A stretch of 64,000 nt of DNA from Limnomonas spitsbergensis (Eukaryota > Chlorophyta > Chlorophyceae > Chlamydomonadales), in contig JAYJMM010000088.1 in assembly GCA_037349105.1 (NCBI GenBank), forward strand, positions 1-64,000, written 5' to 3'. The notes beneath the pieces are model-generated. The model did no database searches. It was not told where the DNA came from and saw only the letters and a program-made list of their open reading frames with translations. Shown here piece by piece: positions 1 to 64,000 of this stretch (positions are counted from its first letter, which is position 1; every line of letters starts with the position of its first letter). The position numbers and the translations under genes were made by a program.

Positions 1-3000
1 TCGGCATCGGCATCGGCATCGGCATCGGCATCGGCATCGGCATCGGCATCGGCATCGGCATCGGCATCGGCATCGGCATCGGCATCGGCATCGGCATCGG
101 CATCGGCATCGGCATCGGCATCGGCATCGGCATCGGCATCGGCATCGGCATCGGCATCGGCATCGGCATCGGCATCGGCATCGGCATCGGCATCGGCATC
201 GGCATCGGCATCGGCATCGGCATCGGCATCGGCATCGGCATCGGCATCGGCATCGGCATCGGCATCGCATCGGCATCGGCATCGGCATCGCATCGGCATC
301 GGCATCGGCATCGGCATCGGCATCGGCATCGGCATCGGCATCGGCATCGGCATCGGCATCGGCATCGGCATCGGCATCGGCATCGCATCGGCATCGGCAT
401 CGGCATCGGCATCGGCATCGGCATCGGCATCGGCATCGGCATCGGCATCGGCATCGGCATCGGCATCGGCATCGGCATCGGCATCGGCATCGGCATCGGC
501 ATCGCATCGGCATCGGCATCGGCATCGGCATCGGCATCGGCATCGGCATCGGCATCGGCATCGGCATCGGCATCGGCATCGGCATCGGCATCGGCATCGG
601 CATCGGCATCGGCATCGGCATCGGCATCGGCATCGGCATCGGCATCGCATCGGCATCGGCATCGGCATCGGCATCGGCATCGGCATCGGCATCGGCATCG
701 GCATCGGCATCGGCATCGGCATCGGCATCGGCATCGCATCGGCATCGGCATCGGCATCGGCATCGGCATCGGCATCGGCATCGGCATCGGCATCGGCATC
801 GGCATCGGCATCGGCATCGGCATCGGCATCGGCATCGGCATCGGCATCGGCATCGGCATCGCATCGGCATCGGCATCGGCATCGGCATCGGCATCGGCAT
901 CGGCATCGGCATCGGCATCGGCATCGGCATCGGCATCGGCATCGGCATCGGCATCGGCATCGGCATCGGCATCGGCATCGGCATCGGCATCGGCATCGGC
1001 ATCGGCATCGGCATCGGCATCGGCATCGGCATCGGCATCGGCATCGGCATCGGCATCGGCATCGGCATCGGCATCGCATCGGCATCGGCATCGGCATCGG
1101 CATCGGCATCGGCATCGGCATCGGCATCGGCATCGGCATCGGCATCGGCATCGGCATCGGCATCGGCATCGGCATCGGCATCGGCATCGGCATCGGCATC
1201 GGCATCGGCATCGGCATCGGCATCGGCATCGGCATCGGCATCGGCATCGGCATCGGCATCGGCATCGGCATCGGCATCGGCATCGGCATCGCATCGGCAT
1301 CGGCATCGGCATCGGCATCGGCATCGGCATCGGCATCGGCATCGGCATCGGCATCAGGCATCGGCATCGGCATCGGCATCGCAATCGGCATCGGCATCGG
1401 CATCGGCATCGGCATCGGCATCGGGCATCGGCATCGGCATCGGCATCGGCATCGCATCGGCATCGGCATCGGCATCGGCATCGGCATCGGCATCGGCATC
1501 GGGCATCGGCATCGGCATCGGCATCGGCATCGGCATCGGCATCGGCATCGCATCGGCATCGGCATCGGCATCATCGGCATCGGCATCGGCATCGGCATCG
1601 GCATCGGCATCGGCATCGGCATCGGCATCGGCATCGGCATCGGCATCGGCATCGGCATCGGCATCGGCATCGGCATCGGCATCGGCATCGGCATCGGCAT
1701 CGGCATCGGCATCGCATCGGCATCGGCATCGGCATCGGCATCGGCATCGGCATCGGCATCGGCATCGGCATCGGCATCGGCATCGGCATCGGCATCGGCA
1801 TCGGCATCGCATCGCATCGGCATCGGCATCGGCATCGGCATCGGCATCGGCATCGGCATCGGCATCGGCATCGGCATCGGCATCGGCATCGGCATCGGCA
1901 TCGGCATCGGCATCGGCATCGGCATCGGCATCGGCATCGGCATCGGCATCGGCATCGGCATCGGCATCGGCATCGGCATCGGCATCGGCATCGGCATCGG
2001 CATCGGCATCGGCATCGGCATCGGCATCGGCATCGGCATCGGCATCGGCATCGGCTCGCATCGGCATCGGCATCGGCATCGGCATCGGCATCGGCATCGG
2101 CATCGGCATCGGCATCGGCATCGGCATCGGCATCGGCATCGCATCGGCATCGGCATCGGCATCGGCATCGGCATCGGCATCGGCATCGGCATCGCATCGG
2201 CATCGGCATCGGCATCGGCATCGGCATCGGCATCGGCATCGGCATCGGCATCGGCATCGGCATCGGCATCGGCATCGGCATCGGCATCGGCATCGCATCG
2301 GCATCGGCATCGGCATCGGCATCGGCATCGGCATCGGCATCGCATCGGCATCGGCATCGGCATCGGCATCGGCATCGGCATCGGCATCGGCATCGGCATC
2401 GGCATCGGCATCGGCATCGGCATCGCGGCATCGGCATCGGCATCGGCATCGGCATCGGCATCGGCATCGGCATCGGCATCGGCATCGGCATCGGCATCGG
2501 GGCATCGGCATCGGCATCGGCATCGGCATCGGCACATCGGCATCGGCGGCATCGCATCGGCATCGGCATCGGCATCGGGCATCGGCATCGGCATCGGCAT
2601 CGGCATCGGCATCGGCATCGGCATCGGCATCGGCATCGCATCGGCATCGGCATCGGCATCGGCATCGGCATCGGCATCGGCATCGGCATCGGCATCGGCA
2701 TCGGCATCGGCATCGGCATCGGCATCGGCATCGGCATCGGGCATCGGCATCGGCATCGCATCGGCATCGGCATCGGCATCGGCATCGGCATCGGCATCGG
2801 CATCGGCATCGGCATCGGCATCGGCATCGGCATCGGCATCGGCATCGGCATCGGCATCGGCATCGGGGCATCGGCATCGGCATCGGCATCGGCATCGGCA
2901 TCGGCATCGGCATCGGCATCGGCATCGGCATCGGCATCGGCATCGGCATCGGCATCGCATCGGCATCGGCATCGGCATCGGCATCGGCATCGGCATCGGC

Positions 3001-6000
3001 ATCGGCATCGGCATCGCATCGGCATCGGCATCGGCATCGGCATCGGCATCGGCATCGGCATCGGCATCGGCATCGGCATCGGCATCGGCATCGGCATCGG
3101 CATCGGCATCGCATCGGCATCGGCATCGGCATCGGCATCGGCATCGGCATCGGCATCGGCATCGGCATCGGCATCGGCATCGGCATCGGCATCGGCATCG
3201 GCATCGGCATCGGCATCGGCATCGGCATCGGCATCGGCATCGGCATCGGCATCGGCATCGGCATCGGCATCGGCATCGGCATCGGCATCGGCATCGCATC
3301 GCATCGGCATCGGCATCGGCATCGGCATCGCATCGGCATCGGCATCGGCATCGGCATCGGCATCGGCATCGGCATCGGCATCGGCATCGGCATCGCATCG
3401 GCATCGGCATCGGCATCGGCATCGGCATCGGCATCGGCATCGGCATCGGCATCGGCATCGGCATCGGCATCGGCATCGGCATCGGCATCGGCATCGGCAT
3501 CGGCATCGGCATCGCCGGCATCGGCATCGGCATCGGCATCGGCATCGCATCGGCATCGGCATCGGCATCGGCATCGGCATCGGCATCGGCATCGGCATCG
3601 GCATCGGCATCGGCATCGGCATCGGCATCGGCATCGGCATCGGCATCGGCATCGGCATCGGCATCGGCATCGGCATCGGCATCGGCATCGGCATCGGCAT
3701 CGGCATCGGCATCGGCATCGGCATCGGCATCGGCATCGGCATCGGCATCGGCATCGGCATCGGCATCGGCATCGGCATCGGCATCGGCATCGGCATCGGC
3801 ATCGGCATCGGCATCGGCATCGGCATCGGCATCGGCATCGGCATCGGCATCGGCATCGGCATCGGCATCGGCATCGGCATCGGCATCGGGCATCGCATCG
3901 CATCGGCATCGGCATCGGCATCGGCATCGGCATCGGCATCGGCATCGGCATCGGCATCGGCATCGGCATCGGCATCGGCATCGGCATCGGCATCGGCATC
4001 GCATCGGCATCGGCATCGGCATCGGCATCGGCATCGGCATCGGCATCGGCATCGCATCGGCATCGGCATCGGCATCGGCATCGGCATCGGCATCGGCATC
4101 GGCATCGGCATCGGCATCGGCATCGGCATCGCATCGGCATCGGCATCGGCATCGGCATCGGCATCGGCATCGGCATCGGCATCGGCATCGGCATCGGCAT
4201 CGGCATCGGCATCGGCATCGGCATCGGCATCGGCATCGGCATCGGCATCGGCATCGGCATCGGCATCGGCATCGGCATCGGCATCGGCATCGGCATCGCA
4301 TCGGCATCGGCATCGGCATCGGCATCGGCATCGGCATCGGCATCGGCATCGGCATCGGCATCGGCATCGGCATCGGCATCGGCATCGGCATCGCATCGGC
4401 ATCGGCATCGGCATCGGCATCGGCATCGGCATCGGCATCGGCATCGGCATCGGCATCGGCATCGATCGGCATCGGCATCGGCATCGGCATCGGCATCATC
4501 GGCATCGGCATCGCATCGGCATCGGCATCGGCATCGGCATCGGCATCGGCATCGGCATCGGCATCGGCATCGGCATCGGCATCGGCATCGGCATCGGCAT
4601 CGGCATCGCATCGGCATCGGCATCGGCATCGGCATCGGCATCGGCATCGGCATCGGCATCGGCATCGGCATCGGCATCGGCATCGGCATCGGCATCGGCA
4701 TCGCATCGGCATCGGCATCGGCATCGGCATCGGCATCGGCATCGGCATCGGCATCGGCATCGGCATCGGCATCGGCATCGGCATCGGCATCGGCATCGGC
4801 ATCGGCATCGGCATCGGCATCGGCATCGCATCGGCATCGGCATCGGCATCGGCATCGGCATCGGCATCTCGCATCGGCATCGGCATCGGCATCGGCATCG
4901 GCATCGGCATCGGCATCGGCATCGGCATCGGCATCGGCATCGGCATCGGCATCGGCATCGGCATCGGCATCGGCATCGGCATCGGCATCGGCATCGGCAT
5001 CGGCATCGGCATCGGCATCGGCATCGGCATCGGCATCGGCATCGGCATCGGCATCGGCGGCATCGGCATCGGCATCGGCATCGGCATCGGCATCGGCATC
5101 GGCATCGGCATCGGCATCGGCATCGGCATCGGCATCGGCATCGGCATCGGCATCGCATCGGCATCGGCATCGGCATCGGCATCGGCATCGGCATCGGCAT
5201 CGGCATCGGCATCGGCATCGGCATCGGCATCTCGGCATCGGCATCGGCATCGGCATCGGCATCGGCATCGGCATCGGCATCGGCATCGGCATCGGCATCG
5301 GCATCGGCATCGGCATCGGCATCGGCATCGGCATCGGCATCGGCATCGGCATCGGCATCGGCATCGCATCGGCATCGGCATCGGCATCGGCATCGGCATC
5401 GGCATCGGCATCGGCATCGGCATCGGCATCGGCATCGGCATCGGCATCGGCATCGGCATCGGCATCGGCATCGGCATCGCATCGGCATCGGCATCGGCAT
5501 CGGCATCGCATCGGCATCGGCATCGGCATCGGCATCGGCATCGGCATCGGCATCGGCATCGGCATCTCGCATCGGCATCGGCATCGGCATCGGCATCGGC
5601 ATCGGCATCGGCATCGGCATCGGCATCGGCATCGGCATCGGCATCGGCATCGGCATCGGCATCGGCATCGGCATCGGCATCGGCATCGGCATCGGCATCG
5701 GCATCGGCATCGGCATCGGCATCGGCATCGGCATCGGCATCGGCATCGGCATCGGCATCGGCATCGGCATCGGCATCGGCATCGGCATCGGCATCGGCAT
5801 CGGCATCGGCATCGGCATCGGCATCGGCATCGGCATCGGCATCGGCATCGGCATCGGCATCGGCATCGGCATCGGCATCGGCATCGGCATCGGCATCGGC
5901 ATCGGCATCGGCATCGGCATCGGCATCGGCATCGATCGGCATCGGCATCGGCATCGGCATCGGCATCGGCATCGGCATCGGCATCGCATCGGCATCGGCA

Positions 6001-9000
6001 TCGGCGGGCATCGGCATCGGCATCGGCATCAATCGGCATCGGCATCGGCATCGGCATCGGCATCGGCATCGGCATCGGCATCGGCATCGCATCGGCATCG
6101 GCATCGGCATCGGCATCGCATCGGCATCGGCATCGGCATCGGCATCGGCATCGGCATCGGCATCGGCATCGGCATCGGCATCGGCATCGCATCGGCATCG
6201 GCATCGCATCGGCATCGGCATCGGCATCGGCATCGGCATCGCATCGCATCGGCATCGGCATCGGCATCGGCATCGGCATCGGCATCGGCATCGGCATCGG
6301 CATCGGCATCGGCATCGGCATCGGCATCGGCATCGGCATCGGCATCGGCATCGGCATCGGCATCGGCATCGCATCGGCATCCGGCATCGGCATCGGCATC
6401 GCATCGGCATCGGCATCGGCATCGGCATCGGCATCGGCATCGGCATCGGCATCGGCATCGGCATCGGCATCGGGGGGGGGGGCATCGGCATCGGCATCGG
6501 CATCGGCATCGGCATCGGCATCGCATCGGCATCGGCATCGGCATCGGCATCGGCATCGCATCGGCATCGGCATCGGCATCGGCATCGGCATCGGCATCGG
6601 CATCGGCATCGGCATCGGCATCGGCATCGGCATCGGCATCGCATCGGCATCGGCATCGGCATCGGCATCGGCATCGGCATCGGCATCGGCATCGCATCGG
6701 CATCGGCATCGGCATCGGCATCGGCATCGGCATCGCATCGGCATCTCGGCATCGGCATCGGCATCATCGGCATCGGCATCGGCATCGGCATCGGCATCGG
6801 CATCGGCATCGGCATCGGCATCGGCATCGGCATCGGCATCGGCATCGGCATCGGCATCGCATCGGCATCGGCATCGGCATCGGCATCGGCATCGGCATCG
6901 GCATCGGCATCGGCATCGGCATCGGCATCGGCATCGGCATCGGCATCGGCATCGCATCGGCATCGGCATCGGCATCGGCATCGGCATCGGCATCGGCATC
7001 GGCATCGGCATCGGCATCGGCATCGGCATCGGCATCGGCATCGGCATCGGCATCGGCATCGCAATCGGCATCGGCATCGGCATCGGCATCGGCATCGGCA
7101 TCGGCATCGCATCGGCATCGGCATCGGCATCGGCATCGGCATCGGCATCGGCATCGGCATCGGCATCGGCATCGGCATCGGCGGCATCGGCATCGGCATC
7201 GGCATCGGCATCGCATCGGCATCGGCATCGGCATCGGCATCGGCATCGGCATCGGCATCGGCATCGGCATCGCATCGGCATCGGCATCGGCATCGGCATC
7301 GGCATCGGCATCGGCATCGGCATCGGCATCGCATCGGCATCGGCATCGGCATCGGCATCGGCATCGGCATCGCATCGGCATCGGCATCGGCATCGGCATC
7401 GGCATCGGCATCGGCATCGGCATCGGCATCGGCATCGGCATCGGCATCGGCATCGGCATCGGCATCGGCATCGGCATCGGCATCGGCATCGGCATCGGCA
7501 TCGGCATCGGCATCGGCATCGGCATCGGCATCGGCATCGGCATCGGCATCGGCATCGGCATCGGCATCGGCATCGGCATCGGCATCGGCATCGGCATCGG
7601 CATCGGCATCGGCATCGGCATCGGCATCGGCATCGGCATCGGCATCGGCATCGCATCGGCATCGGCATCGGCATCGGCATCGGCATCGGCATCGGCATCG
7701 GCATCGGCATCGGCATCGGCATCGGCATCGCATCGGCATCGGCATCGGCATCGGCATCGGCATCGGCATCGGCATCGGCATCGGCATCGGCATCGGCATC
7801 GGCATCGGCATCGGCATCGGCATCGGCATCGGCATCGGCATCGCATCGGCATCGGCATCGGCATCGGCATCGGCATCGGCATCGGCATCGGCATCATCGG
7901 CATCGGCATCGGCATCGGCATCGGCATCGGCATCGGCATCGGCATCGGCATCGGCATCGGCATCGGCATCGGCATCGGCATCGGCATCGGCATCGGCATC
8001 GGCATCGGCATCGGCATCGGCATCGGCATCGGCATCGGCATCGGCATCGGCATCGGCATCGGCATCGGCATCGGCATCGGCATCGGCATCGGCATCGGCA
8101 TCGGCATCGGCATCGGCATCGGCATCGGCATCGGCATCGGCATCGGCATCGGCATCGGCATCGGCATCGGCATCGGCATCGGCATCGGCATCGGCATCGC
8201 ATCGGCATCGGCATCGGCATCGGCATCGGCATCGGCATCGGCATCGGCATCGGCATCGGCATCGGCATCGGCATCGGCATCGGCATCGGCATCGGCATCG
8301 GCATCGGCATCTCGGCATCGGCATCGGCATCGGCATCGGCATCGGCATCGGCATCGGCATCGGCATCGGCATCGGCATCGGCATCGGCATCGGCATCGGC
8401 ATCGGCATCGGCATCGGCATCGGCATCGGCATCGGCATCGGCATCGGCATCGGCATCGGCATCGGCATCGGCATCGCATCGGCATCGGCATCGGCATCGG
8501 CATCGCATCGGCATCGGCATCGGCATCGGCATCGTCGGCATCGGCATCGGCATCGGCATCGGCATCGGCATCGGCATCGGCATCGGCATCGGCATCGGCA
8601 TCGGCATCGGCATCGGCATCGGCATCGGCATCGGCATCGGCATCGCATCGGCATCGGCATCGGCATCGGCATCGGCATCGGCATCGGCATCGGCATCGGC
8701 ATCGGCATCGGCATCGGCATCGGCATCGGCATCGGCATCGCATCGGCATCGGCATCGGCATCGGCATCGGCATCGGCATCGGCATCGGCATCGGCATCGG
8801 CATCGGCATCGGCATCGGCATCGGCATCGGCATCGGCATCGGCATCGGCATCGGCATCGGCATCGGCATCGGCATCGGCATCGGCATCGGCATCGGCATC
8901 GGCATCGGCATCGGCATCGGCATCGGCATCGGCATCGGCATCGGCATCGGCATCGGCATCGGCATCGGCATCGGCATCGGCATCGGCATCGGCATCGGCA

Positions 9001-12000
9001 TCGGCATCGGCATCGGCATCGGCATCGGCATCGGCATCGGCATCGGCATCGGCATCGGCATCGGCATCGGCATCGGCATCGGCATCGGCATCGGCATCGG
9101 CATCGGCATCGGCATCGGCATCGGCATCGGCATCGGCATCGGCATCGGCATCGCATCGGCATCGGCATCGCATCGGCATCGGCATCGGCATCGGCATCGG
9201 CATCGGCATCGGCATCGGCATCGGCATCGGCATCGGCATCGCATCGGCATCGGCATCGGCATCGGCATCGGCATCGGCATCGGCATCGGCATCGGCATCG
9301 GCATCGGCATCGGCATCGGCATCGGCATCGGCATCGGCATCGGCATCGGCATCGGCATCGGCATCGGCATCGGCATCGCATCGGCATCGGCATCGGCATC
9401 GGCATCGGCATCGGCATCGGCATCGGCATCGGCATCGGCATCGGCATCGGCATCGGCATCGGCATCGGCATCGGCATCGGCATCGGCATCGGCATCGGCA
9501 TCGGCATCGGCATCGGCATCGGCATCGGCATCGGCATCGGCATCGGCATCGGCATCGGCATCGGCATCGGCATCGGCATCGGCATCGGCATCGGCATCGG
9601 CATCGGCATCGGCATCGGCATCGGCATCGGCATCGGCATCGGCATCGGCATCGGCATCGGCATCGGCATCGGCATCGGCATCGGCATCGGCATCGGCATC
9701 GGCATCGGCATCGGCATCGGCATCGGCATCGGCATCGGCATCGGCATCGGCATCGGCATCGGCATCGGCATCGGCATCGGCATCGGCATCGGCATCGGCA
9801 TCGGCATCGGCATCGGCATCGGCATCGGCATCGGCATCGGCATCGGCATCGGCATCGGCATCGCATCGGCATCGGCATCGGCATCGGCATCGGCATCGGC
9901 ATCGGCATCGGCATCGGCATCGGCATCGGCATCGGCATCGGCATCGGCATCGGCATCGGCATCGGCATCGGCATCGGCATCGGCATCGGCATCGGCATCG
10001 GCATCGGCATCGGCATCGGCATCGGCATCGGCATCGGCATCGGCATCGGGCATCGCATCGGCATCGGCATCGGCATCGGCATCGGCATCGGCATCGGCAT
10101 CGGCATCGGCATCGGCATCGGCATCGGCATCGGCATCGGCATCGGCATCGGCATCGGCATCGGCATCGGCATCGGCATCGGCATCGGCATCGGCATCGGC
10201 ATCGGCATCGGCATCGGCATCGGCATCGGCATCGGCATCGGCATCGGCATCGGCATCGGCATCGGCATCGGCATCGGCATCGGCATCGGCATCGGCATCG
10301 GCATCGGCATCGGCATCGGCATCGGCATCGCATCGGCATCGGCATCGGCATCGGCATCGGCATCGGCATCGGCATCGGCATCGGCATCGGCATCGGCATC
10401 GGCATCGGCATCGGCATCGGCATCGGCATCGGCATCGGCATCGGCATCGGCATCGGCATCGGCATCGGCATCGCATCGGCATCGGCATCGGCATCGGCAT
10501 CGGCATCGGCATCGGCATCGGCATCGGCATCGGCATCGGCATCGGCATCGGCATCGGCATCGGCATCGGCATCGGCATCGGCATCGGCATCGGCATCGGC
10601 ATCGCATCGGCATCGGCATCGGCATCGGCATCGGCATCGGCATCGGCATCGGCATCGGCATCGGCATCGGCATCGGCATCGGCATCGGCATCGGCATCGG
10701 CATCGGCATCGGCATCGCATCGGCATCGGCATCGGCATCGGCATCGGCATCGGCATCGGCATCGGCATCGGCATCGGCATCGGCATCGGCATCGGCATCG
10801 GCATCGGCATCGGCATCGGCATCGGCATCGGCATCGGCATCGGCATCGGCATCGGCATCGGCATCGGCATCGGCATCGGCATCGGCATCGGCATCGGCAT
10901 CGGCATCGGCATCGGCATCGGCATCGCATCGGCATCGGCATCGGCATCGGCATCGGCATCGGCATCGGCATCGGCATCGGCATCGGCATCGGCATCGGCA
11001 TCGGCATCGGCATCGGCATCGGCATCGGCATCGGCATCGGCATCGGCATCGGCATCGGCATCGGCATCGGCATCGGCATCGGCATCGGCATCGGCATCGG
11101 CATCGGCATCGGCATCGGCATCGGCATCGGCATCGGCATCGGCATCGGCATCGGCATCGGCATCGGCATCGGCATCGGCATCGGCATCGGCATCGGCATC
11201 GGCATCGGCATCGGCATCGGCATCGGCATCGCATCGGCATCGGCATCGGCATCGGCATCGGCATCGGCATCGGCATCGGCATCGGCATCGGCATCGGCAT
11301 CGGCATCGGCATCGGCATCGGCATCGGCATCGGCATCGGCATCGGCATCGGCATCGGCATCGGCATCGGCATCGGCATCGGCATCGGCATCGGCATCGGC
11401 ATCGGCATCGGCATCGGCATCGGCATCGGCATCGGCATCGGCATCGGCATCGGCATCGGCATCGGCATCGGCATCGGCATCGGCATCGGCATCGGCATCG
11501 GCATCGGCATCGGCATCGGCATCGGCATCGGCATCGGCATCGGCATCGGCATCGGCATCGGCATCGGCATCGGCATCGGCATCGGCATCGGCATCGCATC
11601 GGCATCGGCATCGGCATCGGCATCGGCATCGGCATCGGCATCGGCATCGGCATCGGCATCGGCATCGGCATCGGCATCGGCATCGGCATCGGCATCGGCA
11701 TCGGCATCGGCATCGGCATCGGCATCGGCATCGGCATCGGCATCGGCATCGGCATCGGCATCGGCATCGGCATCGGCATCGGCGGCATCGGCATCGGCAT
11801 CGGCATCGGCATCGGCATCGGCATCGGCATCGGCATCGGCATCGGCATCGGCATCGGCATCGGCATCGGCATCGGCATCGGCATCGGCATCGGCATCGGC
11901 ATCGCATCGGCATCGGCATCGGCATCGGCATCGGCATCGGCATCGGCATCGCATCGGCATCGGCATCGGCATCGGCATCGGCATCGGCATCGGCATCGGC

Positions 12001-15000
12001 ATCGGCATCGGCATCGGCATCGGCATCGGCATCGGCATCGGCATCGGCATCGGCATCGGCATCGGCATCGGCATCGGCATCGGCATCGGCATCGCATCGG
12101 CATCGGCATCGGCATCGGCATCGGCATCGGCATCGGCATCGGCATCGGCATCGGCATCGGCATCGGCATCGGCATCGGCATCGGCATCGGCATCGGCATC
12201 GGCATCGGCATCGGCATCGGCATCGGCATCGGCATCGGCATCGGCATCGGCATCGGCATCGGCATCGGCATCGGCATCGGCATCGGCATCGGCATCGGCA
12301 TCGGCATCGGCATCGGCATCGGCATCGGCATCGGCATCGGCATCGGCATCGGCATCGGCATCGGCATCGGCATCGGCATCGGCATCGGCATCGGCATCGG
12401 CATCGGCATCGGCATCGGCATCGGCATCGGCATCGGCATCGGCATCGGCATCGGCATCGGCATCGGCATCGGCATCGGCATCGGCATCGCATCGGCATCG
12501 GCATCGGCATCGGCATCGGCATCGGCATCGGCATCGGCATCGGCATCGGCATCGGCATCGGCATCGGCATCGGCATCGGCATCGGCATCGGCATCGGCAT
12601 CGGCATCGGCATCGGCATCGGCATCGGCATCGGCATCGGCATCGGCATCGGCATCGGCATCGGCATCGGCATCGGCATCGGCATCGGCATCGGCATCGGC
12701 ATCGGCATCGGCATCGGCATCGGCATCGGCATCGGCATCGGCATCGGCATCGGCATCGGCATCGGCATCGGCATCGGCATCGGCATCGGCATCGGCATCG
12801 GCATCGGCATCGGCATCGGCATCGGCATCGGCATCGGCATCGGCATCGGCATCGGCATCGGCATCGGCATCGGCATCGGCATCGGCATCGGCATCGGCAT
12901 CGGCATCGGCATCGGCATCGGCATCGGCATCGGCATCGGCATCGGCATCGGCATCGGCATCGGCATCGGCATCGGCATCGGCATCGGCATCGGCATCGGC
13001 ATCGGCATCGGCATCGGCATCGGCATCGGCATCGGCATCGGCATCGGCATCGGCATCGGCATCGGCATCGGCATCGGCATCGGCATCGGCATCGGCATCG
13101 GCATCGGCATCGGCATCGGCATCGGCATCGGCATCGGCATCGGCATCGGCATCGGCATCGGCATCGGCATCGGCATCGGCATCGGCATCGGCATCGGCAT
13201 CGGCATCGGCATCGGCATCGGCATCGGCATCGGCATCGGCATCGGCATCGGCATCGGCATCGGCATCGGCATCGGCATCGGCATCGGCATCGGCATCGCA
13301 TCGGCATCGGCATCGGCATCGGCATCGGCATCGGCATCGGCATCGGCATCGGCATCGGCATCGGCATCGGCATCGGCATCGGCATCGGCATCGGCATCGG
13401 CATCGGCATCGGCATCGGCATCGGCATCGGCATCGGCATCGGCATCGGCATCGGCATCGGCATCGGCATCGGCATCGGCATCGGCATCGGCATCGGCATC
13501 GGCATCGGCATCGGCATCGGCATCGGCATCGGCATCGGCATCGGCATCGGCATCGGCATCGGCATCGGCATCGGCATCGGCATCGGCATCGGCATCGGCA
13601 TCGGCATCGGCATCGGCATCGGCATCGGCATCGGCATCGCATCGGCATCGGCATCGGCATCGGCATCGGCATCGGCATCGGCATCGGCATCGGCATCGGC
13701 ATCGGCATCGGCATCGGCATCGGCATCGGCATCGGCATCGGCATCGGCATCGGCATCGGCATCGGCATCGGCATCGGCATCGGCATCGGCATCGGCATCG
13801 GCATCGGCATCGGCATCGGCATCGGCATCGGCATCGGCATCGGCATCGGCATCATCGGCATCGGCATCGGCATCGGCATCGGCATCGGCATCGGCATCGG
13901 CATCGGCATCGGCATCGGCATCGGCATCGGCATCGGCATCGGCATCGGCATCGGCATCGGCATCGGCATCGGCATCGGCATCGGCATCGGCATCGGCATC
14001 GCATCGGCATCGGCATCGGCATCGGCATCGGCATCGGCATCGGCATCGGCATCGGCATCGGCATCGGCATCGGCATCGGCATCGGCATCGGCATCGGCAT
14101 CGGCATCGGCATCGGCATCGGCATCGGCATCGGCATCGGCATCGGCATCGGCATCGGCATCGGCATCGGCATCGGCATCGGCATCGGCATCGGCATCGGC
14201 ATCGGCATCGGCATCGGCATCGGCATCGGCATCGGCATCGGCATCGGCATCGGCATCGGCATCGGCATCGGCATCGGCATCGGCATCGGCATCGGCATCG
14301 GCATCGGCATCGGCATCGGCATCGGCATCGGCATCGGCATCGGCATCGGCATCGGCATCGGCATCGGCATCGGCATCGGCATCGGCATCGCATCGGCATC
14401 GGCATCGGCATCGGCATCGGCATCGGCATCGGCATCGGCATCGGCATCGGCATCGGCATCGGCATCGGCATCGGCATCGGCATCGGCATCGGCATCGGCA
14501 TCGGCATCGGCATCGGCATCGGCATCGGCATCGGCATCGGCATCGGCATCGGCATCGGCATCGGCATCGGCATCGGCATCGGCATCGGCATCGGCATCGG
14601 CATCGGCATCGGCATCGGCATCGGCATCGGCATCGGCATCGGCATCGGCATCGGCATCGGCATCGGCATCGGCATCGGCATCGGCATCGGCATCGGCATC
14701 GGCATCGGCATCGGCATCGGCATCGGCATCGGCATCGGCATCGGCATCGGCATCGGCATCGGCATCGGCATCGGCATCGGCATCGGCATCGGCATCGGCA
14801 TCGGCATCGGCATCGGCATCGGCATCGGCATCGGCATCGGCATCGGCATCGGCATCGGCATCGGCATCGGCATCGGCATCGGCATCGGCATCGGCATCGG
14901 CATCGGCATCGGCATCGGCATCGGCATCGGCATCGGCATCGGCATCGGCATCGGCATCGGCATCGGCATCGGCATCGGCATCGGCATCGGCATCGGCATC

Positions 15001-18000
15001 GGCATCGGCATCGGCATCGGCATCGGCATCGGCATCGGCATCGGCATCGGCATCGGCATCGGCATCGGCATCGGCATCGGCATCGGCATCGGCATCGGCA
15101 TCGGCATCGGCATCGGCATCGGCATCGGCATCGGCATCGGCATCGGCATCGGCATCGGCATCGGCATCGGCATCGGCATCGGCATCGGCATCGGCATCGG
15201 CATCGGCATCGGCATCGGCATCGGCATCGGCATCGGCATCGGCATCGGCATCGGCATCGGCATCGGCATCGGCATCGGCATCGGCATCGGCATCGGCATC
15301 GGCATCGGCATCGGCATCGGCATCGGCATCGGCATCGGCATCGGCATCGGCATCGGCATCGGCATCGGCATCGGCATCGGCATCGGCATCGGCATCGGCA
15401 TCGGCATCGGCATCGGCATCGGCATCGGCATCGGCATCGGCATCGGCATCGGCATCGGCATCGGCATCGGCATCGGCATCGGCATCGGCATCGGCATCGG
15501 CATCGGCATCGGCATCGGCATCGGCATCGGCATCGGCATCGGCATCGGCATCGGCATCGGCATCGCATCGGCATCGGCATCGGCATCGGCATCGGCATCG
15601 GCATCGGCATCGGCATCGGCATCGGCATCGGCATCGGCATCGGCATCGGCATCGGCATCGGCATCGGCATCGGCATCGGCATCGGCATCGGCATCGGCAT
15701 CGGCATCGGCATCGGCATCGGCATCGGCATCGGCATCGGCATCGGCATCGGCATCGGCATCGGCATCGGCATCGGCATCGGCATCGGCATCGGCATCGGC
15801 ATCGGCATCGGCATCGGCATCGGCATCGGCATCGGCATCGGCATCGGCATCGGCATCGGCATCGGCATCGGCATCGGCATCGGCATCGGCATCGGCATCG
15901 GCATCGGCATCGGCATCGGCATCGGCATCGGCATCGGCATCGGCATCGGCATCGGCATCGGCATCGGCATCGGCATCGGCATCGGCATCGGCATCGGCAT
16001 CGGCATCGGCATCGGCATCGGCATCGGCATCGGCATCGGCATCGGCATCGGCATCGGCATCGGCATCGGCATCGGCATCGGCATCGGCATCGGCATCGGC
16101 ATCGGCATCGGCATCGGCATCGGCATCGGCATCGGCATCGGCATCGGCATCGGCATCGGCATCGGCATCGGCATCGGCATCGGCATCGGCATCGGCATCG
16201 GCATCGGCATCGGCATCGGCATCGGCATCGGCATCGGCATCGGCATCGGCATCGGCATCGGCATCGGCATCGGCATCGGCATCGGCATCGGCATCGGCAT
16301 CGGCATCGGCATCGGCATCGGCATCGGCATCGGCATCGGCATCGGCATCGGCATCGGCATCGGCATCGGCATCGGCATCGGCATCGGCATCGGCATCGGC
16401 ATCGGCATCGGCATCGGCATCGGCATCGGCATCGGCATCGGCATCGGCATCGGCATCGGCATCGGCATCGGCATCGGCATCGGCATCGGCATCGGCATCG
16501 GCATCGGCATCGGCATCGGCATCGGCATCGGCATCGGCATCGGCATCGGCATCGGCATCGGCATCGGCATCGGCATCGGCATCGGCATCGGCATCGGCAT
16601 CGGCATCGGCATCGGCATCGGCATCGGCATCGGCATCGGCATCGGCATCGGCATCGGCATCGGCATCGGCATCGGCATCGGCATCGGCATCGGCATCGGC
16701 ATCGGCATCGGCATCGGCATCGGCATCGGCATCGGCATCGGCATCGGCATCGGCATCGGCATCGGCATCGGCATCGGCATCGGCATCGGCATCGGCATCG
16801 GCATCGGCATCGGCATCGGCATCGGCATCGGCATCGGCATCGGCATCGGCATCGGCATCGGCATCGGCATCGGCATCGGCATCGGCATCGGCATCGGCAT
16901 CGGCATCGGCATCGGCATCGGCATCGGCATCGGCATCGGCATCGGCATCGGCATCGGCATCGGCATCGGCATCGGCATCGGCATCGGCATCGGCATCGGC
17001 ATCGGCATCGGCATCGGCATCGGCATCGGCATCGGCATCGGCATCGGCATCGGCATCGGCATCGGCATCGGCATCGGCATCGGCATCGGCATCGGCATCG
17101 GCATCGGCATCGGCATCGGCATCGGCATCGGCATCGGCATCGGCATCGGCATCGGCATCGGCATCGGCATCGGCATCGGCATCGGCATCGGCATCGGCAT
17201 CGGCATCGGCATCGGCATCGGCATCGGCATCGGCATCGGCATCGGCATCGGCATCGGCATCGGCATCGGCATCGGCATCGGCATCGGCATCGGCATCGGC
17301 ATCGGCATCGGCATCGGCATCGGCATCGGCATCGGCATCGGCATCGGCATCGGCATCGGCATCGGCATCGGCATCGGCATCGGCATCGGCATCGGCATCG
17401 GCATCGGCATCGGCATCGGCATCGGCATCGGCATCGGCATCGGCATCGGCATCGGCATCGGCATCGGCATCGGCATCGGCATCGGCATCGGCATCGGCAT
17501 CGGCATCGGCATCGGCATCGGCATCGGCATCGGCATCGGCATCGGCATCGGCATCGGCATCGGCATCGGCATCGGCATCGGCATCGGCATCGGCATCGGC
17601 ATCGGCATCGGCATCGGCATCGGCATCGGCATCGGCATCGGCATCGGCATCGGCATCGGCATCGGCATCGGCATCGGCATCGGCATCGGCATCGGCATCG
17701 GCATCGGCATCGGCATCGGCATCGGCATCGGCATCGGCATCGGCATCGGCATCGGCATCGGCATCGGCATCGGCATCGGCATCGGCATCGGCATCGGCAT
17801 CGGCATCGGCATCGGCATCGGCATCGGCATCGGCATCGGCATCGGCATCGGCATCGGCATCGGCATCGGCATCGGCATCGGCATCGGCATCGGCATCGGC
17901 ATCGGCATCGGCATCGGCATCGGCATCGGCATCGGCATCGGCATCGGCATCGGCATCGGCATCGGCATCGGCATCGGCATCGGCATCGGCATCGGCATCG

Positions 18001-21000
18001 GCATCGGCATCGGCATCGGGCATCGGCATCGGCATCGGCATCGGCATCGGCATCGGCATCGGCATCGGCATCGGCATCGGCATCGGCATCGGCATCGGCA
18101 TCGGCATCGGCATCGGCATCGGCATCGGCATCGGCATCGGCATCGGCATCGGCATCGGCATCGGCATCGGCATCGGCATCGGCATCGGCATCGGCATCGG
18201 CATCGGCATCGGCATCGGCATCGGCATCGGCATCGGCATCGGCATCGGCATCGGCATCGGCATCGGCATCGGCATCGGCATCGGCATCGGCATCGGCATC
18301 GGCATCGGCATCGGCATCGGCATCGGCATCGGCATCGGCATCGGCATCGGCATCGGCATCGGCATCGGCATCGGCATCGGCATCGGCATCGGCATCGGCA
18401 TCGGCATCGGCATCGGCATCGGCATCGGCATCGGCATCGGCATCGGCATCGGCATCGGCATCGGCATCGGCATCGGCATCGGCATCGGCATCGGCATCGG
18501 CATCGGCATCGGCATCGGCATCGGCATCGGCATCGGCATCGGCATCGGCATCGGCATCGGCATCGGCATCGGCATCGGCATCGGCATCGGCATCGGCATC
18601 GGCATCGGCATCGGCATCGGCATCGGCATCGGCATCGGCATCGGCATCGGCATCGGCATCGGCATCGGCATCGGCATCGGCATCGGCATCGGCATCGGCA
18701 TCGGCATCGGCATCGGCATCGGCATCGGCATCGGCATCGGCATCGGCATCGGCATCGGCATCGGCATCGGCATCGGCATCGGCATCGGCATCGGCATCGG
18801 CATCGGCATCGGCATCGGCATCGGCATCGGCATCGGCATCGGCATCGGCATCGGCATCGGCATCGGCATCGGCATCGGCATCGGCATCGGCATCGGCATC
18901 GGCATCGGCATCGGCATCGGCATCGGCATCGGCATCGGCATCGGCATCGGCATCGGCATCGGCATCGGCATCGGCATCGGCATCGGCATCGGCATCGGCA
19001 TCGGCATCGGCATCGGCATCGGCATCGGCATCGGCATCGGCATCGGCATCGGCATCGGCATCGGCATCGGCATCGGCATCGGCATCGGCATCGGCATCGG
19101 CATCGGCATCGGCATCGGCATCGGCATCGGCATCGGCATCGGCATCGGCATCGGCATCGGCATCGGCATCGGCATCGGCATCGGCATCGGCATCGGCATC
19201 GGCATCGGCATCGGCATCGGCATCGGCATCGGCATCGGCATCGGCATCGGCATCGGCATCGGCATCGGCATCGGCATCGGCATCGGCATCGGCATCGGCA
19301 TCGGCATCGGCATCGGCATCGGCATCGGCATCGGCATCGGCATCGGCATCGGCATCGGCATCGGCATCGGCATCGGCATCGGCATCGGCATCGGCATCGG
19401 CATCGGCATCGGCATCGGCATCGGCATCGGCATCGGCATCGGCATCGGCATCGGCATCGGCATCGGCATCGGCATCGGCATCGGCATCGGCATCGGCATC
19501 GGCATCGGCATCGGCATCGGCATCGGCATCGGCATCGGCATCGGCATCGGCATCGGCATCGGCATCGGCATCGGCATCGGCATCGGCATCGGCATCATCG
19601 GCATCGGCATCGGCATCGGCATCGGCATCGGCATCGGCATCGGCATCGGCATCGGCATCGGCATCGGCATCGGCATCGGCATCGGCATCGGCATCGGCAT
19701 CGGCATCGGCATCGGCATCGGCATCGGCATCGGCATCGGCATCGGCATCGGCATCGGCATCGGCATCGGCATCGGCATCGGCATCGGCATCGGCATCGGC
19801 ATCGGCATCGGCATCGGCATCGGCATCGGCATCGGCATCGGCATCGGCATCGGCATCGGCATCGGCATCGGCATCGGCATCGGCATCGGCATCGGCATCG
19901 GCATCGGCATCGGCATCGGCATCGGCATCGGCATCGGCATCGGCATCGGCATCGGCATCGGCATCGGCATCGGCATCGGCATCGGCATCGGCATCGGCAT
20001 CGGCATCGGCATCGGCATCGGCATCGGCATCGGCATCGGCATCGGCATCGGCATCGGCATCGGCATCGGCATCGGCATCGGCATCGGCATCGGCATCGGC
20101 ATCGGCATCGGCATCGGCATCGGCATCGGCATCGGCATCGGCATCGGCATCGGCATCGGCATCGGCATCGGCATCGGCATCGGCATCGGCATCGGCATCG
20201 GCATCGGCATCGGCATCGGCATCGGCATCGGCATCGGCATCGGCATCGGCATCGGCATCGGCATCGGCATCGGCATCGGCATCGGCATCGGCATCGGCAT
20301 CGGCATCGGCATCGGCATCGGCATCGGCATCGGCATCGGCATCGGCATCGGCATCGGCATCGGCATCGGCATCGGCATCGGCATCGGCATCGGCATCGGC
20401 ATCGGCATCGGCATCGGCATCGGCATCGGCATCGGCATCGGCATCGGCATCGGCATCGGCATCGGCATCGGCATCGGCATCGGCATCGGCATCGGCATCG
20501 GCATCGGCATCGGCATCGGCATCGGCATCGGCATCGGCATCGGCATCGGCATCGGCATCGGCATCGGCATCGGCATCGGCATCGGCATCGGCATCGGCAT
20601 CGGCATCGGCATCGGCATCGGCATCGGCATCGGCATCGGCATCGGCATCGGCATCGGCATCGGCATCGGCATCGGCATCGGCATCGGCATCGGCATCGGC
20701 ATCGGCATCGGCATCGGCATCGGCATCGGCATCGGCATCGGCATCGGCATCGGCATCGGCATCGGCATCGGCATCGGCATCGGCATCGGCATCGGCATCG
20801 GCATCGGCATCGGCATCGGCATCGGCATCGGCATCGGCATCGGCATCGGCATCGGCATCGGCATCGGCATCGGCATCGGCATCGGCATCGGCATCGGCAT
20901 CGGCATCGGCATCGGCATCGGCATCGGCATCGGCATCGGCATCGGCATCGGCATCGGCATCGGCATCGGCATCGGCATCGGCATCGGCATCGGCATCGGC

Positions 21001-24000
21001 ATCGGCATCGGCATCGGCATCGGCATCGGCATCGGCATCGGCATCGGCATCGGCATCGGCATCGGCATCGGCATCGGCATCGGCATCGGCATCGGCATCG
21101 GCATCGGCATCGGCATCGGCATCGGCATCGGCATCGGCATCGGCATCGGCATCGGCATCGGCATCGGCATCGGCATCGGCATCGGCATCGGCATCGGCAT
21201 CGGCATCGGCATCGGCATCGGCATCGGCATCGGCATCGGCATCGGCATCGGCATCGGCATCGGCATCGGCATCGGCATCGGCATCGGCATCGGCATCGGC
21301 ATCGGCATCGGCATCGGCATCGGCATCGGCATCGGCATCGGCATCGGCATCGGCATCGGCATCGGCATCGGCATCGGCATCGGCATCGGCATCGGCATCG
21401 GCATCGGCATCGGCATCGGCATCGGCATCGGCATCGGCATCGGCATCGGCATCGGCATCGGCATCGGCATCGGCATCGGCATCGGCATCGGCATCGGCAT
21501 CGGCATCGGCATCGGCATCGGCATCGGCATCGGCATCGGCATCGGCATCGGCATCGGCATCGGCATCGGCATCGGCATCGGCATCGGCATCGGCATCGGC
21601 ATCGGCATCGGCATCGGCATCGGCATCGGCATCGGCATCGGCATCGGCATCGGCATCGGCATCGGCATCGGCATCGGCATCGGCATCGGCATCGGCATCG
21701 GCATCGGCATCGGCATCGGCATCGGCATCGGCATCGGCATCGGCATCGGCATCGGCATCGGCATCGGCATCGGCATCGGCATCGGCATCGGCATCGGCAT
21801 CGGCATCGGCATCGGCATCGGCATCGGCATCGGCATCGGCATCGGCATCGGCATCGGCATCGGCATCGGCATCGGCATCGGCATCGGCATCGGCATCGGC
21901 ATCGGCATCGGCATCGGCATCGGCATCGGCATCGGCATCGGCATCGGCATCGGCATCGGCATCGGCATCGGCATCGGCATCGGCATCGGCATCGGCATCG
22001 GCATCGGCATCGGCATCGGCATCGGCATCGGCATCGGCATCGGCATCGGCATCGGCATCGGCATCGGCATCGGCATCGGCATCGGCATCGGCATCGGCAT
22101 CGGCATCGGCATCGGCATCGGCATCGGCATCGGCATCGGCATCGGCATCGGCATCGGCATCGGCATCGGCATCGGCATCGGCATCGGCATCGGCATCGGC
22201 ATCGGCATCGGCATCGGCATCGGCATCGGCATCGGCATCGGCATCGCATCGGCATCGGCATCGGCATCGGCATCGGCATCGGCATCGGCATCGGCATCGG
22301 CATCGGCATCGGCATCGGCATCGGCATCGGCATCGGCATCGGCATCGGCATCGGCATCGGCATCGGCATCGGCATCGGCATCGGCATCGGCATCGGCATC
22401 GGCATCGGCATCGGCATCGGCATCGGCATCGGCATCGGCATCGGCATCGGCATCGGCATCGGCATCGGCATCGGCATCGGCATCGGCATCGGCATCGGCA
22501 TCGGCATCGGCATCGGCATCGGCATCGGCATCGGCATCGGCATCGGCATCGGCATCGGCATCGGCATCGGCATCGGCATCGGCATCGGCATCGGCATCGG
22601 CATCGGCATCGGCATCGGCATCGGCATCGGCATCGGCATCGGCATCGGCATCGGCATCGGCATCGGCATCGGCATCGGCATCGGCATCGGCATCGGCATC
22701 GGCATCGGCATCGGCATCGGCATCGGCATCGGCATCGGCATCGGCATCGGCATCGGCATCGGCATCGGCATCGGCATCGGCATCGGCATCGGCATCGGCA
22801 TCGGCATCGGCATCGGCATCGGCATCGGCATCGGCATCGGCATCGGCATCGGCATCGGCATCGGCATCGGCATCGGCATCGGCATCGGCATCGGCATCGG
22901 CATCGGCATCGGCATCGGCATCGGCATCGGCATCGGCATCGGCATCGGCATCGGCATCGGCATCGGCATCGGCATCGGCATCGGCATCGGCATCGGCATC
23001 GGCATCGGCATCGGCATCGGCATCGGCATCGGCATCGGCATCGGCATCGGCATCGGCATCGGCATCGGCATCGGCATCGGCATCGGCATCGGCATCGGCA
23101 TCGGCATCGGCATCGGCATCGGCATCGGCATCGGCATCGGCATCGGCATCGGCATCGGCATCGGCATCGGCATCGGCATCGGCATCGGCATCGGCATCGG
23201 CATCGGCATCGGCATCGGCATCGGCATCGGCATCGGCATCGGCATCGGCATCGGCATCGGCATCGGCATCGGCATCGGCATCGGCATCGGCATCGGCATC
23301 GGCATCGGCATCGGCATCGGCATCGGCATCGGCATCGGCATCGGCATCGGCATCGGCATCGGCATCGGCATCGGCATCGGCATCGGCATCGGCATCGGCA
23401 TCGGCATCGGCATCGGCATCGGCATCGGCATCGGCATCGGCATCGGCATCGGCATCGGCATCGGCATCGGCATCGGCATCGGCATCGGCATCGGCATCGG
23501 CATCGGCATCGGCATCGGCATCGGCATCGGCATCGGCATCGGCATCGGCATCGGCATCGGCATCGGCATCGGCATCGGCATCGGCATCGGCATCGGCATC
23601 GGCATCGGCATCGGCATCGGCATCGGCATCGGCATCGGCATCGGCATCGGCATCGGCATCGGCATCGGCATCGGCATCGGCATCGGCATCGGCATCGGCA
23701 TCGGCATCGGCATCGGCATCGGCATCGGCATCGGCATCGGCATCGGCATCGGCATCGGCATCGGCATCGGCATCGGCATCGGCATCGGCATCGGCATCGG
23801 CATCGGCATCGGCATCGGCATCGGCATCGGCATCGGCATCGGCATCGGCATCGGCATCGGCATCGGCATCGGCATCGGCATCGGCATCGGCATCGGCATC
23901 GGCATCGGCATCGGCATCGGCATCGGCATCGGCATCGGCATCGGCATCGGCATCGGCATCGGCATCGGCATCGGCATCGGCATCGGCATCGGCATCGGCA

Positions 24001-27000
24001 TCGGCATCGGCATCGGCATCGGCATCGGCATCGGCATCGGCATCGGCATCGGCATCGGCATCGGCATCGGCATCGGCATCGGCATCGGCATCGGCATCGG
24101 CATCGGCATCGGCATCGGCATCGGCATCGGCATCGGCATCGGCATCGGCATCGGCATCGGCATCGGCATCGGCATCGGCATCGGCATCGGCATCGGCATC
24201 GGCATCGGCATCGGCATCGGCATCGGCATCGGCATCGGCATCGGCATCGGCATCGGCATCGGCATCGGCATCGGCATCGGCATCGGCATCGGCATCGGCA
24301 TCGGCATCGGCATCGGCATCGGCATCGGCATCGGCATCGGCATCGGCATCGGCATCGGCATCGGCATCGGCATCGGCATCGGCATCGGCATCGGCATCGG
24401 CATCGGCATCGGCATCGGCATCGGCATCGGCATCGGCATCGGCATCGGCATCGGCATCGGCATCGGCATCGGCATCGGCATCGGCATCGGCATCGGCATC
24501 GGCATCGGCATCGGCATCGGCATCGGCATCGGCATCGGCATCGGCATCGGCATCGGCATCGGCATCGGCATCGGCATCGGCATCGGCATCGGCATCGGCA
24601 TCGGCATCGGCATCGGCATCGGCATCGGCATCGGCATCGGCATCGGCATCGGCATCGGCATCGGCATCGGCATCGGCATCGGCATCGGCATCGGCATCGG
24701 CATCGGCATCGGCATCGGCATCGGCATCGGCATCGGCATCGGCATCGGCATCGGCATCGGCATCGGCATCGGCATCGGCATCGGCATCGGCATCGGCATC
24801 GGCATCGGCATCGGCATCGGCATCGGCATCGGCATCGGCATCGGCATCGGCATCGGCATCGGCATCGGCATCGGCATCGGCATCGGCATCGGCATCGGCA
24901 TCGGCATCGGCATCGGCATCGGCATCGGCATCGGCATCGGCATCGGCATCGGCATCGGCATCGGCATCGGCATCGGCATCGGCATCGGCATCGGCATCGG
25001 CATCGGCATCGGCATCGGCATCGGCATCGGCATCGGCATCGGCATCGGCATCGGCATCGGCATCGGCATCGGCATCGGCATCGGCATCGGCATCGGCATC
25101 GGCATCGGCATCGGCATCGGCATCGGCATCGGCATCGGCATCGGCATCGGCATCGGCATCGGCATCGGCATCGGCATCGGCATCGGCATCGGCATCGGCA
25201 TCGGCATCGGCATCGGCATCGGCATCGGCATCGGCATCGGCATCGGCATCGGCATCGGCATCGGCATCGGCATCGGCATCGGCATCGGCATCGGCATCGG
25301 CATCGGCATCGGCATCGGCATCGGCATCGGCATCGGCATCGGCATCGGCATCGGCATCGGCATCGGCATCGGCATCGGCATCGGCATCGGCATCGGCATC
25401 GGCATCGGCATCGGCATCGGCATCGGCATCGGCATCGGCATCGGCATCGGCATCGGCATCGGCATCGGCATCGGCATCGGCATCGGCATCGGCATCGGCA
25501 TCGGCATCGGCATCGGCATCGGCATCGGCATCGGCATCGGCATCGGCATCGGCATCGGCATCGGCATCGGCATCGGCATCGGCATCGGCATCGGCATCGG
25601 CATCGGCATCGGCATCGGCATCGGCATCGGCATCGGCATCGGCATCGGCATCGGCATCGGCATCGGCATCGGCATCGGCATCGGCATCGGCATCGGCATC
25701 GGCATCGGCATCGGCATCGGCATCGGCATCGGCATCGGCATCGGCATCGGCATCGGCATCGGCATCGGCATCGGCATCGGCATCGGCATCGGCATCGGCA
25801 TCGGCATCGGCATCGGCATCGGCATCGGCATCGGCATCGGCATCGGCATCGGCATCGGCATCGGCATCGGCATCGGCATCGGCATCGGCATCGGCATCGG
25901 CATCGGCATCGGCATCGGCATCGGCATCGGCATCGGCATCGGCATCGGCATCGGCATCGGCATCGGCATCGGCATCGGCATCGGCATCGGCATCGGCATC
26001 GGCATCGGCATCGGCATCGGCATCGGCATCGGCATCGGCATCGGCATCGGCATCGGCATCGGCATCGGCATCGGCATCGGCATCGGCATCGGCATCGGCA
26101 TCGGCATCGGCATCGGCATCGGCATCGGCATCGGCATCGGCATCGGCATCGGCATCGGCATCGGCATCGGCATCGGCATCGGCATCGGCATCGGCATCGG
26201 CATCGGCATCGGCATCGGCATCGGCATCGGCATCGGCATCGGCATCGGCATCGGCATCGGCATCGGCATCGGCATCGGCATCGGCATCGGCATCGGCATC
26301 GGCATCGGCATCGGCATCGGCATCGGCATCGGCATCGGCATCGGCATCGGCATCGGCATCGGCATCGGCATCGGCATCGGCATCGGCATCGGCATCGGCA
26401 TCGGCATCGGCATCGGCATCGGCATCGGCATCGGCATCGGCATCGGCATCGGCATCGGCATCGGCATCGGCATCGGCATCGGCATCGGCATCGGCATCGG
26501 CATCGGCATCGGCATCGGCATCGGCATCGGCATCGGCATCGGCATCGGCATCGGCATCGGCATCGGCATCGGCATCGGCATCGGCATCGGCATCGGCATC
26601 GGCATCGGCATCGGCATCGGCATCGGCATCGGCATCGGCATCGGCATCGGCATCGGCATCGGCATCGGCATCGGCATCGGCATCGGCATCGGCATCGGCA
26701 TCGGCATCGGCATCGGCATCGGCATCGGCATCGGCATCGGCATCGGCATCGGCATCGGCATCGGCATCGGCATCGGCATCGGCATCGGCATCGGCATCGG
26801 CATCGGCATCGGCATCGGCATCGGCATCGGCATCGGCATCGGCATCGGCATCGGCATCGGCATCGGCATCGGCATCGGCATCGGCATCGGCATCGGCATC
26901 GGCATCGGCATCGGCATCGGCATCGGCATCGGCATCGGCATCGGCATCGGCATCGGCATCGGCATCGGCATCGGCATCGGCATCGGCATCGGCATCGGCA

Positions 27001-28453
27001 TCGGCATCGGCATCGGCATCGGCATCGGCATCGGCATCGGCATCGGCATCGGCATCGGCATCGGCATCGGCATCGGCATCGGCATCGGCATCGGCATCGG
27101 CATCGGCATCGGCATCGGCATCGGCATCGGCATCGGCATCGGCATCGGCATCGGCATCGGCATCGGCATCGGCATCGGCATCGGCATCGGCATCGGCATC
27201 GGCATCGGCATCGGCATCGGCATCGGCATCGGCATCGGCATCGGCATCGGCATCGGCATCGGCATCGGCATCGGCATCGGCATCGGCATCGGCATCGGCA
27301 TCGGCATCGGCATCGGCATCGGCATCGGCATCGGCATCGGCATCGGCATCGGCATCGGCATCGGCATCGGCATCGGCATCGGCATCGGCATCGGCATCGG
27401 CATCGGCATCGGCATCGGCATCGGCATCGGCATCGGCATCGGCATCGGCATCGGCATCGGCATCGGCATCGGCATCGGCATCGGCATCGGCATCGGCATC
27501 GGCATCGGCATCGGCATCGGCATCGGCATCGGCATCGGCATCGGCATCGGCATCGGCATCGGCATCGGCATCGGCATCGGCATCGGCATCGGCATCGGCA
27601 TCGGCATCGGCATCGGCATCGGCATCGGCATCGGCATCGGCATCGGCATCGGCATCGGCATCGGCATCGGCATCGGCATCGGCATCGGCATCGGCATCGG
27701 CATCGGCATCGGCATCGGCATCGGCATCGGCATCGGCATCGGCATCGGCATCGGCATCGGCATCGGCATCGGCATCGGCATCGGCATCGGCATCGGCATC
27801 GGCATCGGCATCGGCATCGGCATCGGCATCGGCATCGGCATCGGCATCGGCATCGGCATCGGCATCGGCATCGGCATCGGCATCGGCATCGGCATCGGCA
27901 TCGGCATCGGCATCGGCATCGGCATCGGCATCGGCATCGGCATCGGCATCGGCATCGGCATCGGCATCGGCATCGGCATCGGCATCGGCATCGGCATCGG
28001 CATCGGCATCGGCATCGGCATCGGCATCGGCATCGGCATCGGCATCGGCATCGGCATCGGCATCGGCATCGGCATCGGCATCGGCATCGGCATCGGCATC
28101 GGCATCGGCATCGGCATCGGCATCGGCATCGGCATCGGCATCGGCATCGGCATCGGCATCGGCATCGGCATCGGCATCGGCATCGGCATCGGCATCGGCA
28201 TCGGCATCGGCATCGGCATCGGCATCGGCATCGGCATCGGCATCGGCATCGGCATCGGCATCGGCATCGGCATCGGCATCGGCATCGGCATCGGCATCGG
28301 CATCGGCATCGGCATCGGCATCGGCATCGGCATCGGCATCGGCATCGGCATCGGCATCGGCATCGGCATCGGCATCGGCATCGGCATCGGCATCGGCATC
28401 GGCATCGGCATCGGCATCGGCATCGGCATCGGCATCGGCATCGGCATCGGCAT
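1..28453. repeat. (GGCATC)n hexanucleotide satellite, at least 28.4 kb
   Basis: The unit GGCATC (GATGCC on the other strand) is repeated about 4,700 times and continues beyond the left edge. It ends abruptly at 28453, where unique sequence begins. No frame of a pure GGCATC tract contains a stop on either strand (Gly-Ile, Ala-Ser, His-Arg on plus; Asp-Ala, Met-Pro, Cys-Arg on minus). ATG occurs only on the minus strand, so open frames thousands of codons long appear there by composition alone and should not be called genes. Interruptions are almost all small indels, most often GG reduced to G giving a 5-bp unit. I count about 100 in the first 7.5 kb, about 40 in the next 8 kb, three to four between 15.6 and 22.25 kb, and none from about 22250 to 28453. 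A run of about ten G lies near 6472-6482. Confidence 0.99.
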
Positions 28454-28631
28454 GTGGCTAATGCTGCTTTGTATCAAGTATATCAACGTCCCTTGCCCCG
28501 ATGCAGTTTGCGTTTTGCCCATAGCCGCCACTCATTGCTCTACCCTACTTACTCAACTTTCAACATGTATTAACCCCTCAACATAAAAATCTCAACCCTC
28601 AACCCTCAACCCTTAAAATTATGACTGCATT

Positions 28632-28880
28632 GTGATGTCGAGTGCGACTGATGCTGTTGTTGCTGATTTTGAAGAGCCCCGAGATGCCTTAGTCAGGGGT
28701 GCTGTCGAGTGCGGCTGATGCTTTTGAAGAGCCCTGAGATTCCTTAGGCAAGGGTGATGTCCAGTGCGGCTGATGCTATCGCTGCTGATTTTTATTTGCC
28801 CTGGCAACCCTGGAATGTGCATGTAAATGCAACTGAATTTTGTTGTTGTTCCTTTTGAAGAGTCCAGGGATGCCTTGGAG
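28632..28880. repeat. imperfect 55-70-bp tandem repeat, 3-4 units
   Basis: Units carry the series GAGTGCGGCTGATGCT, then TTTTGAAGAGCCC, then GAGATGCCTTAG. They start near 28636, 28704 and 28760, and a partial last copy lies at about 28850-28880. Length and sequence vary between units, so the array is old. Confidence 0.6.
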
Positions 28881-29015
28881 TTACTGCCTAAACCAAAAGC
28901 ATTACAATTCCTTATCAGCCCTATCTAAACATGAAGCATGTTGCCTCCTAAGCCATGAAACCGAAAACATTCTCTTCCTTAAGTTATTTAAACCCAAAGG
29001 ATTCCTTTTTCTTAG
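28881..29015. repeat. decayed relatives of the 30-bp CCCTAAA minisatellite
   Basis: The stretch around 28921-28956 reads like a mutated unit of the array at 40.4-43.4 kb. It shares the order CTAAAC, TGAAGCATG, TTGCC, TAAGCC. Neighbouring bases continue in the same style (CCTAAACC, CCTTAAG, AAACCC). The match is partial and by eye. Confidence 0.4.
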
Positions 29016-29873
29016 CCCTCCAGTTGACGAAAGAGTGAAGGGGGAGGAGAGAGGTTGCGGCACATATGCGAAGCGCTTTCTTTCCTCTTGTGACTTCTCC
29101 CTTTCCTAACTAGCTTTGTCTTTGACGACGTGGCTGGCATTCCTTGCATCATGGCTCAGAGGTGTAACGTCTTTAATATTATAGCGCCTGATCCAACAAG
29201 ATCAAGAAGGATATCGATGGAATCAGCGAAGAGCATGTTAAAATTTTTCTAACAATGCCCACCGTGTGGTTTTTGATATACCGGTAACATTTGCACGACC
29301 AGATTTTTCTTCCAATTCCTATAATCCAGGGGCGTCTTCAGATCGCAAGGACGTTAGCCATTGGCCAAGCACAAACTAGCATAGATAATCAAGCCAAAGC
29401 AGTATGGACACATGTATACGAGGTGTGCATCCACGCTTTTAAGATGGGCGCACTCCATACACCGAATCAATCACAAATGTTTACTTTGTCGAACACAAGA
29501 CCGCCGTTCGAGCTCTTCCATGCAAGGCTATTGGGCAGCCAATAGTGGCCAAATAAAATCAAACCCCGGTGACCGGAAAATAGCCGGTGGTCAAAAAAAC
29601 ACGCTGCAACAATCTCTCCAAGTCTGGGGCTGGTGTGTGTGGACGAAGTGGGGCTCGTAGTCTAAAATACCATTAACAAACCATTCACGCAGGGGCACCA
29701 GTGGTGCCACACCACTGGCCTACCATCAAACGCGAAGTACCGGTATACCACAGTCAACATACCTTGACCTGAAATCTATAGCGAATGACGGCATAACAAA
29801 ACCAAAATCTTAGGGGATACAATAGTGCCCTCAACACTGAAGTGTCCAATCATGATCCTAGTATGTCCAGCCA

Positions 29874-31376
29874 TTATAACTTAGGCTGAGCAGCCACAAG
29901 CAACAGATGCAAAACATGACGGTGGGCCCCAGCTAGGTGCAAGGCCACATGGCAGAATGAACGAGGCGCATGCTCTGGCCACTCTAACAACATTCGCACC
30001 ACTGCCTCGTGGCCTTCCTCAGCTGCATTGCACAAGGCCTCGCCATTCCTGCAGTCCGCTCGAGCTGCATGCTTTTGCTGCTCAAGGAGCATGCGCACCA
30101 CATCCTCATGGCCATACCAAGCTGCATTGCACAACGCCTCACCATCCTGGCAGTTTGCACGAGGTGCATGCTCTGGCAAGTCAAGGAGCATGCGCACCAC
30201 TGCCTCATGGCCACCCTCAGCTGCCAGACATAATGCCTCACCATGTCGGAAGTCCGCATGAGGCGCATGGTCTGGCCAGTCAAGGAGCAAGCGCACAACT
30301 GCCTCCCGGCCACTCGCAGCTGCATTGCACATCACCTGGCCATCCTGGCAGTCTGCACGGGGCGCATGCCTCGAACATTCAAGGAGCATGCGGACCACTG
30401 CCACATGGCCACCCTCAGCTGCTAGGCGCAGTGCCTCACCATCAATGCAGTTAGCTTGGGGCGCATGCTCCGGCCAGTCAAGGAGCATGCGCACTACTGC
30501 CTCGTGGCCTCCCTTAGCTGCCGCGAGCAGTGCAAGGCCTCCCTGGCAATCCGCACGCGGTGTATGCTCTGGCCACTCGAGCAACGTGCGCACCACTGCC
30601 TCTTGGCCAAATTCAGCAGCCACGCACAATGCCGCGCAGCCACCGCCGTCCGCATGAGGTGCATGCCTTGGCCAATCAAGAAGCATGCGCACAACCGCGT
30701 CATGGCCATGGCTAGCTGCCCAGCACAATGCCCCACCCCCTTGGCAGTCTGCACGTGGCGCATGCTCTGGCCACTCAAGGAACATGCGCACCACCTCCAT
30801 ATGTCCTGCCCGAGCAGCCAAGCGCATCGCCTTGCCGTCGTTCCTGTCCGCACGAGGTGCATGCTCTGGCCACTCAAGCAGCATGCGCACCATTGCTTGG
30901 TGGCCATTGAAAGAGGCCACACATAGCACCATGCAATCCGCGCGAGGTGCATGCTCAGGCCACTCAAGCAGCATGCGGGCGACGGTTAGATTACCGTAAT
31001 GAACAGCGATGAACAGTGCTGCCCCATCCTGGCTGTCCGCCCTCGCGAAGCTAAGCAGCTGCCTCACAAGTGCACACTTGGCTTGGCACTTCGCGAGGCA
31101 ATTTGGCTCGGCACTTGGCTCAGCACTTGGCCCGGCACTTGGCTCGGCAGCAAACATATCTACCGTCTGGCTGCTGCTCTGGGCGACAGCCCGCATGAGC
31201 GCTTCCTCCTCGCCGTTGACCTCAATGAGAAGGTCGCCTAGGCGGGATGGGCAGTCGAGTAGGCAGTCGCGCCACTCCCGACACACATTCCATGCCGCGT
31301 GGTTGGTTCCAGCTGCCCACCATTCGCCTGCCCGGATGAGGATATTCCCAAGCAAGTCCGAAGTGAGGTCTTGCAA
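29874..31376 (-). CDS. ankyrin-repeat protein with F-box-like N-terminus (5' end incomplete)
   Basis: The frame encodes about 500 residues. Residues 1-50 resemble an F-box: LTSDLLGNIL is followed by a Trp-rich segment and NVCREWRDCLLD, matching the hydrophobic-Leu/Cys-x-x-Trp-Arg spacing of that domain. Residues 77-92 are a repetitive Pro-Ser-Ala-Glu linker. From about residue 112 there are some eleven ankyrin repeats of about 33 residues. Each carries a DGEAL..AA..GHEAVVRMLLEWPEHAPRADC-like unit; the second is about two residues short and the last is degenerate. F-box/ankyrin proteins are usually substrate adaptors of SCF ubiquitin ligases; that role is inferred here. The listed 5' end is a TTG at 31374-31376. 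The frame stays open upstream to a stop at 31635-31637 without any ATG, and the first in-frame ATG is residue 61 (31194-31196). A spliced upstream exon is therefore likely. The stop is TAA at 29874-29876. Confidence 0.8.
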   Translation of the reverse strand: MQDLTSDLLGNILIRAGEWWAAGTNHAAWNVCREWRDCLLDCPSRLGDLLIEVNGEEEALMRAVAQSSSQTVDMFAAEPSAGPSAEPSAEPNCLAKCQAKCALVRQLLSFARADSQDGAALFIAVHYGNLTVARMLLEWPEHAPRADCMVLCVASFNGHQAMVRMLLEWPEHAPRADRNDGKAMRLAARAGHMEVVRMFLEWPEHAPRADCQGGGALCWAASHGHDAVVRMLLDWPRHAPHADGGGCAALCVAAEFGQEAVVRTLLEWPEHTPRADCQGGLALLAAAKGGHEAVVRMLLDWPEHAPQANCIDGEALRLAAEGGHVAVVRMLLECSRHAPRADCQDGQVMCNAAASGREAVVRLLLDWPDHAPHADFRHGEALCLAAEGGHEAVVRMLLDLPEHAPRANCQDGEALCNAAWYGHEDVVRMLLEQQKHAARADCRNGEALCNAAEEGHEAVVRMLLEWPEHAPRSFCHVALHLAGAHRHVLHLLLVAAQPKL

Positions 31377-31439
31377 TGTTGTTTTGGCGAGGTTGGACTG
31401 ATCGGTGGGGAACTCAAAGTCAAGCGGATCTGGTCCGTG

Positions 31440-31580
31440 TATGGCCGGAATGGGGGGAGGGTTTGATAAGGGGAACAGTGAGGAGAAAGGGTAGGAGGGA
31501 GGTGACTGAGGAGGGGAGGAAGAGGGGTAAGGATCTGGGAGTGAGGGGGAAGGAGAAGGGGGAGACGAAAAGGGGGGGGG
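31440..31580 (-). promoter_or_regulatory. pyrimidine-rich tract upstream of the ankyrin frame
   Basis: Read on the minus strand this is almost pure C/T with several CAG trinucleotides (for example near 31541 and 31510). It lies 60-200 bp before the first recognisable F-box residues. It could be a 5' UTR or promoter tract, or the polypyrimidine tract and 3' splice site of an intron separating an upstream start exon. The missing ATG favours the splice-site reading. Confidence 0.35.
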
Positions 31581-31708
31581 TGGAGTATGTCTCGTCTTGA
31601 GCTTGGGTACCGGTTGCCCGGAAAGTTGACAAATTTAGATATGAGCAGAAATGAGATATCAACGGGGATCCTTGGAAATCTAGGATTGACGAGGTACATG
31701 CTGACCAA

Positions 31709-31902
31709 TGTTTCTTCTTTCGTGACTCAGCTACATGTCAGATACATTCCAGCCTCTGGCTGGAGGCCCCATTTGTGGCCAGCCAAGCTGCTTTAGTAGC
31801 TTTGGCCACCAGGCATAGGCCGGTCCTGGCTGGCCCCAATCAGGCCTTTGGCGGTCGCGAGGCGACCAGTGGAAGATGAATTTGTAGCCGAAAAACGAAA
31901 CA
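31709..31902 (+). mobile_element. foldback/MITE-like element, copy A
   Basis: A segment of about 194 bp is bounded by imperfect inverted termini, TGTTTCTTCTTTCG at the left and CGAAAAACGAAACA at the right. A subterminal CAGCTACAT at the left and TTTGTAGCC at the right extend the pairing. The core (GAGGCCCCATTTGTGGCCAG, then GGCCGGTCCTGGC, then GCGGTCGCGAGGCGACC) recurs near 60.3 kb in the same orientation and near 61.7 kb inverted. It encodes no protein. The surrounding 31638-32055 shows no gene. Confidence 0.6.
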
Positions 31903-32306
31903 CCGACACTGACGATCGACGAAGGATCCAATCATTCACAACCTACCTCCCACAAGTTCAAAAATATGATTACATTGATTATGGTTACTGGCAGGATGTG
32001 GCTACGCCCCCAAGCTGCGCTGTTTCCTTACCCTCCACACCCTAGTAGGGCGTAGCTTTCTTTCTTTCTTATGACTGCCTTCGCCTTTGCAGCTAGCAGC
32101 ACGAAGGATGCGCGCTTGACTGCCGTGAGGGTATCCAAGGTAGTCAGGAGGGAGGTTGGAAGTTTATCAAGGATGCCTTTTGTAGCCACATAAAGCAACA
32201 GCGGTTGAGGAAGCAGGTGTAGGGAGGGAGAGGCTACAACAACAGAATCATGGATTTTTGCGGCGCTCGTTTTGAGAATTTCCGTACCGTAGTGATACGA
32301 TGATTT

Positions 32307-32347
32307 GGTGATACCAATTGGTTATTGGAATAACCAATTGTATCACC
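32307..32347. other. hairpin-forming palindrome inside the outer TIR element
   Basis: GGTGATAC, then CAATTGGTTATT, two G, AATAACCAATTG and TATCACC form a near-perfect stem of about 19 bp. It starts within the left terminal repeat. The same hairpin is in the second copy at 36247-36287. Confidence 0.7.
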
Positions 32348-32479
32348 ATGTAAAATGCTGCGACAATCAATAACCAACTTAAATCACCGCGATTTAACCG
32401 CCCAAACCCTCGGAAACCCTCGAAATTTGCGTTAAGCCAGGATAGCCGCGAAAAATTTCTCTAGTTGATATCTCTTGCG

Positions 32480-32971
32480 ATGGAGGGCCCCAGCGGTGGA
32501 CCAGGTCCACGTCCAGGTGCTGCTAGCTCACTACTAAGGCCTCCTGCGAGGCAGCGTAACCTTTTCGATTTCATGCCCCGGGTTCTTCCGGGGCAGCCTA
32601 GTGCTTCCACGCAATTCGTCAGGCTAGATCCAGAGGTACAGCGACAAAAGGAAGAGAGGCTCTTGGAGACGCAGCGCAGGGCTCAACTTGACCCACACTC
32701 GGGAGCTGCAAAGCGCCCTCGCATCCTGTCGGCGCTCCGGCAAGCGACGAGCAGGTTCGCAGGTAATGTCTGGGCAGCGCTCGCCAGCCTACTGGATCAG
32801 GAGCCAGCGCGACTGTCTCTTAACCTGGGCAAACGCAGCCTTACAATGATAGAGGCAGCAGCAGGCCGCCTAGATCAGGGGCTGCAGAGGCTGGCTGCGG
32901 CTGTTGCTGCAAGCAAGTCCACGGGGTGCATCAAGTGCAGGTGGTCTGCAAAGGGCTGTGGATCCTGCTGA
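32480..32971 (+). CDS. unrecognised 163-residue protein in TIR element, copy 1
   Basis: The first ATG is at 32480; the frame upstream offers only a TTG. The product is GC-rich in codons, unlike the AT-rich flanks. It has a Gly/Pro-rich start (residues 1-25), then RQRNLFDFMPRVLP, a charged Gln/Glu/Arg segment with QRQKEERLLETQRRAQ (about 53-68), a basic AAKRPRI (about 75-81), a helical Ala/Leu-rich region (about 115-145) and a Cys-rich end (CIKCRW, GCGSC). An N-terminal LF.F motif followed by charged sequence is common in transposase N-termini, so this may be the first exon or a remnant of a transposase; that is a guess. A possible donor CAG|GTGG lies near the end. The only difference from copy 2 is synonymous. 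Confidence 0.45.
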   Translation: MEGPSGGPGPRPGAASSLLRPPARQRNLFDFMPRVLPGQPSASTQFVRLDPEVQRQKEERLLETQRRAQLDPHSGAAKRPRILSALRQATSRFAGNVWAALASLLDQEPARLSLNLGKRSLTMIEAAAGRLDQGLQRLAAAVAASKSTGCIKCRWSAKGCGSC

Positions 32972-32985
32972 GGATGACAGTGTTT

Positions 32986-33115
32986 ATGGACCCCTGAGTT
33001 TGATTGGACCCCTGAGATTGAATGGACCACTGAGTTTGAATGGACCCCTGAGTTTGATTGGACCCTTGAGGTTGATTGGACCCCTGAGGTTGAATGAACC
33101 CCTGAGTTTGAACCT
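32986..33115. repeat. 18-bp minisatellite, about 7 units (copy 1)
   Basis: The unit is TGGACCCCTGAGTTTGAT with small variants. It begins right after the stop of the 163-residue frame. The equivalent in copy 2 lies at 36926-37055. Confidence 0.85.
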
Positions 33116-33230
33116 AAGCTGGCGATGTAAAAAAAATAAATGAATAACCAATTTAAATCACTGTTGAAAATGCGGCCAAATCCCTTTAACCAATTTGTTA
33201 TCACCATTTTCTATTTTCCATCGATTTTCT

Positions 33231-33829
33231 TTACCGTAGTATCAGTCCGATTTCGTTTTATTGATCGTTTTTCAAGAAAACGAACCGTTGATTTTAATAA
33301 AAATGTGTACCGTGGGACAAAAACGAACCATAAACGAATATTTAAGCCCCAAACCCTAAACAAATTGCCACAGAAAGAGTAGCGCCGTTCATGTCGCAAA
33401 CACGAATCTTCCCGGAGCAGCACAAGTAGCCACAGCTCCTGCCACAGTGATTATTGATTTAGACCGGATGTCGAGATAGTAGGCGAGCGGCCCCGCCGCG
33501 TCTTCCAACCGCATCAGAAGAAAACGAAGGCCAGTCGCCGAAGAAAGCAGGCCTTTACAGCTCGATACTATGAGGGCGTCCCACTCCTTCAAGTTATCCG
33601 GCAGGCCAAGGAGGTCGCGGCTCTCAGAGTTGCGCGCCCAGCAACCATTCAGCGGAAAGGCAAGCGGTTTGAGCGGTTCTGGAGCAAAAACGAACCAGTG
33701 ATCGTAAAATTTTCAGCCTCCGATCAGAAAAACGAACCACTAAAACGAAAGCGTGATTTTGTTAATTAGGAGGTTTCCAAACAAAAAACGAATTCAATAT
33801 AAAACGAAAATTGACTGATACTACGGTAA
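33231..33829. mobile_element. TIR element (inner, nested), copy 1
   Basis: It is bounded by 31-bp inverted repeats (29 of 31 matching) at 33231-33261 and 33799-33829, beginning TTACCGTAGTATCAGTC. Like the outer element it has TA at each flank and the terminus CCGTAGT, so both probably belong to one superfamily. The interior is AT-rich with repeated AAACGAACC motifs. No coding frame is convincing. Confidence 0.65.
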
Positions 33830-33871
33830 CCAATATCATCGTATCACCAAATCATCGTATCACTACGGTAC

Positions 33872-35995
33872 TGTAAAACGCCAGAGACTTCGCTCATAAT
33901 TCATTATTGGGGTGCGCGAACATGGGTGCTCGCTAATAATAATTCAAAAAACACCGGTGCGCGGAGTGTCTGTCAGGTGCCCAAACAACTGTTTTGAGGG
34001 TGCGCGGTAAGAATTTAAAACAACAGATGTAAAAAACCGCGTGCTCGCGTGCAACTGTTTGATTTGACATCCGTCGAGGGATCCTTACGCCAGTCCCCGT
34101 AGCGAAGCTCAATCCCGAGGCAGAGACAGGTGCTGACGACTGCTGATGTTTGGGGGCCCCATCAGCCACACGTTTCCTGAGGCCAGGAACCGGCGGAGGA
34201 GGAAAGTGACACCTATGCTGACGACTATTGCTGACCGTGTACTATCCTTGCTAGCATCAAACGAGGGTGTTCACTGAGTTTACTGTACTGGCTGAAAGTG
34301 CTGCGCGGACGGAAATTAATATTGTTTTCAGTGAGGCGCGGCGTTAAATTAAATTACCGGCTGAACGGCGTTAAATTAAATTAAAATGTTGCCGCTACGC
34401 GACCATTTTTTACAATATTTTTTGGCTTCGCGACGAACAAACTAAATTATCTTTAGGGGGTGCGCGGACCCTTAGGCGTTGTACGGTACCCAACAATGAT
34501 TCGCCAAAATCACTTACAGAATTACTGGGAACAACATCAGCACGATCATGGAGGGGATGGGGTGGAGAGGTGAGGCAACAGCAGTAGCGCACTTGAGTAG
34601 TGTGCAACGTGATGCCAGGGTACATGGCTGATGGCTCCATCATCATGCTGTACAGTACAACGATTGCTTAATGTCACTGGCTGATCTCACCCTATCTGAA
34701 CAGTGCATGGCTACATCATCACGCGTACCCCGTATAAGTAAGTACGGTACGTAGGAAAGAATATATGGGAACAAGAGAAACACAATTGTTTGAGGTGTCC
34801 CCTGTTCGATCAGCTGTCGTTCTAACGCTAGCGTCCTCCCACGCATCAGCCATTTTTCGGAAAGGCCAAGCAGATCAAACTATCAAAGCAAGGCTGCATT
34901 CTCTCGCAGGTACAAGTGTAAAGGATTCGCCTTCCTCTTGCGTCAATCCATCCGATCTGTAGCCAATCCGAAGCCTACGCTTTCTTCTTTCCAGGCAATC
35001 GCCTTTTCGAAAAGAATAGGTCGGGCGAACCAGAGGGTGCAAACCAGGGGGTCGGACGGATAGGAAATCCTTAGCCTTAGGTACTATATAAAGTATCCAA
35101 GATAGCTGCGCTGATATTCGTCCCGGGTATCCTTCCTTTCAATACACTATTGGGAACTCTTGATGAAGCACCTACCTGTGGGAATAGATGCTGGGGCCCT
35201 CTGAGCTTTGTTACGCTGGTGAATTGGCATGGCTGCAATGAGCAGCGGCGGGTTGCAACAAATCCCCGATGATTGGTTGAAGTTATTGGGCGCTGCTATA
35301 TGCGGTCGAGAACGAACTACAATATCGAAAACGGCAAAGCTTGCTTGCCTGCCTCTTAGAAGCAGATCGCAGCTGTTCCTTCTGTTTTAATGTTATGTGA
35401 GGATGACATGTATCCCTTGTAGTCGTGGCGAAGAACAACCCTCAGATTGCCCTCGCCTTCAATCCCCAGCGAAGAAACTCACGCCCCGAGACCAGCATGT
35501 ATTACAGGGTCACCAGTAGGCAGTAACAGTAGCAGTGACGACAACAGCACTAGCGACAGCAACGGCTGTCGTGACACCCAAGGCACCTACTACTGCTAAT
35601 ACCTACCTCTCCACCGCCTCCTCCTCTTTTTCCTAGGACTTGCATGGTTGCATGCCACATCAGGGATCACACCAGCCTCATGCATGTCAGACTCCCATGC
35701 ACCCTCTCTATGCATCCTCCCATGCAACCCCATGAAAGGAATGAAATACAAAACATTCATATCATCGATATCTGGGATGACATCGGCGTCTTGCAGATTG
35801 TGTGACCCTAGGCCCCATGCATGGTCTCAAAAATGGTTCCCAACTTCCCATTGGACCCCATGCTGAGCCCCTAATCCCAGGGTTACCCAGAACGACCGTT
35901 TGGGTCCAAGTCCCATACCGTTTAACCGTTAACCGTATCGCACCGTTTAACAATACCGTACCGAGTTAAAACATCGTGTCGGCCATTTCCTAACA
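33872..35995. other. remainder of duplicated unit, no gene seen (copy 1)
   Basis: This is mostly AT-rich noncoding sequence. It shows GGGGTGCGCG at 33909 and a similar GGGGGTGCGCGG at 34455. It has a direct repeat GGCGTTAAATTAAATTA near 34339 and 34368. A GC-richer stretch at 35400-35650 has CAGTAGCAG-like runs. At the end lies TTACCCAGAACGACCGTTT, which resembles the 45-bp repeat found after copy 2. Short open frames in this part differ between copies by disabling changes or show no motif. Confidence 0.6.
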
Positions 35996-36419
35996 CTTTC
36001 TTTCTTTCTTATGACTGCCTTCGCCTTTGCAGCTAGCAGCACGAAGGATGCGCGCTTGACTGCCGTGAGGGTATCCAAGGTAGTCAGGAGGGAGGTTGGA
36101 AGTTTATCAAGGATGCCTTTTGTAGCCACATAAAGCAACAGCGGTTGAGGAAGCAGGTGTAGGGAGGGAGAGGCTACAACAACAGAATCATGGATTTTTG
36201 CGGCGCTCGTTTTGAGAATTTCCGTACCGTAGTGATACGATGATTTGGTGATACCAATTGGTTATTGGAATAACCAATTGTATCACCATGTAAAATGCTG
36301 CGACAATCAATAACCAACTTAAATCACCGCGATTTAACCGCCCAAACCCTCGGAAACCCTCGAAATTTGCGTTAAGCCAGGATAGCCGCGAAAAATTTCT
36401 CTAGTTGATATCTCTTGCG

Positions 36420-36911
36420 ATGGAGGGCCCCAGCGGTGGACCAGGTCCACGTCCAGGTGCTGCTAGCTCACTACTAAGGCCTCCTGCGAGGCAGCGTAAC
36501 CTTTTCGATTTCATGCCCCGGGTTCTTCCGGGGCAGCCTAGTGCTTCCACGCAATTCGTCAGGCTAGATCCAGAGGTACAGCGACAAAAGGAAGAGAGGC
36601 TCTTGGAGACGCAGCGCAGGGCTCAACTTGACCCACACTCGGGAGCTGCAAAGCGCCCTCGCATCCTGTCGGCGCTCCGGCAAGCGACGAGCAGGTTCGC
36701 AGGTAATGTCTGGGCAGCGCTAGCCAGCCTACTGGATCAGGAGCCAGCGCGACTGTCTCTTAACCTGGGCAAACGCAGCCTTACAATGATAGAGGCAGCA
36801 GCAGGCCGCCTAGATCAGGGGCTGCAGAGGCTGGCTGCGGCTGTTGCTGCAAGCAAGTCCACGGGGTGCATCAAGTGCAGGTGGTCTGCAAAGGGCTGTG
36901 GATCCTGCTGA
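36420..36911 (+). CDS. unrecognised 163-residue protein in TIR element, copy 2
   Basis: The protein is identical to the frame at 32480-32971. The single nucleotide difference I found (CTC to CTA, Leu) is silent. With so little divergence one silent change is not proof of selection. Features are the same: Gly/Pro-rich start, RNLFDFMPR motif, charged Gln/Glu/Arg stretch, and a Cys-rich C-terminus ending in GCGSC before TGA. Function is unknown; a transposase-derived fragment is the best guess because of its position inside an inverted-repeat element. Confidence 0.45.
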   Translation: MEGPSGGPGPRPGAASSLLRPPARQRNLFDFMPRVLPGQPSASTQFVRLDPEVQRQKEERLLETQRRAQLDPHSGAAKRPRILSALRQATSRFAGNVWAALASLLDQEPARLSLNLGKRSLTMIEAAAGRLDQGLQRLAAAVAASKSTGCIKCRWSAKGCGSC

Positions 36912-36925
36912 GGATGACAGTGTTT

Positions 36926-37055
36926 ATGGACCCCTGAGTTTGATTGGACCCCTGAGATTGAATGGACCACTGAGTTTGAATGGACCCCTGAGTTTGATTG
37001 GACCCTTGAGGTTGATTGGACCCCTGAGGTTGAATGAACCCCTGAGTTTGAACCT
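36926..37055. repeat. 18-bp minisatellite, about 7 units (copy 2)
   Basis: Same 18-bp array as at 32986-33115, carried in the duplicated segment with no unit-number change. Confidence 0.85.
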
Positions 37056-37170
37056 AAGCTGGCGATGTAAAAAAAATAAATGAATAACCAATTTAAATCA
37101 CTGTTGAAAATGCGGCCAAATCCCATTAACCAATTTGTTATCACCATTTTCTATTTTCCATCGATTTTCT

Positions 37171-37769
37171 TTACCGTAGTATCAGTCCGATTTCGTTTTA
37201 TTGATCGTTTTTCAAGAAAACGAACCGTTGATTTTAATAAAAATGTGTACCGTGGGACAAAAACGAACCATAAACGAATATTTAAGCCCCAAACCCTAAA
37301 CAAATTGCCACAGAAAGAGTAGCGCCGTTCATGTCGCAAACACGAATCTTCCCGGAGCAGCACAAGTAGCCACAGCTCCTGCCACAGTGATTATTGATTT
37401 AGACCGGATGTCGAGATAGTAGGCGAGCGGCCCCGCCGCGTCTTCCAACCGCATCAGAAGAAAACGAAGGCCAGTCGCCGAAGAAAGCAGGCCTTTACAG
37501 CTCGATACTATGAGGGCGTCCCACTCCTTCAAGTTATCCGGCAGGCCAAGGAGGTCGCGGCTCTCAGAGTTGCGCGCCCAGCAACCATTCAGCGGAAAGG
37601 CAAGCGGTTTGAGCGGTTCTGGAGCAAAAACGAACCAGTGATCGTAAAATTTTCAGCCTCCGATCAGAAAAACGAACCACTAAAACGAAAGCGTGATTTT
37701 GTTCATTAGGAGGTTTCCAAACAAAAAACGAATTCAATATAAAACGAAAATTGACTGATACTACGGTAA
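37171..37769. mobile_element. TIR element (inner, nested), copy 2
   Basis: Copy of the nested element at 33231-33829, duplicated with its host. One substitution (GTTAATT to GTTCATT) separates the interiors that I compared. Confidence 0.65.
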
Positions 37770-37811
37770 CCAATATCATCGTATCACCAAATCATCGTAT
37801 CACTACGGTAC

Positions 37812-39908
37812 TGTAAAACGCCAGAGACTTCGCTCATAATTCATTATTGGGGTGCGCGAACATGGGTGCTCGCTAATAATAATTCAAAAAACACCGGTGC
37901 GCGGAGTGTCTGTCAGGTGCCCAAACAACTGTTTTGAGGGTGCGCGGTAAGAATTTAAAACAACAGATGTAAAAAACCGCGTGCTCGCGTGCAACTGTTT
38001 GATTTGACATCCGTCGAGGGATCCTTACGCCAGTCCCCGTAGCGAAGCTCAATCCCGAGGCAGAGACAGGTGCTGACGACTGCTGATGTTTGGGGGCCCC
38101 ATCAGCCACACGTTTCCTGAGGCCAGGAACCGGCGGAGGAGGAAAGTGACACCTATGCTGACGACTATTGCTGACCGTGTACTATCCTTGCTAGCATCAA
38201 ACGAGGGTGTTCACTGAGTTTACTGTACTGGCTGAAAGTGCTGCGCGGACGGAAATTAATATTGTTTTCAGTGAGGCGCGGCGTTAAATTAAATTACCGG
38301 CTGAACGGCGTTAAATTAAATTAAAATGTTGCCGCTACGCGACCATTTTTTACAATATTTTTTGGCTTCGCGACGAACAAACTAAATTATCTTTAGGGGG
38401 TGCGCGGACCCTTAGGCGTTGTACGGTACCCAACAATGATTCGCCAAAATCACTTAAAGAATCACTGGGAACAACATCAGCACGATCATGGAGGGGATGG
38501 GGTGGAGAGGTGAGGCAACAGCAGTAGCGCACTTGAGTAGTGTGCAACGTGATGCCAGGGTACATGGCTGATGGCTCCATCATCATGCTGTACAGTACAA
38601 CGATTGCTTAATGTCACTGGCTGATCTCACCCTATCTGAACAGTGCATGGCTACATCATCACGCGTACCCCGTATAAGTAAGTACGGTACGTAGGAAAGA
38701 ATATATGGGAACAAGAGATACACAATTGTTTGAGGTGTCCCCTGTTCGATCAGCTGTCGTTCTAACGCTAGCGTCCTCCCACGCATCAGCCATTTTTCGG
38801 AAAGGCCAAGCAGATCAAACTATCAAAGCAAGGCTGCATTCTCTCGCAGGTACAAGTGTAAAGGATTCGCCTTCCTCTTGCGTCAATCCATCCGATCTGT
38901 AGCCAATCCGAAGCCTACGCTTTCTTCTTTCCAGGCAATCGCCTTTTCGAAAAGAATAGGTCGGGCGAACCAGAGGGTGCAAACCAGGGGGTCGGACGGA
39001 TAGGAAATCCTTAGCCTTAGGTACTAGGTATTCGTCCCGGGTATCCTTCCTTTCAATACACTATTGGGAACTCTTGATGAAGCACCTACCTGTGGGAATA
39101 GATGCTGGGGCCCTCCGAGCTTTGTTACGCTGGTGAATTGGCATGGCTGCAATGAGCCGCGGCGGGTTGCAACAAATCCCCGATGATTGGTTGAAGTTAT
39201 TGGGCGCTGCAATATGCGGTCGAGAACGAACTACGATATCGAAAACGGCAAAGCTTGCTTGCCGCCTCTTAGAAGCAGATCGCAGCTGTTCCTTCTGTTT
39301 TAATGTTATGTGAGGATGACATGTATCCCTTGTAGTCGTGGCGATGAACAACCCTCAGATTGCCCTCGCCTTCAATCCCCAGCGAAGAAACTCACGCCCC
39401 GAGACCAGCATGTATTACAGGGTCACCAGTAGGCAGTAACAGTAGCAGTGACGACAACAGCACTAGCGACAGCAACGGCTGTCGTGACACCCAAGGCACC
39501 TACTACTGCTAATACCTACCTCTCCACCGCCTCCTCCTCTTTTTCCTAGGACTTGCATGGTTGCATGCCACATCAGGGATCACACCAGCCTCATGCATGT
39601 CAGACTCCCATGCACCCTCTCTATGCATCCTCCCATGCAACCCCATGAAAGGAATGAAATACAAAACATTCATATCATCGATATCTGGGATGACATCGGC
39701 GTCTTGCAGATTGTGTGACCCTAGGCCCCATGCATGGTCTCAAAAATGGTTCCCAACTTCCCATTGGACCCCATGCTGAGCCCCTAATCCCAGGGTTACC
39801 CAGAACGACCGTTTGGGTCCAAGTCCCATACCGTTTAACCGTTAACCGTATCGCACCGTTTAACAATACCGTACCGAGTTAAAACATCGTGTCCGCCATT
39901 TCCTAACA
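37812..39908. other. remainder of duplicated unit, no gene seen (copy 2)
   Basis: Counterpart of 33872-35995, shorter by 27 bp. A 96-codon minus frame at 39061-39351 exists only in this copy, because of the small differences between copies. That argues against it being a gene. Confidence 0.6.
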
Positions 39909-40155
39909 TGTCCGGCCCTTTAACCGTATCCGTATCCGTACCGGGTAACCCAGTCCAGCAGAGTTCAGGCAGGCCCGCCTCAAGTGTGTGTCCGGTATAT
40001 TCAAATCTCTGTCAGAGCTACCCTCCTTTGCAGCCGCATGCGACATGGAACAGTATTCTGCCCGCTCCTGTCATGGCGCTGCCTCCTCTCCAGGTGACCA
40101 GGGTGTGTTAAACACTGTGTTTGGTTTGGTGCACGCTGCAACAAACGGTAGATGA

Positions 40156-40335
40156 TTCCCCTGCCAATAACAGGTTTACCCAGAACAGCCGTTGGAGATG
40201 TTCCCCTGCCAATAACAGGTTTACCCAGAACAGCCGTTGGAGATGTTCCCCTGCCAATAACAGGTTTACCCAGAACAGCCGTTGGAGATGTTCCCCTGCC
40301 AATAACAGGTTTACCCAGAACGGCCGTTGGAGCCC
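40156..40335. repeat. 45-bp tandem repeat, 4 copies
   Basis: Units start at 40156, 40201, 40246 and 40291. They begin TTCCCCTGCCAATAACAGG and contain TTTACCCAGAACAGCCGTTGG; the first three are near-identical. The core TTACCCAGAAC..CCGTTTGGG also occurs once at the end of each segmental-duplication copy (about 35883 and 39796). The preceding 39909-40155 shows no gene. Confidence 0.95.
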
Positions 40336-40365
40336 AAATCCCGTACCGTTTTTGCCTTGGCCCCA

Positions 40366-43300
40366 ACGCCTGAAGCATGTTGCTGCCTTAGCCCTACACC
40401 TGAACCATGCGGATGCCTTAGCCCTAAACCTGAACCATGCGGATGCTTTAGCCCTAAACCTGAACCATGCGGATGCCTTAGCCCTAAACCTGAAGCATGC
40501 GGATGCCTTAGCCCTAAACCTGAACCATGCAGATGTCTTAGCCCTAAACCTGAACCATGCGGCTGCCTTAGCCCTTAACCTGAACCATGCGGATGCCTTA
40601 GCCCTACACCTGAACCATGCGGATGCCTTAGCCCTAAACCTGAAGCATGCGGATGTCTTAGCCCTAACCCTGAACCATGCGGATGCCTTAGCCCTAAACC
40701 TGAACCATGCGGATGCCTTAGCCCTACACCTGAACCATGCGGATGCCTTAGCCCTAAACCTGAAGCATGCGGATGTCTAAGCCCTAAACCTGAAGCATGC
40801 GGATGTCTTAGCCCTAAACCTGAACCATGCGGATGCCTTAGCCCTAAACCTGAACCATGCGGATGCCTTAGCCCTAAACCTGAAGCATGCGGATGTCTTA
40901 GCCCTTAACCTGAACCATGCGGATGCCTTAGCCCTACACCTGAACCATGCGGTTGCCTTAGCCCTAAACCTGAAGCATGCGGATGCCTTAGCCCTTAACC
41001 TGAACCATGCTGTTGCCTTAGCCCTAAACCTGAACCATGCGGATGTCTTTGCCCTAAACCTGAACCATGCGGATGTCTTAGCCCTAACCCTGAACAATGC
41101 GGATGCCTTAGCCCTAAACCTGAACCATGCGGATGCCTTAGCCCTAAACCTGAAGCATGCGGATGTCTTAGCCCTTAACCTGAACCATGCGGATGCCTTA
41201 GCCCTACACCTGAACCATGCGGTTGCCTTAGCCCTAAACCTGAAGCATGCGGATGCCTTAGCCCTTAACCTGAACCATGCTGTTGCCTTAGCCCTAAACC
41301 TGAACCATGCGGATGTCTTTGCCCTAAACCTGAACCATGCGGATGTCTTAGCCCTAACCCTGAACAATGCGGATGCCTTAGCCCTAAACCTGAACCATGC
41401 GGATGCCTTAGCCCTAAACCTGAAGCATGCGGATGTCTAAGCCCTAAACCTGAAGCATGCGGATGTCTTAGCCCTAAACCTGAAGCATGCGGATGCCTTA
41501 GCCCTAAACCTGAACCATGCTGTTGCCTTAGCCCTAAACCTGAACCATGTGGATGCCTTAGCCCTAAAACCTGATCCATGCTGATGCCTTAGCCCTAAAC
41601 CTGAACAATGCGGATGCCTTAGCCCTAAACCTGAAGCATGCTGATGTTTTAGCCCTAAACCTGAACCATGCGGATGCCTTATTCCTAAACCTGAACCATG
41701 CGGATGCCTTAGCCCTACACCTGAACCATGCGGATGCCTTAGCCCTAAACCTGAACCATGTGGATGCCTTAGCCCTAAAACCTGAACCATGCTGATGCCT
41801 TAGCCCTAAACCTGAACAATGCGGATGCCTTAGCCCTAAACCTGAAGCATGCGGATGTCTTAGCCCTAAACCTGAACCATGCGGATGTCTTAGCCCTAAA
41901 CCTGAACCATGCTGATGCCTTAGCCCTTAAACTGAACCATGCGGATGCCTTAGCCCTAAACCTGAACCATGCGGATGTCTTAGCCCTAAACCTGAAGCAT
42001 GCGGATGTCTTAGCCCTAAACCTGAACAATGCGGATGCCTTAGCCCAAAACCTGAACCATGCGGATGCCTTAGCCCTAAACCTGAAGCATGCAGATGTCT
42101 TAGCCCTAAACCTGAACCATGCGGATGTCTTTGCCCTAAACCTGAACCATGCGGATGCCTTAGCCCTAAACCTGAACCATGTGGATGACTTAGCCCTAAA
42201 CCTGAACCATGCGGATGTCTTAGCCCTAAACCTGAAGCATGCGGATGTCTTAGCCCTAAACCTGAACCATGCGGATGTCTTAGCCCTAAACCTGAACCAT
42301 GTGGATGCCTTAGCCCTAAACCTGAACCATGCTGTTGCCTTAGCCCTAAACCTGAACCATGCGGATGTCTTAGCCCTAAACCTGAACCATGTGGATGACT
42401 TAGCCCTAAACCTGAAGCATGCGGATGTCTTAGCCCTAAACCTAAACCATGCGGATGTCTTAGCCCTAAACCTGAACCATGCGGATGTCTTAGCCCTTAA
42501 CCTGAACCATGCGGATGTCTTAGCCCTAAACCTGAACCATGCGGATGTCTTAGCCCTTAACCTGAACCATGCGGATGTCTTAGCCCTAAACCTGAAACAT
42601 GTGGATGCCTTAGCCCTAAAACCTGAAGCATGCTGATGCCTTACCCCTAAAACCTGAAGCATGCGGATGCCTTAGCCCTAAAACCTGAAGCATGCTGTTG
42701 CGCTAGCTCTAAAACCTGAAGCATGCTGATGCCTTAGCCCTAAAACTGAACCATGCTGTTGCCTTAGCCCTAAAACCTGAAGCATGCTGATGTTTTAGCC
42801 CTAAAACCTGAAGCATGCTGTTGCGCTAACTCTAAAGCCTGAAGCATGCTGATGCCTTAGCCCTAAAACCTGAAGCATGCTGTTGCGCTAACTCTAAAAC
42901 CTGAAGCATGCTGCTGCCTCAGCCCTAAAAGCTGGAAAATGCAGTTGTCTTAACCCTAAAAGCACACTGCTGCCTTAGCACTAAAACCTGGCGTATGCTG
43001 CTGCATAACACTTAAAACCTGTAACATGCTCTGCTGCCTTCGCCGTAAGACCTGAAGCATGCTACTGCCTTAGACCTAAAATCCGAAGCATGCTGTGGCG
43101 TTAGCCCTAACACCTGAAGCATGCTACTGATTAAGCCCTACAACCTAAATTATTCTGCTGTGTTAGCCTTAAAGCATACAAAATACTGTCGCATTCGCCC
43201 CAAACCTGAAGCATGCTGCTGCCTTAACCCTAAAACCTGAAGCATGCTGATGCCTTAGCCCTAAAACTTGAAGCATGTTTCTGCCCTAACCCTAAAACTA

Positions 43301-43460
43301 GAAGCATGCTTCTGTCATCGCCCTAAAACCTAAAGCATGCTTATACCTTCGCCCGTAAACTTGCAGCATGTTGTTGCCATAGCCCTAGAACCTGATGCAT
43401 GCTGCTGCCTCCGCTCTAAAACCCAATGCATTCTGCCGCCCTAGCCTCAAAACCCCCCGC
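40366..43460. repeat. 30-bp minisatellite carrying CCCTAAA, about 100 units
   Basis: The unit is GCCCTAAACCTGAACCATGC followed by GGATGCCTTA. The period is exactly 30 from 40381 to about 41565. It then continues with single-base insertions to about 42600 and with increasingly divergent 31-bp CCCTAAAACC units to about 43460. A nine-unit (270-bp) higher-order repeat is clear: 40831-41100 recurs at 41101-41370 and beyond. CCCTAAA is the plant-type telomere heptamer. Because 30 is divisible by three, long open frames exist on both strands (LALNLNHAD-like on plus, FRFRAKTSAW-like on minus); I regard them as by-products. Confidence 0.97.
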
Positions 43461-44524
43461 CCCTGGTGGGCATTTCACACCGGCAACATAAATCACAACA
43501 AGTTGACATTTCGAAGTCTGACTACTTAAATCTAGCATTGCCCCTCAAGAGTTGCATGCACATTTACATTCAGACAAAACAATCGTAAACCAAAACGTTA
43601 CCCATCCTGCCGGGAGAGAAAGCCGCAAGGCCTTCTGAAAGCCTGAAAGAGGCCTTGCCTAGGGTCCTGGTTCTAAGGTAGCATAATATGGCACATGTTC
43701 CGCTGGATTGTGCTGCTGAGATTGCACAATGTGTACATCCGGATTGCGCAACTGTGCCTGGCCCAGCATGCACATGGACCATGCATGGCACATGGTGCAC
43801 GAAGTAATTAAACTGCCGTTGCTAAATTGATCATGCAACCTGAGGATGAACAGTGTTGCCCACCTGGTAGGACAGGGGCACTCACATCACTTGGCCGCTC
43901 GAGGCAGGTCCAGCGAGCGAGGCCACGGGCTTGATATTTTGTATTCATAGCTAGAAGAATTGGTTGTCATCTTGCTGAAAGCAGTGTTTGGAGCTAGGCT
44001 AGAGGAAGAGACAGTTGTAAAGAGAGGAAGGCTTTGGGAATTTGGAAAGGCAACTTGCCAACCATGACTGGTAGGTAGTCATGAGACGGTAAAAGTTGTA
44101 GATGTAGCAGGCGCCCGGGTGAGTACCAACAGGTAAACCCGGAGGCGGAGGTGAGGCAGGAGGTGAGGTCAGAGGACGGGTCTCTTAGACCTGCTTAGAC
44201 GGATATTTTCATGACGATCGAGATAGATGTGCCGCAGCAAGCGGCCAAAGCGCTGCTTCGGCCAGCAGCACCAACTGCCACTATGAATGATCCACACTTT
44301 ATTTACAGGTGTGTATCTGATCGGAGGAACATCATCGGGCGCCAGCTCGTGTCGTTTGGCATGCTGCCTGACAGATCTCGACTCGATGGGATTTTCGACC
44401 GGAATATACCACCAACCCCATCACAACACTTCCCACCCATAGACCTGCCCCCACAGTCAAGGATTAGCCTTCCCTACCCTATTCGTCACGTCCCTCTAAT
44501 CTCATTCAAGCGCATCCTCTCAAG
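43461..44524. other. upstream region of the LHCA gene
   Basis: No other gene is recognisable. The part next to the start codon (about 44440-44524) is pyrimidine-rich and would hold the 5' UTR and core promoter. I see no convincing TATA box. A 109-codon frame at 44211-44540 runs through exon 1 in a different frame and has no motif. Confidence 0.45.
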
Positions 44525-44572
44525 ATGGCTTTCGCACTGACCAAGAAGGCGTCTGGATGCCGCATGCAAAAG
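44525..44572 (+). other. LHCA: LHCA exon 1 (transit peptide start)
   Basis: ATG sits in a good context (CTCAAGATGGCT). It encodes [16 protein letters not shown] and ends at phase 0 before GTGCGT. Its link to exon 2, 1.4 kb away, is inferred. It rests on the transit-peptide composition, a correct phase and the exact total length. Confidence 0.75.
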
Positions 44573-47500
44573 GTGCGTTTTGGGTGCTGTCTGCATGCTG
44601 TGTGCAATTATCCTTCATCAGCTGCCTCCGTGAAAGAGCCTATCCGATAATCCCACAGAAGGGCGAATGGGTCAATCGGACAAATCCGCACAGAAAGGCA
44701 TTTTTGATGTCATCCAATCTCGGTCGGGCCGCAATTTCTTCCCGTGCGACGAAGCATCCTCGCCCCCCTTGCGATCTAGAACAGGGGGCATGGATGGAGA
44801 AGTGCCGAACTGTCCCCCCTCGCTATGACAGGAGCTGTTGGCTATGCGCTGATTTGTTCGGATTAGCGTGCACCATTTCGATTTGAAGAGGTATCATCTT
44901 GTTTGCGGAGCACATGACATTCCTCTTGCTGATCGCAACCAGTAACGCATCACGTGCCCATCTAGAAGCATGCTACTGTGCAATATTGATCGCCATTGAA
45001 GGGGCCCATTGCTGTCTATATTGTTATGTTTGCATTGGGTAGTAGAGTTGCAGCTTTGCCCATTGTCGCTCGTCTTGGAGCATAGCCAGCGCTCCTCGCT
45101 TGCTAGCACTCTCGATCACCGACGAATTGCGCTGGATCGTCCAAGAACGTGCAGTAACCATTTAGCAGCAGCGCTGTCGTTTTCGCCCGAATCCTCCCTC
45201 GCTCTCGACCTTCGCTCCAGACATACGTCACCTCATGATCAGGATACGCTTTACCACACCTCGGCCCTTCAGCATGGTTCATGGGCGTGTGTACTTCTGC
45301 TTCTTCACCCACAGCACATGCGACGCACCCTAGTAACCCTGCCCCTCCTCAGCACTTTACTGTGCGCATGCGCTGAACTATCGCTCTGTCCAGGTTCTTC
45401 TCTTCAGCCCCTCCCTACTCTTCCCAACATACCCTGCCCCATCGCACCATTCGTGTTTTCGAAAACTCCTGCCCGACCTTCCCTTCCACAACCCCAATCC
45501 TTTTGAAGAGAGTTACAACTGCGCTCCACAGGGGTCCTGGGGACAAATCCTCAGTGCAGCATGGGCGGTGTCCGGTGGGGTGGTCGTTTAAACTGTTTCC
45601 CTAACCCCCCCCCCCTGGCATCGGCGGCCGACCGGCGCTCCCTTCCCTGGTCAGCACCCTTCCCATCCAATCCTACTCCCTGCCCCTCCTATTCAAACCT
45701 GCTACCCCTTCTACTTGCCTACATGCTCATACCAGGAATTGGGGCCATACACTGACAGATTGCCATCTGCCCAGCAGCAGAACTTCCCACCTCAACTGCC
45801 TGCCTGTCTACACGTTCATAGCAGGCATCCAGGTCTAACACTGGCAGCTTGTCGTTAGCCCTGCAGCAGAGCTTTCTGCCTCAACTGCCTGCCTGCCTAG
45901 CCACCCGACCTCATAAACCCCCTGCCCTCTGCCCTCTGACTCCTGCCCTGCAATGACCACACCCTGCCCTCCTGCTGGATATTTGTTTCCCTTCCCTCTG
46001 CCCCTATCCAGGCGTCCCGGTCGACCACTGTCAAGGTGTCAGCCGCCATGCAGCAGAACTTCCTGCCTGGCAACCCCCGCCCCGCCTACCTGGATGGATC
46101 CATGGCTGGAGAGTGAGTCAGACAGGCACCTCATGCAGGCAGGAGCCATGCATTCTCCACTAGCTTCGGAACCCTGCCCTGCCTTACTGACCAGACAGTG
46201 AGAGAGGCTGGCAGATTAGCACAGCCCATGCTTCTCTACTAGCCCGATTAGCCCCGCCTTGCCTACCTGGATGGATCCATGGCCGGAGGGTGAGTCAGAT
46301 GGACTCCTTATGCAGACAGGCACCTCATGCAGGCAGGCACCTCGTGCAGACAGGCTAGCTCAGCACATGGTTTTCTACTAGCCCGATTAGCCCTGCCTTG
46401 CCTACCTGGATGGATCCATGGCCGGAGGGTGTGTCAGTTGGACTCCTTATGCAGACAGGCACCTCATGCAGGCAGGCACCTCGTGCAGGCAGGCTAGCTC
46501 AGCACATGGTTTTCTACTAGCCCGATTAGCCCTGCCTTGCCTACCTGGATGGATCCACGGCTGGAGAGTGAGTCAGATGGACTCCTTATGCAGACAGGCA
46601 CCTCATGCAGGCAGGCACCTCGTGCAGACAGGCTAGCTCAGCACATGTTTTTCTACTAGCCCGATTAGCCCTGCCTTGCCTACCTGGATGGATCCACGGC
46701 TGGAGAGTGAGTCAGATGGACTCCTTATGCAGACAGGCACCTCATGCAGGCAGGCACCTCGTGCAGACAGGCTAGCTCAGCACATGGTTTTCTACTAGCC
46801 CGATTAGCCCCGCCTTGCCTACCTGGATGGATCCATGGCCGGAGGGTGAGTCAGACAGGCAGGCACATTAGCATGCCATTTGTTTCACAGCCTGAGAAGC
46901 CCTGTCTGGCTTCAATGACCAGAGAGTGAGAGAATCAGGCATCCCTGCAGACAGGCTGTCATAGCCCATGCATATTTTACCAGTCTATCACAAGTCATAT
47001 ACCAGTCCGATAGGCCCCGCCTCGACCAACTGCCCAGAGAGTGAGAGAATCAGGCAAGGCAGCCCTGCAGATAGTCTATCATAGCACAGGCATATTTGCA
47101 CCCGCTAGGTAGGGCCCCCCCCCCCCGACCAGCTGCCCAGAAAGTGAGTCAGACAGGTATACCTACAGGCACACTAACACACCGTTGCATTTCCTTCTAG
47201 CCCGACTAGCCCGCTCGGCACACTTTGTTGTGTTCATACCTTCAGAGTGATTGCTGCTAGACCAGTGAGTCTAGCAAGCGCAGGCTTCCTAGACTGATCC
47301 ATGCAGACAGGCCTTTGACGGCAAAGTGCGGTATGTACCCTGGCTAGAATGGCTTAGGGTCAGTGGCATGCAGGCTAGGTGTCAGCGGCATGCAGGCTAG
47401 GTGTCAGTGGCATGCAGGCTAGGTGTCAGCGGCATGCAGGCTAGGTGTCAGCGGCATGCAGGCTAGGTGTCAGCGGCATGCAGGCTAGGTGTCAGCGGCA

Positions 47501-50500
47501 TGCAGGCTAGGGTCCGGGATCCTTGACGTCTGTGAGGCTAAGTGTGGGCAGGGGCATGCAGGTTAAGGCAGAGGCTGGGCTGGGGCAGCCTAGGGCAGGT
47601 AAGCACGCAGGCAAGGGGCACGCAGGCTAAGGGTCAAGGGCAGACTTGCTAGAGGGATGGCCGGAGGGGCAGACTTGCTTAAGGCAAAGGTCGAAGGGGC
47701 AGACTTGCTAGAGGCAAAGGCTGAAGGGGCAGACTTGCTACAGGGGATGGCCGGAGGGGCAGACTTGCTAGAGGCAAAGGTCGAAGGGGCAGACTTGCTA
47801 GAGGGGATGGCCGGAGGGGCAGACTTGCTAGAGGGGATGGCCGGAGGGGCAGACTTGCTAGAGGGGATGGCCGGAGGGGCAGACTTGCTAGAGGGGATGG
47901 CCGGAGGGGCAGACTTGCTAGAGGGGATGGCCGGAGGGGCAGACTTGCTAGAGGGGATGGCCGGAGGGGCAGACTTGCTAGAGGGGATGGCCGGAGGGGC
48001 AGACTTGCTAGAGGGGATGGCCGGAGGGGCAGACTTGCTAGAGGGGATGGCCGGAGGGGCAGACTTGCTAGAGGGGATGGCCGGAGGGGCACGCCGCCTG
48101 GATGTGCAATGCCAGGCAGGCTGGGGGCTGAGGTCGGGAGAGATCTGGGGCAGGCTGGGGGCTGAGGTCGGGAGAGATCTGGGGCAGGCTGGGGGCTGAG
48201 GTCGGGAGAGATCTGGGGCAGGCTGGGGGCTGAGGTCGGGAGAGATCTGGGGCAGGCTGGGGGCTGAGGTCGGGGGAGATATGGGGCAGGCTGGGGGTTG
48301 AGGTCGGGGGAGATCTGGGGCAGGCTGGGGGCTGAGGTCAGGGGAGATCTGGGGCAGGCTAGGGGCTGAGGTCGGGGGAGATCTGGGGCAGGCTGGGGGC
48401 TGAGGTCGGGGGAGATCTGGGGCAGGCTGGGGGCTGAGGTCGAGAGAGATCTGGGGCAGGCTGGGGGCTGAGGTCGGGGGAGATCTGGGGCAGGCTGGGG
48501 GCTGAGGTCGGGGAAGATCTGGGGCAGGCTGGGGGCTGAGGTCGGGGGAGATCTGGGGCAGGCTGGGGGCTGAGGTCGGGGGAGATCTGGGGCAGGCTGG
48601 GGGCTGAGGTCGGGAGAGATCTGGGGCAGGCTAGGGGCTGAGGTCGGGGGAGATCTGGGGCAGGCTAGGGGCTGAGGTCAGGGAGATCTAGGGCAGGCTG
48701 GGGGCTGAGGTCGGGGGAGATCTGGGGCAGGCTGGGGGCTGAGGTCGGGAGAGATCTGGGGCAGGCTAGGGGCTGAGGTCGGGGGAGATCTGGGGCAGGC
48801 TAGGGGCTGAGGTCGGGGAGATCTGGGGCAGGCTAGGGGCTGAGGTCGGGGGAGATCTGGGGCAGGCTGGGGGCTGAGGTCGGGGGAGATCTGGGGCAGG
48901 CTGGGGGCTGAGGTCGAGAGAGATCTGGGGCAGGCTGGGGGCTGAGGTCGGGGGAGATCTGGGGCAGGCTGGGGGCTGAGGTCGGGGAAGATCTGGGGCA
49001 GGCTGGGGGCTGAGGTCGGGGGAGATCTGGGGCAGGCTGGGGGCTGAGGTCGGGGGAGATCTGGGGCAGGCTGGGGGCTGAGGTCGGGAGAGATCTGGGG
49101 CAGGCTAGGGGCTGAGGTCGGGGGAGATCTGGGGCAGGCTAGGGGCTGAGGTCAGGGAGATCTAGGGCAGGCTGGGGGCTGAGGTCGGGGGAGATCTGGG
49201 GCAGGCTGGGGGCTGAGGTCGGGAGAGATCTGGGGCAGGCTAGGGGCTGAGGTCGGGGGAGATCTGGGGCAGGCTAGGGGCTGAGGTCGGGGAGATCTGG
49301 GGCAGGCTGGGGGCTGAGGTCGGGGGAGATCTGGGGCAGGCTAAGGGCTGAGGTCGGGAGAGATCTGGGGCAGGCTAGGGGCTGAGGTCGGGGGCGATCT
49401 GGGGCAAGCTAGGGGCTGAGGTCGGGAGAGATCTGGGGCAGGCTAGGGGCTGAGGTCGGGGGAGATCTGGGGCAGGCTAGGGGCTGAGGTCGGGAGAGAT
49501 CTGGGGCAGACTGGGGGCTGAGGTCGGGGGAGATCTGGGGCAGGCTGGGGGCTGAGGTCGGGGGAGATCTGGGGCAGGCTGGGGGCTGAGGTCGGGAGAG
49601 ATCTGGGGCAGGCTAGGGGCTGAGGTCGGGGGAGATCTGGGGCAGGCTAGGGGCTGAGGTCGGGAGAGATCTGGGGCAGGCTGGGGGCTGAGGTCGGGAG
49701 AGATCTGGGGCAGGCTACGGGCTGAGGTCAGGGGAGATCTGGGGCAAGCTAGGGGCTGAGGTCGGGGAGATCTGGGGCAGGCTGGGGGCTGAGGTCGGGG
49801 GAGATCTGGGGCAAGCTAGGGGCTGAGGTCGGGGGAGATCTGGGGCAGGCTGGGGGCTGAGGTCGGGAGAGATCTGGGGCAGGCTAGGGGCTGAGGTCGG
49901 GGGAGATCTGGGGCAGGCTAGGGGCTGAGGTCGGGGAGATCTGGGGCAGACTGGGGGCTGAGGTCGGGGGAGATCTGGGGCAGGCTAGGGGCTGAGGTCG
50001 GGAGAGATCTGGGGCAGGCTAGGGGCTGAGGTCGGGGGAGATCTGGGCAAGCTAGGGGATGAGGTCGGGAGAGATCTGGGGCAGGCTAGGGGCTGAGGTC
50101 GCGAGAGATCTGGGGCAGGCTGGGGGCTGAGGTCGGGGGAGATCAGGGGCAGGCTGGGGGCTGAGGTCCGGGGAGATCTGGGGCAGGCTGGGGGCTGAGG
50201 TCGGGAGAGATCTGGGGCAGGCTGGGGGCTGAGGTCGGGGGAGATCTGGGGCAGGCTAGGGGCTGAGGTCGGGGGAGATCAGGGGCAGGCTAGGGGCTGA
50301 GGTCGGGGGAGATCTGGGGCAGGCTAGGGGCTGAGGTCGGGGAGATCTGGGGCAGACTGGGGGCTGAGGTCGGGGGAGATCTGGGGCAGGCTAGGGGCTG
50401 AGGTCGGGAGAGATCTGGGGCAGGCTAGGGGCTGAGGTCGGGGGAGATCTGGGCAAGCTAGGGGATGAGGTCGGGAGAGATCTGGGGCAGGCTAGGGGCT

Positions 50501-53500
50501 GAGGTCGCGAGAGATCTGGGGCAGGCTGGGGGCTGAGGTCGGGGGAGATCAGGGGCAGGCTGGGGGCTGAGGTCCGGGGAGATCTGGGGCAGGCTGGGGG
50601 CTGAGGTCGGGAGAGATCTGGGGCAGGCTGGGGGCTGAGGTCGGGGGAGATCTGGGGCAGGCTAGGGGCTGAGGTCGGGGGAGATCAGGGGCAGGCTGGG
50701 GGCTGAGGTCGGGAGAGATCTGGGGCAGGCTAGGGGCTGAGGTCCGGGGAGATCTGGGGCAGGCTGGGGGCTGAGGTCGCGAGAGATCTGGGGCAGGCTG
50801 GGGGCTGAGGTCCGGGGAGATCTGGGGCAGGCTAGGGCCTGAGGTCGGGGGAGATCAGGGGCAGGCTGGGGGCTGAGGTCGGGAGAGATCTGGGGCAGGC
50901 TAGGGGCTGAGGTCGGGGGAGATCTGGGGCAGGCTGGGGGCTGAGGTCAGGGGAGTTCTGGGGCAGGCTGGGGGCTGAGGTCGGGGGAGTTCTGGGGCAG
51001 GCTAGATGCTGAGGTCGGGGGAGTTCTGGGGCAGGCTGGGGGCTGAGGTTGGGGGCCCTCTGACTGCCCTTTTGCACCGCCCTCTGACAGCCCTTCTGCT
51101 CCGCCCTCTGACTGCCCTTCCGCTCCGCCCCCTGACTGCCCTTTTGCACCGCCCTCTTACTGCCCTTCTGCACCGCCCTCTGACTGCCCTTCTGCTCCGC
51201 CCTCTGACTGCCCTTCTGCTCCGCCCTCTGACTGCCTTTTTGCACCGTCCTCTGACTGCCCTTCTGCTCCGCCCTCTGACTGCCCTTTTGCACCGCCCTC
51301 TGACTGCCCTTCTGCTCCGCCCTCTGACTGCCCTTTTGCACCGCCCTCTGACTGCCCTTTTGCCCTGCCTTCTCGCAGCTTTGGATTCGACCCCCTCAGC
51401 TTGGGCAGGGACCCCGAGGCGCTGCGCTGGTGAGTGAACCCAGGGGCCGTGCTGCTAATGAGGCAGCTATTGAGGCAGAGAGGGTGATGTCCTGCACTCA
51501 TGCCCAATATGCTGCTGAAAAAAGACTAGGACACCGAGGGGCTGCGCTGGTAAGAGGACCCTCCTGACTGGCTGCATCAGGGGCCGTGCTGCTATTGGGG
51601 CAGAGAGGGTGACGTCCTGCACTCATGCCCAATATGCTGCTGATATTATGCGCATGTGTTCTTGTTGAGCAATGACTCTTGAGGGGCTGCGCTGGTAAGA
51701 GGACCCTCCTGACTGGCTGCATCAGGGGCCGTGCTGCTATTGAGGCAGAGAGGGTGATGTCCTGCACTCATGCCCAATATGCTGCTGAAAAAAGACTAGG
51801 ACACCGAGGGGCTGCGCTGGTAAGAGGACCCTCCTGACTGGCTGCATCAGGGGCCGTGCTGCTATTGAGGCAGAGAGGGTGACGTCCTGCACTCATGCCC
51901 AATATGCTGCTGAAAAAAGACTAGGACACCGAGGGGCTGCGCTGGTAAGAGGACCCTCCTGACTGGCTGCATCAGGGGCCGTGCTGCTATTGAGGCAGAG
52001 AGGGTGATGTCCTGCACTCATGCCCAATATGCTGCTGAAAAAAGACTAGGACACCGAGGGGCTGCGCTGGTAAGAGGACCCTCCTGACTGGCTGCATCAG
52101 GGGCCGTGCTGCTATTGAGGCAGAGAGGGTGATGTCCTGCACTCATGCCCAATATGCTGCTGAAAAAAGACTAGGACACCGAGGGGCTGCGCTGGTAAGA
52201 GGACCCTCCTGACTGGCTGCATCAGGGGCCGTGCTGCTATTGGGGCAGAGAGGGTGACGTCCTGCACTCATGCCCAATATGCTGCTGATATTATGCGCAT
52301 GTGTTTTTGTTGAGCAATGACTCTTGAGGGGCTGCGCTGGTAAGAGGACCCTCCTGACTGGCTGCATCAGGGGCCGTGCTGCTATTGAGGCAGAGAGGGT
52401 GATGTCCTGCACTCATGCCCAATATGCTGCTGAAAAAAGACTAGGACACCGAGGGGCTGCGCTGGTAAGAGGACCCTCCTGACTGGCTGCATCAGGGGCC
52501 GTGCTGCTATTGGGGCAGAGAGGGTGATGTCCTGCACTCATGCCCAATATGCTGCTGATATTATGCGCATGTGTTCTTGTTGAGCAATGACTCTTGAGGG
52601 GCTGCGCTGGTAAGAGGACCCTCCTGGCTGGCTGCATCAGGGGCCACTAATGAGGCGCTTGCCTCAATGGAAACACGAATTTGGCATGCCCCGCATGTTT
52701 GCTTTCACAGCCCTGTGGCGCGTCATTTTATCATGCAACGCCCCATAGTGTAAATGCTGTCATGACCCTCCCCCCCCATCCTCACTTTGTTGATACCAAT
52801 GGAAATACGAATCTCGCGGTTGCCGGCAGTTGCTTGGCTAAAACGCCTCATGTTAAACCGCTGTCGTAATGCTGTCAATTTTTGTAAACTGTGGTCGTGT
52901 GCTGATGATGAGATTACAACTTACGGATCAACCATCTTACTCTGCATGGGGAGAACTGAGTGTACTGAGGCACACGACACACCTGGGCATGTGACACCTT
53001 CCATGTGGACACGCGAAACACGTTGGTACACATCAACCAACGCTGAGGCATAGGCACGTTGCACACCTTGCACAACACTCCCCGTAAACCTCCCCCTCCT
53101 ACCCTCCACACTTCCACCCACCCTCCACACTTGTATGTGTTCCATACAAACCTCATCCCAAGGAACGCCTCTTGCCTGATGCGCTGACAGGTGCTGGAGA
53201 TGATGAGTCCCCTTAACACATATGACACACACTTCATTTCACCAGAGCCTCCCTTCATCAGCATCAACGACCCATGACTACTCTGCCACGAACACCTGCC
53301 TATTAGAATATTTGCGAGCATGAGCGAGCCCTCTTTGACAGCCAGCATCATTATCAATACACAGCCGTCAAAGAATTTAGCACATTCAAAGCTGTCAAGC
53401 ATACAAATGTTTCAAAACAACAAAAAGCCGGTGCACCATGTCGTGCCATATGATACTCACATTGTTTGCATTGCCACGACTGTTGCTGCCGTCTCCACAT

Positions 53501-56500
53501 GTGCTGATGATGAGATTACAACTTACGGATCAACCATCTTACTATGCATGGGGAGAACTGAGTGTACTGAGGCACACGCCAATGCACACCACCCGGTGTG
53601 ACCACACAACCACTCACCTCCTACTACACACCCACATTCCCACCACCACTCACCCACCACTAAGCATGCAAACACTCAAATGTCGCCTTGCTTGCAACCA
53701 CTCACCCACCTCTGAACATGCAACAATTAACCTGCCACCTAACATGCAACCACTCACCCACATCCACTCACCCACAGTCACACACATGTCACTTTGCTTC
53801 TAACCACTCAGCCGCCTCCACTCACACACGGCCACTTACCTACCACTAAGCATACAACCACACACCTGCCACTTTGCCCACAACCACTCACCCACCACTG
53901 AACATGCAACCACTCACCCGCCTCAACTCACCCACATTCACTCACATACCACTGAGCATGCACCACTCACCTGCCAATTTAATTGTAACCACACCTGCCA
54001 CTTTGTCTGCAACCACTCGCTTGTAACCTTCCATGCAAACACTGACCCAGCACTTTGCTTGCAGCCACTCACCCCACAGCCACTCACCTGCCACTAAGCA
54101 TGCATCCACTCACCCACTACTGAACATGCAATCACTCACCCACAGCCACTCACCCGCAGCCACTCATCTACCACTTTGTCTGCATGTACCAGCAGACTGA
54201 GCTCGTGCACGGCCGCACTGCCATGACTGCTGTGGCAGAAATCCTTCTCCCACTCCCACTCACCCACCACCTCACATGCAACCACTCACCCACCTACACT
54301 CATCTGTCATTTTGCCTGCAGGTACCAGCAGGCAGAGCTCGTGCACGGCCGCACTGCCATGACCGCCGTGGCAGGAATCCTTCTTCCCGGACTGGCCACC
54401 AAGGCAGGAATTGCGGACATCCCCGAGTGGTACGACGCGGGCAAGGCCTACATCAGCAGCCCAGATGCCATCCCTTTTGGTGAGAATATCTGTGTTTGGA
54501 ATCGAAGTAAGCGTGGTCCGACGCGGGCAAGGCCTACATCAGCAGCTCAGATGCCATTCCTTTTTGGTGAGCATACCTGTTTTTTGTTTACGTTTAACTG
54601 AGGGAGAGTGGTATGATGCGGGCAAGGCCTACATAAGCAGCCCAGATGCCTTTCAGTGAGAACAGAGCTTTGTGTTTCCTCTGTTACCATAGTAAGTCAG
54701 GTGAAGAGGTGACATCTTGAGCCCACATGCTGACCTCTTGATCCTCACCCACTCCGGCCCTCTCGTATGTTCGTCAACCTCTTGATCCCTCCCCCCTCCT
54801 CCCCCCAGGCCCCCTCCTGTTTGTCAACTTCGTGATGACCCACTTCGTGGAGGTCAAGAGGTGGCAGGACTTCCGCAAGCCCAAGAGCCAGGGGGAGGCG
54901 GGAACCTTCTTTGGCTTTGAGAGTGCACTGGCATTCAGCGGAGAGAACGGTGGGTCTTAGTGGGGAGTGGGTGGTCCAAGAGCCAGGGGGAGGCGGGATC
55001 ATTTCTTGGCTTTGAGAGCGCACTGGCCTGCGGAGAGAACGGTGGGGCAGTGTGGGGAGTGGGTAGCCCACTCTTTCGCTTTGAGAGCTAAAATGCCCTC
55101 GGGTGGATCATTTCCCGGGTTTTGAGAGTGCAATGGCCTCCAGCGGGAACAGTAGGGCGCCCTCTATATGGTCATAGTAGGTCAACGTAGGTCATCCTCT
55201 TTCGCCCCCCCCCCCCCCCATTCCAGCCATGCCCACCCCGGCAGGCCGTTGCGCGCCGATTCTTATTTTGCTTTGAGAGCTGACATGGTTTGGGCGGGGT
55301 CCCTCTTTGGCTTTGAGAGCATGTTGGCCTTCAACAGAGAAGATCGATAGTCATAGTGGGTCCGCTCTTTCTTTTGATTTTTGAAGGGAGAGACAACTTG
55401 CCTTTGACAGCAGCAACTTCAATACCTTCCAACCTGAATACCTACCAATCTCTGCTTGACTCAACCCCCGTTGCATGCCCTAAAGATAAACCCCGAGGCC
55501 CCTCTGACCCCTCAAAGCTGCCTGAATGCCACCACCCCCCTGCCTGACTAAAACTGAACCTTGCTGCATTCTCGCAGGTTCACCCCACAACATTCCTGTA
55601 GGTTACCCTGGAGGCTTCTTCGACCTTTTGAACTTGGCTCCTTTGACCCCCCAGCCTGAATGCCACCCCCCCCCCACCTGACTTGCATCTCACTTTATTC
55701 CTGTAGGCTACCCCGGAGGCCCCTTTGACCCCTTGAACCTGCCTGAATGCAATCCCCCTCTGCCTGACTGAAACTGATCCCTGCTGTATTGCTGTAGGTT
55801 ACCCCGGAGGCCCCTTTGACCCCTTGAACCTGGCTCCTTTGAACCCCCCAACTTACGAGACTGAGGACTGGAAGCTCAAGGAGATCAAGAACGGAAGGTG
55901 GGTGGAAGCTGGAGGAGATGGGTAGAAGCTGAAGAGTGACATGGACCGTGGTTGGAAGCTGGCGGGTTGGAAGGATATGGGTAGAAGCAGAGGAGTGCAG
56001 GAAGCTACTCGGAAACTGAAAGGAACAAGAACCGAGCGGGTGTATGGAAGCTGGACTGTTTATAATGGAAGGTGATATAATGGAAGGAATGGAAGCTCAA
56101 GGAGATCAAGAACGGAAGGTGAGGTGGAAGCTGGAGGAGTTAATGAAAGGTAGGCTGTACCACAGAGTTTTGTATTATAAGAACAGAAACCCTGATGGCC
56201 TCCAGATTCGGCAGAGGGGTCTACAAAGCCTCAAGGGATCAGTCCTCGGAACCCTGTGCCTGGTCCAGTAACCTCATCCGGGTTGGGCTCTCTGACACAA
56301 AGCACAAATGGCAAATGCAAATTACCCTGAACCCTGAATTTACTGCCCTTGTCTCGTTCCCTTGTCAAGCGCCATGATGGATTATTTTCTTCATCGCGCA
56401 GCACGATGAACCTCGCAGTAACTGAATCAGGGTTGAGCTCTGATCTTAAATGCCCGTAAACTACCTCTCCATGAACACACTGCCCTCATCTCCGAACCCT

Positions 56501-56679
56501 TATCTCTTAACCCTTACCTCTTAACTCCTCGCAGGCTTGCCATGATGGCGTTTGTCGGCTTCATCGCGCAGCACGCCGCGACCGGCAAGGGCCCCGTGGA
56601 GAACCTGTTCGCCCACGTGTCGGACCCCTTCCACAATAACTTTGTCGAGAACGGCTTCTCGGTGCCCAACTTGCTTTAA
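44525..56679 (+). CDS. LHCA: photosystem I light-harvesting chlorophyll a/b protein, seven exons
   Basis: Plastid antenna protein that binds chlorophylls a and b and passes excitation to photosystem I. Exons: 44525-44572, 46012-46112, 51379-51429, 54322-54479, 54809-54949, 55798-55897, 56535-56679. Joined they give 744 nt, 247 residues plus TAA. All introns are GT-AG and every phase fits. Residues 1 to about 27 look like a stroma-targeting peptide (Ala, Ser, Lys, Thr rich). The mature part starts near [20 protein letters not shown]. Helix B has [10 protein letters not shown] with chlorophyll ligands Glu72 and His75 and the pairing Arg77. The middle helix has VEVKRW with Glu134. Helix C has KEIKNGRLAM with Glu195, Asn198 and Arg200, then Gln212 and His227. 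[18 protein letters not shown] and TGKGPVENL favour LHCA of the Lhca2/Lhca4 kind over LHCB. The His at position 75, not Asn, argues against a far-red Lhca3/Lhca4-type site. The introns are packed with repeats. Confidence 0.93.
44573..45710. other. LHCA intron 1, unique part
   Basis: No repeat block or gene is recognised here. The second half (45100-45710) is pyrimidine-rich, with poly-C runs near 45606. Short open frames on both strands have no motif. Confidence 0.55.
45711..45895. repeat. two upstream echoes of the exon 2 acceptor edge
   Basis: Two degenerate units of about 95 bp precede exon 2. The second reads ATCCAGGTCTAACACTGGCA and later CTGCAGCAGAGCTTTCTGCC. This parallels ATCCAGGCGTCCCGG...GTC and ATGCAGCAGAACTTCCTGCC of the real exon. 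The first has CCCAGCAGCAGAACTTCCCA. The AG acceptor is still present in the second echo. Confidence 0.7.
46012..46112 (+). other. LHCA: LHCA exon 2 (transit peptide end and mature N-terminus)
   Basis: It follows a pyrimidine tract and TATCCAG. It encodes [11 protein letters not shown], then [19 protein letters not shown] and MAG, and ends in GA before GTGAGT. LPG..P.YLDGS..GD is a hallmark N-terminal LHCI motif. The first base of exon 3 completes the Asp codon. Confidence 0.9.
46113..46862. repeat. 139-bp tandem repeat echoing the exon 2 donor edge, 5 units
   Basis: Downstream of exon 2, TACCTGGATGGATCCA and a GT donor (GGGTGAGTCAG or GAGTGAGTCAG; one unit has GGGTGTGTCAG) recur at 46264, 46403, 46542, 46681 and 46820. 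Spacing is exactly 139 after the first step of 177 bp from the true exon (46087). Each unit also carries AGCCCGATTAGCCC and CTCATGCAGGCAGGCACCTC. These units keep coding-like sequence, but the intron continues to 51378. Confidence 0.95.
46863..47170. repeat. decayed copies of the exon 2 donor-edge repeat
   Basis: Three or so further units are eroded: AATGACCAGAGAGTGAGAGA near 46914, CCAACTGCCCAGAGAGTGAG near 47026 and CCAGCTGCCCAGAAAGTGAG near 47128. Each lies in the same context (CCCGCCT or similar before, CAGGCA after). They continue the 139-bp series with rising divergence. Confidence 0.6.
47361..47515. repeat. 22-bp minisatellite in intron 2, about 7 units
   Basis: The unit is CATGCAGGCTAGGTGTCAGC plus GG. 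The same unit forms a longer array at about 61065-61410. Confidence 0.93.
47535..47643. repeat. 109-bp segment duplicated at 61411-61519
   Basis: The segment begins AGGCTAAGTGTGGGCAGGGG and ends GGGTCAAGGGCAG. It appears identical, as read, to 61411-61519, and in both places it directly follows a 22-bp minisatellite block. Confidence 0.93.
47641..48092. repeat. 30-bp minisatellite in intron 2, about 15 units
   Basis: The unit is GCAGACTTGCTAGAGGGGAT plus GGCCGGAGGG. The first units vary (GGCAAAGG in place of GGGGATGG) and the last ten are perfect. The plus-strand frame reads [10 protein letters not shown] repeatedly, but this is inside the intron. Confidence 0.96.
48105..51045. repeat. 34-bp minisatellite in intron 2, about 86 units
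   Basis: The unit is GCAGGCTGGGGGCTGAGGTC plus GGGGGAGATCTGGG, and most units hold an AGATCT site. Variants are GGGAGAG, CTAGGGG and 33-bp forms. Two higher-order duplications are visible. One of 473 bp is marked by CGAGAGAGAT at 48441 and 48914 and TCAGGGAGATCTA at 48679 and 49152. One of 406 bp is marked by ATCTGGGCAAGCTAGGGGAT at 50041 and 50447. Confidence 0.96.
51050..51368. repeat. 24-bp pyrimidine minisatellite abutting the exon 3 acceptor
   Basis: The unit is TGACTGCCCTTCTGCTCCGC plus CCTC, alternating with a TTTTGCACCG form, about 13 units. The last unit merges into TTTTGCCCTGCCTTCTCGCAG, so the exon 3 polypyrimidine tract belongs to, or derives from, the repeat. Confidence 0.93.
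51379..51429 (+). other. LHCA: LHCA exon 3 (51-nt micro-exon)
   Basis: It follows TTCTCGCAG. It completes Asp50, encodes [16 protein letters not shown] and ends TG before GTGAGT. GFDPL.LG is the conserved LHC motif before helix B. Exon 4 completes Trp67. Confidence 0.93.
51430..52640. repeat. 125/145-bp tandem repeat echoing the exon 3 donor edge, 9 units
   Basis: GCTGCGCTGG, which in the real exon starts at 51421, recurs at 51541, 51686, 51811, 51936, 52061, 52186, 52331, 52456 and 52601. Two unit types exist. The 125-bp type ends GCTGAAAAAAGACTAGGACA. The 145-bp type has GATATTATGCGCATGTGTT and GAGCAATGACTC. The echo ACACCGAGGGGCTGCGCTG|GTAAGA keeps the exon frame (Asp-Thr-Glu-Gly-Leu-Arg-Trp in 125-bp units) and an intact donor. 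Confidence 0.96.
52641..52898. other. LHCA intron 3, unique stretch
   Basis: No repeat, gene or exon echo is recognised. It starts with a truncated end of the 125/145-bp unit and has a poly-C run near 52770. Confidence 0.5.
52899..52978. repeat. 80-bp direct repeat in intron 3, copy 1
   Basis: It begins GTGCTGATGATGAGATTACA and ends GAGGCACACG. It recurs at 53501-53580 with one substitution (CTCTGC to CTATGC) seen. Confidence 0.9.
53501..53580. repeat. 80-bp direct repeat in intron 3, copy 2
   Basis: Second copy of 52899-52978. The 520 bp between the copies show no gene and are not repeated after copy 2. Confidence 0.9.
53590..54185. repeat. degenerate CACTCACCCACC-rich tract in intron 3
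   Basis: This is low-complexity C/A-rich sequence built of variants of CAACCACTCACCCACC and CTGAACATGCAACC. It has no fixed period and continues on both sides of the exon 4 echo up to the true acceptor. Confidence 0.8.
54186..54255. repeat. upstream echo of the exon 4 acceptor edge
   Basis: About 65 bp match the start of exon 4: TACCAGCAGACTGAGCTCGT, GCACGGCCGCACTGCCATGA, then GGCAGAAATCCTTCT. Translation gives [20 protein letters not shown]. The acceptor is lost (GCAGG changed to GCATG), and after about 65 bp the echo ends in CACTCACC sequence. Confidence 0.92.
54322..54479 (+). other. LHCA: LHCA exon 4 (helix B)
   Basis: It follows TTTGCCTGCAG. It encodes residues 68-119 with [10 protein letters not shown] and IPEWYDAGK, and ends with one base of Gly120 before GTGAGA. 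Confidence 0.95.
54509..54665. repeat. two downstream echoes of the exon 4 donor edge
   Basis: The first (about 54511-54575) repeats GACGCGGGCAAGGCCTACAT, CAGCAGCTCAGATGCCATTC and a donor GGTGAGC. The second (about 54604-54665) has GAGTGGTATGATGCGGGCAA and ends in CAGTGAGAAC. Both lie in intron 4 right after the true donor. Confidence 0.92.
54809..54949 (+). other. LHCA: LHCA exon 5 (middle helix)
   Basis: It follows CTCCCCCCAG. It encodes residues 121-166 with [18 protein letters not shown] and GFESALAF, and ends with one base of Gly167 before GTGGGT. Confidence 0.95.
54975..55350. repeat. five downstream echoes of the exon 5 donor edge
   Basis: CTTTGAGAG, at 54915 in the exon, recurs at 55010, 55079, 55120, 55271 and 55311, followed by degenerate forms of CACTGGCATTCAGCGGAGAG. 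The first echo (54976-55045) is nearly complete, with CCAAGAGCCAGGGGGAGGCG and AACGGTGGGG. Later ones decay progressively. Confidence 0.9.
55488..55752. repeat. three upstream echoes of the exon 6 acceptor edge
   Basis: Copies of TACCCCGGAGGCCCCTTTGA lie at about 55488 (AAACCCCGAGGCCCCTCTGA), 55603 (TTACCCTGGAGGCTTCTTCG) and 55709 (CTACCCCGGAGGCCCCTTTG). The last two retain a TGTAG acceptor. Between them lie CCTGAATGC and poly-C runs. Confidence 0.9.
55798..55897 (+). other. LHCA: LHCA exon 6 (GYPGG loop to start of helix C)
   Basis: It follows ATTGCTGTAG. It encodes residues 168-199 with [14 protein letters not shown] and [10 protein letters not shown], and ends in AG before GTGGGT. Three upstream look-alikes of its 5' edge were rejected because only this copy continues into helix C. 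Confidence 0.95.
55905..56130. repeat. downstream echoes of the exon 6 donor edge
   Basis: The clearest lies at 56090-56122: TGGAAGCTCAAGGAGATCAA then GAACGGAAGGTGAGG, identical to the exon end for more than 30 bp with an intact donor. A decayed one lies near 56010-56042 (GGAAACTGAAAGGAACAAGA), and GGAAGCTGGAGGAG fragments fill the space. Confidence 0.88.
56365..56425. repeat. upstream echo of the exon 7 acceptor edge
   Basis: CGCCATGATGG, then TTCATCGCGCAGCACGATGA, parallels GCCATGATGGCG, then TTCATCGCGCAGCACGCCGC of exon 7. Internal sequence has drifted and CTCGCAG follows about 15 bp later. Confidence 0.8.
56535..56679 (+). other. LHCA: LHCA exon 7 (helix C and C-terminus)
   Basis: It follows CTCCTCGCAG. 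It completes Arg200, encodes [20 protein letters not shown] and [15 protein letters not shown], and ends SVPNLL then TAA at 56677-56679. Confidence 0.96.
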
Positions 56680-57134
56680 GCTGCAATCGGAGAATGGAGG
56701 GGGAGGCTGAGGCCCTGGCAGGTGTTCACGGCCAATCCCTTTCTAGCAGTTGGGGGGAGGCTGAGGCCCTGGCAGGTGTTCGCGGCCAATCCCTTTCTAG
56801 CAGTTGGGGGGAGGCTGAGGCCCCGGCAGTTGTGGGTAGCTGGGAATGAGGATCGGGGCAGCCGAGGCGGCAGCCAGGCCAACCCTCTCCCCGGGGAAAG
56901 CTGCAACTGGAGTATTTTGAGGGAACTTTGGGTTGAAAAAAACGAGTGCCCGCTCTCCCGCCCTAGCTCTGCCCATACAAGGGTGTATGGAGGAGGAGTC
57001 GATCTATTTTGAGCGTGGACACGACCGGTGCTAGTTTGAATAGTACAGATGAGGGTGTAGGGTTCGAGAGAGCCACGAGGGATATGCAGGATCTGTTGGT
57101 ATTATCTGTTGGTTGATGAGAGAGATGTTAATGC
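56680..57134. other. LHCA 3' UTR and flank
   Basis: It contains the 54-bp repeat listed next. A duplicated fragment of the UTR start is also present: AAGCTGCAATCGGAG at 56680 and AAGCTGCAACTGGAG near 56898. I see no definite polyadenylation signal and no other gene. Confidence 0.5.
56701..56845. repeat. 54-bp tandem repeat in the LHCA 3' UTR, about 2.6 units
   Basis: Units begin GGGAGGCTGAGGCCCTGGCA at 56701, 56755 and 56809 (the last with CCCCGGCAG) and contain GGCCAATCCCTTTCTAGCAG. Confidence 0.95.
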
Positions 57135-58599
57135 CGTTACACCTCTGGGCCCTGCTCAAAAAAGGCTCGGCCGCGTGGGCGTCTAACTAAAAAGAGATGG
57201 AAAGAAACACATAAGGGGGCAGGAAAAAAAAATGGTGGGGATCTTTGGCACCTTCCCCGGGTTTCTTTTGGTGTCTTTTATTTTCTTGAACCCTTCGCTC
57301 TTTTTCTGGGTTGTTTTCTTTCGGGTGCGAACAACCATCGGCGTGTCAGTGCGAAAGCACGGTATGCAACATTTTTTTCTGCCACCGGCAGGTATCGAAC
57401 TCGCGACCTCCGCTTGGGTCAGTATCGTCAGTGCTAGGCTGTAAGCGACTAATATCAGTACGGCATTAGCCACGGACGATTACGTCGGGTGGGTGGCGGG
57501 CGAGAGGTGTCATCGCCGCGCGGCCCAAAAGTTTTTCGAAAATCATGTCGCCTACACCCGACGTTGGGTGCAATAGAATCGCATTGCTAATGCGCTGCTT
57601 TTGATCGAGGCCGCGCTTGCGGTAGAACACTTCGTGGCAACCCACCCCTGGCCTGTGCCTGCGGAGCGTCGTGAGCCGTCGCTTCGGCATAGAAGTTTCT
57701 CTTGCGCGTGTTTGTTGTTTTTTGTTTTGTTTTTTTAGTCACTTTTTTTTTCTAGGCACACTTTTTTTACAGTCTCCCATGAAGGAGATCCCTAAAGAAA
57801 AGAGGAACTGTTGGGCGATGAGAAAGATAGATATGTATTGTTCTTCGAGAGGACGTACATGTTTCTACTTGGAAGACCTCCGCAGGCTTTCTTCTCTTGT
57901 TAATGAACGAAAGAAGCTAAAACGCGTGGCTGTCCAAGCAGGATGGAAGGGGCACCTCACACAACAACACTTTGCCCCGGCGGGTCCCACGCTCATGTCC
58001 CCTCACACGCCCATAATGGAGGCCCGTCAACGTCCGTGAGCGAGCCAACATTTTCATTCGGCTGCCCAATGATTTTTATTCATCAGTGAAAACGGGTGAC
58101 CTGCCACGTTAGCTGAAAACAGGTGACGATGTGACCCGCCGCTTCAGCTAAAAACAGGTTTAGAACGGGACAGATCCGCGGGGCCCTGCTTGTCGCTCGG
58201 CCGCGTGGGGCTGGTAGGGAATGACTCAGCTAAATTCCGACTACCATGCACTGCCGGGGCCAGGGTGCAGCCATGCCATCCTCCTATGTGAGGGGGAAGG
58301 AACATGGAACAGGTGAACTGCCACATATCAGGTGCCACTTCAGCCCTCCCTGTGCATGCTTTGAGTGTGCTTGTCCTACTAAGATTCGAAGGCCATGCAA
58401 TAGCTACCGAGATTTTTTTTTACTAATTTCAGTTTTCACGAACACAATCATACCAGACAAAAAAGCCGGCTGACATACCGATGTTCCCCACTCCCTTGCA
58501 CCTTGTGTACTTCTTTCCATTTCCACTTATTTATTTTCTCCCAGACGGTCAGTTGGGCGCCCATGCGACCAAGCCTTCTTGTGCATGGCCCAGAGAAGT

Positions 58600-59015
58600 A
58601 AGATAGACAGCATGGTGGACCAGCTGGACAGCATGGTGGACCAGCTGGCCAGCTGGACTTGTTTTATTTTCCAAAGCCTTACAAACCCAGCCCCGATCAA
58701 GGCAGTTGCACATCCACAGCGTCATTGACCAGCTGGCCAGCTGGACTTGTTTTATTTTCCAAAGCGTTACAAACCCAGCCCCGATCAAGTCACTTGCATA
58801 TGCGCTGCGAGGTGGGCCAGCTGGTCTACACGCTTGATTTAATTTTCAGCACCTTACAGGCCTTGCCCCGATCAAGCCAGTTGCACATCCACAGCGTCAT
58901 TGACCAGCTGGTCTGCTCGCTTGTTTTGTTTTTCAGCACCGAACAAACCCTGCCCCTATTAAGCCAGTTGCACATCAACAGCGTGATTCGCCAGCTGGTC
59001 TGCTCGCTTGTTTTG
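58600..59015. repeat. 88-bp tandem repeat, 4-5 units
   Basis: CCAGCTGG recurs at 58641, 58729, 58817, 58904 and 58991. Each is followed by variants of CTTGTTTTATTTTCCAAAGC, then CCCCGATCAAG and AGTTGCACATCCACAGCGTC. A 21-bp repeat (ACAGCATGGTGGACCAGCTGG type) precedes it. Confidence 0.92.
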
Positions 59016-59052
59016 CTCACGGGGTACATGTCTCGCCCCCCACTCCGTGAGC

Positions 59053-59112
59053 TGGTTCATGGCTGCAACAGCTACCTGAGGAGAGAAGGCAGGTGGAATA
59101 AATTGCGGTACA
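59053..59112. repeat. direct repeat flanking the right end of the candidate element, copy 1
   Basis: GGTTCATGGCTGCAAC, GAGAAGGCAGGTGGAATAAA and TTGCGGTA recur at about 59391-59445. GACCCAATCTG also occurs at 59183 and 59377. The block between may therefore be an insertion or the spacer of a local duplication. Confidence 0.75.
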
Positions 59113-59390
59113 CAAACAAAAAGTTGTGGCAGTGTAGAACAAAAGTGATGCCGGTGCTGCTACTGAGGGGGTTTGTGACCCAAGACCCAATCTGAGGCTT
59201 TGTTCAGGGCTAGTCTCTTAGTGGAACTTAGGTGTCGGACTTGGTCTTCTTTGCCTTCCCGGCCTCTCCTTTTGTTCCTTTCCCCCCCTCTTCCTTTTAG
59301 TTTCTTCTGTTCTCCCTTCTTAAGAGTTGGGCGCGCGGCCGAGCTTTGAGCGGGCCCAGAGGTGCAACGTTATTGACCCAATCTGTCAGG

Positions 59391-59445
59391 TAGTTCATGG
59401 CTGCAACCTTAGAGAAGGCAGGTGGAATAAATTGCGGTAAACAAA
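59391..59445. repeat. direct repeat flanking the right end of the candidate element, copy 2
   Basis: Second copy of 59053-59112, lacking about 12 bp (CAGCTACCTGAG) found in copy 1. Confidence 0.75.
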
Positions 59446-59870
59446 AGTTATCGTAAAAACAAAAAAAAGTTACCTTAAAGTGCGGTCCGCGGACCTCTGT
59501 TCTTAAACAAAAGGAATGCGGGCGCTAGATACCGTATATGAGGAGCATGGGTGTGGGTCATCTGCCGTCCTTTCCTGCAGACCCGGATTATTGCCGCAAA
59601 TGCATCCCGAGGTGAAAGCAGGCATTGGACTTGGACACAAAGGCTAGGTTGGCTTCCCTAGGGAAGGGCCGAGGGTTAGCCAAGTAGCCTTTTTTTTGCC
59701 GGGGAGGGTGTTTTTTGTTCAGCTGGCCCAGGCCGGTCGGAGGGTCTTAAAGTGGACGAAAGTGTGGACGGAAGTGTGGACAGGATAGGATAACTTCTCC
59801 ACACTCCGCCTCCCTTGGTACATTCTTGGATAGCCGCCAGACCTTGATCATTTGAAGGCCAGGTTGTAAC
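59446..59870. other. noncoding stretch, nothing recognised
   Basis: It contains A-rich runs (59455-59470), a short AGTGTGGAC repeat (59755-59785) and no open frame with a motif. Confidence 0.5.
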
Positions 59871-60251
59871 TACAGTGTAGCTGACATGTAGCTGACATGT
59901 AGCTGACATGTAGCTGAGGTACATTCAAACAGTACTGTATGAATACCGGTACGGTCAAAATGGATAGACGGTAAGAAAATGGCCAATACGGTGTGTTCAC
60001 ACGGAACGTTATTCTTAAATGGTGCGATGAGGTACAGTACTGTACAGTACGGGATTTGGTAGCTGAAGTGTAGCTGAATAATGCCCATATGAAGGCCTTT
60101 GCACAGCGGAGTGAGGTTCCCGGCCGGGATGTAGCTGACGTGTAGCTGACGTGTAGCTGAACCACCCACAGTTCATGGGAGTTTCCCACCCAACGATTAC
60201 GTGGCTGCCACAGGATCACCCCTGACCTACATTGGCAGACGGCCTGGGCAG

Positions 60252-60512
60252 TGTTTCTTTTTTCGTGACTCAGCTACAAATCAGCTACAAACAGGCTCCC
60301 TCCCAGAGGCCCCAGGTGTGGCCAGCCATGCTGCTTGGGCTGCCGGCCGTAGGCTGGTCCAGGTTTGGTCGCAATGGGGCCTCTGACGGCCGCGGGGCGG
60401 TCCGCTGATGGTGGCCTTATAGCCATATAAGAAGCACTGGACTTGTGCCCCGCAAACAGCAGAATTTCTACTGCAAAAGTCAGGTTGTAGCTGACGTATA
60501 GCTGACGTGTAG
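60252..60512 (+). mobile_element. foldback/MITE-like element, copy B
   Basis: It begins TGTTTCTTTTTTCGTGACTC, then AGCTACAAATCAGCTACAAA. The core GAGGCCCCAGGTGTGGCCAG and CGGCCGCGGGGCGGTCC matches copy A at 31709. The right end carries inverted GTAGCTGACGTATAGCTGAC. Exact ends are uncertain. Confidence 0.55.
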
Positions 60513-61064
60513 CTGTACTATGGGCGTTTCCCACCCAGGATTGGGGTGGCTGCCACACAGCCCCCCTTGCCCTTAATTGGCCAACTGCCGCTGACCTTCA
60601 GGCATGCGGGATTCGGCTGCAGCGAGCACCACCAGCTGAAGATCAAGTGTAGCTGAAGTGTAGCTGACGAGTAGCTGTTGCGTAGCTGAACGATTAGAAA
60701 AATTACCGAGGGCGTCTTCCACCCTGACTTGGGGCCGGGCCGGGCAGCCGCATATGACCTTGATCGGCCAACAGCCAGTGAACCCTTGCCAGTCGGGTTT
60801 TGGCTTCCATCATTAAATGGGGCCGGGCCAGGCAGGCACACATGACCTTAATTGGCCAACAGCCATTCAACCCCATTCAGTCAGTCGGGATTCTGCTGCA
60901 GATAGCACTGCCAGCCGAAGGTCAAGGGTCGCTGAAGTGTAGCTGAAGTGTAGCTGAACGATAAAAAAGTGAATGACGGCAGCTGCCATCCTGAAGTTGT
61001 TTGGCTGCCGGGCAGAAGACGCACATGACCTTGACTGACCCACACTCCCAACAGCCCCGTGGCA

Positions 61065-61410
61065 TGCAGGCTAGGGCAGGCTAAGTGTCAGCGGCATGCA
61101 GGCTAGGTGTCAGCGGCATGCATGCTAGGTGTCAGCAGCATGCAGGCTAGGTGTCAGCGGCATGCAGGCTAGGTGTCAGCGGCATGCAGGCTAGGTGTCA
61201 GCGGCATGCAGGCTAGGTGTGGGCGGCATGCAGGCTAGGTGTCAGCGGCATGCAGGCTAGGTGTCAGCGGCATGCAGGCTAGGTGTGGGCAGGGGCGTGC
61301 AGGCTAGGTGTCAGCGGCATGCAGGCTAGGTGTCAGCGGCGTGCAGGCTAGGTGTCAGCGGCGTGCAGGCTAGGTGTCAGCGGCATGCAGGCTAGGTGTC
61401 AGCGGCATGC
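61065..61410. repeat. 22-bp minisatellite, about 15 units
   Basis: Same CATGCAGGCTAGGTGTCAGC-GG unit as in LHCA intron 2, with some GTGGGC and GCGTGC variants. Confidence 0.95.
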
Positions 61411-61519
61411 AGGCTAAGTGTGGGCAGGGGCATGCAGGTTAAGGCAGAGGCTGGGCTGGGGCAGCCTAGGGCAGGTAAGCACGCAGGCAAGGGGCACGCA
61501 GGCTAAGGGTCAAGGGCAG
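61411..61519. repeat. 109-bp segment duplicated from or to LHCA intron 2
   Basis: It appears identical to 47535-47643 and follows the 22-bp array as it does there. Confidence 0.93.
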
Positions 61520-61617
61520 CTGATTTGGCTGCCGGGCAGAAGACGCACATGACCTTGACTGACCCACTGACTGACCAACAGCCAGTGTTCCATTAATCAG
61601 TCGCGGGCCGGCTCAAT

Positions 61618-61795
61618 GTTTCTTTTTTCGACTACAAGTCCACCTTCGGCAGGTCGCCTCGTGGCCGCCGAAGGCCCGATGAGACCCAAGCAGGACCTGC
61701 CTAGGATTGGTGCCCAAGGCAGTTTGATTGGCCACAACTGGGGCCTCTGGCCAGAGGACAGAATGTAGCTGATTTCTCAGTGGTTGTTTTAGTGC
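61618..61795 (-). mobile_element. foldback/MITE-like element, copy C (inverted)
   Basis: On the minus strand it reads TCAGCTACATTCTGTCCTCT, GAGGCCCCAGTTGTGGCC, then GGCGGCCACGAGGCGACC. It ends GTAGTCGAAAAAAGAAACAT, collinear with copies A and B. Confidence 0.6.
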
Positions 61796-62123
61796 ACGCC
61801 AGACCACCTTAATGGGGCCGCCGGGCGGCCACCACTGGGCCGATTGGGACCAAACACTGACCAGCCTACAGCCGGTGGTCCAAGCAGCAGGGCTTGACGC
61901 GCCAGTCCCTCACAGCCGTGGACCCTGATGTAGCTGAGTTGTAGCTGAAGTGCGCCAGAATCAGCACTGGTGGATCCCTACCAGTGTTGTGCTGATTATG
62001 GTCCGTACGTTGGCTGAATTGCGTAGCTGAGTTTCATCCTCCCTGTTATTTGAAGGCGAATCCCCTACAGGAATGCTACACCCAAAGGCCACCGGTAACT
62101 TCAATTTCATTCAGGAAACATAC

Positions 62124-62450
62124 CAACCGATATAACTGAATTTGAACCTACAAACATATCAAATCAACCGATATAACTAAAACTGAATTTTAACCTACAA
62201 ACATATCAACCGATATAACTGAATTTGAACCTACACGTGCCCACCTCTTGGAACAGGCAAAGCTTCTGGATTTAGAATTTAGGGTTTTGCGCACCACCCT
62301 ACAATGCTTTCACCTCGTACAAGAGGTGCACCCTCTGGTTTGGGTTTCAGGTATCACGATTTCAGGTTTTAGGGTGTACGGTTAAGGGTTAAGGGTTAAA
62401 CACACAAACCTACACATGCTCACCTCGTGGAACAGGCGCAGCCTCTGGTT
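62124..62450. repeat. two small tandem repeats, about 40 bp and 60-100 bp
   Basis: CAACCGATATAACT, then GAATTTGAACCTACAAACAT occurs three times at 62124-62236 with small changes. It is followed by three related CACCTCGTGGAACAGGCGCA-CCTCTGG units near 62241, 62311 and 62421. A TTAAGGG triplet repeat lies at 62380-62398. Confidence 0.8.
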
Positions 62451-62459
62451 TCGAACCTG

Positions 62460-63620
62460 TGACTCCCCAAGGACCTGAATGGGGATGGAGAGATGGGAGA
62501 AAGTTCACACTTTTGTTTGGCCGGATGTTCACACGAAATACGCCCCCCCCCCCCCTTGTTCTGTACCGCACCAGCAACACCTGTTTGGAAAATACCACCT
62601 CGTGTACCACCTCCCCATATATTGTCATGTTTGATTTGCCTTCCCTCACACCATGAAACCAACGCCGACGACGAGATGACGATCACCATAAAGGTGTTTC
62701 ACACCTTTCCACACCTTCGGATATTCTCCTGAAACAAACTGGGCGTGATCAAGGCCCAGCCCGAAAATCGCGGTTCCCCCCAAAAGCCAGATTTCCGGAT
62801 TCACCCGGCATTGTATATCTTTAAGAGACACACACTGATCAGAAGTGTGAATTAAGTCGCGAAGATCGAGGCCCTTATGACTCGAGTGCCTTTTTGTCGT
62901 CGTGGCATTATTGGTCTTACTTCACTTATAAAACCCTGACCAAGTAATGGCAACGGCGCGGATGCAGCCTAGGCCCATGCCGCACTGTTATCTTAACCCT
63001 CACGCCCCTGCAGTTTTCTTCCTTATCTGACGAGTGACCGGTGATGTACATTTCAAGAGCCTTCCTGTACCCCTGGCATTTCTATAATAATTACTATTCC
63101 CCGCAGATTCCTGAATGTGCATTAAGCCCCGATTTTGTAAAATATTTATTGAACACCGCAGAATCCTGAAATGTCTCCTGGTCCATACACTGTCCAAACT
63201 CCAACCGTTTCCAGTCACATTCCAACCGATTAAAAACTGATTCCGCCCAACAACGTTATGGAAGACCGGACGTCAATTCTTTTGTAGTCAGCGCTGTATG
63301 CATGACCTCGTAGTGTACTGCTTGACCGTCCCGTACTTCTGTACCGGGTTACGCTGAGCTGTCATTCCCGGGACCCGACATCAGCAGGCCCAGGAACTCG
63401 TTAGGGTTATATTGAATGGTGCGGTCTGGTAAGGTGCAGCACACAGTGCGGGATTTGGCCAAAACAGCCGAACCGGGTGAACCGGAGCAGGCTTTGGAAG
63501 CCAAGTTCCAACCCTCTCCTTTTCCTCAATATCAGAACATTTTCGATGAAATGTAAACCTTTTCCCTGCCCCCCCCCCCCTTCCCTCATTGCAAGGCTCC
63601 TATCTGATATTTAGACCCTC
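62460..63620. other. noncoding stretch, no gene seen
   Basis: Short open frames are present on both strands without motifs or splice logic. It contains a poly-C run at 62545-62556 and another at 63569-63580. Confidence 0.5.
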
Positions 63621-63624
63621 TTCC

Positions 63625-64000
63625 CTATATAAAAAGCCCTCTCCCCGTTTTAAAAGCCTCTCCCTGTCTTAAAAATATCTCTCCCGGACATCTTAACCCT
63701 CTCCCCGATATGTACTGCCTACACCCGTTTTACAACCCTCTCCCTGTTTTACAACCCTCTCCCTATTTAACAACCCTCTCCCTGTTTTACAACCCTCTCC
63801 CTGTTTTACAACCCTCTCCCTGTTTAACAACCCTCTCCCTGTTTTACAACCCTCTCCCTGTTTTACAACCCTCTCCCTGTTTAACAACCCTCTCCCTGTT
63901 TAACAACCCTCTCCCTGTTTAACAACCCTCTCCCTTTTTAACAACCCTCTCCCTGTTTAACAACCCTCTCCCTGTTTAACAACCCTCTCCCTGTTTAACA
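63625..64000. repeat. 19-bp AACCCTCTCCCTGTTTAAC minisatellite
   Basis: Units are degenerate from about 63625 and regular from about 63730. They alternate CTGTTTTAC and CTGTTTAAC endings and leave the window on the right. Open frames across it are composition artefacts. Confidence 0.95.

Follow-up and report, generated by a model that had tools for sequence, protein, structure and literature searches.

Hron et al. 2026 (February 2026; PMC12954441) described “exon stuttering”, or sequence stuttering, on chicken dot chromosomes. There, 190 of 236 stuttering introns lie on GC-rich dot chromosomes, to which the authors tie the phenomenon. In more than 90% of cases the copied source lies no more than 1 base from the exon border, the introns show heavy tandem-repeat coverage, and their length varies between individuals; according to the authors, other vertebrates gave no sign of stuttering except in GC-rich genes of the gerbil. 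An open-access literature search for “stuttering” in this sense gave PMC12954441 alone. The exon-edge copies (echoes) analyzed here in Limnomonas spitsbergensis are the same pattern and hence precedented; what is new is their occurrence in a green alga. Common to both are imperfect direct tandem copies of exon edges, with the splice site, in the adjacent intron, together with intact coding exons and exon-free arrays alongside. Unlike in chicken, the algal loci have a GC content of 0.49–0.59, and three of them lie on contigs of 4–9.5 Mb.

Other known processes resemble this arrangement in part. Introners, which share a single consensus across introns, are likewise intronic repetitive DNA, but the algal units each belong to their own exon. 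Exon duplication also places exon sequence in an intron, where it gives alternative exons, but in the alga each copy takes in a single edge. Intron gain or sliding by tandem duplication, reportedly found in a potato RdRp study and by Zhuo et al. 2007, similarly involves a duplicated splice-site sequence that is neutralised by splicing, but it makes or moves introns inside exons, whereas in the alga existing introns lengthen. The same process has been described in Drosophila (PMC2891723).

The window, a stretch of 64,000 nt (positions 1 to 64,000 of contig JAYJMM010000088.1), carries on its + strand, at 44525-56679, a seven-exon light-harvesting gene of the Lhca8 type, whose exons were placed by gene model and spliced alignment:

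44525..44572, + strand, exon 1 of the Lhca8-like gene, start codon at 44525
46012..46112, + strand, exon 2
51379..51429, + strand, exon 3
54322..54479, + strand, exon 4
54809..54949, + strand, exon 5
55798..55897, + strand, exon 6
56535..56679, + strand, exon 7, coding part, stop codon 56677-56679, homology as far as 56667

Spliced alignment against the Chlamydomonas eustigma homologue reproduced all 12 internal boundaries, and introns 1 to 6 measure 1439, 5266, 2892, 329, 848 and 637 nt. No RNA family reached the Rfam gathering threshold in 28454-64000, and a Pfam search with 10 of the 269 longer ORFs on this contig (C88) gave one short match.

The presence of exon-edge echoes in the introns of this gene is confirmed. 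In a screen run as published for chicken (blastn-short, length at least 20), all 20 exon–intron matches joined an exon to an adjacent intron and none to a non-adjacent one; 11 of them reached 42.1 bits, and 200 shuffles of the introns gave 5 matches in total, the best at 26.3 bits. When 40-nt edges of the 12 junctions were compared with their own intron, 8 scored 32–70 and the other four 15–24; against other introns none exceeded 25, and on the reverse strand none exceeded 23. Echoes are present in all six introns, weakly in intron 1:

45822..45899, + strand, acceptor-side echo of exon 2, intron 1 (77 exonic nt, 72.5%)
46252..46861, + strand, five donor echoes of exon 2 in a 139-bp tandem array, intron 2
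47355..51363, + strand, minisatellite arrays of intron 2 (units of 22, 30, 34 and 24 bp), no exon echo detected
51529..52645, + strand, donor echoes of exon 3 in an approximately 125-bp tandem array, intron 3
54106..54251, + strand, acceptor echo of exon 4, intron 3 (66 exonic nt; AG changed to AT)
54513..54654, + strand, two donor echoes of exon 4, intron 4, the first keeping GT
54976..55070, + strand, donor echo of exon 5, intron 5 (69 exonic nt)
55118..55146, + strand, partial donor-side echo of exon 5
55293..55360, + strand, donor echo of exon 5 (GT changed to AT)
55491..55744, + strand, acceptor echoes of exon 6, intron 5, two keeping AG and one more partial
56011..56055, + strand, weak donor echo of exon 6, intron 6 (27 exonic nt)
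56085..56139, + strand, donor echo of exon 6, intron 6 (96%)
56371..56405, + strand, acceptor-side echo of exon 7, intron 6 (37 nt, 81%)

An earlier note on this DNA had counted at least five donor echoes of exon 2 (five were found), nine of exon 3 (eight were found by BLAST and a ninth by eye near 52597), one acceptor and two donor echoes of exon 4 (the same numbers were found), three acceptor echoes of exon 6 (found as two strong copies and a partial one) with about two donor echoes (one strong and one weak), and one acceptor echo of exon 7 (a weak, 37-nt acceptor-side echo). One of the two acceptor echoes that it gave for exon 2 was recovered and the second is at best weak, a narrower edge test locating nothing on the acceptor side of this exon; three of its five donor echoes of exon 5 were found and the remaining two were not. 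BLAST and the edge search gave no exonic echo of the exon 1 donor, the exon 3 acceptor or the exon 5 acceptor. The second donor echo of exon 4 ends before reaching the junction. Identity to the source ranges from 71 to 96% among the exon-bearing copies. Most copies include intron flank besides exon, indicating an origin from genomic DNA rather than mRNA, and mRNA-derived insertions were rejected on this ground. Whole-exon duplication was also rejected: each match covers one edge or part of an exon, the longest 77 of 101 nt, and none takes in a complete exon together with its two splice sites. For introns 4 and 5, a gain of the intron by tandem duplication was rejected, since the paralogue L024 shares both at the same protein positions.

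We consider it probable, at roughly 85%, that the introns of the window gene grow by undirected local tandem duplication filtered by selection on the protein. Units of tens to hundreds of base pairs would be duplicated locally and without direction. Duplications lying wholly within an intron would produce minisatellite arrays; where a unit crossed one splice junction, the intron would be left with a duplicate of the exon edge that usually includes the splice site; and selection on the protein would eliminate duplications within or across a whole exon. Normal protein would continue to come from the copy joined to the exon body, so that the other copies could drift as decoy splice sites, and the duplications look tolerated because splicing goes on using the original site. 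The earlier suggestion of tandem duplication across a splice site fits these copies, which are direct, adjacent and edge-following. The companion claim, that the functional copy is the outermost, holds in that the exon-contiguous copy gives the conserved protein, but it is partly a matter of geometry, and use of the outer sites is likely on protein homology only. Decoys would be either ignored or spliced into products that are degraded. Replication slippage, repair or unequal recombination could each be the molecular cause and would be indistinguishable here.

We simulated undirected tandem duplication that spared coding sequence under nine settings, without mutation, deletion or large array expansion. 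Mean values over the settings put echoes in 4.9–5.8 of six introns, against the six observed, and an exon-derived share of 0.148–0.427, against 0.085 observed; in 7 of the 9 settings the observed share falls short of the simulated 5th percentile. Because the simulation gives at least the observed exon-derived share, no exon-directed mechanism is needed. The description of the introns as built from echoes was overstated, since exon-derived letters amount to 8.5% of intron DNA; with the copied intron flank counted, the echo share of intron letters in the window gene is 21%. Tandem arrays (TRF) account for 52% of its intron DNA, or 38% minus the two echo-bearing arrays, and cover no exon; at the other echo-bearing loci, TRF coverage is 40% (L023), 8% (L020) and 0% (L026). 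Not every duplication is local, since a 91% copy of the intron 2 block 47355-47643 lies beyond the gene, at 61236-61519. Echo-bearing introns are longer than the others (9 versus 25 introns, one-sided P = 2.9e-5), also when the window gene is removed (3 versus 25, P = 0.005). Paralogues differ in the same way at matching positions: intron 1 measures 656 nt with an echo in L023 and 229 nt without one in L025, and introns 4 and 5 of the window gene, 329 and 848 nt with echoes, correspond to 121 and 249 nt without echoes in L024.

All loci tested for echoes are LHC genes, and the nine besides the window gene lie in the same genome outside contig C88. They were drawn from 111 PF00504 matches by the gaps between exon matches, long intronless-looking matches being left out, so that longer introns are favoured and the three of nine loci with echoes (L020, L023 and L026, on the contigs of 4–9.5 Mb) are not a genome estimate. 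With these three, the outcome that would have refuted the earlier note, no excess of self-edge matches in other genes, did not arise; the other six (L019, L021, L022, L024, L025 and L027) had no echo, so the pattern is patchy. The search covered the internal introns of the loci, which were truncated, and up to 400 nt 3′ of the last exon, where two echoes of L026 fall. The models of L019, L021 and L026 omit small doubtful exons, and that of L020 was built by eye (frame and GT-AG sites) once its self-match was known. L019, L021 and L022 gave no self-match whatever at E 0.01, and their lack of echoes is therefore independent of the exon models; L024 gave no self-match, the only one in L025 was exon–exon, between related LHC helices, and in L027 a single 20-nt match lay 5′ of the first modelled exon.

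Across the 10 loci, all 37 echoes, each attributed to its nearest edge, obeyed the rule proposed for the window gene that 5′ edges repeat upstream and 3′ edges downstream (27 3′ edges downstream and 10 5′ edges upstream), and none was inverted or distal; 27 of the 37 come from the window gene. Since many of the 37 sit together in a few arrays, the echoes do not count as independent events. An exon-only screen of the 10 loci gave 22 adjacent matches, 19 of them from the window gene, versus 0 non-adjacent matches within the same gene. The other-gene class held 9 matches, of which 8 pair homologous LHC exons with the window gene's echoes and one reflects a boundary error in the L021 model. By exon-only BLAST the source came within 1 base of the border in 16 of the 22 adjacent matches, and with flanks included 9 of the 10 echoes of other genes extend to the exon border. 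In L020 a copy is 100% identical over 34 nt, and this spread in identity, with the values of the window gene, points to repeated events. L020 has a GC content of 0.49, and GC-richness as a requirement is thus not supported.

Repeats fill much of introns 2 and 3, as might suit an introner (a mobile intron-making element) or a dispersed repeat that chanced to resemble exon edges, but the intron-2 unit matches only C88:46075-46855 genome-wide, in a search that used the intron-2 echo family alone and passes over very common words, and within each of the 10 loci no exon has a match in an intron that does not adjoin it. As the intron-2 unit occurs at no other place in the genome, it is not an introner, as the earlier note had argued, and we regard this explanation as extremely improbable. 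An assembly artefact is also very unlikely: the contig is mostly satellite DNA and the assembly was built on PacBio CLR reads (PMC11228838), but the exon-bearing copies in the window diverge 4–29% from their source and on other contigs the pattern is seen again, at three loci; even so, the assembly may give a wrong number of the near-identical 125-bp units.

Duplication aimed at exon–intron junctions, for example through transcription- or splicing-linked breaks or R-loops, would account for echoes in every intron of the window gene, but random duplication with selection would lead to echoes in about 5–6 of 6 introns and to a larger exon-derived share than is observed, and we consider aimed duplication unlikely. 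We also doubt that the echoes serve as alternative splice sites for protein variants or expression tuning. Among the matches listed for the window gene, which leave out the ninth exon 3 copy, 17 of 18 decoy donors keep GT and 2 of 3 decoy acceptors keep AG (19 of 21 sites in all), and use of the GT in the first exon 4 donor echo would insert 29 residues in frame; against this, 16 of the 17 GT decoys and both AG decoys in the same set lead to premature stops, and young copies would be expected to retain their dinucleotides anyway.

Beyond undirected duplication in the window gene, we lean slightly towards a general role for junction-spanning tandem duplication: introns throughout the genome of this alga, and perhaps of many eukaryotes in which local duplication is frequent, would grow in this way, and genes would constantly be seeded with decoys of their own splice sites. 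The same geometry in an alga, at loci of ordinary GC content that lie partly on large contigs and for which a simple neutral model is sufficient, points to a general consequence, the outcome of local tandem duplication meeting splicing. It offers one source of cryptic splice sites and a testable account of how introns lengthen with the mRNA intact, and both full-length transcripts and long reads exist for L. spitsbergensis (PMC11228838). If this is true, stuttering would not be peculiar to birds, and the chicken dot chromosomes would be one visible case of a common splicing-filtered mutational process.

The window gene (44525–56679, plus strand) has seven exons, which upon joining give a product of 247 residues with a single Pfam chlorophyll a/b-binding domain (E 6e-47). 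The 12 internal exon boundaries were reproduced by spliced alignment using as template the Chlamydomonas eustigma protein, its best database match (74% identity). LHCA8 (9mgw_8) was the top near-full-length match among solved chains (E 1.3e-89), and a longer multi-domain LHCI chain outscored it by adding up several domains. The assembly analyzed comprised 124 contigs and 260,226,709 bases, with 10,736,355 bases in contig C41; the genome report on Limnomonas spitsbergensis, an Arctic snow alga, gives 260,248,090 bp in 124 contigs, the longest being 10.736 Mb (PMC11228838). The contig carrying the gene (C88) also contains the following features:

1–28453, contig start, a 28.4-kb array of the 6-bp unit TCGGCA
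29877–31631, a long ankyrin-repeat open frame on the minus strand, the DNA of which forms a 99-bp tandem array over 29961–30907
32061–39908, a 3.9-kb segment tandemly duplicated at 99.0% identity
113907–166249, a 41-bp unit arrayed over 52 kb, one example of more satellites in the rest of the contig

When the exons and their flanks were compared with the gene region, direct matches were confined to adjacent introns, i.e. those flanking the source exon, with five downstream matches for exon 2, eight for exon 3 and fewer for exons 4–7. The matches represent copies of exon edges, often with the splice site, which we term echoes. The earlier note had counted at least five donor echoes for exon 2, one acceptor and two donor echoes for exon 4 and one acceptor echo for exon 7, all of which we recovered, as well as nine donor echoes for exon 3, a number reached once a ninth copy, seen by eye, is included. 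Its count for exon 6 (three acceptor and about two donor echoes) held roughly, and those for the acceptor of exon 2 (two) and for exon 5 (five) were too high. Using the settings of the published chicken screen (blastn-short, length 20 or more; PMC12954441), 20 matches were obtained and 20/20 were adjacent; the probability that a random exon–intron match in this gene is adjacent is 0.245 by length, and, matches inside one array being non-independent, the very small P value computed from 20/20 is not to be read at face value. A clear own-intron echo was found at 8 of the 12 junction edges tested (donors of exons 2–6; acceptors of exons 4, 6 and 7), and none at the exon 1 donor or at the exon 2, exon 3 and exon 5 acceptors. 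On the acceptor side of exon 2, a longer exon stretch does match its intron in the comparison of exons and flanks. Intron 3 also contains an 82-bp segment twice (52898–52979 and 53500–53581, 97.6% identity), in which no exon echo was detected.

Echoes with at least 14 exonic nt were used to count the splice sites that they carry in the window gene (decoys). GT was retained in 17/18 located decoy donors and AG in 2/3 located decoy acceptors. Splicing at the GT decoys is predicted to cause a premature stop in 16/17 cases; the remaining one, the first exon-4 decoy donor in intron 4 (54480–54567), would extend the protein by 29 residues in frame and might give rise to a variant product.

A PF00504 family search of the genome gave 111 matches, from which nine intron-containing loci were taken. 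Among the matches were 39 long LHC ones of 149–176 bits, each read as a single stretch and several running through a stop, which suggests that LHC genes with no or almost no introns have recently expanded on a large scale. Echoes were present in three of the nine loci (L020, L023 and L026) and absent from the other six (L019, L021, L022, L024, L025 and L027). In L020 (contig C39), an LHC-family locus that resembles an LHCSR gene, a 34-nt unit with 20 nt from the exon end and 14 nt from the intron is repeated at 100% identity, and there is one more copy at 80%. The start of exon 2 is copied upstream in L023 (contig C34), whereas L026 (contig C123) has three downstream copies of its exon 1 end, two upstream copies of its exon 2 start and two copies of its exon 2 end in the stretch after exon 2. 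With echoes defined by at least 10 exonic nt and E ≤1e-3 and assigned to the nearest edge, the rule proposed in the earlier note, that 5′ exon edges are copied upstream and 3′ edges downstream, was obeyed by 37/37 echoes over the 10 loci, with 27 copies of 3′ edges lying downstream and 10 copies of 5′ edges lying upstream. All 37 were in direct orientation, and 0/37 lay in non-adjacent introns. An exon-only screen of the 10 loci yielded 22 adjacent matches (19 from the window gene and 3 from other loci), no non-adjacent match within the same gene, and 9 matches between genes, of which 8 paired echoes of the window gene with paralogous exons and 1 was a model error.

Echo-bearing introns (329–5266 nt, n = 9) were longer than echo-free ones (110–837 nt, n = 25; one-sided P 2.9e-5), and the difference persisted without the window gene (3 versus 25 introns, P 0.005), although it is partly a matter of opportunity, because longer introns offer more room for echoes. 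Comparison of paralogues helps here: an intron common to L023 and L025 measures 656 nt with an echo in L023 but 229 nt without one in L025, and at two positions common to the window gene and L024 the introns measure 329 and 848 nt with echoes but 121 and 249 nt without. L024 (C41:184300–185450) is another Lhca8-like gene; its introns are compact, it has one additional intron, and it lacks an intron at the position matching window intron 6.

Since most copies contain exon and intron sequence together in genomic order, they are DNA duplications; they vary in identity to their source. Tandem arrays make up 52% of the intron DNA of the window gene (38% without the two echo-carrying arrays) and cover none of its exons. 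TRF coverage of intron DNA was 40% in L023, 8% in L020 and 0% in L026, so echoes are possible without a recognised array. An intron 2 block (47355–47643; a 22-bp array plus flank) recurs at 91% identity ~14 kb further downstream, at 61236–61519, which lies outside the gene. We simulated random tandem duplications of 20–600 bp under nine settings, starting from the window gene's exon lengths and short introns and accepting solely events inside introns or across one junction. Echoes arose on average in 4.9–5.8 of 6 introns, and were observed in 6/6, weakly in intron 1. The mean exon-derived share was 0.148–0.427 across settings, and the observed share (975/11,411 nt, 0.085) fell under the 5th percentile in 7/9; over-prediction is expected because the simulation includes no mutation or deletion. 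Its sole message is that, under this model, undirected duplication plus selection would be sufficient.

Hron et al. (2026, PMC12954441) reported exon stuttering in chicken, where 190 of the 236 introns concerned lie on dot chromosomes and intron length differs among individuals; they state that it was not found in other vertebrates except in gerbil GC-rich genes (data not shown). A term search listed no further paper on exon stuttering among open-access matches, nor was a fitting paper on exon-boundary duplication in green algae among the open-access literature matches listed. The geometry described for chicken is the same as that of the algal echoes, and therefore the algal case belongs to exon stuttering, its membership being incomplete. 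What is new with respect to chicken is the kingdom, the extension to ordinary large contigs and the neutral account.
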